From Bacilli bacterium (lineage in GTDB: Bacteria > Bacillota_I > Bacilli_A > RFN20 > CAG-826), in NCBI GenBank assembly GCA_017477255.1, contig JAFUXB010000001.1, positions 93,872-128,695 on the forward strand: a DNA stretch of 34,824 nt. Reading direction: 5' to 3'. A model generated the notes under the pieces. The model searched no databases and had not been told where the DNA came from. It saw nothing but the letters and a program-made list of their open reading frames with translations. Shown here one piece after another: positions 1 to 34,824 of this stretch; the stretch's first letter is position 1, and every line of letters begins with the position of its first letter. The position numbers and the translations under genes are program-made.

Positions 1-1
1 T

Positions 2-529
2 TCTATTGTTTTTGAATTTGATAATAAGCCTTCAGGGGAAGAAATAAAGAAGATAAACAATTCATTATTTGAATATGAACTAATTGATCCATTTGAAGAT
101 GTTGGTCAAAATGTAGACAAAACTTTCGAATATTTTTCAATTGCTCTTAGATTAATTACAATAGTTTCAGCAATCTCATCGTCAATTTTGTTATTTAATA
201 TTGTTTCGATTAACTATGACGAAAATAAGAAGAAAATTTCTATATTTAAAGCTCTTGGCTTTAGGAATTTTGAAATAAATAAGTATCAATTATTTGAAGC
301 AACAACATATATAGTTCCATCAATAATTTCTTCGACTGCATCTGTAATATTCATCACGATTGTTTTAAATAAATATATAAATAATTTATTGTTCATTAAT
401 CAGTCTGCCTCGATTCCATATTTACCTATTTTAAGCATTATTTTACTAGCTTCATTAATGGTTTTAATCTCCTTTATTTTTGTAAATTTGAAGAACAAAA
501 ATGATAATTATTTAACTTATTTGCATTAA
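2..529 (+). CDS. FtsX-like ABC transporter permease, C-terminal part
   Basis: The reading frame is open from base 2, so this is the last 175 residues of a longer protein cut by the window edge. It holds a soluble stretch, then hydrophobic segments, with the motif KALGFRNFEI between two membrane segments. That motif is typical of the FtsX/MacB-type permease domain, where such proteins form the membrane part of ABC systems for lipoproteins, peptides or antibiotics. The last membrane helix lies near the end (SIILLASLMVLISFIFVNL) and is followed by a short charged tail. The partner ATPase, if adjacent, lies before the window. Substrate cannot be told. Confidence 0.8.
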   Translation, partial: SIVFEFDNKPSGEEIKKINNSLFEYELIDPFEDVGQNVDKTFEYFSIALRLITIVSAISSSILLFNIVSINYDENKKKISIFKALGFRNFEINKYQLFEATTYIVPSIISSTASVIFITIVLNKYINNLLFINQSASIPYLPILSIILLASLMVLISFIFVNLKNKNDNYLTYLH

Positions 530-531
530 TT

Positions 532-581
532 TTTATAAACAAGTTTATAAACTATATTTATTTTTAAATTAATAGTATAAT
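532..581 (+). promoter_or_regulatory. Putative ychF promoter with a 12-bp palindrome
   Basis: TATAAT at 576-581 lies ahead of AAGGAG (592-597) and the ychF ATG at 605. No good -35 box is visible at 17 bp. Upstream, TTTATAAAC occurs twice (532-540 and 544-552), and the second lies within the perfect palindrome AGTTTATAAACT (542-553), a possible operator or just AT-rich structure. Confidence 0.45.
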
Positions 582-604
582 ATTGCATTGAAAGGAGAGT
601 TGTT

Positions 605-1708
605 ATGGGACTTAAAGCAGGAATTGTAGGATTGCCAAACGTTGGAAAGTCTACTTTATTCAACGCAATTACTCATAGTTCAGTAGAAGCTGCTAACTAT
701 CCTTTTGCTACAATTAACCCAAATGTTGGAACTGTTGCAGTTAAAGATAAGAGGGTTGATGAGCTTACTAAGATATTTAACCCAAAAAGAACCATTTATA
801 CTATTTTTGAATTTTGTGATATTGCTGGTTTAGTAAGAGGAGCTTCAAAAGGTGAAGGTCTTGGAAATAAGTTTTTATCACATATTCGTGAAACTGATGC
901 AATTATTGAAGTTGTAAGATGTTTCAACAATAGCGATATTATTCACGTAGATAATTCTGTCGATCCAATCCGTGATATTGAAACTATTAATTTTGAGTTA
1001 ATTGTTGCAGATTTGGATGTTGTAAACAATAGATTAGGTAAAATTGAAAACAAAGCAAGAATAAGTAAAGATAAAGAATCGTTATTTGAAGTTAACGTTT
1101 TACTTAAAGCAAGAGAATGTTTAAACAATGAAAAGAATTTACGTTCTTTAAGTTTTACTGAAGAAGAACAAAAAGTTTTGAAAAACTACAATTTGTTAAC
1201 TATTAAACCTTTAATTTATGTTGCTAATGTTAATGATGAAGATTTATTAGATTTATCACAATGCGAAAATTATCAAAAAGTTTGTGAATATGCAAAGAAG
1301 GAAAACGTCGAAGTAATCCCAATTTGTTGTGAAATGGAGGCTCAATTAGCTCAATATTCTGATGAAGAAAAAGAAGAATTTTTAAGTTCATTAGGTATTG
1401 AATCAAGTGGTCTTGATGAATTAATTAAAGCCTCTTATAAATTATTAAATTTATCCACTTTCTTTACAGTTGGTGCTGATGAAGTTAGAGCATGGACATT
1501 TAAAAACGGAATGAAAGCTCCTGATTGTGCAGGTGTTATTCATACAGATTTTAAAAAAGGTTTTATTAGAGCAGAAGTTTATAGATATGAAGATATTATC
1601 GAATATAAATCTGAAGCTGCTTTAAAAGAAGCTGGAAAAATTAGAAGTGAAGGTAAAGATTACGTAGCTTCTGACGGAGATATTTTCTTCTTTAAGTTTA
1701 ATGTGTAA
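605..1708 (+). CDS. ychF: Redox-regulated P-loop ATPase YchF (Obg family)
   Basis: The 367-residue length fits the family. The N-terminal G domain has the P-loop GLPNVGKS (residues 9-16) and the [14 protein letters not shown] switch II region, in which the usual catalytic Gln is replaced by a hydrophobic residue as in all HAS-type Obg proteins. A coiled-coil insert follows, and the C-terminal TGS domain carries [11 protein letters not shown]. The nucleotide-specificity motif reads NVND, where the family usually has NVNE or a similar NxxE that favours ATP; the next residue is Glu. YchF binds ribosomes and acts in stress and translation control. Start chosen from AAGGAG at 592-597. First gene of a ychF-ispF-gltX run with almost no gaps. 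Confidence 0.97.
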
Positions 1709-1710
1709 TT

Positions 1711-2187
1711 ATGAGAGTTGGTTTTGCTAAAGATATACATAGATTAGTTGAAGGAAAAGATTTAATTTTAGGTGGTGTTAAAATTCCATTTGATAAAGGT
1801 CTTGAAGCTCATAGTGATGGTGACGTAGTCATTCATTCAATTGTTGATGCTTTAATTGGAGCTTTAAATAAAGGTGATATTGGAACGTTATTTCCTGATA
1901 CTGATGAAAGATATAAAAATATAAATTCAAGTTATTTTTTAAAGGAAATTAAAAAAATAATTGAGAACTGCAGTGTTTTTATTGATTATATTGATGTTTT
2001 TATATCTTGCGAGAAGCCAAAATTAAAAGATTATATAAAACAAATGAAAGAAAATATTTGTAAAGAATTACAAATTAGTACTGATAGATTAAGTATTAAA
2101 TGTGGCACTAATGAAGGAGTTGGTGCTGTTGGAGAAGGCAAGGCAATAGAAAGTTATTGCATCGTATGTTTAGGAGAGAAATTATGA
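1711..2187 (+). CDS. ispF: 2-C-methyl-D-erythritol 2,4-cyclodiphosphate synthase
   Basis: This cytoplasmic trimeric enzyme converts CDP-methylerythritol 2-phosphate to the cyclic diphosphate in the non-mevalonate isoprenoid pathway. At 158 residues it is full length. The divalent metal site is visible as D8, H10 and H42, inside DIHRL and HSDGDVVIHSI. The C-terminal part has the CGTNEGVGAVGEGKAIES segment typical of the family. It starts two bases after the ychF stop and its TGA stop overlaps the gltX ATG, so it is translationally coupled in this operon. The usual partner ispD is not in the window. Confidence 0.96.
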   Translation: MRVGFAKDIHRLVEGKDLILGGVKIPFDKGLEAHSDGDVVIHSIVDALIGALNKGDIGTLFPDTDERYKNINSSYFLKEIKKIIENCSVFIDYIDVFISCEKPKLKDYIKQMKENICKELQISTDRLSIKCGTNEGVGAVGEGKAIESYCIVCLGEKL

Positions 2188-3620
2188 GCAAAGTTAGAGT
2201 AAGATATGCACCATCACCAACCGGTTATTTACATATTGGTGGAGCTAGAAGTGCATTATTCAATTATTTATACGCCAAAAAATTTGATGGTGATTTTGTT
2301 TTCCGTGTTGAAGACACTGATATTGAAAGAAATATCGAGGGTGCCGAAGAAAGTCAATATAACGATTTAGTTTGGCTTGGTGTAATTCCTGATGAATCAC
2401 CATTAAATCCAGTTGAAAAATATGCACCTTATAGACAAACCGAAAAACTCGAATTATATAGACAATATGCTTATAAATTAGTTGAAATGGGTTATGCCTA
2501 CGAATGTTTTTGTACTGAAGATGAACTTGCTGAAATGAAAGAAAATCAATTAGCAAGTGGTGTTAAATCTTTCAAATACAATAGACATTGTTTAAATTTA
2601 ACTAAAGAAGAAAAAGAAAAATATCTTGCTGAAGGAAGAAAACCTTCTATTAGAATTAAAATGGAAGCAAATGTTGATTTAGGTTTTGATGATTTAGTCA
2701 GAGGACCAGTCAAATTTAATTCAAGCGATATTGGCGATTTTGTTATCTTAAAAAGTAATGGAATTCCAACTTATAACTTTGCAGTTGTTATTGATGATCA
2801 TATCATGGAAATTACTCATGTTTTAAGAGGTGAAGAACACTTATCTAATACTCCAAAACAATTACAAATTTATAAATACTTTGGTTGGGAACCACCAAAA
2901 TTTGGACACATGACCATTATTGTTAATCAAAATGGTAAGAAATTATCAAAGAGAGATAACAATATAATTCAATTTGTCTCACAATATAGAAAACTTGGTT
3001 ATTTACCTGAAGCAATCTTAAATTTCTTATTACTTTTAGGTTGGACTCCAGAGGATAATAAAGAAATCTTTACTCTTGATGAGGCTGTTAAAGCTTTTGA
3101 TCCAGCAAGATTATCAAGTTCACCAAGTATGTTCGATGATTCAAAATTAACTTGGATTAATAGTCACTATATTAAAAATTTAAGTGATGAAAAATATTTT
3201 GAATTTATTCTTCCTTTCTTAAAGAAAGTTGAAAAATTGCAAGATAGGGATGAAGAAGAATTAAAAAATATTGCTTTAATTTACAAAGAAGAAATTTCAT
3301 ATGGAGAACAAATTGTTGAGTTAGTTAGTCAATTATTTAAAGATAGTTATGAATTAACTGATGAAGAAAAAGAATTTGTTAATAGTGAAAATTCAAAGCT
3401 TGTTTGTTCACTTTTTGCAAAAAAAGTTGAGAATTGCGAGGTTTCTAAAGATTCTTTAAAGAATTTATTTAAAGAAATTCAAAATGAAACAGGCTTAAAA
3501 GGTAAAGATTTGTATATGCCAATAAGATTAAAACTTACAGGTGTTGAACATGGTGTTGAATTATATAACATTGTAAGAATTATTGGTAAAGAAGAAGCTA
3601 TTAAAAGAGCGATAATGTAA
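2184..3620 (+). CDS. gltX: Glutamyl-tRNA synthetase
   Basis: Class I aminoacyl-tRNA synthetase charging tRNA-Glu (and probably tRNA-Gln for later amidation, as is usual in Bacilli). 478 residues from the chosen ATG. The class I signature appears as YAPSPTGYLHIGG near residue 8 and the second ATP-binding loop as KKLSKRDNN. The C-terminal helical anticodon-binding region is complete and ends in KEEAIKRAIM. The open frame extends upstream to a TTG at 2157, but AGGAGAG at 2171-2177 sits correctly for the ATG at 2184, and that ATG forms an ATGA overlap with the ispF stop. Confidence 0.96.
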   Translation: MSKVRVRYAPSPTGYLHIGGARSALFNYLYAKKFDGDFVFRVEDTDIERNIEGAEESQYNDLVWLGVIPDESPLNPVEKYAPYRQTEKLELYRQYAYKLVEMGYAYECFCTEDELAEMKENQLASGVKSFKYNRHCLNLTKEEKEKYLAEGRKPSIRIKMEANVDLGFDDLVRGPVKFNSSDIGDFVILKSNGIPTYNFAVVIDDHIMEITHVLRGEEHLSNTPKQLQIYKYFGWEPPKFGHMTIIVNQNGKKLSKRDNNIIQFVSQYRKLGYLPEAILNFLLLLGWTPEDNKEIFTLDEAVKAFDPARLSSSPSMFDDSKLTWINSHYIKNLSDEKYFEFILPFLKKVEKLQDRDEEELKNIALIYKEEISYGEQIVELVSQLFKDSYELTDEEKEFVNSENSKLVCSLFAKKVENCEVSKDSLKNLFKEIQNETGLKGKDLYMPIRLKLTGVEHGVELYNIVRIIGKEEAIKRAIM

Positions 3621-3621
3621 T

Positions 3622-3649
3622 TTGCTTTTATACTTTAATAAAGTATAAT
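3622..3649 (+). promoter_or_regulatory. rpoE promoter overlapping a palindrome
   Basis: TTGCTT (3622-3627) and TATAAT (3644-3649) are separated by 16 bp. The perfect inverted repeat ATACTTT-AAT-AAAGTAT (3630-3646) fills the spacer and runs into the -10 box, so it could be an operator. It might instead be a weak 3' hairpin of gltX, though it has no T-run. Confidence 0.55.
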
Positions 3650-3668
3650 ATTTAACGAGGTGAAAAAG

Positions 3669-4055
3669 ATGAAGAACTACAAAAATGAATCAATGGTTGA
3701 TGTTGCTTACGATGTTTTACTCGAAAGCGGAAGAAAAATGAGTTATATCGAACTTTACGGTGAAGTTTGCAAAAAAATGGAATTAAGTCCTGAAAAAATT
3801 ACTCAATTAATTTCAAAATTCTATACAAACTTAACTTTGGATGGACGTTTTGCTCAATTAGACAATAACGAATGGGATTTAAGAGCAAATCACAAATTCG
3901 AAGAAGTCGCTAGAGATACTAGAAGCTCATATGATGAAATGGAAGCAGAAACTATTGGTAATATTGATAGAGATGAATTAGATGAAACTGAAATCGAACA
4001 AGAAGGTCTTGACGACGAAGAAGAAAATGGCGATGAAAGCACGGAGGAATTTTAA
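3669..4055 (+). CDS. rpoE: DNA-directed RNA polymerase delta subunit
   Basis: 128 residues in two parts: an N-terminal HARE-HTH (winged-helix) domain to about residue 75 (SMVDVAYDVLLESGRKMSYIEL; DGRFAQLDNNEWDLR), then a disordered, strongly acidic tail rich in Asp and Glu. This is the layout of the Firmicutes RNA polymerase delta subunit, which speeds enzyme recycling and raises promoter selectivity. A GTG at 3660 is in frame, but it forms part of the ribosome site GAGGTG (3657-3662), so the ATG at 3669 is the start. fba follows after two bases. In Bacillus, pyrG and spo0F lie between rpoE and fbaA; both are absent here. Confidence 0.95.
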   Translation: MKNYKNESMVDVAYDVLLESGRKMSYIELYGEVCKKMELSPEKITQLISKFYTNLTLDGRFAQLDNNEWDLRANHKFEEVARDTRSSYDEMEAETIGNIDRDELDETEIEQEGLDDEEENGDESTEEF

Positions 4056-4057
4056 TT

Positions 4058-4924
4058 ATGTTAGTTAGTGCCACAGAAATTATCAACAAAGCTCATGAAG
4101 GACATTATGCAGTAGGTGCCTTCAATATTAATAACTTAGAATGGATCAAATCAATTTTACTTGCAGCTGAAGAAGCTAAATCACCAGTATTGGTTGAAGT
4201 TAGCGAAGGCGCAGGAAAATATATGTGTGGATTCAAAAATGTTGCCGCAATGGTTAGAGGAATTCACGATTATTTAGGAATTACTGTTCCAGTTGCATTA
4301 CATTTAGACCATGGAACTTATGAAGGTGCTAAAGCTTGTATCGAAGCAGGATTTACATCAATTATGTTTGATGGATCACATTATCCATTTGAAGAAAACT
4401 TAGAAAAATCAAAAGAATTAATCGCAGCTGCACATGCTCATGGTATGTCAATTGAATGTGAAGTTGGTGGTATTGGTGGAGAAGAAGATGGCACTATTTC
4501 AATGGGTGAATTAGCAGATCCACAAGAATGTAAAAAGATTGCTGAACTCGGTGTTGATTTCTTAGCTGCTGGTATTGGTAATATTCATGGTAAATATCCT
4601 GCAAATTGGAAAGGATTAAACTTTGAAAGATTAGCAGAAATCCAAAAAGCTACTAACGGAAAACCATTAGTTTTACATGGTGGAAGTGGAATTCCAGAAG
4701 ATCAAATTAAAAAAGCTATTTCATTAGGTGTTTCAAAAATTAATGTTAACACTGAACTTCAATTAGAATTTGCTGCTGCAACTAGAAAATATATTGAAGA
4801 AGGAAAAGACCTTGAAGGTAAAGGCTTTGACCCAAGAAAATTATTAAAACCTGGATGTGATGCAATTAAAGCAAAAGTAATTGCTATGATGAACATCTTT
4901 GGTTCAGCAGGTAAAGCAGAATAA
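4058..4924 (+). CDS. fba: Class II fructose-bisphosphate aldolase
   Basis: Zinc-dependent aldolase cleaving fructose 1,6-bisphosphate to dihydroxyacetone phosphate and glyceraldehyde 3-phosphate in glycolysis. 288 residues, as in the Bacillus FbaA group. Visible motifs are LHLDHGT (catalytic D84 and zinc ligand H85), MFDGSHYPFEENL, the zinc-binding GIGNIHGKYP, LHGGSGIPED and the phosphate-binding INVNTELQ. It is co-transcribed with rpoE (two-base gap) and followed by a hairpin terminator. It links to the sulfoquinovose operon of this window only through shared triose phosphates. Confidence 0.97.
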   Translation: MLVSATEIINKAHEGHYAVGAFNINNLEWIKSILLAAEEAKSPVLVEVSEGAGKYMCGFKNVAAMVRGIHDYLGITVPVALHLDHGTYEGAKACIEAGFTSIMFDGSHYPFEENLEKSKELIAAAHAHGMSIECEVGGIGGEEDGTISMGELADPQECKKIAELGVDFLAAGIGNIHGKYPANWKGLNFERLAEIQKATNGKPLVLHGGSGIPEDQIKKAISLGVSKINVNTELQLEFAAATRKYIEEGKDLEGKGFDPRKLLKPGCDAIKAKVIAMMNIFGSAGKAE

Positions 4925-4926
4925 AA

Positions 4927-4949
4927 AGACTTGGCAACAAGCCTTTTTT
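4927..4949 (+). terminator. Rho-independent terminator after fba
   Basis: Short hairpin with stem CTTG/CAAG, a GCAA tetraloop and outer AG/CT pairs around one mismatch, followed by TTTTT. It ends only seven bases before the ATG of the next gene, so that gene's start lies right behind the T-run. Confidence 0.7.
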
Positions 4950-4956
4950 AATAATT

Positions 4957-5739
4957 ATGAAATACGAAGTTGAATTAAACGTTGCTTTAAAAGCAGCAAA
5001 AGAAGCACGTGAAGTAATTTTAAAATACTATCATGATGGTTTTAATGTTGAGATAAAAGAAGACAATAGTCCAGTTACTGAAGCTGATAAAAATGCTGAT
5101 AAAATCATTAGAAAAGTAATTCATGAAAGTTTTCCAACTCATGAATTTTTAACTGAAGAAGCTGAAGATAATAAAAAAAGATTAAGTGCAGAATTTGTTT
5201 GGATTGTAGATCCAGTTGATGGAACTAAAGATTTCATTAATAAAGATGATGAATTCACTACAAATATTGCTTTATGTAAAGATCACGAAATTGTTGTTGG
5301 TGTTGTTGCAATTCCTGCAAGAAATATTTATTATTATGCAGTTAAAGGTGAAGGCGCTTTTAAACTTGATGAAAATGGACAAGTTACTAAAATCCATGTA
5401 AATAATAAAACATCAAATTTAACTTGCCTTAGATCAGTTTTCCATTTTAATGAAAATGAACAAAAATTAATTGAAAAATATTCAGATAAAATTAAAACAG
5501 TTAAAAAAGCTGGAAGTAGTTTAAAAGCTTGCTTAATTAGTGAAGGTAAAGCAGAAATTTCTTATAGAATTAGTGGTGGAACAAAAGAATGGGATACAGC
5601 TGCATTTCAAATTATTGTTGAAGAAGCGGGTGGTCTTGTCTTAAAACCAAATAAAGAAAGAATGCTTTATAACAGAGAAGATGTATATAACCGTGAAGGT
5701 TATTTAATTATTAATAATATTGAAAATTTCTTAATTTAA
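4957..5739 (+). CDS. Inositol monophosphatase-fold phosphatase, CysQ-like
   Basis: 260-residue lithium-sensitive phosphatase-fold protein. The metal-binding motifs are in order: TEEAED (E67/E68), then WIVDPVDGTKDF with D85, D88, G89 and T90, and near the C-terminus GGTKEWDTAAFQ, whose Asp is the third metal ligand. The WDTAAFQIIVEEAGG ending favours a 3'(2'),5'-bisphosphate nucleotidase of the CysQ type (removing pAp) over a true inositol phosphatase, but substrate is inferred. No ribosome site precedes the ATG: the fba terminator lies immediately upstream. Translation must use a leaderless message or read-through. Confidence 0.85.
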   Translation: MKYEVELNVALKAAKEAREVILKYYHDGFNVEIKEDNSPVTEADKNADKIIRKVIHESFPTHEFLTEEAEDNKKRLSAEFVWIVDPVDGTKDFINKDDEFTTNIALCKDHEIVVGVVAIPARNIYYYAVKGEGAFKLDENGQVTKIHVNNKTSNLTCLRSVFHFNENEQKLIEKYSDKIKTVKKAGSSLKACLISEGKAEISYRISGGTKEWDTAAFQIIVEEAGGLVLKPNKERMLYNREDVYNREGYLIINNIENFLI

Positions 5740-5742
5740 CCT

Positions 5743-5760
5743 GAGTTTTGCAGGGTTTTT
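5743..5760 (+). repeat. Dispersed 18-nt repeat, copy 1
   Basis: GAGTTTTGCAGGGTTTTT, four bases after the cysQ-like stop codon and just before the terminator at 5765. It matches the consensus shared by the other intergenic copies in this window. Confidence 0.75.
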
Positions 5761-5764
5761 ACAA

Positions 5765-5793
5765 AAAATAAGCTTCATTTTGAAGCTTATTTT
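5765..5793. terminator. Bidirectional terminator between the cysQ-like gene and the NifU-domain gene
   Basis: Perfect 13-bp inverted repeat (AAAATAAGCTTCA against TGAAGCTTATTTT) with a TTT loop. It has T-rich ends on both strands and overlaps the last codons of the minus-strand NifU-domain gene, so it can serve both convergent genes. Confidence 0.9.
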
Positions 5794-6071
5794 TCGTTAT
5801 TTAATGATTCATTAATAAATGGTTTATCACTTGAAAGTCTTACAGCAACAATTCCTGGAACTTCCTCCATAATAATTGTTTCAACGCCATTATATAAGGT
5901 TTCTTCAATAAGTGAACATCCATCACAGGCACCACTTACAGTAACATATACAATGTCATTTTCAAGTGAGTCAAATTGGACATCACCACCATCTCTTTGT
6001 AAAAATGGTCTAATTTTATTAAGAGTCTCTTTAATAAGTTTAATTCTACTTTCGTTGTCTAAATTTTCCAT
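5787..6071 (-). CDS. NifU C-terminal domain Fe-S scaffold protein
   Basis: 94-residue single-domain Nfu protein. The core has the family pattern IRPFLQRDGGDVQF, then GACDGCSLIEETL with the cluster-binding C49 and C52, and a final VPGIVAV segment. Such proteins carry and deliver iron-sulfur clusters in the cytoplasm. The usual GACxGCPSS is changed to GACDGCSLIE, a mild variation. It is a lone gene converging on the cysQ-like gene and sharing its terminator. The ribosome site is poor: AGGT directly abuts the ATG. Confidence 0.92.
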   Translation of the reverse strand: MENLDNESRIKLIKETLNKIRPFLQRDGGDVQFDSLENDIVYVTVSGACDGCSLIEETLYNGVETIIMEEVPGIVAVRLSSDKPFINESLNNEK

Positions 6072-6130
6072 ACCTACATAATATTAATGAGATTAAATTT
6101 TTATTGCAACTAATATGACTTTTAATCAAG

Positions 6131-6156
6131 AAAAAAAGCAGCGTTATGCTGCTTTT
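6131..6156 (-). terminator. Terminator of the tRNA operon
   Basis: On the minus strand the stem AAAAGCAGC/GCTGCTTTT with a five-base loop runs into seven Ts, downstream of tRNA-Leu(TAA), the last gene of the cluster. Confidence 0.9.
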
Positions 6157-6166
6157 AGATCACAAG

Positions 6167-6254
6167 TGGTGCCCGAGACCGGAATCGAACCGGTACTGGT
6201 TCAGCACCAACAGGATTTTAAGTCCTGCGCGTCTACCTGTTCCGCCACTCGGGC
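6167..6254 (-). tRNA. tRNA-Leu (anticodon TAA)
   Basis: 88-nt class II tRNA with a long variable arm. The acceptor stem GCCCGAG/CTCGGGC is perfect, CCA is encoded, and the anticodon loop carries TAA. Last gene of the five-tRNA operon. Confidence 0.96.
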
Positions 6255-6259
6255 AACTC

Positions 6260-6335
6260 TGGTGATCCACTGGAGATTCGAACTCCAGACCCCTTGATTA
6301 AAAGTCAAGTGCTCTACCGGCTGAGCTAGTGGATC
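6260..6335 (-). tRNA. tRNA-Lys (anticodon TTT)
   Basis: 76-nt cloverleaf with acceptor GATCCAC/GTGGATC, T8-A9, D arm GCTC, anticodon TTT in a CTTTTAA loop, and encoded CCA. Confidence 0.96.
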
Positions 6336-6341
6336 ATTTAT

Positions 6342-6417
6342 TGGCTGGGATGGCTGGGATCGAACCAGCGAAATGACAGAGTCAAAGTCTGTTGCCTTAC
6401 CACTTGGCTACATCCCA
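6342..6417 (-). tRNA. tRNA-Gln (anticodon TTG)
   Basis: 76-nt cloverleaf with acceptor TGGGATG/CATCCCA, discriminator G, encoded CCA and anticodon TTG. The T1-A72 end pair is typical of bacterial tRNA-Gln. Confidence 0.96.
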
Positions 6418-6424
6418 AGTTTTG

Positions 6425-6508
6425 TGGTGGAGGGGGACAGATTCGAACTGTCGAACCCTAAGGAATAGATTTACAGTCTACCGCGTTTAGCCTCTTCGCT
6501 ACCCCTCC
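6425..6508 (-). tRNA. tRNA-Tyr (anticodon GTA)
   Basis: 84-nt tRNA with a long variable arm, acceptor GGAGGGG/CCCCTCC, anticodon GTA and encoded CCA. Confidence 0.96.
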
Positions 6509-6521
6509 ATGTTTCTTCACA

Positions 6522-6597
6522 TGGTGGATGCTGAGGGACTCGAACCCACGACCTCCGCCGTGTAAAGGCGATGCTCTCCCAACTGAGCTAAGCATCC
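6522..6597 (-). tRNA. tRNA-Val (anticodon TAC)
   Basis: 76-nt cloverleaf with acceptor GGATGCT/AGCATCC, anticodon TAC and encoded CCA. First gene of the tRNA operon, directly behind its promoter. Confidence 0.96.
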
Positions 6598-6602
6598 AAT
6601 GA

Positions 6603-6656
6603 GCGCGTAAGTTTACGTGCTTTAATATTATATATAAACAATGTAATTTAAGTCAA
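6603..6656 (-). promoter_or_regulatory. Promoter and leader hairpin of the five-tRNA operon
   Basis: On the minus strand TTGACT (6656-6651) and TATAAT (6632-6627) are 18 bp apart, a near-consensus sigma-A promoter. The short leader before tRNA-Val contains a hairpin of CGTAA and TTACG arms flanked by GC (6603-6620), which may be a processing signal. Confidence 0.85.
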
Positions 6657-6673
6657 TAATTAAATTATTTAAT

Positions 6674-7963
6674 TTAATACCCTTTTTTACCAAGTAAATG
6701 GAACATATTTTTCTTATAAATTTCAACACCTGGTTGATTGAATGGGTTGATTTCATTTAAGTAAGCTGACATAGCACAAGCTTTCATGAAGAAGTAGAAT
6801 AAATGACCTAATGCTCTTGGTGACATTTCATCTAATGTAAGGCAAATATTATCGACTCCACCGGATTTTGAGTGAGCTTCTAAAGTTCCTTCATAAGCTT
6901 TTTTATTAATAAATGATAATTTCTTACCTGCTAAATAATTTAATCCATCAAGATCTTCTTTATCACTAATTACAGTAACATCGAAGTTTGGCTTTTCAAT
7001 ATAAAGGATAGTTTCAAATAAAATCTTTTCACCATCTTGAATATATTGTCCTAAGCTATGTAAATCAGTAGTGAAGACACAACTTGTTGGTAGGATTCCT
7101 TTTCCTTCTTTTCCTTCTGATTCGCCATATAATTGTTTCCACCATTCATTTAACATTCTAAATCTTGGTTCATAGCTTCCTAACATTTCAACTTTATATC
7201 CAAATTTTTGATATAAATAATGTCTTTCTAATGCATATTGATAAGCCATATTCTTATTAATATCTGGATTATCATATTCAAGCATTGCATCGTAGCATCC
7301 TGCTAAAAGTTCTTTTACATCAATTCCAGCACAAGCAATTGGGAATAAACCAACAGCAGTAATTACACTATATCTTCCACCAATATCATCTGGAAGAATA
7401 TAAGTTTCATAACCTTCTTTATTAGCAAGTGTTTTTAATGCTCCACGAGCTTTATCAGTAACACAAACAATAGCGTCTTTAGCTTTTTCTTTACCATATT
7501 TTTCTTCGACCATTTCTTTTAAAATTCTAAATGAGACTGAAGTTTCAGTAGTAGTACCACTTTTTGAAATACAACATACTGCAAAGTTTTTATCCTTTAA
7601 ATAAGATAGAGTTTCATGAACATAATTAGGATCTAAAGTATTTCCTAAATAAACAATTTTCATTTTTGAAGTTGGAAGTAAGCCATTAATTGCATCAATT
7701 GCAGCAACAGCACCTAAATATGAACCACCAATTCCACAAACTACTAAAGTGTCATAAGTTTCAATATAGTGATTTGCTTTTTTAATAATTCTTTCAAGCT
7801 CTTCCTTATCATAATTCTTTGGCCAATCGTACCAACCTAAAAAATCATTTCCAGCACCAGTTTTGTTTTTAATCATTGAGTCAACTTCAGCGACTCTTTC
7901 GCGATATTCATTAAAATTTACTAAATGGTTTTTGTTTACGTAATCAAAATTAACTTTTAACAT
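6674..7963 (-). CDS. pgi: Glucose-6-phosphate isomerase
   Basis: Interconverts glucose 6-phosphate and fructose 6-phosphate in glycolysis. 429 residues, slightly shorter than the usual 440-450 of Bacilli. Family motifs include VCGIGGSYLGA, SKSGTTTETS for phosphate binding, LNEWWKQLYGESEGKEGKG with the catalytic Glu, and the C-terminal NPFNQPGVEIYK. The ATG lies inside the end of the upstream S1-domain gene (14-base overlap) and is served by AAGGAG at 7976-7971, so the two genes form one operon. No clear terminator is seen between it and the tRNA promoter. Confidence 0.97.
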   Translation of the reverse strand: MLKVNFDYVNKNHLVNFNEYRERVAEVDSMIKNKTGAGNDFLGWYDWPKNYDKEELERIIKKANHYIETYDTLVVCGIGGSYLGAVAAIDAINGLLPTSKMKIVYLGNTLDPNYVHETLSYLKDKNFAVCCISKSGTTTETSVSFRILKEMVEEKYGKEKAKDAIVCVTDKARGALKTLANKEGYETYILPDDIGGRYSVITAVGLFPIACAGIDVKELLAGCYDAMLEYDNPDINKNMAYQYALERHYLYQKFGYKVEMLGSYEPRFRMLNEWWKQLYGESEGKEGKGILPTSCVFTTDLHSLGQYIQDGEKILFETILYIEKPNFDVTVISDKEDLDGLNYLAGKKLSFINKKAYEGTLEAHSKSGGVDNICLTLDEMSPRALGHLFYFFMKACAMSAYLNEINPFNQPGVEIYKKNMFHLLGKKGY

Positions 7964-8342
7964 TTTCTGACTCCTTTTTAAGTTCTTTCTCTATCATTTT
8001 TGGTAAAGCTTTTTCTAATTTTGAAAAATCTACATCTTTTAAATAAGATGTTATTCTTTTTGAAGGTAAAATTTCTTTATATGGATTTAATTCATTTGGA
8101 AGTCTTTTAATTGAAACACTTAAAAATTTGTTGTCTGGATTGATTTCATTAATTAAAACAGTGATTTTATCACCAACTTTAAAATAAGCATCAATGTTGT
8201 TTACAAAATTATAAGAGATTTCAGATATATGAAGTAAACCAACATAACCATAGTCAAAAGATAAAAAAGCACCATACTTTTTAATCTTTGTGACAATACC
8301 TTCGACTACATCGTTTACTTTATAATTAGAATTTACTTCCAT
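7950..8342 (-). CDS. S1 RNA-binding domain protein (YugI/CvfD type)
   Basis: 130 residues: an N-terminal S1 (OB-fold) domain at about 8-78, seen in VVEGIVTKIKKYGAFLSF, GLLHISEIS, FKVGDKITVLINEINPDNK and LSVSIK, then a basic helical tail. This is the layout of the small S1-domain proteins YugI (B. subtilis) and CvfD (streptococci), which bind RNA or ribosomes and affect gene expression after transcription. Its stop lies 14 bases inside pgi. The nearest ribosome-site match, AAAGG, is rather far from the ATG. Confidence 0.88.
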   Translation of the reverse strand: MEVNSNYKVNDVVEGIVTKIKKYGAFLSFDYGYVGLLHISEISYNFVNNIDAYFKVGDKITVLINEINPDNKFLSVSIKRLPNELNPYKEILPSKRITSYLKDVDFSKLEKALPKMIEKELKKESENVKS

Positions 8343-8425
8343 AACGATTAAATTACCTTTTACTATCTTTAATTAGTTTAATATTTTTATTAACTTTTAC
8401 AAGAAGACTTAAACTATATTTTAAG

Positions 8426-9265
8426 TTATTGTTCGAGTTCTTTTCTAATATCGTTAATTCTTTTTTCAAGTGAAGTTTTAACTGAAATATTATCAATAAT
8501 TAACTTAACAACTTTATCAAGCTCACTATTTTCACCATAGTCAGCTTTACAAATGAAATTAACTCTATTATTTACAAATAATGGAATAACTTTTTCTTTT
8601 TCATTATTTTTATAAACTGCAATAGAAGTACCACCGTTTTCTTTAATAACGATCATACTTGGAACATCTGTAAGTCCATCGCCTAAATAAATCATATTTT
8701 GAAGTTGAACTCTTTTAGTAGATTGCTTTTCGTTGATTTTAACATCATCGTTTCCTTGTAATAATCCTTTTGCAATTCTAAAGATGTATTGAGTTTTTTG
8801 AGTGTAATTTACCATTTGTTTTGGCCAAATTGCTTCGCCTTCTTCGTTATAAACATATTCACAACCAAAGATTGCTTTGAATTCTTCAGCAATTGAACAA
8901 GCTTCGACTATTTCTTTATTTCCACTAGTAATTAAATAATGTTCAACAATAATTCCTTTCGTTTGAGCATATTCTTTAATTCTTTTAAACCAATTTTCAA
9001 CGCCACGATAATATTTAATTCCTTTTCCTTGTTTATTTAAAAAGTCTCTGGTTAATTTAATATTATTTTCTTTAGCGATTTTAATCATCATGTACATATA
9101 GCCTAAAATCTTATCAATTCCAGCTTTTTCACAGAATTTAGTAGTAGTTGACCAGAATTCTTCAGGTGAAAGACCCATAGCAGGAATAAATTTAAAATTT
9201 TGCATATCTGTAACTGCTAAAGTTTTATCAAAATCATATAAAATTGCGACAATTGGTTTATCCAT
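8426..9265 (-). CDS. HAD-superfamily phosphatase, phosphoserine phosphatase-like
   Basis: 279 residues. Motif I is YDFDKT with nucleophile D11 and acid/base D13, motif II the TSGN segment, and motif IV GDGLTDVPSM with metal-binding aspartates, as in subfamily IB HAD phosphatases. The helical cap lies between motif I and about residue 100. Substrate is unknown; the phosphoserine phosphatase resemblance is to the fold only. A strong AGGAGG at 9279-9274 fixes the start. It diverges from pepF across a near-perfect 33-bp palindrome. Confidence 0.88.
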   Translation of the reverse strand: MDKPIVAILYDFDKTLAVTDMQNFKFIPAMGLSPEEFWSTTTKFCEKAGIDKILGYMYMMIKIAKENNIKLTRDFLNKQGKGIKYYRGVENWFKRIKEYAQTKGIIVEHYLITSGNKEIVEACSIAEEFKAIFGCEYVYNEEGEAIWPKQMVNYTQKTQYIFRIAKGLLQGNDDVKINEKQSTKRVQLQNMIYLGDGLTDVPSMIVIKENGGTSIAVYKNNEKEKVIPLFVNNRVNFICKADYGENSELDKVVKLIIDNISVKTSLEKRINDIRKELEQ

Positions 9266-9290
9266 AGTTTTTACCTCCTAATTATTTTAC

Positions 9291-9323
9291 CACAAATAGA
9301 ATATTTATAATATTTTATTTGTG
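9291..9323. promoter_or_regulatory. 33-bp near-perfect palindrome between divergent genes
   Basis: Two 15-base arms beginning CACAAATAG and ending TATTTGTG pair fully except for one G-T wobble, around a three-base centre TAT. It lies upstream of the HAD gene and in the shared upstream region of pepF, so an operator is more likely than a terminator. No known regulator motif was recognised. Confidence 0.5.
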
Positions 9324-9413
9324 ATGAAAAAGTGCTTAAAATTCAAAATAAATTAAAAATCTTCAAGATAAAATTTGAAAATACATTATTTATGCTTAAA
9401 ATTTATTTTCATG

Positions 9414-9419
9414 TATAAT
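9414..9419 (+). promoter_or_regulatory. pepF -10 box
   Basis: TATAAT, 18 bases before the ribosome site AAGGAG (9438-9443). No convincing -35 box at the usual spacing. Confidence 0.5.
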
Positions 9420-9448
9420 AAATTTGAATGAATTAAAAAGGAGAATTT

Positions 9449-11143
9449 ATGAATTTTAATGATATTCCATTAAGAATACCTAATTTAAAGAAAATTGAAG
9501 AAAAAGCAAAATTATTATCTGAAGAATTTTTAGCTGCTAAAACTGCTGATGAGGCTTTAAAAGTAGTTAAAAAATACTTTAAATATTATGATGAAATTTC
9601 AACTCAATTTATTGTAATTTCAATTAGATATTCAATTAATACTGAAGATAAAAAGATTAAAAAAGCTAGCGATTATTGCGATGAAATTTCACCAGTTATT
9701 GGTAATATTTCAAACAATTTCCAAAGATTATTGCTTAAATCAAAATTTAGACCAGAACTTGAAGCTAAACTTGGTAAACATTTATTTGATTTATATGAAG
9801 TTGGCGACAAGATCATGGATGAAAAGATTATCCCTGAATTAATCGAAGAAAATAAATTAGTTACTAAGTATGAAACTTTACTTGCTAGTGCAAAAATTCC
9901 GTTTGGTGATGAAGTTTTAAGCTTAACTCAACTTGGTAAATACATGGTTTCTAAAGATAGAGAAACTAGAATTAAAGGTGCTAAAGCTTATTGGGGATTT
10001 TTAGAAGAACATGATGCAGAAATCGGTGAAATTTATGATAAACTCGTTAAATTAAGAACTGAAATCGCTCATAAATTAGGCTTTAAATCATTTACTGAAC
10101 TTGGCTATTTAAGAATGAGTAGATTAGATTATAATGCAGAAATGGTTAAAGGATACCGTGAACAAATTCATGAAGTTGTTGTTCCTGAAGCAGAAAAATT
10201 AATCAAGAGACAACTTAAACGTACACACATGAAAGAAGCATTATTTGTTGATTTAAACTTAACTTTCTTAAGTGGTAATCCAACTCCAAAAGGTGATACA
10301 GCTCACTTAGTAAAATGTGCTCAAAAAATGTATCACGAAATGGATGAAACTGCTGGTAAATTCTTCGATTTCATGGTTGAAAGTAATTTATTAGATTTAG
10401 ATGCAAAACATGGAAAAATGGGTGGTGGATATATGACTTATCTTCCAAAATATAAAGCACCATTTATCTTTGCAAATAGTAATGGAACAGCCCAAGATGT
10501 CGATACTTTAACTCATGAAGTAGGACATGCCTTCCAAGGATATTTAGCAAGTTCAATTAAAGTACCAGAATATAGAACACCAACTATGGAAGGTGCTGAA
10601 ATTGATAGTATGTCTATGGAATTCTTTGCTTATCCATGGATGGAAAGTTTCTTTAAAGAAGATACAGAAAAATATATTTATGAACATTTAAGTGGAGCAA
10701 TCTTATTCTTACCATATGGTGTAGAAGTTGATGAATTCCAACACTTTGTTTATGAACATCCAGAAGCAACACATGAAGAAAGATGTGCTTATTGGAGAGA
10801 ACTCGATAAAAAATATAGACCATGGATCAAATATGGTGATTTCGAATATCTTGAAAAAGGAAGATATTGGGTTAGACAATCACATATCTTTGGTAGCCCA
10901 TTCTATTATATTGATTACACTTTAGCTCAAGTTTTAGCCCTTCAATTTAAATGCGAAATGGATAAAAATAGAGAAAAAGCATTCAAAAAATACATTAAAC
11001 TTCTCAAAATGGGTGGTAAATATCCATTCATCGAACTTATTACAAGAGCTCACCTTAATAATCCATTTGTTGATGGTAACGTTAAAAAAGTTATCAAACC
11101 TCAAATTAAAGTATTAAAGAGCATTGATGATTCAAAATTATAA
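9449..11143 (+). CDS. pepF: M3-family oligoendopeptidase (PepF type)
   Basis: Cytoplasmic zinc metallopeptidase degrading short oligopeptides. 564 residues. The catalytic motif is HEVGH (H356, E357, H360) within THEVGHAFQGY, and the third zinc ligand is likely E384 in MEGAEIDSM. A long helical N-terminal domain and the C-terminal YIDYTLAQVLALQF segment match M3B oligoendopeptidases. AAGGAG at 9438-9443 sets the start. It is a single-gene unit ending at a strong terminator shared with the convergent tRNA-Leu gene. Confidence 0.93.
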   Translation: MNFNDIPLRIPNLKKIEEKAKLLSEEFLAAKTADEALKVVKKYFKYYDEISTQFIVISIRYSINTEDKKIKKASDYCDEISPVIGNISNNFQRLLLKSKFRPELEAKLGKHLFDLYEVGDKIMDEKIIPELIEENKLVTKYETLLASAKIPFGDEVLSLTQLGKYMVSKDRETRIKGAKAYWGFLEEHDAEIGEIYDKLVKLRTEIAHKLGFKSFTELGYLRMSRLDYNAEMVKGYREQIHEVVVPEAEKLIKRQLKRTHMKEALFVDLNLTFLSGNPTPKGDTAHLVKCAQKMYHEMDETAGKFFDFMVESNLLDLDAKHGKMGGGYMTYLPKYKAPFIFANSNGTAQDVDTLTHEVGHAFQGYLASSIKVPEYRTPTMEGAEIDSMSMEFFAYPWMESFFKEDTEKYIYEHLSGAILFLPYGVEVDEFQHFVYEHPEATHEERCAYWRELDKKYRPWIKYGDFEYLEKGRYWVRQSHIFGSPFYYIDYTLAQVLALQFKCEMDKNREKAFKKYIKLLKMGGKYPFIELITRAHLNNPFVDGNVKKVIKPQIKVLKSIDDSKL

Positions 11144-11152
11144 ATAAAATAA

Positions 11153-11175
11153 AAAGGCCGATTAATTCGGCCTTT
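11153..11175. terminator. Bidirectional terminator between pepF and tRNA-Leu(GAG)
   Basis: Stem AAAGGCCGA/TCGGCCTTT with a five-base loop, followed on + by AGTTTTT and on - by TTTTTATTTTATTT. Confidence 0.9.
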
Positions 11176-11185
11176 AGTTTTTAAC

Positions 11186-11270
11186 TGGTGCGAGAAATGA
11201 GAATCGAACTCACACAGGTTGCCCTATACGCCCCTCAAACGTACGCGTCTACCAGTTCCGCCATTCTCGC
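11186..11270 (-). tRNA. tRNA-Leu (anticodon GAG)
   Basis: 85-nt class II tRNA with acceptor GCGAGAA/TTCTCGC, long variable arm, encoded CCA and anticodon GAG in the loop TTGAGGG. Confidence 0.95.
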
Positions 11271-11280
11271 GTGCTTTTAT

Positions 11281-11309
11281 AATATATATGAAAATATATA
11301 ATTTTTCAA
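11281..11309 (-). promoter_or_regulatory. Promoter of tRNA-Leu(GAG)
   Basis: On the minus strand TTGAAA (11309-11304) and TATATT (11286-11281) are 17 bp apart, just upstream of the tRNA. Confidence 0.75.
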
Positions 11310-11350
11310 ATAAATTGTGAGCGTTTTTACTTAATTATTAATGATTAGAG

Positions 11351-11359
11351 TGATAAAAT
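11351..11359 (+). promoter_or_regulatory. Extended -10 promoter of pduL
   Basis: TGATAAAAT has the TGn extension and a TAAAAT -10 box, 8 bases before the ribosome site GGAGG. Confidence 0.55.
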
Positions 11360-11378
11360 AACTATCGGAGGAAATATT

Positions 11379-11957
11379 ATGAAGAAAATTTTAGTCGAAA
11401 CAAGTGCTAGACATATTCATGTCACACAAGAGACATTAGAAATATTATGTGGAAAAGGATTTAAGCTTGAATGTAAAAAAGAACTTTCACAACCAGGTCA
11501 ATTTGCCTCAACTACAAAACTTGATTTAGTTGGTCCAAAAAATACTATTAAAGGTGTTTCAATTTTAGGTCCAGTAAGAAAAGAAAACCAAGTTGAAGTT
11601 AGTGCAACTGATGCAAGAACTTTAGGTGTTAAAGCTCCTATTAGAGAATCAGGTGACATTGCTGGAAGTGCTCCAATTACTATTGTAAATCCTGAAACTG
11701 GTGCAAAAGTTGAATTAAGTGAAGGATGTATCGTTGCAAAACGTCATATTCACATGACCCCAGCTGATGCAGAAGAATTTGGTGTTAAAAACGGAGAAAT
11801 CGTTTCAGTTAAAGTTGAAGGAACTGGAAGATCAATCGTTTTTGGTGATACAGTTGTTAGAGTTTCACCAAATTATGCTTTAGCAATGCACATTGATACT
11901 GATGAATCAAATGCAGGATGTTGCGTTGGCGAAGTTTATGGAGAAATCGTTAAATAA
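11379..11957 (+). CDS. pduL: PduL-type phosphotransacylase (phosphate acetyl/propanoyltransferase)
   Basis: Transfers an acyl group between CoA and phosphate. 192 residues with two PduL beta-barrel halves, each with a zinc-binding His pair: SARHIHV (H12, H14) and AKRHIHMTP (H123, H125). There is no N-terminal microcompartment-targeting extension, and no other microcompartment genes are near, so it is probably the cytoplasmic phosphotransacetylase making acetyl phosphate for ATP in fermentation, replacing Pta. That role is inference. Ribosome site GGAGG at 11367-11371. The stop overlaps the next ATG (TAATG), so the downstream gene is coupled. Confidence 0.92.
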   Translation: MKKILVETSARHIHVTQETLEILCGKGFKLECKKELSQPGQFASTTKLDLVGPKNTIKGVSILGPVRKENQVEVSATDARTLGVKAPIRESGDIAGSAPITIVNPETGAKVELSEGCIVAKRHIHMTPADAEEFGVKNGEIVSVKVEGTGRSIVFGDTVVRVSPNYALAMHIDTDESNAGCCVGEVYGEIVK

Positions 11958-12217
11958 TGCTTAAAGAATATACTCATATATGTCATGGAACTTGTTCTCA
12001 ACAAGTAACTATTGTTTATGACGATGAAACTCACATAATAAATAAAGTTCAATTTGTTAGAGGATGTAATGGAAACACACAAGGTGTAGCTAAACTTTGT
12101 GAAGGTCAAACTTTAGAAAATGTCCGTGATACTTTATTAGGTATTAAATGTGGACCAAGACCAACTTCATGCCCAAATGAATTAGCTCTTGGAATAAGTG
12201 AAATTTTAGAAAAATAA
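11957..12217 (+). CDS. TSCPD-domain protein of unknown function
   Basis: 86-residue cysteine-containing protein with ICHGTCSQQV at the start, VRGCNGNTQGVAKL in the middle and CGPRPTSCPNELA near the end. It matches the small TSCPD-domain family related to the C-terminal zinc-binding part of class II ribonucleotide reductases. Five cysteines (in HGTC, GCNG, LCEG and C-GPRPTSC contexts) suggest metal binding. It begins on the last base of the pduL stop codon. No function is established, and the coupling to pduL does not by itself explain it. Confidence 0.85.
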   Translation: MLKEYTHICHGTCSQQVTIVYDDETHIINKVQFVRGCNGNTQGVAKLCEGQTLENVRDTLLGIKCGPRPTSCPNELALGISEILEK

Positions 12218-12225
12218 TTTAATTT

Positions 12226-12243
12226 AAAAACCCTGCAAAACCC
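12226..12243 (-). repeat. Dispersed 18-nt repeat, copy 2
   Basis: Minus-strand copy GGGTTTTGCAGGGTTTTT, eight bases after the TSCPD gene stop. It is the left arm of an inverted pair with copy 3. Confidence 0.75.
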
Positions 12244-12263
12244 TTATATTTTTAAAAAGAGTT

Positions 12264-12281
12264 GAGATCTGCAGGGTTTTT
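12264..12281 (+). repeat. Dispersed 18-nt repeat, copy 3
   Basis: GAGATCTGCAGGGTTTTT followed by GAA; the right arm of the inverted pair. Confidence 0.75.
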
Positions 12282-12317
12282 GAATTCTCAAATTATGTAA
12301 AATTTAGAATTTAATAA

Positions 12318-12346
12318 TTGATTAGTAGTCATTAATATTGTATTAT
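12318..12346 (+). promoter_or_regulatory. metK promoter
   Basis: TTGATT (12318-12323) and TATTAT (12341-12346) with a 17-bp spacer; transcription would start at the beginning of the riboswitch P1 stem. Confidence 0.7.
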
Positions 12347-12352
12347 TAATAC

Positions 12353-12500
12353 ACTTATCAAGAACCATGTTAAAAATAGGTTAAAAGGCATGGTAGCAAC
12401 TCTAACTAGGTTAGTAAGTGCTCCCTATTAGCAAAGTTCCCACACTTTGAGCGATAAGTAAGGTAGATGTTATGCCTTCCACAAAAGTGGAAGGCTTTTT
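12353..12500 (+). promoter_or_regulatory. SAM-I-clan riboswitch with terminator expression platform, upstream of metK
   Basis: Elements found by hand: P1 ACTTATC (12353-12359) with GATAAGT (12453-12459); P2 ACCATG (12364-12369) with CATGGT (12389-12394); the joining sequence AGCAAC; P3 CTAAC/GTTAG (12402-12414); the J3/4-like AGTGCTCC; P4 CAAAG/CTTTG (12432-12449). The P2 loop AATAGG (12375-12380) is complementary to CCTATT (12424-12429), the pseudoknot of the SAM-I clan. A terminator follows: GCCTTCCAC/GTGGAAGGC with an AAAA loop, then TTTTT (12474-12500). Sequence conservation with classical S-box RNAs is partial, so a SAM-I/IV variant is possible. It predicts repression of metK when SAM is abundant. 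Confidence 0.82.
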
Positions 12501-12522
12501 ATTTTATATAGGAGATACGTTT

Positions 12523-13683
12523 ATGGAAGAAAGAATTTTATTTACAAGTGAATCAGTTAGTGAAGGTCATCCAGATAAAATTTGTGATCAGATTAGTGAT
12601 GCAATTTTAGATGCTGTTTTAAAAGAAGATCCAAATTCATTTGTTGCATGTGAATGTTTTGTTACTACTGATTTTTTATTAATTGGTGGTGAAATTACAA
12701 CAAAAGCTAAAGTTAATTATGAACAAATTGCTAGAGATGTAATCAAAGATATTGGATATACAAGTGATGAACTAGGTTTTAATTATAAAACTGTTAAAAT
12801 TTTAAATTTAATCAAAGAACAATCTCCTAATATTCGTCAAGGCGTAGAAAAAAGTAGCAAAGAAGAACAAGGTGCTGGAGATCAAGGCATTATGTTTGGA
12901 TATGCTTGTAATGAATCTGAAGGTTATATGCCTTTAGCAATTGGCATTGCTCATAAATTAGTTAGAGTTGCTACTAACTTAAGAAAAAGTGGTGAATTAA
13001 AAGGTGCTAGACCTGATATGAAATCACAAGTTACAATCGATTATACCGATGCCAAGCCAAGAATTCATTCTATCTTAATGAGTGTTTCTCATGATGAAGA
13101 TGTAGATTTAGAAGAATTTAAAGAAAGAGTTATTAGACTTGTAATGAACCCAGTTGCTATATCTTTTGGATTAAATACTGATTTTAAAGTTTTATTTAAT
13201 CCTACAGGTAAATTTGTAATTGGTGGTCCATATGGTGATACTGGTTTAACTGGAAGAAAATTAATTGTTGATACTTATGGAGGAAGTGCACGTCATGGTG
13301 GTGGAGCTTTTAGTGGTAAAGATCCTTCAAAAGTAGATAGAAGTGGTGCATATATGGCTAGATATATTGCTAAAAATTTAGTTGCTGCTGGTGTAGCAAA
13401 TAAATTAGAAGTTCAATTAAGTTATGCAATTGGAAAACCAGAACCACAATCAATTAATATCTCAACATTCAATACAGCTAAATGCAGTGAAAATAAAATA
13501 TTAGAAATTATTAATGAAGTATTTGATTGCCGTCCAGGAATTATTATTGATAATTTCAAATTAAAAACACCAACTTTTGAATATAAAAAGTTAGCAAATT
13601 ATGGACATTTTGGTAGACCAGATCTTGATTTACCATGGGAAAAATTAGATAAAGTAGAAGAAATTAAGAAATTATTAAAATAA
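12523..13683 (+). CDS. metK: S-adenosylmethionine synthetase
   Basis: Makes SAM from methionine and ATP; cytoplasmic. 386 residues. Motifs are SVSEGHPDKICDQISDA (His of the methionine/ATP site), the hexapeptide GAGDQG followed by IMFGYA, and the P-loop-like GGAFSGKDPSKVDRS. The open frame extends back to 12472, but that ATG lies inside the riboswitch terminator hairpin. GGAGA at 12511-12515 selects the ATG at 12523. Control by the upstream SAM riboswitch fits the product. Confidence 0.97.
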   Translation: MEERILFTSESVSEGHPDKICDQISDAILDAVLKEDPNSFVACECFVTTDFLLIGGEITTKAKVNYEQIARDVIKDIGYTSDELGFNYKTVKILNLIKEQSPNIRQGVEKSSKEEQGAGDQGIMFGYACNESEGYMPLAIGIAHKLVRVATNLRKSGELKGARPDMKSQVTIDYTDAKPRIHSILMSVSHDEDVDLEEFKERVIRLVMNPVAISFGLNTDFKVLFNPTGKFVIGGPYGDTGLTGRKLIVDTYGGSARHGGGAFSGKDPSKVDRSGAYMARYIAKNLVAAGVANKLEVQLSYAIGKPEPQSINISTFNTAKCSENKILEIINEVFDCRPGIIIDNFKLKTPTFEYKKLANYGHFGRPDLDLPWEKLDKVEEIKKLLK

Positions 13684-13720
13684 CGATAAATACGAAATTA
13701 TTTAATTTTTATTAAAATTT

Positions 13721-13729
13721 TGTTATCAT
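13721..13729 (+). promoter_or_regulatory. Extended -10 promoter giving a leaderless response-regulator mRNA
   Basis: TGTTATCAT (TGn plus TATCAT at 13724-13729) ends six bases before the ATG at 13736, so the predicted start nucleotide is the A of the ATG. No ribosome site exists between. Confidence 0.55.
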
Positions 13730-13735
13730 AAAGAC

Positions 13736-14419
13736 ATGAAGAAAATTCTAGTAATTGCTGACAATAAAGAATATCAAAAAGAAATAGGCAATGCGCTTGC
13801 TGAAAATGGTTTTGAATTTTTAATTGCAAAAGACACAATTGATGGGATTAATATTTGTATTAAAGAAATAATAAGTTTAGTTATTATGGATTTAAGTACA
13901 CAACAAAATTTAGGTCTTTCAAATATTGAGTATTTTAGAAGAAATATTTTATATACCCCATTATTATTTATAGGAAATAGAAATGAAGTTGAAAGTAAAA
14001 TAATTGCTTTTAATGCTGGTGCAAATTCATATATGAATAGACCATTTAATTCATTAGAGTTAATAGCTAGAGTTAATTCTTTAATTAGATTTAATGTTAA
14101 AGAAGATCACGATGTAATTATTAATAGAGATTTAAAAATAGATATAAGTGCTGAAGAAGTATTTATTAAAGATGTAGAAATTCATTTTACAAAAATTGAA
14201 TTTAAGATTCTTTATTTACTTGCAACTAACATGGATAAAACATTAACTTATGATTATATAATTGATAATATATGGGGACCTAATGGTCAAGATAATAATG
14301 GATTAAGAGTTTTTCTTTCATCTATTAGGAAAAAATTATCATTAAATTCTAAGATTTGTAAGTATTTAAGAAATGAGACAAATAAAGGTTATAGAATGAA
14401 AAAAATAAAAAATAGCTGA
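13736..14419 (+). CDS. Atypical OmpR/PhoB-family response regulator
   Basis: 227 residues: receiver domain (1 to about 120) and a C-terminal winged helix (about 130-224, ending TNKGYRMKK). The receiver keeps the phospho-accepting position D52 (VIMDLS), but other active-site positions are altered: the first acidic-pair residue is A8 with D9 next, the switch Thr/Ser is Gly in FIGNRN, and the conserved Lys before PF is Arg (NRPF). No histidine kinase gene is adjacent. It may work without phosphorylation, as other atypical OmpR-type regulators do. There is no ribosome site, and the message is probably leaderless. Targets are unknown; the next gene is the flavodiiron protein. Confidence 0.88.
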   Translation: MKKILVIADNKEYQKEIGNALAENGFEFLIAKDTIDGINICIKEIISLVIMDLSTQQNLGLSNIEYFRRNILYTPLLFIGNRNEVESKIIAFNAGANSYMNRPFNSLELIARVNSLIRFNVKEDHDVIINRDLKIDISAEEVFIKDVEIHFTKIEFKILYLLATNMDKTLTYDYIIDNIWGPNGQDNNGLRVFLSSIRKKLSLNSKICKYLRNETNKGYRMKKIKNS

Positions 14420-14435
14420 GTTCTGCAGGGTTTTT
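14418..14435 (+). repeat. Dispersed 18-nt repeat, copy 4
   Basis: GAGTTCTGCAGGGTTTTT starts within the TGA stop of the response regulator and lies between it and the ribosome site of the flavodiiron gene. The flanking ATTAAAA resembles that of the copy at the IS3 end. Confidence 0.75.
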
Positions 14436-14458
14436 ATTAAAATATAAGGAGTTTGAAT

Positions 14459-16246
14459 ATGAAAAAAATTACTAAAGACATTTATTATGTAGGTGTGAAT
14501 GATCACAAAATCGATTTATTTGAAGGTCAATATGATGTTCCAAATGGAATGGCATATAATTCATATATTATCTATGATGAAAAAGTTGCAGTCATGGATA
14601 CTGTTGATAAAAACTTCAAAGATGAATGGTTAAAAAATATTAAAGAAGTTTTGCTTGATAAAAAACCTGATTATTTAGTAATTCAACATATGGAACCAGA
14701 TCATAGTGCAAACATTATTAATTTTTTAAATGTTTATCCAGATACTGTGGTTGTTGGTAATCAAAAAACTTTTAAAATGATGGAACAATTTTTCCATCAA
14801 GAAATTAAAAATAAATTAGTAGTTAATGAAGGTGATTCAATTTCTTTAGGAAAACATATTTTAAACTTCGTGTTTGCTCCAATGGTTCACTGGCCAGAAG
14901 TTATGTTTACTTATGAATCAAGTGAAAAAGTTTTATTCTCAGCTGATGCATTTGGTAAATTTGGTGCTTTAGATGTTGAAGAAGAATGGGCTTGTGAAGC
15001 AAGGAGATACTATTTTGGTATTGTTGGAAAATATGGTGCACAAGTTCAAAATGTTTTAAAGAAAGCTGCAAATCTTGAAATTAAAATTATTTGTCCATTA
15101 CATGGACCAATTTTAAGTGAAAACTTAAGTTATTATTTAAATTTATATGATATTTGGTCATCATATAGAGCTGAAACTAGTGGAATTGCTATTTTTTATA
15201 CAAGCGTTTATGGAAATACTAAAAAAGCAGTTGAACTTTTAGCAGATAGATTAACAAAAAAAGGTGCTCCAAAAGTTACAGTTTGTGATTTAGCTAGAGA
15301 AGATATGGCTGAAGCAGTTGAAGATGCATTTAGATATGACAAAATTGTTTTAGCTACAACTACATATAATGCTGGTATTTTCCCATTTATGAATGAATTT
15401 ATCGAACATCTTGTTGAAAGAAATTTCCAAAATAAGAAAATTGCTATTATTGAAAATGGTACATGGGCACCAATGGCAGCAAAAGTTATTAAAAACAAAT
15501 TAGCAAATTCTAAAAATCTTGAATTTGTTGAACCAACAATTACTTTACTTTCATCTATGACTGATGAAAATGTTGCTCAAATTGAAAAAGTTAGCGATTT
15601 ATTAACTGCAGAATATGTAGCATTAAATGAAGAAAAAGTAGATAAACACGATAAAAGAGCCTTATTTAATATTGGATATGGCTTATATGTTGTAACTTCA
15701 AATGATGGAAAGAAAGATAATGGATTAATTGTTAACACAGTAACTCAATTAACTGACAATCCATTAATGGTTGCAGTTAACATTAATAAAAATAATTATT
15801 CTCATGATGTAATTAAAGAAACTAAAAAATTAAATGTAAACTGCTTAAGTGTAGAAGCACCATTTAAGATTTTTGAAAAATTTGGATTTGTTTCAGGAAG
15901 AAATAAAGATAAATTTGAAAATGAAGAAGTTTTAAGAACTGATAATGGATTAGTTTTATTAGATAAATATGCTAATGCTGTTATTTCTTTAGAAGTTGAA
16001 AATTATATTGATCTTGGAACACATGGAATGTTTATTTGTAAAGTTACTGAATCTAGAGTTCTTTCAGATAAAGAAACAATGACATATACTTATTATCAAA
16101 AGAATGTAAAACCAAAACCAGAACAAAAGAAAAAAGGCTGGGTTTGTAAGGTTTGTGGATTTGTTTATGAAGGAGAAGAACTTCCAGAAGATTACATTTG
16201 CCCACTTTGCAAACATGGTGCGAGTGACTTTGAAAAAATAGAGTAG
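14459..16246 (+). CDS. Flavodiiron protein fused to flavin reductase and rubredoxin domains
   Basis: 595 residues in four domains. The N-terminal metallo-beta-lactamase diiron domain (1 to about 240) has H77, E79, D81, H82 in HMEPDH, then H144, D163 and H215. A flavodoxin domain (about 243-385) has the FMN loop TSVYGNTKKA. A flavin-reductase-like FMN domain (about 400-545) has TVTQLTDNPLMVAV. A C-terminal rubredoxin (561-595) has C563, C566, C581, C584. This joins FprA and high-molecular-weight rubredoxin in one chain, so electrons from NAD(P)H could reach the diiron site to reduce O2 or NO to harmless products. AAGGAG at 14446-14451 selects the ATG at 14459 over an in-frame TTG at 14453. Confidence 0.94.
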   Translation: MKKITKDIYYVGVNDHKIDLFEGQYDVPNGMAYNSYIIYDEKVAVMDTVDKNFKDEWLKNIKEVLLDKKPDYLVIQHMEPDHSANIINFLNVYPDTVVVGNQKTFKMMEQFFHQEIKNKLVVNEGDSISLGKHILNFVFAPMVHWPEVMFTYESSEKVLFSADAFGKFGALDVEEEWACEARRYYFGIVGKYGAQVQNVLKKAANLEIKIICPLHGPILSENLSYYLNLYDIWSSYRAETSGIAIFYTSVYGNTKKAVELLADRLTKKGAPKVTVCDLAREDMAEAVEDAFRYDKIVLATTTYNAGIFPFMNEFIEHLVERNFQNKKIAIIENGTWAPMAAKVIKNKLANSKNLEFVEPTITLLSSMTDENVAQIEKVSDLLTAEYVALNEEKVDKHDKRALFNIGYGLYVVTSNDGKKDNGLIVNTVTQLTDNPLMVAVNINKNNYSHDVIKETKKLNVNCLSVEAPFKIFEKFGFVSGRNKDKFENEEVLRTDNGLVLLDKYANAVISLEVENYIDLGTHGMFICKVTESRVLSDKETMTYTYYQKNVKPKPEQKKKGWVCKVCGFVYEGEELPEDYICPLCKHGASDFEKIE

Positions 16247-16247
16247 T

Positions 16248-17180
16248 ATGAGTTTAATTACAAATATTTATAAAAAGAAACTTGTTCAAAGATATGATAA
16301 GGATGGAATAATTCCTTATCTTTCTTTTAAAGATTTTGAAGGTTTAAAATGTGAAGAAAATTCATTTATAAATTCAAAAAACGCCTCAATCTCATACTTT
16401 TTTTATAATTTTGACAATTTCGATGATTCAAAAATCATTTTATTTTTGCATGGAATAGGCCCTGGACATACTGCCTACATGAATGAAATTTATACAATTT
16501 GTAAAGCAGGTTATAAAGTTTTAACTTTAGATTATATGGGTTGTGATAAGTCTGGTGGAGAAGCACTTGAATCTTTAAATGAACCTACTAGAGATGTTTG
16601 TGATTTGTTAAATCATTTAAAAATTAATAAAGAAGTTATAGTCGTTGGACATTCATTAGGAGCTTACACCTCAATAAATATTTTGAGATTAAGAGATGAA
16701 ATTAAAAAAGGTGTGATTATATCTGGCTTTATTGATATAAGCGATTTATTAAAATCACTTGTTAAGATGAATGGTTTTGTTAAAAAAGTATTAAAATACG
16801 AAAAAGAAATCAATTCTGATTATTTTAATGATAAGTATAACTATGATTTCTTAAAAAATACCAATAAAAAGCTGTTATTTATTCACTCAAAAGATGATCA
16901 ATTAGTGCCTTATGAAATTTCAACTAAGCAAATTGAAGAGATGAATAATCATAGTTTTGAATTTGTAATTACTGATGGCAAAAAACATAATCCGAATTAT
17001 ACTGCTGAAGCAGTTAATTATATGAACGATGTTTTTAGCAAATACAATGCACTTGTTAAACAAAAAAAGTTAAAAACTTTTGAAGAAAAAAAGAATTATT
17101 TTAATGATGTTCTGTTAAGTAAAATTACTGAACAGGATAATGAAATTTGGAATAAAATATTCTCGTTTCTCAAAAAATAA
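16248..17180 (+). CDS. Alpha/beta hydrolase (serine hydrolase)
   Basis: 310 residues with the alpha/beta-hydrolase fold. The oxyanion region is LFLHGIGPGH, the nucleophile elbow VVGHSLGA, the likely acid KDDQLVP and the likely His in TDGKKHNPNYT. No signal peptide, so cytoplasmic. A C-terminal extension of about 60 residues is rich in Lys and aromatics. It begins one base after the flavodiiron stop and is probably co-transcribed. The substrate (ester, lipid or peptide) cannot be told. Confidence 0.85.
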   Translation: MSLITNIYKKKLVQRYDKDGIIPYLSFKDFEGLKCEENSFINSKNASISYFFYNFDNFDDSKIILFLHGIGPGHTAYMNEIYTICKAGYKVLTLDYMGCDKSGGEALESLNEPTRDVCDLLNHLKINKEVIVVGHSLGAYTSINILRLRDEIKKGVIISGFIDISDLLKSLVKMNGFVKKVLKYEKEINSDYFNDKYNYDFLKNTNKKLLFIHSKDDQLVPYEISTKQIEEMNNHSFEFVITDGKKHNPNYTAEAVNYMNDVFSKYNALVKQKKLKTFEEKKNYFNDVLLSKITEQDNEIWNKIFSFLKK

Positions 17181-17182
17181 TT

Positions 17183-17200
17183 GAGATTTGCAGCGTTTTT
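17183..17200 (+). repeat. Dispersed 18-nt repeat, copy 5
   Basis: GAGATTTGCAGCGTTTTT followed by GAAAATTTT, two bases after the hydrolase stop. One base (C for G) differs within the core. Confidence 0.7.
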
Positions 17201-17266
17201 GAAAATTTTATAATTTTTAAATGTGCTGTTTCTAACAAAAAAAGATTGTTTTATATTTATTATTTC

Positions 17267-17295
17267 TTGACAATATGAAGCTAAATATTTAATAA
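17267..17295 (+). promoter_or_regulatory. Promoter of tRNA-Ala
   Basis: Perfect -35 TTGACA (17267-17272), 17-bp spacer, -10 TAATAA (17290-17295); the exact -10 register is uncertain within the AT stretch. Confidence 0.75.
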
Positions 17296-17310
17296 TATTA
17301 GGCAGCGAAT

Positions 17311-17386
17311 GGGTCTTTAGCTCAGCTGGGAGAGCGCCTCCATGGCATGGAGGAGGTCACCGGTTCGATCCCGGCAAGATCCACCA
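17311..17386 (+). tRNA. tRNA-Ala (anticodon GGC)
   Basis: 76-nt cloverleaf with acceptor GGGTCTT/AAGATCC including the G3-U70 wobble that marks tRNA-Ala, anticodon stem CCTCC/GGAGG, anticodon GGC, and encoded CCA. Its terminator lies directly behind. Confidence 0.96.
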
Positions 17387-17398
17387 CGAATGTAGGTT

Positions 17399-17428
17399 AA
17401 GGCTGATACTAGTTATCAGCCTTTTTTT
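17399..17428 (+). terminator. Terminator after tRNA-Ala
   Basis: Stem AAGGCTGATA/TATCAGCCTT with a five-base loop and a run of Ts. Confidence 0.92.
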
Positions 17429-17511
17429 ATGCAATGTAGTCTCTCTTTTTTGAGCATTTGTATCAAAATTGAACAAAAGTAAATGTACAAAAACGATGCA
17501 TTTTTTCAATA

Positions 17512-17560
17512 TTGCTCTATTTGTAATCATCTTTGCTCTAATTAAAAACAAGCTTGCTCT
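17512..17560 (+). repeat. Three direct repeats at 21-bp spacing upstream of the helicase gene
   Basis: TTGCTCT starts at 17512, 17533 and 17554, each followed by an AT-rich stretch. The spacing is exactly 21 bp, two helical turns, so a protein could bind all three on one face. An inverted copy GAGCA lies at 17452-17456. Confidence 0.65.
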
Positions 17561-17651
17561 TTATTAGAAAGAATGCATGAGCTTATTGAAATATTCTTTA
17601 CCGCACAATAGCTTTATTAGAGATGAATTCAAATTGAAATAAGACAAATTA

Positions 17652-17669
17652 TGGTATAATCGATATCGA
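17652..17669 (+). promoter_or_regulatory. Helicase promoter with palindrome at the start site
   Basis: TGGTATAAT (extended -10, TATAAT at 17655-17660) is followed by the perfect palindrome TCGATATCGA (17660-17669). The ATG is at 17672, so the transcript would have a leader of about five bases and no ribosome site. Confidence 0.6.
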
Positions 17670-17671
17670 AT

Positions 17672-20338
17672 ATGAAAACATTCGACAAAGTTTCGTTTAA
17701 TGGTACATTTAGAAATTATCAACAAAGAGTGTTAGATAACTCTGATAAATATCTTTTGAATGGAAAAATCAACATTGTTGCCGCTCCTGGAAGTGGAAAA
17801 ACAATTTTAGGTTTGGAACTCATCAAAAGGTTAAATGCTCCAACAATCATTTTATCCCCAACAACTACAATTAAATATCAGTGGGGCGATAGATTTAAAG
17901 ATAGTTTCTTGGATAAAGATGAAAACGTTGATGATTATTTCTCATATGACTTACATGAGATAACACTTATTAATTCAATCACATATCAAGCTCTTCATTC
18001 AATTATGAACAAACTTCCTTTGGAAGAAGATGATGCAGTAATAGATTATTCAGACTTGGATATTTTTGAATTGATTAGAAAATACAAAGTTAAAACAATC
18101 TGCTTAGATGAGGCACATCATTTGCAAAACGAATGGCAAAAATCTCTTGAGAAGTTTATTGAACAATTAGGAGATGATGTCAAAATCATTGCCTTAACCG
18201 CAACTCCTCCTTATGACGCTGGAAGAGCAGAATGGCAAAGATACGAAAAAGTGTGTGGCCCAATTGATGAAGAAATATTTGTTCCAGAATTAGTGAAAGA
18301 AGGAACTCTTTGCCCACATCAAGACTTTGTTTATTTCAACTATCCAACAAAAGAAGAAACTGTTGCGTTTTCTGAATATAAAAACAAAGTTCTTTTATGC
18401 ATTCAAGAATTGAGGGAACTAGATATTTATCATGGTGTCTATGAATTTATCTTAAATAAATATAAAACTGAGAAAGAGGTTCTTTTTGAAAACACCAAAT
18501 CATATATTGCTTTATTAATCCTTTTGCATTCGCTTTCAATCGAAATTGATGTCAAGATTATTGAATCGTTAACCACTGAAAAGCTTCTTCCAGTTCCTAA
18601 CCCCGTTTTCTACGAAAGAGCGTATCAATTTTTGCTTGATGAAGAAGCAATATTAAGCGAAGAAAAGAAAGAGCTTATCTTAAAGATTTTAAGAAAATAT
18701 TCAACAATCGAAAGAGGGAAAGTTAATTTCTCCTTAAAAGATAACACTAAACACAAGTTAATCAGTTCAGTTGGAAAACTTAACAGCATTGCAAAAATCA
18801 CCGAGGAAGAGAGCAAAAATCTTGGTAGTGATTTAAGAATGCTTATCTTGGCCGACTACATCAAAAAAGAAACTGTTAAAGATTTGTTTTCTGGGAATAC
18901 ACCTTTATATATCAGTGTTGTGACCATATTTGAAGTTTTAGCAAAATCAAATCCTAATTATAAGATGGGTGTTCTTTCTGGTAATCTCATTATTCTTCCA
19001 ACAGAATGTAAAGAATACCTAAAAGGATACAAATTTAAGGCTTCTAAAATAGGCGAAACCATTTATTCAGAAATTAGCTTTTCTTCAATGAAGAACAAAG
19101 ACAAGGTGGATGTTGTTTCTACACTATTTGAAAAGGGCGTAATCAACATTATTATTGGTACCAAAGCTCTTCTCGGAGAAGGCTGGGATTCACCTTGTAT
19201 CAACACTTTAATCCTAGCAAGTTTTGTTGGTAGTTTTATGCTCTCCAATCAAATGAGAGGTAGAGCTATTCGAATTGATAAAAATAACCCAAGTAAAGTC
19301 GCTAATATATGGCACTTAGTAACTCTAGAACCTGAATACATATTTGAAGAAAAGTTACTTAAATCTTTGGCCATTAAGAAAGATACTGATTTCAATCAAA
19401 TCGATTCATCTGATTATGACACTCTTCAAAAAAGATTTGATTGTTTTGTTGGTCCAAATTATGACACAGGGGAAATTGAAAGTGGAATTGATAGGATAAC
19501 CGCTATCCATCCTCCATTTAATAAAAGTGGTATTGAAACTATCAACACTGCAATGTTAGCAAGAGCGAAGATGAGAGACGACACAAAGAATAAATGGGAG
19601 AGTTCTATTAAATATAACTTCAAATTAGCTGAAGAAATTGAAGTGCCTGAAGAAAAAGTTATAAAGCCATTTAAATATATCAATATGGTTGGTATTTTGA
19701 TTTCACTTGGTGGATCAGCCGCCTCTGGCTATTTTTTCTCACGCCTTTTAATTACTCTATCAACTGCGAAACCTGAAAATGATGTATATTTATTGCTTGG
19801 AATTATTGTAGCTGCCATTTCATTTGTTGTTTTCACTTTCCTATTTGGAAAAGTTATCAATAAAATAATCGTTCACTCTTCACCAAAGAAAAACATGACA
19901 CATCTTGCAAAGGCACTACTTAAAACATTACAAGATGTTGAAAAGATAAGTCATAGAGCATCAATAAGAGTGAGAGGGGATGAAATCTGTTTTGGAGTCC
20001 AAATAATTGATGCTAGCATCTATGAACAAAGTATTTTCAATCAGGCCATCACTGAAATGCTGTCTCCAATTGATAATCCTAAGTACTTATTAATTATGAA
20101 AAAAAGAGGATTCCGTAACTACGAGCAATCATATTCTTGCCCGTCAATCATTAGCCAAAGAAAAGAAATGGTGGAACTTTTCTCTGATAATCTAAAAGGA
20201 AGAGTTGGACCATTCGATATAGTTTATACAAGGACAGATGAAGGAAGAGAAGCGCTCATAAAATGTCATAAAAAGTCCTTCTTAACACAAAATGAAAAGC
20301 TATTAAAAAGAAAGAAGATTATTTCTCAATTCGAATAA
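17672..20338 (+). CDS. Membrane-anchored superfamily 2 helicase, function unknown
   Basis: 888 residues. Helicase core: a Q-motif-like NYQQRV, Walker A APGSGKT (38-44), motif II DEAH (146-149), motif III TAT (176-178), then after a helical insert of about 250 residues GEGWDSP (502-508) and motif VI QMRGRAIR (527-534). Two hydrophobic stretches follow, about 672-695 and 705-729, enough for a transmembrane hairpin, and then a soluble C-terminal domain of about 155 residues. A nucleic-acid helicase tied to the membrane is unusual. No nuclease motif was seen. Codon use looks less AT-biased than in neighbours (by eye), and the gene stands alone behind a tRNA, which suggests acquisition. A defence role is a guess. 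Confidence 0.85.
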   Translation: MKTFDKVSFNGTFRNYQQRVLDNSDKYLLNGKINIVAAPGSGKTILGLELIKRLNAPTIILSPTTTIKYQWGDRFKDSFLDKDENVDDYFSYDLHEITLINSITYQALHSIMNKLPLEEDDAVIDYSDLDIFELIRKYKVKTICLDEAHHLQNEWQKSLEKFIEQLGDDVKIIALTATPPYDAGRAEWQRYEKVCGPIDEEIFVPELVKEGTLCPHQDFVYFNYPTKEETVAFSEYKNKVLLCIQELRELDIYHGVYEFILNKYKTEKEVLFENTKSYIALLILLHSLSIEIDVKIIESLTTEKLLPVPNPVFYERAYQFLLDEEAILSEEKKELILKILRKYSTIERGKVNFSLKDNTKHKLISSVGKLNSIAKITEEESKNLGSDLRMLILADYIKKETVKDLFSGNTPLYISVVTIFEVLAKSNPNYKMGVLSGNLIILPTECKEYLKGYKFKASKIGETIYSEISFSSMKNKDKVDVVSTLFEKGVINIIIGTKALLGEGWDSPCINTLILASFVGSFMLSNQMRGRAIRIDKNNPSKVANIWHLVTLEPEYIFEEKLLKSLAIKKDTDFNQIDSSDYDTLQKRFDCFVGPNYDTGEIESGIDRITAIHPPFNKSGIETINTAMLARAKMRDDTKNKWESSIKYNFKLAEEIEVPEEKVIKPFKYINMVGILISLGGSAASGYFFSRLLITLSTAKPENDVYLLLGIIVAAISFVVFTFLFGKVINKIIVHSSPKKNMTHLAKALLKTLQDVEKISHRASIRVRGDEICFGVQIIDASIYEQSIFNQAITEMLSPIDNPKYLLIMKKRGFRNYEQSYSCPSIISQRKEMVELFSDNLKGRVGPFDIVYTRTDEGREALIKCHKKSFLTQNEKLLKRKKIISQFE

Positions 20339-20367
20339 ATTCACTTTGGCATCCACAAAATTAACTC

Positions 20368-20389
20368 GACCTCGAAAAGAGGTCTTTTT
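20368..20389 (+). terminator. Terminator after the helicase gene
   Basis: Stem GACCTC/GAGGTC, loop GAAAA, then TTTTT. Confidence 0.9.
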
Positions 20390-20451
20390 CTTTTATTTAT
20401 TTGATTATATTAAAACTTAAAAAGAATTTTTTTCTTATTTTATATATAAAA

Positions 20452-20506
20452 TAGAAAACTTGTTTATAAAGTAATATAATTAATTTAACAAAATTCTTTA
20501 AAAGAA
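20452..20506 (+). promoter_or_regulatory. Putative promoter and leader of the sulfoquinovose operon
   Basis: TATAAT at 20475-20480 with a weak TAGAAA at 20452-20457 (17-bp spacer). The leader holds the inverted repeat ATTCTTT-A-AAAGAAT (20492-20506), a possible operator for a regulator not found in the window. Confidence 0.45.
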
Positions 20507-20537
20507 TAAGGTTAGCATAATTTTAGGAGGATTTAAT

Positions 20538-21986
20538 ATGTCAACCGATAATACCAATGTCAAAACATCCGGTATTGGATTTAAAGACAAGATTGGCTAT
20601 GCTTTAGGCGACGTAGGATCATTACTCGTTTTTGGTTTGGTCAATACTTTTTTACAAATCTTTTATACGGATAAGTTAGGAATTGCCCCACTTATTGTTA
20701 TGATTATTATGATCGTAGCTAGAGTTTGGGATGCAATTAATGACCCAATTTGGGGAAGAATTGTCGATAATGCTAAAGCAAAACCTGGAAGAAGGTATAA
20801 GAAGTGGTTACTTGTTTTAAGTATGCCATTAGCTTTCTCTTCCATTTTAATGTTTATTGATGTTAAAGGATGGTTTAACTTTAGTAACGCTGCATGTATT
20901 GCTTATGCAGTTATTTCTTATATTGTTTTCGGTATGTTATATACTGGAACAAATATTCCTTATGGCTCAATGTCATCAGTTATTACTTCAGATGATAAAG
21001 AAAGAAATGCTTTATCAGTATTTAGAAGTGTTGGTTCAACTTTAGGTGGTTTTGGACCAATGATCGTTAACTTTATGGTTTGGGATAAAGTTGATGGAGT
21101 CAACGTTTTAAATTCAACTAAATTAATTATTGGTGTTGCTATTTTAGCTGTTTTATCTGTAGTTTGCGCTATTCTTTGCTATAAAATGAGTGAAGAAAGA
21201 ATTGTTTTTGAAAGAACAGAAGAGAAAAAACCAAAAGGTGAAACAAAAAGAGTTGTTCTTAATTTATTAAAAACTCGTTCGTTTGTTATCATTTCAGTTG
21301 TTGGTATGTTATTCTTAGCAGCTCAAATGTTCCAAACTACATATAATATGTATGTTTTCAAAGTATTCTTTAATAAAGCAAGTATGGCAACTTTATCAAC
21401 AGTTTGCCAATATTTACCTGTAGCAATTGTTATGTTCTTCTCTGGAAAACTTGTTAAAAAGTTTGGAAGAAAAGAAATTTGTGCTTATGGATTATTATTT
21501 ACTGCAATTAGTTTTGGAATATTAGCAGTTATTCCAATTAATGCCTTTGATAAAGGAATTTTAATGTGGATCTTCTTGGCTTTTTCTCTATTAGCAGGCT
21601 TAGGAAATTCATTTATTTTCTTAATGATTTGGGCTTTAGCAAACGATTCAATCGATGATTATTATGTTAGAACTAAATCACATGATGAAGCTACAGCTTA
21701 TTCAATTTTTACATTCATGAGAAAACTTGGACAAACTGTTGCAGCAGTTATTGTTAACGTTTCTTTAATTATTATTGGCTATGGACAAAGTGAAGACTGG
21801 GTTCCAACTGCCGCAGATGCAACTTCAATGTATTATCAATCAATAATTATTCCAGCTGCATTATCACTTTTAATGTTCTTAATTTTAATGTTCTTATATC
21901 CACTTTCAAAAAGAAGAGTTGAAGAACTTCAAGTTCAAAAAGAAGCTTTACTTAGTGGAAAGGAACAAGTAGAAGAGACTAAATAA
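20538..21986 (+). CDS. sftA: GPH-family sugar:cation symporter, predicted sulfoquinovoside importer
   Basis: 482-residue polytopic membrane protein of the glycoside-pentoside-hexuronide family (MelB relatives). The signature GYALGDVGSLLVF and ARVWDAINDPIWGRIVDNAK are near the start; about 12 hydrophobic segments follow, with a short charged C-terminal tail. In E. coli the sulfoquinovose locus uses the related YihO. Here it is first in a seven-gene operon with a sulfoquinovosidase-like gene two bases downstream, so it probably imports sulfoquinovose or its glycosides. Ribosome site AGGAGG at 20524-20529. The symbol follows sulfoglycolytic transaldolase naming from memory; family is secure, substrate inferred. 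Confidence 0.85.
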   Translation: MSTDNTNVKTSGIGFKDKIGYALGDVGSLLVFGLVNTFLQIFYTDKLGIAPLIVMIIMIVARVWDAINDPIWGRIVDNAKAKPGRRYKKWLLVLSMPLAFSSILMFIDVKGWFNFSNAACIAYAVISYIVFGMLYTGTNIPYGSMSSVITSDDKERNALSVFRSVGSTLGGFGPMIVNFMVWDKVDGVNVLNSTKLIIGVAILAVLSVVCAILCYKMSEERIVFERTEEKKPKGETKRVVLNLLKTRSFVIISVVGMLFLAAQMFQTTYNMYVFKVFFNKASMATLSTVCQYLPVAIVMFFSGKLVKKFGRKEICAYGLLFTAISFGILAVIPINAFDKGILMWIFLAFSLLAGLGNSFIFLMIWALANDSIDDYYVRTKSHDEATAYSIFTFMRKLGQTVAAVIVNVSLIIIGYGQSEDWVPTAADATSMYYQSIIIPAALSLLMFLILMFLYPLSKRRVEELQVQKEALLSGKEQVEETK

Positions 21987-21988
21987 TT

Positions 21989-23974
21989 ATGAATAAACAA
22001 GAATTAAGAGAATATTTCCTATCACAGCTTACAAATGGAAATATAGTTTTTAGAGTTGCTAAGGGTGAAGCTCGTTATAAGATGTCTCGTGGTTCATTTA
22101 AAACAAGTGAACATATTAGAAACGATCACACTTTAACTTATAAAACTCAATATGATAATCGTTATATTTTTAGTGATGGAAAAGTAGAAGGTGAATTAAT
22201 TTTAGATGATAATCCTGATGTTTTAAAATTCCATTTCCATGTAGATCATGGATATAATCGTTTCTATTTATGTTTTAAAACATTTGAAGATGAACATATT
22301 TATGGTTGTGGAGAACAATTTACAACAGTTGATTTAAAAGGAAAACAAGTACCTATTTGGGTAAGTGAACATCAACAAGTAATGAAAATTGCTATGAAAC
22401 TTTTAAGGTGGAAACTTTTAGGAAAACCTGAACCAGATAGAGTTACAAAATATAAAAATCATCAAACTTATTGTTCATTCCCAATTTTTATTTCAAGTAA
22501 AAATTATGGATTTTATATTCATGAAGATAGTTATGGTCAACTTAATTTTAAAAAGGATAGTGTTGAATTAAAATTTAGAGCTATTCCTCAATCAGTTAGT
22601 TTAATTACTGCTGATTCTCAATTAGAATTAGTTGAAAAAATGGCTAATTTACTTGGAATTTCTCCACGTTTACCTGAATGGGTTAATAATGGAGCAATTT
22701 TAGCAATGCAAGGTGGAACTGAAGTTTTAAGAGAAAAATATCAAGAAGCCAAAGCAAAAGGAGTCAAGATTGCAGCATTATGGGCACAAGATTGGTGCGG
22801 ACATGTTGTTACAAGTTTTGGTTATCAAGTTTATTGGAATTGGAAAGTTGATGATGAACTTTATAAAGGATTAAAAGAATTTATCGATGAATTACACAAA
22901 GATGGCGTTAAATTCTTAGGTTATATCAATACTTTCTTAAAAAAAGATGCTCCACTTTATAACGAAGCTAAGGCAATGAATATTTTAGTTAGAAAGAAAG
23001 ATGGAAGCGTATATCATGTAAAATCTACAACATTTGATGCAGGTATTGTTGATTTAACTAATCCTACTGGATATAACTGGTATAAAGAAGTTATGAAAAA
23101 GAACATGATCGAATTTGGTCTTGATGGTTGGATGGCTGATTTTGGTGAATATTTACCTACTGATTCAGTAGTTTATGGTGGAAGAGCGGAATATTTACAT
23201 AATAAATGGCCAACTTTCTGGGCAAAATGTTGTCATGATGCAATTGTTGAATTAAATAAAGAAAAAGATATATTTATTTTCTCAAGAGCTGCTTTTGGAC
23301 ATACAGTTCAATATACAAATACAATTTGGAATGGTGATAACCACGTTGACTGGTCAGATGAATATGGAATTGCTTCCGTAATTCCTGCAACTATTTCACT
23401 TGCAAGTTGTGGAGTTGGAGTAGTTCATAGTGATATTGGTGGCTATACAACAGTTATGTTTATGAAACGTTCACCAGAATTACTTAGAAGATGGTCAGAA
23501 ATGAATATATTTACACCTATTTTTAGAACTCACGAAGGAAATAGACCAAAAGATAATGCACAATTTGATAATCCAGAAGTAATTGATGAATTCGCAAGAA
23601 ATTCAAATATATATTATGATTTAAAAGATTATAGATTATCCTTAATTGACGAATATGAGGAAAAAGGAACTCCAGTAGTTCGTCCATTATTCTTACATTA
23701 TGATGAAGAATGGTGCAAAGTTGAAAAACGTGAATTCTTACTTGGTAAAGACGTATTAGTTTCGCCAGTATTAAGAGAAAAAGAAATTAAGCATATTGTT
23801 AGGATTCCTAAAGGAAAATGGGTACAATTTTTCACTGGTAAAGAATTCGAAGGTGGAGATGCAATTGTTGATTCACCATTAGGTCTTCCAATTGCTTTTT
23901 ATAAAAAAGAATCGAGTTTTGCAGGGTTATTTGAAAAAATAAGCGAAAAATATAAGAAAGGAGAAAACGAATAA
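21989..23974 (+). CDS. sftG: GH31 alpha-glycosidase, sulfoquinovosidase type (YihQ-like)
   Basis: 661 residues, matching E. coli YihQ over the whole length as far as recalled. The catalytic nucleophile is D384 in WMADFGEYLPTD (YihQ D405) and the acid/base D450 in NGDNHVDW (YihQ D472). Residues of the sulfoquinovose pocket line up at a constant offset: Q241 (Q262), Q267 (Q288), W283 (W304) and Y486 (Y508). The position of the sulfonate-contacting R301 is Q280 here, in GYQVYWNW. It would hydrolyse sulfoquinovosyl glycerol or similar glycosides in the cytoplasm to free sulfoquinovose. The Gln makes substrate assignment less certain, but the operon context supports it. A 15-base match to the dispersed repeat lies at 23914 inside the conserved coding end. 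Confidence 0.88.
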   Translation: MNKQELREYFLSQLTNGNIVFRVAKGEARYKMSRGSFKTSEHIRNDHTLTYKTQYDNRYIFSDGKVEGELILDDNPDVLKFHFHVDHGYNRFYLCFKTFEDEHIYGCGEQFTTVDLKGKQVPIWVSEHQQVMKIAMKLLRWKLLGKPEPDRVTKYKNHQTYCSFPIFISSKNYGFYIHEDSYGQLNFKKDSVELKFRAIPQSVSLITADSQLELVEKMANLLGISPRLPEWVNNGAILAMQGGTEVLREKYQEAKAKGVKIAALWAQDWCGHVVTSFGYQVYWNWKVDDELYKGLKEFIDELHKDGVKFLGYINTFLKKDAPLYNEAKAMNILVRKKDGSVYHVKSTTFDAGIVDLTNPTGYNWYKEVMKKNMIEFGLDGWMADFGEYLPTDSVVYGGRAEYLHNKWPTFWAKCCHDAIVELNKEKDIFIFSRAAFGHTVQYTNTIWNGDNHVDWSDEYGIASVIPATISLASCGVGVVHSDIGGYTTVMFMKRSPELLRRWSEMNIFTPIFRTHEGNRPKDNAQFDNPEVIDEFARNSNIYYDLKDYRLSLIDEYEEKGTPVVRPLFLHYDEEWCKVEKREFLLGKDVLVSPVLREKEIKHIVRIPKGKWVQFFTGKEFEGGDAIVDSPLGLPIAFYKKESSFAGLFEKISEKYKKGENE

Positions 23975-24654
23975 TGAAATTCTTTTTAGACTCAGCTAAG
24001 ATTGATGAAATCGATAAAGCTTATAAATGTTATGGAATTGATGGAATTACAACAAATCCAAAACACATTCAAAATAGTGGTAAACCATTTTTAGAAGCAA
24101 TCACTGACATTGCTAAATGGGTTAAAGAAAATAAACTTGAAGGAGTTGAAAAATTCCCAGTTTCAGTTGAAATTAATCCACATTTAGATAATGCAGAAGA
24201 TATGATTAAAGAAGCACGCAAAATTTCTAAATTATGTGAAAACTTCGTAATTAAAATCCCATGCACTTTAGAAGGATTAAAAGCTGCTAAAACTTTAGAA
24301 GAAGAAGGAATTAGAACTAATGTCACATTAGTATTTTCAGGATCACAAGCAATTCAAGCTGGAAGAATTAACGCTAAATTTGTTTCACCATTTATTGGTT
24401 GGAAAGAAAATAATGGTGAAGATACTTATCAATATATGGCTCAAATTGCTGAAATTTATAAAGTTAAAGGTTATAAAACTGAAATTATTGCAGCAGCTGT
24501 AAGAAGTGGTAAAACAATTGCTGAAATGGCTGAACTTGATATTGATATTGTTACTTGTGGACTTGCAGTTTTAGAAGATGCATTTACTCACCCATATACA
24601 ACTTATGGCTTAGGCGTATTTTGTAATGCTTGGGATAATACAAAAGGTAATTAA
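23974..24654 (+). CDS. sftT: Small transaldolase, predicted 6-deoxy-6-sulfofructose transaldolase
   Basis: 226-residue TalB/FSA-like beta-barrel. The N-terminus MKFFLDSAKIDEI and GIDGITTNP are typical of the small transaldolase group; the Schiff-base lysine is K94 in FVIKIPCT. In the sulfoglycolytic transaldolase pathway the enzyme splits sulfofructose, passes the dihydroxyacetone unit to glyceraldehyde 3-phosphate to give fructose 6-phosphate, and releases 3-sulfolactaldehyde. The ATG overlaps the sftG stop (TAATG) and has an AAAGGAG site. By sequence alone it could be a fructose-6-phosphate aldolase; the neighbours decide. Confidence 0.9.
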   Translation: MKFFLDSAKIDEIDKAYKCYGIDGITTNPKHIQNSGKPFLEAITDIAKWVKENKLEGVEKFPVSVEINPHLDNAEDMIKEARKISKLCENFVIKIPCTLEGLKAAKTLEEEGIRTNVTLVFSGSQAIQAGRINAKFVSPFIGWKENNGEDTYQYMAQIAEIYKVKGYKTEIIAAAVRSGKTIAEMAELDIDIVTCGLAVLEDAFTHPYTTYGLGVFCNAWDNTKGN

Positions 24655-24657
24655 AAA

Positions 24658-25491
24658 ATGAAAATTTCATTTATAGGACTTGGTATCATGGGTTTACCCA
24701 TGGCTACTAACGTAAGTAAAAGTCACGATCTAATCGGATATGATATATTTAAAAAGGAAACACCATTTCCTTTTGCTTCTTCTTATGAAGAATGTGCAAA
24801 CCATGCTGAAATTATTATTTCAATGGTTCCAAAAAATGAACATTTTGAAAGTTTAGTTAATTCAATGCTCCCTTATTTAAAAAAAGGAACAATTTGGATT
24901 GATATGTCTACAATTTCTCCTTCAACAAATTTAAAAATGAAAGAGATTTTACTTAAAAAAGATGTAATTTTATGTGATGCACCAGTAGTTAAAAGTCAAC
25001 CTGCAGCAATTAAAGGTGAACTTGGAATTTATTTTGGTGGTGAAGAAGAAGTTTTTGAAAAAGTTAAACCAATCTTATCATTAATGGGTAAAAACATTAT
25101 TTATATGGGTCCAAGTGGATCTGGTTTAAAAATGAAAATTTTACATAATGCATTAGTTGGTCAAATTCAAAATGGTGTTAATGAAATTTTAGGACTTGCT
25201 GAATCATTAAATATGAATTTAGACGATGTAGTCACTGCTTTAGGTTATGGTGGAGCTCAATGTTTCTATCTTGATACTAAAGCTAATAACATTAAAAATC
25301 ACACATATCCTACAGCTTTTTCTGTTGAAAATATGAATAAAGACGTTCATTTTGCATTAGAAATTGCTAAATCAATAAATAAAGAATTACCATCTTTAGA
25401 AAATGTTGTAAAAGTATATGAAAAAGCAATGGAAGAAGGTTTAGCAAAACAAGATTTCAGCGCTTCATATGAAATAGTTAATAAAAAATAA
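24658..25491 (+). CDS. sftF: Beta-hydroxyacid dehydrogenase family, predicted 3-sulfolactaldehyde reductase
   Basis: 277 residues. An N-terminal Rossmann fold with GLGIMGLPMA binds NAD(P)H; SMVPKNEHFES and WIDMSTISPST follow; the substrate loop is DAPVVKSQPAAIKGE; the catalytic lysine region is GLKMKILHNALVG. This is the family of YihU, which reduces 3-sulfolactaldehyde to 2,3-dihydroxypropane-1-sulfonate. K112 lies where YihU (from memory) has a sulfonate-binding Arg in PVGRT, keeping a positive charge. Reduction would regenerate NAD+ in fermentation. The gene starts three bases after sftT. Confidence 0.87.
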   Translation: MKISFIGLGIMGLPMATNVSKSHDLIGYDIFKKETPFPFASSYEECANHAEIIISMVPKNEHFESLVNSMLPYLKKGTIWIDMSTISPSTNLKMKEILLKKDVILCDAPVVKSQPAAIKGELGIYFGGEEEVFEKVKPILSLMGKNIIYMGPSGSGLKMKILHNALVGQIQNGVNEILGLAESLNMNLDDVVTALGYGGAQCFYLDTKANNIKNHTYPTAFSVENMNKDVHFALEIAKSINKELPSLENVVKVYEKAMEEGLAKQDFSASYEIVNKK

Positions 25492-25502
25492 GGAGACTAT
25501 GT

Positions 25503-26834
25503 ATGAAAAAAGCAAAAATAGGTTTAGTGTGCCTTGTTAGAAAAACATTTGATTTTGAAACAGCATTTAAACTTTATAATGAAAGAATTAAAGAAGTTAT
25601 GAAAGATGAAACTGTTGAATGGTTTAATTATCCTTCAATGGTTATTGATCCTCTTGATGCTAAAAATGCTAGTGATTTCTTTTTAACAAATAAGGTCGAT
25701 GCAATCGTAGTAGTCTCTGCTACATTCCATTTAGGACATTTAGCTTTAATTATTAACGATCAATGTAGAAAACCATTACTTTTATGGGGATTTGATGAGC
25801 TTCCATATGATGGAGGAAAAATTAGATTAAATGCTGTTTGCGGCGTTAATTTGAATGCTTCAAATTTATATAAAGGTGGAAATGATTCTTATATTGTCCA
25901 TGTTGGAAATGAAATTGATGAAGACTGGGTTAAAGCAATTAAGATGAAAGTTGCTATTGAAAATTCAAATGTAGGTTTAGTTGGATATAGAGCTGATGGT
26001 TTCTTTAATGTTGGTGTTGATGAATTACATCTTTATAAAGAAATTGGCTGCTTAATTACTCATTTTGAATTAGATGAATTATTTACTGGAGAAGCAACTG
26101 AAGAAGAAATTAATAAGGAGAAAGCTAATGTTTTAGAAATTTTTGATACTAAAAAGTTAAATGATTTCCAAATTACCCAAGTTGCTAAACTTGTTGTTTT
26201 AGCATCAAAATTTGTTAAAAATAAACAACTTGATGTACTTGCAATTAGATGTTGGCCAGAATTTGCTAAAAATTATGGAGTTTCACCTTGTGCAATGATG
26301 TCAATTTTACAATCAAGGGGAATTTTACTTGCTTGTGAAGGTGATATTGAAGCTGCAATTTCTATGGTAGCTGTTAGAGCTGCTGGTGAAAATACACCAT
26401 TTATGGCTGATTTATCACAAGTTAATTATAAAGAAAACTTTGCTTTACTTTGGCATGATGGAGTTGCTCCATGTAATTTATGGAACGGCTTATGCAATAG
26501 AAGTTTAGAAACTTATTTTGCTGGAGGAAAAGGAGTTACTGCTGACTTTGTTTTAAAGGCAGGAAAAATGTCAATTTTAAGAATTGATACTGCTAGAGGA
26601 AAAACAAGAATCTTCTATGAAGAAGGTGAAGCAGTTGATATGGATAAAGAATTATCTGGAACTTATGCAAAAGTTATCTTTAAACATCATATTAAAGACG
26701 TAATTGATGAAGTAGTTTATACAGGTGTTGCTCACCACGTAATTATGGGCTATATCCAATATGAAAAAGCAATGAGATATCTTGCTAGAATTAAAGGTTG
26801 GGAAGTTTTAGATGTTGACAGCAAGAAGTTCTGA
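25503..26834 (+). CDS. sftI: L-fucose/arabinose isomerase-fold protein, predicted sulfoquinovose isomerase
   Basis: 443 residues of the FucI/AraA-like fold. The N-terminal half has alternating strands and helices (IGLVCLVRKTFDFE; VSATFHLGHLALI). The C-terminal catalytic half has LAIRCWPEF, ACEGDIEAAISM and LWHDGVAPCNLW, giving candidate metal-binding Glu, Asp and His. In the Sft pathway it isomerises sulfoquinovose to 6-deoxy-6-sulfofructose before the transaldolase step. AAGGAG at 25490-25495 sets the start. The last 23 bases overlap the next gene. Confidence 0.87.
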   Translation: MKKAKIGLVCLVRKTFDFETAFKLYNERIKEVMKDETVEWFNYPSMVIDPLDAKNASDFFLTNKVDAIVVVSATFHLGHLALIINDQCRKPLLLWGFDELPYDGGKIRLNAVCGVNLNASNLYKGGNDSYIVHVGNEIDEDWVKAIKMKVAIENSNVGLVGYRADGFFNVGVDELHLYKEIGCLITHFELDELFTGEATEEEINKEKANVLEIFDTKKLNDFQITQVAKLVVLASKFVKNKQLDVLAIRCWPEFAKNYGVSPCAMMSILQSRGILLACEGDIEAAISMVAVRAAGENTPFMADLSQVNYKENFALLWHDGVAPCNLWNGLCNRSLETYFAGGKGVTADFVLKAGKMSILRIDTARGKTRIFYEEGEAVDMDKELSGTYAKVIFKHHIKDVIDEVVYTGVAHHVIMGYIQYEKAMRYLARIKGWEVLDVDSKKF

Positions 26835-27420
26835 ATTTAAAAAATATGGCGAATTAATTGAAGAAAATTTTGACGATGTAGTCCAATATCTCCTTTTTAA
26901 CTCACCAATGCCAGAACAAAATAATTTATATGTCAGAGATGATTTAAAGATGCATAATCTTAAATCGTTTTTAGAAATTAAAAATAAAGTTTATAAGAAT
27001 AAAGAAACAGAAATTGGATATTGCAATGGATATAATTCTAAATTAAATTGCTTAGAATATCATAATGGAATTGAAGTTGATATTGCTGCAACTGATTTAG
27101 TTTTACTTCTTGCTTTACAAGAAGATGTTCATGATGGAGTAATAGATAGTAAAGACGTTAAAGCTTTTTATATTAAAAAAGGTGAAGCAGTAATTTTATA
27201 TAGTGGAGTTTTCCATTTTTCACCTTGTAAATTATCAGATTCAGGCTTTAAATGTGCAATTATTTTACCTGATGGAACAAATAAAGATTTAGAAAAACCA
27301 AGCGAAGATAAAAAGTATTGGAAAGAAAATAAGTGGCTTTATGCACATAAAGACACAAATCAAGCTAAGCTTGGCGCTTATATTGGTATTATTGGAGAAA
27401 ATATAGAAGTTAAATATTAG
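26812..27420 (+). CDS. sftX: DUF4867 protein, sulfoglycolysis accessory protein
   Basis: 202 residues; the central AFYIKKGEAVILYSGVFHFSPC followed by IILPDGTN looks like a cupin-like barrel with His candidates. It matches the DUF4867 family, whose gene accompanies Sft pathway operons in Firmicutes, but whose reaction I do not know to be established. A sugar-binding, mutarotase or isomerase-assisting role is speculation. The ATG lies 23 bases inside sftI in another frame, so translation is coupled; no strong ribosome site is seen. Confidence 0.8.
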   Translation: MLTARSSEFKKYGELIEENFDDVVQYLLFNSPMPEQNNLYVRDDLKMHNLKSFLEIKNKVYKNKETEIGYCNGYNSKLNCLEYHNGIEVDIAATDLVLLLALQEDVHDGVIDSKDVKAFYIKKGEAVILYSGVFHFSPCKLSDSGFKCAIILPDGTNKDLEKPSEDKKYWKENKWLYAHKDTNQAKLGAYIGIIGENIEVKY

Positions 27421-27428
27421 ATTATTTT

Positions 27429-28178
27429 ATGGGACTATCTCTTTATGAAATAATATTTCTTTTAATAGTGCTTGTTTCTAACATAGTTCAAGCAATTACT
27501 GGCTTTGCTGGTACTGTTTTAGCTATGCCTGGATCAATAGCACTAGTTGGTTATGATGTAGCTAGACCAGTTTTAAACTTTATAGTAATTCCTTTATCAA
27601 TTGTAATTATGATCATGAATTGGAAATCAATAAATTGGAAGGGTTTGCTTTTCATGATTTTATTTGTTGGTTTAGGGTTTGGAGCTGGTTATTTATTCTC
27701 ACTTTTAGAAATAAATCAGAACATATTACTTATAGTTTATGGTGCAATAATATGCATTTTAGCCGTTCTTTTTATGTTTTTTCATCTTGAGAAAGTCGAA
27801 ATTCCAATATATATTCAAATCCCAATTTTACTTTTAGCAGGAATAATTCACTTTTTATATACTAGTGGAGGCCCACTAGTTGTTATTTTTGCTTCTCACG
27901 CATTTAAAGATAAAAAAGAATTTAGAGGAACGCTTTCAATTATGTGGATTTTACTTAATTTGATTGTGTTTATTTCTAATTTATCACATGGATTATTTAC
28001 TCCACATGTTTGGATTTTATCTTTAATTGCTTTAAGTTCAGTTGTAGTTGCTGTTGTAGTTGGACATTTTGTTGTTAAAATTTTACATCAAGATTTATTT
28101 ATGAGGCTGACTTATATATTGCTATTTATTGTTGGTTTAATGACGATTGTAATAAACACAATTTCACTAGTAAATTAA
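27429..28178 (+). CDS. sftE: TauE/SafE-family exporter, predicted C3-sulfonate exporter
   Basis: 249-residue membrane protein with about seven to eight hydrophobic segments. The N-terminal ITGFAGTVLAMPGSIAL and the second-repeat GGPLVVIFASHAF are typical of TauE/SafE (DUF81) proteins, which export sulfite, sulfoacetate and other sulfonates. Last gene of the sft operon, so it probably exports dihydroxypropanesulfonate made by SftF. It starts eight bases after sftX with no strong ribosome site. No classic terminator follows, only a dispersed-repeat copy. Confidence 0.87.
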   Translation: MGLSLYEIIFLLIVLVSNIVQAITGFAGTVLAMPGSIALVGYDVARPVLNFIVIPLSIVIMIMNWKSINWKGLLFMILFVGLGFGAGYLFSLLEINQNILLIVYGAIICILAVLFMFFHLEKVEIPIYIQIPILLLAGIIHFLYTSGGPLVVIFASHAFKDKKEFRGTLSIMWILLNLIVFISNLSHGLFTPHVWILSLIALSSVVVAVVVGHFVVKILHQDLFMRLTYILLFIVGLMTIVINTISLVN

Positions 28179-28187
28179 AAAAGAGTG

Positions 28188-28205
28188 GGGTTTTGCAAGG
28201 TTTTT
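28188..28205 (+). repeat. Dispersed 18-nt repeat, copy 6
   Basis: GGGTTTTGCAAGGTTTTT followed by GAAT, nine bases after the sftE stop. Confidence 0.75.
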
Positions 28206-28225
28206 GAATAAAATTAAGCTAAAAA

Positions 28226-28254
28226 TTGAATAGAAAATTAATTTAAATTATTAT
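28226..28254 (+). promoter_or_regulatory. Leaderless promoter of the DUF1919 gene
   Basis: TTGAAT (28226-28231), 17-bp spacer, TATTAT (28249-28254). The predicted start nucleotide is 28261, one base before the ATG; no ribosome site. Confidence 0.6.
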
Positions 28255-28261
28255 TAATATT

Positions 28262-28930
28262 ATGGAAAACGCTAAAAATTCATTAGGTTATAAAGTTGTA
28301 AACAAGTTAAGAAATTTAATTGCAACTAAAAAAAGAAAAGTTGAAATTGAAGAAGAACTTGTTAATGATTTTTCTATTATTTCATGTAATTGCATTGGTG
28401 GAATGGTTTATCATGATTTAAAAATGAAATTTTTATCACCAACAATCAATTTATATATCGATACTCCTGATTTTATTAAAATGTGTCTTAATTTAAAAGA
28501 CTACATGGAAAAAGAATTGGTTGATGCAAATAATAAAGATTATCCAATTGGAATATTAGGTGATATTAAAATTCATTTCTTACACTATAAATCATTTAAA
28601 GAAGCAAAAGAGTCTTGGGATAAAAGAAAGGAAAGAATTAATTATGAAAAAATATTTGTAATTATATCTGACCGTGATAATTTTAGCGAAAATTTACTTG
28701 ATTCAATCGATAAAATCCCATATAAGAAAGTCCTTTATTCACATAAAAAAATTGAAAAAGATTATGTTGTTTATGTTGAAAAGGACAAGAAATTCAATAC
28801 TGTTAGAACGTTAACTGATTTTATAAATTTCAAAGGAATAAGAAAATATGAATATTATTTTGATATTTATAAATGGCTTAGTGGAAAATATACAGTAAAA
28901 GAGTGCTTAAAAAATAAAAAAAATTATTAG
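28262..28930 (+). CDS. DUF1919 family protein
   Basis: 222 residues. The pattern FSIISCNCIGGMVYHDLKMKF, then SPTINLYI and the DFIKMCLNLKDYM segment, is the hallmark of DUF1919, a family usually found in exopolysaccharide and glycan loci. The second half has KIFVIISDRDNFSENLL, typical of the family's conserved acidic loop. No signal peptide or membrane segment. Biochemical function is unknown. It is a lone gene with its own promoter and no leader, and no other glycan genes are near. Confidence 0.8.
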   Translation: MENAKNSLGYKVVNKLRNLIATKKRKVEIEEELVNDFSIISCNCIGGMVYHDLKMKFLSPTINLYIDTPDFIKMCLNLKDYMEKELVDANNKDYPIGILGDIKIHFLHYKSFKEAKESWDKRKERINYEKIFVIISDRDNFSENLLDSIDKIPYKKVLYSHKKIEKDYVVYVEKDKKFNTVRTLTDFINFKGIRKYEYYFDIYKWLSGKYTVKECLKNKKNY

Positions 28931-28954
28931 AACATTTAATATAAATGTTATAAT
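28931..28954 (+). promoter_or_regulatory. Promoter with perfect palindrome, upstream of the 83-residue protein gene
   Basis: The perfect palindrome AACATTTA-ATA-TAAATGTT (28931-28949) shares its last base with the -10 TATAAT (28949-28954). It resembles the rpoE promoter, where a palindrome also runs into the -10 box. Confidence 0.55.
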
Positions 28955-28974
28955 AAGCGCAAAGGAGTAAGATT

Positions 28975-29226
28975 ATGGCGAAATATTACAAAGTTGAATT
29001 TAATTACCCAGATGGACATTTCGAAGTTTTATATGATGAATATTTAACTTTAGAACACGCAGTTCAAGCTGGAAAAAACATGCTCAATACAGTTAAAAAT
29101 ACAGAAAAACTACACCATAGTGCTCTTGATTCAGATCAAACAAAATTAATTAAACCTTACTTTCTCGTTGCTGAACATGATGATAAAGTAACTAAGACTG
29201 TATTTGATAGTAGAAAAAATAAATAA
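28975..29226 (+). CDS. Small protein of unknown function
   Basis: 83 residues, starting MAKYYKVEFNYPDGHFEVLY and containing EYLTLEHAVQAGKNML. A good ribosome site (AAAGGAG), a promoter and a terminator of its own show it is a real single-gene unit. It is soluble, with no cysteine and no signal peptide. The N-terminus looks like two short strands and the middle like one amphipathic helix. I do not recognise the family. Confidence 0.8.
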   Translation: MAKYYKVEFNYPDGHFEVLYDEYLTLEHAVQAGKNMLNTVKNTEKLHHSALDSDQTKLIKPYFLVAEHDDKVTKTVFDSRKNK

Positions 29227-29231
29227 ATAAT

Positions 29232-29252
29232 AAGCACCTAAAGTGCTTTTTA
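29232..29252 (+). terminator. Terminator after the 83-residue protein gene
   Basis: Stem AAGCAC/GTGCTT with a five-base loop, then a T-rich run. Confidence 0.85.
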
Positions 29253-29289
29253 TTTTTATAACCTAGAAGTATAAATATTAAAAATACCG

Positions 29290-29307
29290 CGGTTCTGCAA
29301 GGTTTTT
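29290..29307 (+). repeat. Dispersed 18-nt repeat, copy 7
   Basis: CGGTTCTGCAAGGTTTTT followed by GAAT, between the small protein gene and the lipoprotein phosphatase gene. Confidence 0.7.
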
Positions 29308-29348
29308 GAATATAAATTTCATAAATTAGTATATTAAGGAGTCAATGT

Positions 29349-30473
29349 ATGAAGTCGTTTATTAAAAAAACATTAGTTACATCAGTTTTATCATTAGCGT
29401 TTGTTAGTGGATGTGCAAATAAAACTACAGTTCCTAGTGAAGAAGGTGAAAAGATTGAATTAGTTGAATTTAATGATGTAGTTGATATTCATACTGAAAT
29501 TCAAAGCGAATTTATTTTGGAACGTTTTGATGTTGCAAGTGAATACAATATAGATGGCAAACATGAATTAAGTAAGCCACTTAAAACAACATTTAATCGG
29601 AATCTTAAAGGTTGTGATCCTAAAGATATTAAATATTATGAATTAAAGATATCTGAATATGAAGATTTTAAAGACTCAAAAACAATAAAAGCAAAGTCAA
29701 ATTCAGCAAAAGCAACTAATTTTAAAATAGATCAAAAATATTATTGGAAGGTTATAGGTTATAAAGAAGATAGAGAAATTTCTTCTCCAATTTCAACTTT
29801 CCAAACATATGATGAAGGACCAAGAAATTTAGATATTGATGGAATTACTAATGTTAGAGATTTAGGTGGTTATTATATTGATGATGATAAATATGTAAAA
29901 CAAGGCTTAATTTATAGATGTGGTAGATTAAATTATAGTAGTGTTGAACAACCTTCCATTCAAATTGGAATAGATGGAATTGCTGAAATGAGAGATTATC
30001 TTAAAATTAAATCAGAAATAGATTTAAGAATGACAGAAGATAATGAAGTGGGTTCAATAGATGAATCTCCACTAGGAAGTGATATTAATTACTATCAATG
30101 CCCAATGAATTATGAAGGAAATATTTTATTGAGCAATAAACAAATGGTTGCATCTGTTTTTGAATTGTTAGGTGTTAAAGAAAATTATCCTTTAATTTTC
30201 CATTGTAATATTGGAACAGATAGAACTGGACTTATTGCATATTTATTAAATGGATTATTAGGAGTTAGTGAATCTGATTTAATTTTAGATTATGAGTTTT
30301 CTAACTTAGGTAATATTGGTGGAACAAGACAATTTAGTAGATTACGTTCAAGTTATGTTGCTACAATTGGTCAAACTGAAGGAGCAGACCTAAGTGAAAA
30401 GTGTGAGAACTACTTACTAGGACTTGGAGTAGCTCAGAAAACTATAGATAATATAAAAACTATATTGTCATAA
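29349..30473 (+). CDS. Lipoprotein tyrosine-protein phosphatase
   Basis: 374 residues. A lipoprotein signal peptide ends in the lipobox VSGC with C22, so the mature protein is anchored outside the membrane. Residues of about 35-155 look like a fibronectin III-like or beta-sandwich region (YYELKISEYEDF; YWKVIGYKEDREISSPISTFQ). The catalytic domain begins LDIDGITNVRDLGGY and has the CX5R loop HCNIGTDRTG with C286 and R292, typical of the Y_phosphatase3 (PF13350) family. It may act on surface phosphotyrosine, phosphoinositides or phosphorylated glycans. AAGGAG lies before the ATG. Converges on the ABC permease gene. Confidence 0.88.
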   Translation: MKSFIKKTLVTSVLSLAFVSGCANKTTVPSEEGEKIELVEFNDVVDIHTEIQSEFILERFDVASEYNIDGKHELSKPLKTTFNRNLKGCDPKDIKYYELKISEYEDFKDSKTIKAKSNSAKATNFKIDQKYYWKVIGYKEDREISSPISTFQTYDEGPRNLDIDGITNVRDLGGYYIDDDKYVKQGLIYRCGRLNYSSVEQPSIQIGIDGIAEMRDYLKIKSEIDLRMTEDNEVGSIDESPLGSDINYYQCPMNYEGNILLSNKQMVASVFELLGVKENYPLIFHCNIGTDRTGLIAYLLNGLLGVSESDLILDYEFSNLGNIGGTRQFSRLRSSYVATIGQTEGADLSEKCENYLLGLGVAQKTIDNIKTILS

Positions 30474-30497
30474 AAAAAGCACCAGATGGTGCTTTTT
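30474..30497. terminator. Bidirectional terminator
   Basis: AAAAAGCACC/GGTGCTTTTT stem with an AGAT loop between the phosphatase gene and the convergent permease gene; T-rich on both strands. Confidence 0.9.
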
Positions 30498-31269
30498 AAA
30501 ATTTTACGTCGATAATTTTTAGCTTGTTTGCAATTAGTCTTGTTATTAAAGAAAACAATATAATAAATATTATAGCTATTAATGAATAAGCAAATATTGG
30601 AGCCATATCTGCAGGATTATTTTTTTGAGCACTTGATATTGCTGATCCTAATCCATAAGAAGTAGATCCTGAAATTACTTCAGCCATAATTTCAATTTTA
30701 AAACTTAATGCAAAACTAGAGAAAATCCCTACTAAAATATAAGGGAATGCTAACGGTAATTTAACTTTTATTAATTTTCTAAATTCACTACAATTTTCCA
30801 TTTTTAAAGCATCTAAAATATCTTTATCAATGTTTTTAATTCCACCTAAAACTGATTCAAATAAAATAGGGAAAGAAATTAAAGCAACGATAGCTATTGG
30901 AGTATATTTAGCATTGAATAAGACTAAAAATAAGAAAACCAAAGATGCAGTTGGAATAGTTTTTAATATTAAAATAGTTGGAGCCATTATTTTTTCGCTA
31001 TATTTAATATTTCCTGCAATAGTTCCAAAAATAAGAGCAAGGGCTAATGAAATTAAAAATCCAATTATCATTTTTAAAAATGATGCACCTAAAGATTTAT
31101 AAACATATGAAGTTTTTAGCAATTCAAAAGTAGTCTTAAGTGTTGAAAGAGGATCAGGAAAAATTAAATCTCTTTCTTGAATACTCAAGCTAATTACAGT
31201 CCAAATTAATAAAAATAATATGAATCCGATGCTATATAAAGTGTAATTATTTGTAATAAATTTCTTCAT
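30496..31269 (-). CDS. ABC transporter permease (SsuC/TauC/ThiX-like)
   Basis: 257 residues with about six hydrophobic segments and the binding-protein-dependent transport signature region LDALKMENCSEFRKLIKVKLP, which docks the ATPase. N-terminal IFPDPLSTLKTTFELL is typical of permeases for sulfonates, nitrate, taurine and pyrimidine precursors. Its ATG lies inside the end of the binding-protein gene (23-base overlap), so the two are coupled. No ATPase gene is present in this operon. Confidence 0.9.
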   Translation of the reverse strand: MKKFITNNYTLYSIGFILFLLIWTVISLSIQERDLIFPDPLSTLKTTFELLKTSYVYKSLGASFLKMIIGFLISLALALIFGTIAGNIKYSEKIMAPTILILKTIPTASLVFLFLVLFNAKYTPIAIVALISFPILFESVLGGIKNIDKDILDALKMENCSEFRKLIKVKLPLAFPYILVGIFSSFALSFKIEIMAEVISGSTSYGLGSAISSAQKNNPADMAPIFAYSLIAIIFIILFSLITRLIANKLKIIDVKF

Positions 31270-32200
31270 TTGTTTGTTGAATGTTAAATAATCCTAAGAA
31301 TGTATCAATTGCTTCTTTATTTGCAAAAGCTTCTAAATAACCAAGGCCTAATTGGTTTCCTTTAGTTGTAACTGCTTGAACAACAGCAGCTGGAGCACCA
31401 AATTTAGTTTTTTGAACGTCTAATTCTAATGTTCCAACAGTTGATGATAATAAAGCAGGAGTTTCTAAAAGTGATGTGATGTTTGTTTTTAAGTTACCTA
31501 AGAAAGTATTTACTGATTCTTTATTTGCAGTGTTTTTAACAAATACACTTGCTTGCATCATCTTTTTCCCTTCGTTTTTAGCTTCATATTTTTCTTGAAT
31601 TGATTCATAAATTGAAGCTTTTCCATAAGTTGCAGCGTTTTGGTTTGATAAAGCAACTTGTAAAGCAGGTTGGGCTAAGAAAACATAATCAACACTTGAT
31701 CCTGTGGCTACGTTTTTACCACTTACTAAGCAAGCAGCAGCGTCTGAAGCAGCAGCTACATATTCGATGTTTGCATCAAATTCGCTTCCATAAAGATAGT
31801 GAAAAATTTTATCTGGAGTTTGACCTTGACCAAATAATATGATTTTATCATCACCTTCCATTGTTGTGTTTTCATCATTTCCAGTACTAGCAATATAGAA
31901 ATTTCCAAAAGTGATAGTTGAAGCAATTTTGTATGGAGCGCCATTATTAATTGCTTGGATTCCGCTTGTAGTATCAATGACTACAATGTCGTTTTCTGAT
32001 GAACTAGTCATTTGAGCGATAATATTTTTTGGAACTGCATTTGTTTCAAAATTTTCGTTATTGTACTCGTTATAAAAAGCATAAGCTGGAGCACCAACAG
32101 GAGCGATAATTTTTAATGGTTTATTTTCGGTAGTGTTTCCTTTTGAACAGCCAACCATTAGGGCTACAAGACTTAAACTAAATAAAAATGTTTTTTTCAT
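31247..32200 (-). CDS. ABC transporter substrate-binding lipoprotein
   Basis: 317 residues from the chosen ATG. Lipoprotein signal with lipobox VGCS (LMVGCSKG). The fold looks like NMT1/SsuA-type periplasmic-binding protein class II: APVGAPAYAFYNEY near the mature N-terminus, IVVIDTTSGIQAI, and the YVFLAQPALQVAL segment. Ligand unknown; aliphatic sulfonate, taurine or a vitamin precursor are possible by family only. GAGGTG at 32212-32207 is the ribosome site; the in-frame GTG three codons earlier is part of it. A CRP-type palindrome upstream suggests control by the divergent regulator. Confidence 0.88.
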   Translation of the reverse strand: MKKTFLFSLSLVALMVGCSKGNTTENKPLKIIAPVGAPAYAFYNEYNNENFETNAVPKNIIAQMTSSSENDIVVIDTTSGIQAINNGAPYKIASTITFGNFYIASTGNDENTTMEGDDKIILFGQGQTPDKIFHYLYGSEFDANIEYVAAASDAAACLVSGKNVATGSSVDYVFLAQPALQVALSNQNAATYGKASIYESIQEKYEAKNEGKKMMQASVFVKNTANKESVNTFLGNLKTNITSLLETPALLSSTVGTLELDVQKTKFGAPAAVVQAVTTKGNQLGLGYLEAFANKEAIDTFLGLFNIQQTNEEIYYK

Positions 32201-32235
32201 AATTTTCACCTCGTAAATATTATATATTTAATGTT

Positions 32236-32241
32236 ATTATA
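32236..32241 (-). promoter_or_regulatory. -10 box of the ABC transporter operon
   Basis: Minus-strand TATAAT (32241-32236). The Crp-type palindrome fills the region between it and the expected -35, a position that would favour repression. A second TATAAT (32224-32219) lies too close to the ribosome site. Confidence 0.45.
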
Positions 32242-32244
32242 TAT

Positions 32245-32262
32245 GTGTGATTTAAATCACAC
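32245..32262. promoter_or_regulatory. CRP/FNR-type operator
   Basis: Perfect 18-bp palindrome GTGTGATTTAAATCACAC containing TGTGA-N6-TCACA, the classical CRP half-sites. It lies midway between the divergent transporter and Crp-like regulator genes. Confidence 0.8.
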
Positions 32263-32307
32263 TATTAAAATGGATTTTGTAAAAAATAATGGAGTTTAAG
32301 AGGGTTT

Positions 32308-32889
32308 ATGAATATTGTTGAAATTTTGACTGAAAAAGAAAAGAAAAAACTTGTGTTTAAAGAATATAAAAAAGATGAAATTATTTTTCATGAAAACGCA
32401 TTGTGCAATTATGTTTGTTTAGTTGTTGAAGGAGAAATTAAAATTACATCATATTCATACAACGGAAAACAAATTATTTATAATACAGTTCAAAGTAACA
32501 AATTTTTCGGAAATAATTTAATATTCTCTAACTCGCCATATTACAAAGGAAATGTAATTGCTAGTAAAAATAGTGTTGTTGTTTTAATTACAAAAAATGA
32601 GCTTATTTATTTATTACAAAATAATCAAAATTTTTTAATTGAATATTTAAGTCAGCAATCTGCTTTCGGTATGTCTTTAAATAGAAAATTAAAAATTGCA
32701 AGTTTTGATAATGCTGAAGAAAGACTTTTATATCTATTACAAGAAAATAAAGGATTAATTGAATTTAAATCAGTTACTGAATTATCAGAAAATTTATTTT
32801 TATCAAGAGAAGCGACGTCACGCTTATTAAGCAAAATGATTAAAAATAATAAGATTAAAAGGAAAGAGAACACTATTGTTCTTCTTTGA
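32308..32889 (+). CDS. Crp/Fnr-family transcription regulator
   Basis: 193 residues: N-terminal cyclic-nucleotide-binding fold (about 15-110; DEIIFHENALCNYVCLVVEG), dimer helix, and a C-terminal winged helix (about 135-190). The recognition helix reads LSREATSRLL with R167, E168 and R172 at the places of CRP R180, E181 and R185, which read TGTGA. The cAMP-binding phosphate loop is not conserved, and only C33 and C37 occur, so neither cAMP nor a four-Cys Fe-S cluster is expected; the effector is unknown. Ribosome site AGAGGG. It probably controls itself and the divergent transporter. Its end overlaps the convergent VTT gene by 17 bases. Confidence 0.9.
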   Translation: MNIVEILTEKEKKKLVFKEYKKDEIIFHENALCNYVCLVVEGEIKITSYSYNGKQIIYNTVQSNKFFGNNLIFSNSPYYKGNVIASKNSVVVLITKNELIYLLQNNQNFLIEYLSQQSAFGMSLNRKLKIASFDNAEERLLYLLQENKGLIEFKSVTELSENLFLSREATSRLLSKMIKNNKIKRKENTIVLL

Positions 32890-33619
32890 TTTTATTAGTA
32901 ATTTTTTTGTCAATTAGTCTAGCTAAAACAAAGACACCAACAACAACGATTGCAATTAACAATATTGCTAATGCCCAATGATACCATGTTATAAATTTAT
33001 CAAATGGTATTATTTTTATTCCAAAGACAATTGTAGCAACCCCAATTCCTCTACAAAGAAGAATGATTCCAAAATGATAGAAAATATTAATTTTCGACAT
33101 ACCAGCTAAACAGCATAATAAATCATCAGGGAATAATGGGAATAAATACATAATTGGTAAATAAACAGAACTTTTCAATTTAATGTAATCTTTTGCTTTA
33201 TTGTAATCTTCTTCGCCAAATAATCTTTTAATAATTTTAATTCCACCAAATCGACCTAAAAGATCCATTAAAATTGAAGAAGCAACTACCCCGGCTAAAA
33301 GTAAAAAATATGTTTTAACATCTGCTCCATAAATAACAATAGCTAAAGCAATAAAAGTTGTAGTTGTAGCAGGAACAAAACATAAAAATACAGTTATGAC
33401 AACTTGAATTAAGAAAAATATTAGGTATCCGAATGGATTATTAGTAATTTTTTTAAATAATTCTTCATTAAAATGAAGACCATTATTGAAATAAACAACT
33501 TTTGTAAGATAAAGAATTAAGAAAGCTAAAAGACTTACAGCAATTGCTATACCGATATAGAGCAAAATTTTTAAAATTTGTTTTTTGTATTTAATAAAGA
33601 AATCTTTAATTTTTTGCAT
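32873..33619 (-). CDS. VTT-domain membrane protein (TVP38/TMEM64, DedA-like)
   Basis: 248 residues with about five to six hydrophobic segments. N-terminal basic region and one helix, then FVPATTTTFIALAIVIYG, the GRFGG motif, and the re-entrant FPLFPDDLLCCLAGMSK, all typical of the VTT (SNARE-associated) fold. Relatives are proposed to move lipids across membranes (for example undecaprenyl phosphate flippases in the DedA branch); the substrate here is unknown. No ribosome site: an extended -10 box lies exactly six bases before the ATG. Its 3' end overlaps the regulator gene tail to tail. Confidence 0.88.
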   Translation of the reverse strand: MQKIKDFFIKYKKQILKILLYIGIAIAVSLLAFLILYLTKVVYFNNGLHFNEELFKKITNNPFGYLIFFLIQVVITVFLCFVPATTTTFIALAIVIYGADVKTYFLLLAGVVASSILMDLLGRFGGIKIIKRLFGEEDYNKAKDYIKLKSSVYLPIMYLFPLFPDDLLCCLAGMSKINIFYHFGIILLCRGIGVATIVFGIKIIPFDKFITWYHWALAILLIAIVVVGVFVLARLIDKKITNKIKEEQ

Positions 33620-33625
33620 ATGTTA

Positions 33626-33653
33626 AATATAGCATTTTTGAGTTAAATTTCAA
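33626..33653 (-). promoter_or_regulatory. Leaderless promoter of the VTT protein gene
   Basis: Minus strand: TTGAAA (33653-33648), 16-bp spacer, TGCTATATT with TATATT at 33631-33626. The predicted first nucleotide is 33619, the A of the ATG. The -35 box abuts dispersed repeat copy 8. Confidence 0.65.
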
Positions 33654-33669
33654 TAACCTTGCAAAACCC
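33652..33669 (-). repeat. Dispersed 18-nt repeat, copy 8
   Basis: Minus-strand GGGTTTTGCAAGGTTATT followed by GAAAT, between two divergent leaderless genes. Confidence 0.7.
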
Positions 33670-33711
33670 TAATAATTCTTAGTAAAAACTTTATTTTTTA
33701 ATAAAAAAACG

Positions 33712-33717
33712 TATAAT
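33712..33717 (+). promoter_or_regulatory. -10 box giving a leaderless mRNA
   Basis: TATAAT ends six bases before the ATG at 33724, so the start nucleotide falls on the A of the ATG. The -35 region is weak. Confidence 0.55.
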
Positions 33718-33723
33718 TTAAAT

Positions 33724-34650
33724 ATGGCTAAAAATATTATTAAAAGAGACGGAACATTAGAAGAATTTAATGAAGAAAAAATTTATCGTGCACTCAAAAA
33801 AGCTTTTGTAAGCATTGATGAAATTTTTGAAGAAGAAGAAATTGTAAAATTAAAAAATATAATCGTTAAACAAATTTATGGCGATAGTGTTTCTGTTGAA
33901 GAAGTTCAAAATCTTGCTGAAGAGACATTAATGAAGCAAGGTTATTATAACGTTGCTCGTCACTACATTGTTTATAGAGGTGAACAAAGCAAAAAAAGAC
34001 AATATCGTTATGAAATTGCAAACATTGTTCCTTCATATAATCTTTATAAAACACTTAAATTTATTCAAAAAGATTATCCAAGCGACGATTATTCATTAGT
34101 TAAACTTTTAAATAAATATAAAACATATGTTAAGTTTAAGATGGAAGAACAAGAAAAAATGCATTGCTTAATTAGAGCTGCATTAGATCTTGTTTCTATT
34201 GAATATCCTGATTGGGATTTTATTGCAGCAAGATTATTTATGGTTAATTTCTATACTGAAATTAGAGATAACTTAAAGAAATATGATTTAGGATCATTTG
34301 CTAAAAGATTAAAATTATATTGCGAAAAATTTAGATATGATCGTAAGTTATTAAGCTATTATGATGCTGATGCAATAGCATTATTAGAAAAAAATATTAA
34401 TAGATTAAGAGATAAATTCCTTAACTATTCTACAATTAACACTTTCATGAATTCATATTTAATAAAACTTGGAGAGTTTGATTATATTCAAAGCGTCCAA
34501 GAATTATTTATGATTGTAGCAATGATTATTGGAATGAAAGAAAATCAAAGTGTTGAAGAAGTAATTTCAATTTATAACGCTTTATCAAAAAGAGAATTAA
34601 ATGAATCTAATTCTCAGGTAGCAACAGCTTTAAAAAGTATTGCATTATAA
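33724..34650 (+). CDS. ATP-cone plus ribonucleotide reductase N-domain protein without catalytic barrel
   Basis: 308 residues. The ATP-cone (1 to about 90) starts KNIIKRDGTLEEFNEEKIYRAL and includes VEEVQNLAEETLMKQGYYNVARHYIVYR. A helical region from about 138 matches the N-domain of class I reductase alpha chains (CLIRAALDLVSIEYPDWDFIAARL; STINTFMNSYLIK; SVQELFMIVAMIIG). In NrdA, the segment after IYNALSKRE leads to the first catalytic Cys; here the protein ends 18 residues later with no Cys and no barrel. A terminator follows directly. It may be a dATP/ATP-sensing regulator, half of a split enzyme, or a remnant trimmed near the adjacent IS element. No ribosome site; a leaderless start is likely. 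Confidence 0.82.
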   Translation: MAKNIIKRDGTLEEFNEEKIYRALKKAFVSIDEIFEEEEIVKLKNIIVKQIYGDSVSVEEVQNLAEETLMKQGYYNVARHYIVYRGEQSKKRQYRYEIANIVPSYNLYKTLKFIQKDYPSDDYSLVKLLNKYKTYVKFKMEEQEKMHCLIRAALDLVSIEYPDWDFIAARLFMVNFYTEIRDNLKKYDLGSFAKRLKLYCEKFRYDRKLLSYYDADAIALLEKNINRLRDKFLNYSTINTFMNSYLIKLGEFDYIQSVQELFMIVAMIIGMKENQSVEEVISIYNALSKRELNESNSQVATALKSIAL

Positions 34651-34674
34651 CGACCAAAAAAATGGTCGTTTTTT
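34649..34674 (+). terminator. Terminator after the ATP-cone protein gene
   Basis: Stem ACGACCA/TGGTCGT with an A-rich loop, starting at the stop codon and followed by Ts. Confidence 0.88.
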
Positions 34675-34676
34675 AA

Positions 34677-34694
34677 TAAAACACTGCAGAACCC
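34677..34694 (-). repeat. Dispersed 18-nt repeat, copy 9, at the IS3 end
   Basis: Minus-strand GGGTTCTGCAGTGTTTTA, immediately outside (or forming) the end of the IS3-family element. Confidence 0.65.
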
Positions 34695-34824
34695 CAGTGA
34701 ACCCAAAAATTTAGACTTTTAATTTTAATTTTAAATAATGTTTTTTATATTCTAGCGGACTTAAATAATTTAATCTAGAATTAATTCTCTCTTTGTTATA
34801 AAAATTAATGTATTTATCCATTTC
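34695..34824 (-). mobile_element. IS3-family insertion sequence, transposase-end portion
   Basis: The window ends inside the element. The terminal region (read inward) AGTGAACCCAAAAATTTAGA resembles the terminal inverted repeats of Gram-positive IS3 elements (TGA-x-CCCAAAAA-x-TAGAC type), followed at once by the end of the transposase gene. The exact boundary cannot be fixed without the other end. Confidence 0.75.
34711..34824 (-). CDS. IS3-family transposase OrfB, C-terminal fragment
   Basis: The last 37 residues of an integrase-core (rve) transposase, including KYINFYNKERINSRLNYLSP, the well-known end of IS150/IS3-type OrfB (IxFYNxERxxxxLNxLSPxEY). The rest lies beyond the window. It points towards the ATP-cone gene and ends just inside the inverted repeat. 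Only a fragment is visible, so intactness is unknown. Confidence 0.9.
   Translation of the reverse strand, partial: EMDKYINFYNKERINSRLNYLSPLEYKKHYLKLKLKV

Follow-up and report, generated by a model that had tools for sequence, protein, structure and literature searches.

A single ORF (nt 17672–20338, plus strand), lying in the 34,824-nt stretch of a Bacilli bacterium contig (JAFUXB010000001.1) that was analysed here and is referred to as the window, codes for an 888 aa protein, assigned by Pfam and by its relatives to the superfamily 2 (SF2) helicases and predicted to be anchored in the membrane. The questions raised by this locus are whether the motor is indeed tied to the membrane and, if so, on which nucleic acid and for which function it would act there.

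Domain layout of the helicase and its nearest folds

A preliminary description of the window had reported a full set of helicase motifs in one ORF. The ORF limits are exact and the motifs are all present, namely APGSGKT (aa 38–44), DEAHH (aa 146–150), TATPP (aa 176–180), GEGWDSP (aa 502–508) and QMRGRAIR (aa 527–534), each of them invariant or nearly so in the alignment of 39 family members. Pfam matches to ResIII (1.8e-17), DEAD (1.9e-9) and Helicase_C (9.7e-6) were all above gathering scores, with no nuclease domain among them, and no Pfam domain was matched beyond residue 560. The AF2 model, based on 39 sequences (mean pLDDT 81), gives the domain order RecA1, helical insert, RecA2, helical linker, two long helices and alpha/beta domain. 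RecA-like domain 1 (aa 1–203; nt 17672–18280, plus strand), delimited by the ResIII match, the invariant columns and the model, carries motifs I, Ia, Ic, II (DEAHH) and III (TATPP). According to the model and to fold matches, a helical insert (aa 227–387; nt 18350–18832, plus strand) lies between the first strand of RecA2 and the remainder of this domain; its placement by secondary structure suggests that it occupies the position of Hel2i in Hef and RIG-I, and the region at aa 204–387 has a mean pairwise identity of 37%. RecA-like domain 2 (aa 388–560; nt 18833–19351, plus strand), recognised from Helicase_C and the invariant columns, contains motif V (GTKALLGEGWDSP) and motif VI (QMRGRAIR). 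Conserved columns span every SF2 motif in the 39 sequences, together with two family signatures, ELVK...LCPHQD after motif III and ASFVGSFMLSNQMRGRAIR around motif VI. The protein belongs to SF2 by its pair of RecA-like domains, its motifs I, II, III, V and VI and its XPB-like fold.

The best structural neighbours of the motor obtained with VIA-align were XPB (Z 18.1), Hef (Z 16.3) and T4 UvsW (Z 16.1), and archaeal XPB was the only sequence relative in the PDB (E about 3e-5), while Foldseek ranked MDA5, RIG-I, XPB and Hef. The latter ranking would suit a membrane-tethered RNA helicase working on cellular or viral RNA, for example as a dispensable component of RNA decay at the membrane or as an RNA sensor, since its top places are partly taken by helicases carrying a helical insert in RecA2 (MDA5, RIG-I and Dicer-type); moreover, RNA decay in Bacillota is linked to the membrane through RNase Y. 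However, the better-normalised alignment puts the DNA translocases XPB, Hef and UvsW first, a core RNA-decay factor would fit poorly with the patchy and foreign distribution described below, and an RNA-processing partner gene was never recurrent alongside the helicase in 489 flanking ORFs. This reading as a membrane-tethered RNA helicase is considered unlikely.

When compared with named families, the protein shares the SF2 RecA1–RecA2 core with XPB/RAD25 (archaeal XPB, TFIIH XPB) and T4 UvsW (Z 16–18), from which it differs by the additional helical insert, membrane hairpin and basic C-terminal domain, and from XPB also by the lack of a Bax1 or TFIIH context. Identity with the DNA repair helicase XPB was discarded, the NCBIfam model NF045503, whose cut-off is 610 bits, reaching 33.8 bits over aa 12–110 only. 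Hef and RIG-I-like receptors have both the SF2 core and the helical insert in RecA2 in common with it; unlike RIG-I-like receptors, it has a membrane hairpin and no CARDs, and the four-cysteine zinc-binding domain by which it could be counted among them is absent, the C-terminal alignment holding a single near-invariant cysteine. Pfam ResIII, as well as a weak PADLOC REase_I match to the motor (6e-5), connects it with Res and HsdR of type III and type I restriction, but neither an endonuclease domain (Pfam) nor a recurrent methyltransferase gene accompanies it; a type III Res subunit was rejected, with ResIII and helicase domains only and no recurrent neighbour gene. No full-length match to known anti-phage proteins was retrieved from PADLOC-DB 2.0.0 (from 2023), where the partial matches to the motor were REase_I (6e-5) and PbeA (2e-3). 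No fitting family was found in NCBIfam or PADLOC, nor any published description in a literature search excluding preprints. The family is unnamed and undescribed by any library searched; the preliminary description had seen here a candidate for an undescribed system, and no named family in Pfam, NCBIfam or PADLOC fits the protein.

The C-terminal basic alpha/beta domain (aa 735–888; nt 19874–20335, plus strand), previously outlined as an unrecognised domain of about 155 residues, comprises 154 residues and has no convincing fold match in the PDB, the best alignment reaching Z 4.5 over 55 residues and Foldseek giving no significant hit. Folded alone, it was modelled by AF2 with a pLDDT of 91.4, and it is positively charged throughout the family (mean net charge +12.2, range +5 to +19). 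Its few conserved charged columns appear unlike a nuclease site. Weak matches to tRNA_bind_3 (in 2 of 39 members), GCN2 and ArgRS were put down to chance or charge composition. In 392 Bacillota genomes the domain was found neither standing alone nor otherwise fused, occurring only in the helicase or in its remnants.

A predicted membrane hairpin

The two hydrophobic segments first placed at about aa 672–729 turned out to be a two-helix hairpin present family-wide (about aa 668–734; nt 19673–19873, plus strand), outlined by hydropathy, charge, the AF2 model and dN/dS and predicted to be N-in/C-in. In the model its helices cover aa 669–698 and 701–734, with modest confidence (block means 56–77). 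On the Kyte-Doolittle scale the second segment of the window protein is strong (2.85) and the first weak (1.36), and in 39 of the 43 family members compared neither falls below 1.6. Across 43 members, residues 668–734 have a mean pairwise identity of 16% and a mean hydropathy of +1.46 (0.70 to 1.94), against 37–60% identity and mean hydropathies of -0.70 to +0.04 in all other regions. Lysine and arginine amount to 15.8 and 18.8 per 100 residues in the flanks of the helices versus 8.1 in the loop. Two adjacent predicted TM helices with positive-inside flanks are thus conserved across the family. The hairpin also has the highest dN/dS of all regions in most close pairs (0.12–0.9, compared with 0.00–0.23 in the two RecA domains). 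Such a drift of sequence, with position, hydropathy and positive-inside ends maintained, is what is expected of a membrane anchor, and the best reading of these features is that an N-in/C-in hairpin, predicted to be inserted, anchors the helicase in the membrane.

The same segments could in principle be a buried helical pair within an ordinary cytosolic repair helicase, and both the moderate hydrophobicity of the first one in the window protein (1.36) and the modest AF2 confidence would agree with it. However, 16% identity combined with conserved hydropathy and positive-inside flanks is the opposite of a buried core, and in a TM-less relative from Tritonibacter (L055), in which motor and C-terminal domain are kept, a short linker takes the place of the hairpin. 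The buried core of a soluble fold, considered in the preliminary description as the contrary case, is on these grounds highly improbable. The rapid evolution of the hairpin, the fastest of all regions in most pairs compared, would suit abortive infection, in which foreign nucleic acid is sensed by the motor and the membrane perturbed by the hairpin, killing or arresting the cell; two-helix hairpins are common as effectors of abortive systems. Against this, the hairpin sits mid-chain, between motor and C-terminal domain, and the Tritonibacter protein retains both of these without it, which leaves a killing function quite unlikely.

A small helical gene was observed to overlap the helicase start in the TM-less alphaproteobacterial relatives (L055, nt 7540–7977; L054, nt 8486–8851). 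Its products are 60% identical between Tritonibacter and Rhodovulum and resemble XpaC only weakly (Pfam E 0.054, below the cut-off); this XpaC-like small protein could replace the hairpin as membrane attachment.

Spread, promoter and surroundings of the gene

Scanning of GTDB contigs retrieved 44 loci, with 38–76% identity and nearly all of full length; altogether, some 50 relatives bear out the domain architecture. The hosts are mostly metagenome bins of Clostridia and Bacilli, many from gut and rumen, with the addition of Treponema/Spirochaetales, Acholeplasmataceae and one Candidatus Scatousia, and distant relatives are carried on plasmids of Paenibacillus, Tritonibacter and Rhodovulum. In the tree, the three spirochaete sequences form one group within those of Bacillota. 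Universal conservation of the homologues, which the preliminary description had set against its proposal of an accessory system, was not observed: copies were found in 12 of 391 good Bacillota genomes, in 8 of 146 sampled genomes of its taxonomic family (the window's own genome counted), in 5 of the 16 species of a related genus and in none of the 12 same-genus relatives listed. The different codon use noticed earlier is pronounced, with a deviation of z 14.5 versus at most 3.3 among the 29 other genes of the window; GC3 is 0.26, against 0.08–0.19 in 28 of these 29 genes and 0.25 in the remaining one. Intact copies are under purifying selection (whole-gene dN/dS 0.03–0.22), and decayed ones also occur. 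At one locus (L008; around nt 1500–1915, minus strand) an internal deletion has fused approximately the first 24 codons with the C-terminal domain, leaving an in-frame TGA, and the remnant adjoins what we take, by eye, to be genes for a NERD-domain-like protein and an AAA+ ATPase. Others show an internal stop (L073), a remnant (G422) or, in Rhodovulum, a split gene. Patchy spread, foreign codon usage and decaying copies rule out a housekeeping gene, and comparison of the sequences points to one that is horizontally acquired, accessory and spreading. The original observation on the helicase is confirmed as real, and was somewhat understated as regards foreign origin and family conservation.

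Phage carriage is common for defence genes. Three peptide-seeded scans of 2.9 million IMG/VR viral contigs gave no relatives, so that such carriage was not seen. The two "phage" matches obtained in INPHARED (L056 and L057) are both UNVERIFIED faecal scaffolds, and L057 seems to be bacterial, as it bears an operon for an amino-acid ABC transporter.

In the window, the upstream neighbour is a tRNA-Ala(GGC) gene (nt 17311–17386, plus strand; ARAGORN), ending 286 bp before the helicase gene and followed by its own terminator (nt 17399–17423, terminator scan). The sequence and the same scan place an intrinsic terminator, GACCTC-GAAAA-GAGGTC-TTTTTCTTT, after the helicase gene (nt 20368–20392, plus strand; stem nt 20368–20384). 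A promoter is predicted from the sequence and from family comparison (nt 17634–17660, plus strand), with a -35-like TTGAAA (nt 17634–17639), a 15-nt spacer and an extended -10, TGgTATAAT (TATAAT at nt 17655–17660). The view of a lone gene behind a tRNA, with its own promoter and terminator, holds strictly for the transcription unit. Between the -10 and the ATG there are 11 nt, and no Shine-Dalgarno sequence is present. An exact TATAAT ending 5–14 nt before the start was found in 15 of 53 members, compared with 14 of 358 flanking ORFs, for which 3–15 nt were counted; allowing one mismatch, the counts were 18/53 and 42/358 (Fisher p 1e-4, an optimistic value, as related sequences are not fully independent). 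Most of the examples from Clostridia have 6 nt between the -10 and the start codon and a TTGACA-like -35 at 17 nt, so that transcription would begin at or beside the start codon. The helicase message is thus predicted to be leaderless or nearly so, and we speculate that this may serve expression during infection. A -10 box directly before the helicase start was also noted at loci L021, L022, L024, L025, L032, L034, L036 and L048.

Apart from closely related loci, no partner gene was recurrent in 489 flanking ORFs. At 38 loci the neighbours are for the most part metabolic, the copies adjoining genes that, recognised by eye, presumably correspond to purB, guaB, lon, degV, murI or recA-gmk, or tRNA genes. 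Of 43 loci, 5 have a tRNA gene at no more than 450 bp, compared with 20 of 469 control ORFs, a weak enrichment (p = 0.05). An integrative element at the tRNA was rejected, the window copy having no flanking direct repeats, no integrase being recurrent and the tRNA enrichment being weak. In one related genus the gene sits near tRNA-Thr/rimO, in a variable site that otherwise holds transporters, lipoproteins and chaperones, which do not look defence-like. Flanks are shared upstream between L011 and L013 and downstream among L012, L013 and L039, suggesting one variable site; gene-exact transposition, considered from the blastn boundaries, is not claimed. In the window's own genus the neighbouring genes are not conserved either, leaving no empty site to compare. 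Two small peptides with NHLP/lantibiotic-like leaders (LTDEQLNSISGG), possibly bacteriocin precursors, were observed next to tRNA-Thr at locus L129 (nt 7392–8053).

An accessory helicase for DNA uptake or processing at the membrane, with a ComFA-like role, or a helper of mobile elements, would be compatible with a gene that is mobile and sometimes near tRNA genes, and ComFA is a membrane-linked SF2 helicase serving DNA import in Gram-positive bacteria. On the other hand, com, conjugation and integrase genes are not recurrent in the flanks, competence machinery is ill-suited to the patchy distribution, and a TnpB gene is adjacent at one inspected locus only (L029); the probability of such a role is decidedly low. 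The TnpB gene in question (nt 9239–10684, minus strand) is of IS605 type (OrfB_IS605, 9.7e-16) and convergent with the helicase.

PADLOC, run on 303 neighbour proteins including some window genes, returned scattered matches, to be read as raw, uncontrolled counts. Many of them are to housekeeping-like families, and nine large neighbours were inspected singly; a clear match is a PDC-S37 protein (L046). By eye, we take a gene 2.8 kb from the helicase at another locus (L113) to be Cas9, and genes on both sides of it in the nearest relative (L118, genome G064; nt 1233–1914 and 4786–5444) to be PIN-type toxin-antitoxin-like pairs. With scattered matches only, in the PADLOC run, among the nine large neighbours and at the tRNA-Thr site, a defence island was rejected; the mostly metabolic neighbours provide no evidence of one. 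The inspection of homologue neighbourhoods for defence islands and tRNA-adjacent sites, proposed in the preliminary description, gave neither the former nor more than a weak enrichment of the latter.

Two further features of the window are worth recording. After the helicase gene lies a sulfoquinovose catabolism operon of the transaldolase (sulfo-TAL) route (nt 20538–27420), whose first gene, a GPH symporter, starts 200 bp downstream of the helicase gene. It also includes a YihQ-like GH31 sulfoquinovosidase (1e-204), a transaldolase-like SftT candidate, an SLA-reductase-like dehydrogenase and an SftI-like isomerase (4e-57); the symporter has a match, a weak one, in only 1 of 25 other same-genus genomes. 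At nt 14453–16246, a single protein fuses an ODP-family flavodiiron domain, flavodoxin, flavin reductase and a rubredoxin-like domain.

Proposed role and comparison with known systems

The preliminary description had envisaged a membrane-tied helicase acting at the envelope on incoming DNA. The membrane anchor in this proposal is sustained by the hairpin of the family; a defence context is not, the flanks being mostly metabolic. Single-gene defence systems can, however, lie outside islands, and the lack of an island signal therefore lowers the case for defence and does not remove it. We tentatively favour an accessory translocase, tethered to the membrane and working on nucleic acid that enters the cell, most likely a one-gene defence factor conceptually similar to SNIPE or Kiwa, a reading that we hold to be plausible rather than probable. 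Its more specific form, a one-gene immune system in which a leaderless mobile gene provides a membrane-tethered dsDNA translocase with no nuclease and a DNA-binding C-terminal domain of new fold, is doubtful. Membrane insertion, translocation, a dsDNA substrate and the role in defence are what we infer for the helicase.

As a mechanism, the two-helix hairpin would hold an XPB/UvsW/Hef-like translocase at the inner face of the cytoplasmic membrane, with the basic C-terminal domain adjoining the membrane. This domain and the helical insert would grip nucleic acid, most likely dsDNA arriving by injection or uptake, and translocation or unwinding powered by ATP might block, reel out or expose the incoming molecule before it is used. 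Since the helicase has no nuclease, the outcome would be destruction by host nucleases, or pure obstruction as proposed for Kiwa. Even if the role is not in defence, the protein stands for an unnamed family of lone, roaming, membrane-anchored SF2 motors, with an unrecognised C-terminal fold and a predicted leaderless promoter.

Among known systems, SNIPE is similar in that one protein, bound to the membrane, is proposed to act on DNA there, and its membrane-targeting region is weakly conserved and, in a third of the homologues, missing (PMC13190303). It differs in having a GIY-YIG nuclease, DUF4041 and an N-terminal TM region; the helicase described here carries no nuclease, both GIY-YIG and DUF4041 are absent from its Pfam matches and its hairpin is internal, and assignment to SNIPE was rejected. 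Zorya and Kiwa are cases of membrane-located DNA targeting, Zorya with the recruited effectors ZorC and ZorD, Kiwa by means of KwaB, which binds DNA at the membrane and restrains it with no cleavage (PMC12904381). Both are multi-gene systems, while neither ZorA/B/C nor KwaA/B recur beside the helicase; Zorya was also excluded by PADLOC, which gave no Zorya model match, and by the lack of a conserved partner in the 489 flanking ORFs. The likeness of the helicase to SNIPE, Zorya and Kiwa lies only in the proposed way of working. If this proposal is true, location and a motor, with no cutting, would suffice to tell foreign from self DNA in one protein, extending the principle of SNIPE and Kiwa.

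Follow-up and report, generated by a model that had tools for sequence, protein, structure and literature searches.

ATP-cones are known as parts of ribonucleotide reductases (RNRs) and of NrdR, and the NrdA of phage Aeh1 is a known example of a split, fragmented RNR. According to the accessible part of PMC9669993, cones work by altering protein-protein contacts upon binding of ATP or dATP, and the second cone of Pseudomonas aeruginosa NrdA does not bind ligand. In Escherichia coli NrdA, residues V7, K9, R10, E15, I17, K21, I22, F49, I58, H59, and K91 contact dATP/ATP, and K21 contacts the second ATP (PMC11447812, accessible part). A literature search, which covered few subscription papers, found no report of a stand-alone protein consisting of a cone and the front half of NrdA. 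Here, we describe an ATP-cone protein of this kind, which is derived from NrdA and is encoded near a contig end of a bacterial genome.

Domain architecture and locus of the 308-residue protein

The window, that is, the whole stretch of 34,824 nucleotides that was analyzed (C1:93872-128695), reaches the end of a contig of 128,695 bases from an organism described as a gut bacterium. A 308-amino-acid open reading frame (ORF) was confirmed at 33724-34650 on the plus strand, running from ATG to TAA. The features of this frame and its surroundings are as follows.

32873-33619, minus strand: divergent gene for a VTT-domain (DedA-like) membrane protein (PF09335)
33724-34650, plus strand: stand-alone NrdA front-half gene with ATP-cone 1, degenerate cone 2, and helical N-domain, without the barrel (Pfam, PRK12364, homologues in genomes G006, G017, and G020, purifying selection)
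33724-33999, plus strand: N-terminal ATP-cone with KRDG hairpin, residues 1-92 (PF03477, structural match, residue mapping)
34009-34284, plus strand: second, hairpin-less (degenerate) cone, approximately residues 96-187 (fold alignments to E. coli NrdA and 5im3)
34285-34647, plus strand: class I NrdA helical N-domain, approximately residues 188-308 (PF00317, VIA-align fold alignment, sequence alignment)
34649-34670, plus strand: intrinsic terminator, 8-bp stem with four G-C pairs and then a T run, directly 3' of the stop (terminator scan)
34711-34824, minus strand: C-terminal 37 codons of a transposase-like (IS) ORF, beyond the terminator and cut by the contig end (translation)

The preliminary description of this DNA had proposed a stand-alone ORF that joins an ATP-cone to the N-domain of a class I RNR, and this ORF proved to be real. 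The Pfam ATP-cone (PF03477) matched residues 4 to 88 with 84 bits (cut-off, 25.8), and Ribonuc_red_lgN (PF00317) matched residues 232 to 291 with 35 bits (cut-off, 28), which identifies an NrdA N-domain; the predicted fold agreed with both assignments. In addition, the NCBIfam NrdA model PRK12364 matched residues 4 to 300 over model positions 2 to 304 of 842 with 208.5 bits, where the cut-off for a full-length equivalog is 1377 bits. The fold was predicted with AlphaFold2 from nine sequences (mean pLDDT, 91; pTM, 0.79), and its best Foldseek match was P. aeruginosa NrdA 5im3. Model residues 1 to 305 aligned across this double-cone enzyme at an overall rmsd that was large (18.4 A), and model residues 96 to 308 superposed on residues 18 to 218 of E. 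coli NrdA (best Z, 17.3; 3.3 A; 195 residues). Residues 3 to 92 of the predicted model matched solved ATP-cones (5olk; Z, 13.7; 1.6 A). In fold alignments, cone 1 structurally matched cones of the NrdB, NrdD, and NrdR types, with Z values of 11.7 to 13.0 against NrdR cones and up to 14.2 against Streptococcus thermophilus class III NrdD. As modeled, the 308-residue protein is composed of cone 1, a hairpin-less cone 2, and the helical N-domain, and the second cone is an addition to the earlier domain description. The C-terminus is equivalent to residue 218 of E. coli NrdA. Because the first catalytic cysteine of E. coli NrdA is C225, the protein ends just before the catalytic cysteine, 7 to 8 residues short of it, as had been noticed from the sequence.

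A proper terminator directly after the ORF had likewise been described, and it was recovered as the 8-bp stem and T run; two terminator-like sites were observed in the region against 0.2 expected. The IS end noted beside the gene is the tail of the minus-strand transposase ORF, presumably that of an IS3/IS150-type transposase. This tail lies 41 bases past the terminator end and coincides with the contig end. The orthologue of the VTT gene is the divergent neighbor also in G017 and G020 (tblastn, 57 to 58% identity), and the convergent neighbors in G006, G017, and G020 include genes for a PAP2 phosphatase and a NUDIX hydrolase. The PAP2 gene starts 0 and 1 bases past the stop in G017 and G020, respectively, and in G006 a small ORF overlaps the end of the stand-alone gene by 20 bases, with the PAP2 gene next. 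Because the next gene abuts in these relatives, there is no space for a barrel. No IS was found at the stand-alone loci of the three genomes. An operon link to any nrd gene was not found among the neighbors, which are VTT, PAP2, and NUDIX genes.

Homologues and reductase genes in the genus

Homologues were searched in 96 genomes, comprising the own genome (G000) and those of relatives. The preliminary description had called for equal-length homologues with the same C-terminus, and three were found in congeners, namely G020 (Candidatus Onthovivens merdipullorum; 306 amino acids, 47% identity), G017 (306 amino acids, 47%), and G006 (307 amino acids, 43%). The proteins of the four carriers, whose genomes are 52.75% (G000), 94% (G006), 94% (G017), and 86% (G020) complete, aligned with one internal gap of a single residue and share the C-terminus; the 308-residue protein was 31 to 38% identical to congeneric NrdA. 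A profile search at an E value of 1e-25 matched 20 of the 279 genomes of the order, all 20 of which belong to this genus. A contig scan of named genomes retained 80 of 142 relatives, and among the matches listed for these, nine loci extended past query residue 270: the three known stand-alone genes, two genes of G008 and G014, and four frames of 846 to 928 amino acids (two from Tannerella and one each from Parachlamydiaceae and Thermoplasmatota). Viral contigs yielded two loci with the cone only. Among phages, 1114 records matched and none covered 80% of the query; among plasmids, 618 records matched and 8 covered 80%, and the frames of three plasmid records that were checked (H26, H27, and H34) were all full length (843, 851, and 767 amino acids).

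The nrd genes of the carriers were also sought. In a profile search, no PF02867 barrel was found in G000, G006, G017, or G020, and the same search detected the barrel in 16 of the 26 genomes of the genus. NrdB (PF00268) was absent from all four carriers and present in 16 of the 26 genomes, with the same distribution as the barrel, and no NrdR above the family cut-off was found in any of the 26 (G000 to G025). Because G000 is only 53% complete, the absences in G000 itself are weak. With no barrel and no NrdB, the stand-alone protein is therefore not a reductase. Taken over the genus, 14 genomes encode an NrdA in which every catalytic residue tested is present, 2 encode one that has lost some of them, 4 have only the front half, and 6 (G004, G007, G009, G018, G019, and G024) have neither barrel, NrdB, nor stand-alone protein. 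Close relatives with a full-length nrdA at this site, which the preliminary description had named as evidence against its reading, were not found. A full-length nrdA occurs in 16 congeners outside the carrier clade. It could be viewed with its flanks in 10 of them, and there it had no gene in common with the present neighborhood (several of these contigs are only 5 to 12 kb).

Full-length class III NrdD was found in 22 of the 26 genomes. G024 has a part of it, G000 and G017 show just a short tail, and none was found in G011. The NrdD of G006 and G020 carries its own ATP-cone. In G017 (94% complete), neither a barrel, NrdB, nor a full NrdD was detected, and this genome has no recognizable ribonucleotide reductase unless one falls in an assembly gap. 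The NrdD frames of three noncarriers, G022 (L176), G014 (L179), and G008 (L181), have a thioredoxin/glutaredoxin-like end with CxxC (TCPNC/TCSNC). This end is unlike the NrdD tail of G006 and G020, and the type of NrdD therefore differs between clades.

A separate protein of about 93 to 114 residues was observed in the four carriers and in none of the other genomes of the 26-genome set. Over roughly its last 40 residues, it closely reproduces the glycyl-radical tail of class III NrdD from G006 and G020 (FERIRRITGYLVGT...), and the Zn-site cysteines present in this NrdD are missing from it. Weak matches in two other genomes fall within NrdD frames of 576 to 580 amino acids. This small protein might serve as a spare part when NrdD is damaged by oxygen, in the way that GrcA does for pyruvate formate-lyase. 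Its loci are as follows.

L194:6595-6903 (G000:C2:42594-42902): small glycyl-radical protein
L195:394-717: small glycyl-radical protein
L196:336-680: small glycyl-radical protein
L197:6807-7088: small glycyl-radical protein

Residue conservation, selection, and history

The equivalents of the E. coli contacts V7, K9, R10, E15, I17, K21, and I22 are I5, K7, R8, E13, F15, K19, and I20 in all four carriers. This mapping to cone 1 covers the hairpin and helix 1; the helix-3 and helix-4 contacts F49, I58, H59, and K91 fall outside it because the single cone of E. coli NrdA was aligned to cone 2. All nine sequences of alignment A2 have Q62, which we read as the putative counterpart of E. coli H59. 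The retained contacts and the strong purifying selection described below support the earlier suggestion of a stand-alone protein that could sense dATP/ATP.

Among the four carriers, 91 of the 308 positions are invariant. At 47 of these, the residue also occurs in at least 12 of the 14 intact NrdA proteins of the genus, and at 20 it is common to at most 2 of the 14. In the other direction, of the positions that at least 13 of the 14 intact proteins conserve, 29 are kept in at most one of the four carriers; these include positions 237, 239, 240, 243, 244, 254, 255, 261, and 268 and several in 290 to 298. New invariant residues are present in the cone linker (93, 102, 103, and 106) and at residues 182 to 206, outside the nucleotide hairpin. 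This pattern of kept and lost residues is as would be expected if the putative barrel-facing side were free and the nucleotide site constrained.

In a PheT phylogeny that covered all 26 genomes, the carriers grouped as a single clade (100/100) inside the genus (Candidatus Onthovivens). The tree of the front-half gene also united the carriers (100/100) in the same order as PheT, ((G017, G020), G006), G000, on a long stem of 0.97. In the codon model, a free omega of 0.011 gave an lnL of -3335.5 compared to -3544.7 with omega fixed at 1 (a gain of 209); because synonymous sites were saturated, this omega is a bound (far below 1) and not a measurement. In neutral simulations with substitutions only, at 0.05, 0.1, 0.2, 0.4, and 0.8 events per site, the frame stayed open in 118, 16, 0, 0, and 0 of 2000 runs, respectively. 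The observed third-position difference was 0.42, against no open frame in 2000 runs at 0.2 events per site. A pseudogene was rejected on the codon model and the simulation. Rates were compared as summed branch lengths from the PheT and front-half gene trees, and the within-clade sums were about 2.52 for the stand-alone gene and 1.74 for PheT. The resulting ratio of about 1.45 falls between the values obtained for intact NrdA in two other clades, again over the front half, namely about 1.05 (five species) and about 1.76 (eight species). Most likely, the stand-alone form arose a single time and has since been maintained by selection.

Of the 16 full-length NrdA proteins in the genus, only those of G008 (L046/L097) and G014 (L047/L098) do not keep all tested catalytic residues. 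C462, Y731, and the two C-terminal cysteines are missing from both, and the G014 protein lacks C439 and Y730 in addition. In both proteins the sequences of the specificity and phosphate loops are rewritten, and the cones and helical domains are retained. The NrdB genes adjacent to these nrdA genes keep, by eye, the motifs of other NrdB, including the C-terminal tail. G008 and G014 form a clade apart from the carriers on the PheT tree, and the front-half gene tree joins them to the carriers with low support (44/59). The barrel of the two proteins gave an omega of 0.029 in a three-sequence set that included the intact G011; the barrel is still under selection, and "dead" therefore does not mean decaying. 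Judged from their residues, these NrdA proteins are possibly dead pseudo-reductases and make up an independent-looking second case, separate from the stand-alone protein. Together with the stand-alone clade, they would thus have the sensing front half outlive catalysis twice within the genus.

Possible roles and comparison with known systems

On the present sequence evidence, we consider the chances about even that the protein is a catalysis-free, ATP/dATP-responsive regulator derived from NrdA and acting in trans. Under this proposal, the class I NrdA barrel and NrdB would have been lost in one Candidatus Onthovivens clade, with the regulatory front half kept independently. Cone 1 would bind ATP or dATP in site 1, the bound nucleotide would shift the oligomeric state or self-association of the protein, as in other cone proteins, and this shift would control a partner in trans. 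The front half is conserved and the catalytic part was not found in the own genome or those of the closest relatives, and this suggests an independent function for the sensor. The partner would most likely be the remaining dNTP-making machinery, i.e., class III NrdD/NrdG. Since NrdD is the reductase that G006 and G020 retain, it may be taken as the leading candidate, and we regard this assignment as doubtful. The NrdD of both genomes has its own cone, so that a further cone supplied in trans would duplicate part of its function; no gene linkage favors the pair, and no full NrdD was detected in G017 or G000. It is also conceivable, if rather unlikely as a whole, that the protein is a free-standing regulator that oligomerizes in trans depending on ATP/dATP, possibly by joining the NrdD cones, and that the lineage of G008 and G014 reached the equivalent when its NrdA barrel lost catalysis and the cone and NrdB were kept. 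In that case, the allostery of RNRs would be a separable, portable function and not a property of the enzyme.

Other explanations were weighed against the trans-acting regulator. The protein could be a retained scaffold or adaptor that moonlights: its fold would mediate protein-protein contacts to a partner outside the RNR machinery, and nucleotide binding would be structural or absent. The new invariant residues at the cone linker and at 182 to 206, the membrane protein and phosphatase genes in place of nrd genes as neighbors, and a viral NrdA regulating a non-RNR enzyme, which is cited in the accessible part of PMC9669993, all fit such a role. However, a pure scaffold would not need the hairpin and helix-1 contacts, which are unchanged in all four carriers, and we see this role as a possibility somewhat on the unlikely side. 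A transcription regulator resembling NrdR, with the ATP-cone controlling gene expression, is improbable. The cone does match NrdR cones and the role is vacant, as no NrdR was detected in the 26 genomes, but the genus is without NrdR also where the stand-alone protein is absent, and neither a zinc ribbon nor another DNA-binding family was found in the protein by Pfam and NCBIfam searches.

The remaining explanations would make the gene a part or a relic of a reductase, and both are very improbable. The preliminary description had raised one half of a split enzyme. Such a reductase would be put together from pieces encoded by separate genes, like phage Aeh1 NrdA and P. aeruginosa NrdJab, and its barrel gene would lie at another locus. 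The C-terminus at a domain boundary, the existence of split RNRs (PMC4520616, accessible part), and the protein of about 100 residues with an NrdD-type glycyl-radical tail that the four carriers also share would agree with it. This candidate was rejected, since no barrel was found in the four carriers (53, 94, 94, and 86% complete, i.e., three at 86 to 94%) compared with 16 of 26 genomes in the genus; NrdB is missing as well, and the protein has lost many of the residues that barrel-bearing NrdA conserve. The concern that the neighboring IS had truncated the gene, or that a functionless remnant of nrdA is left, draws on the transposase tail so close past the terminator and on the complete loss of nrdA in other congeners (6 of 26 without any). 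Three species whose loci are IS free nevertheless have this protein, ending at the same point and followed by an abutting gene, and truncation by the IS was rejected on these equal-length homologues. A remnant is further opposed by an omega far below 1 and by a rate relative to PheT that is no higher than intact front halves reach.

A conserved protein that is the NrdA front half and nothing more, in genomes without a detected NrdA barrel or NrdB, would show that selection can act on the regulatory half of a reductase alone. It also offers a compact system in which to examine the function of a barrel-free cone, with a natural comparison set of 26 genomes from one genus.

Finally, the protein was compared with known systems. 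It shares the double cone and helical N-domain with class I NrdA of the PRK12364 type (Onthovivens, Tannerella, and Prevotella; about 835 to 865 amino acids) but is without the ten-stranded barrel (C225/C439/C462, N437, and E441) and the active-site and redox cysteines, and no NrdB partner was found in the genome. In P. aeruginosa NrdA 5im3, an N-terminal cone is followed by a second cone, as here, whereas 5im3 is a full-length catalytic enzyme. In the split RNRs (P. aeruginosa NrdJab and phage Aeh1), the polypeptide also ends at a domain border, and here no second fragment was found. Phage ATP-cone proteins are also separate proteins according to their BFVD descriptions (Lactococcus phage P1048, 252 amino acids; Aeromonas phage 4_4572, 88 amino acids), with weak matches (E values of 4e-3 and 0.55) and partial overlap. 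NrdR is noncatalytic and carries an ATP-cone, as does the stand-alone protein, which differs in having the NrdA helical domain and no zinc ribbon; the NrdR model TIGR00244 gave 15 bits against a cut-off of 124.65, with the cone part alone matching. By analogy, the stand-alone protein would work most like NrdR, as a cone without catalysis.
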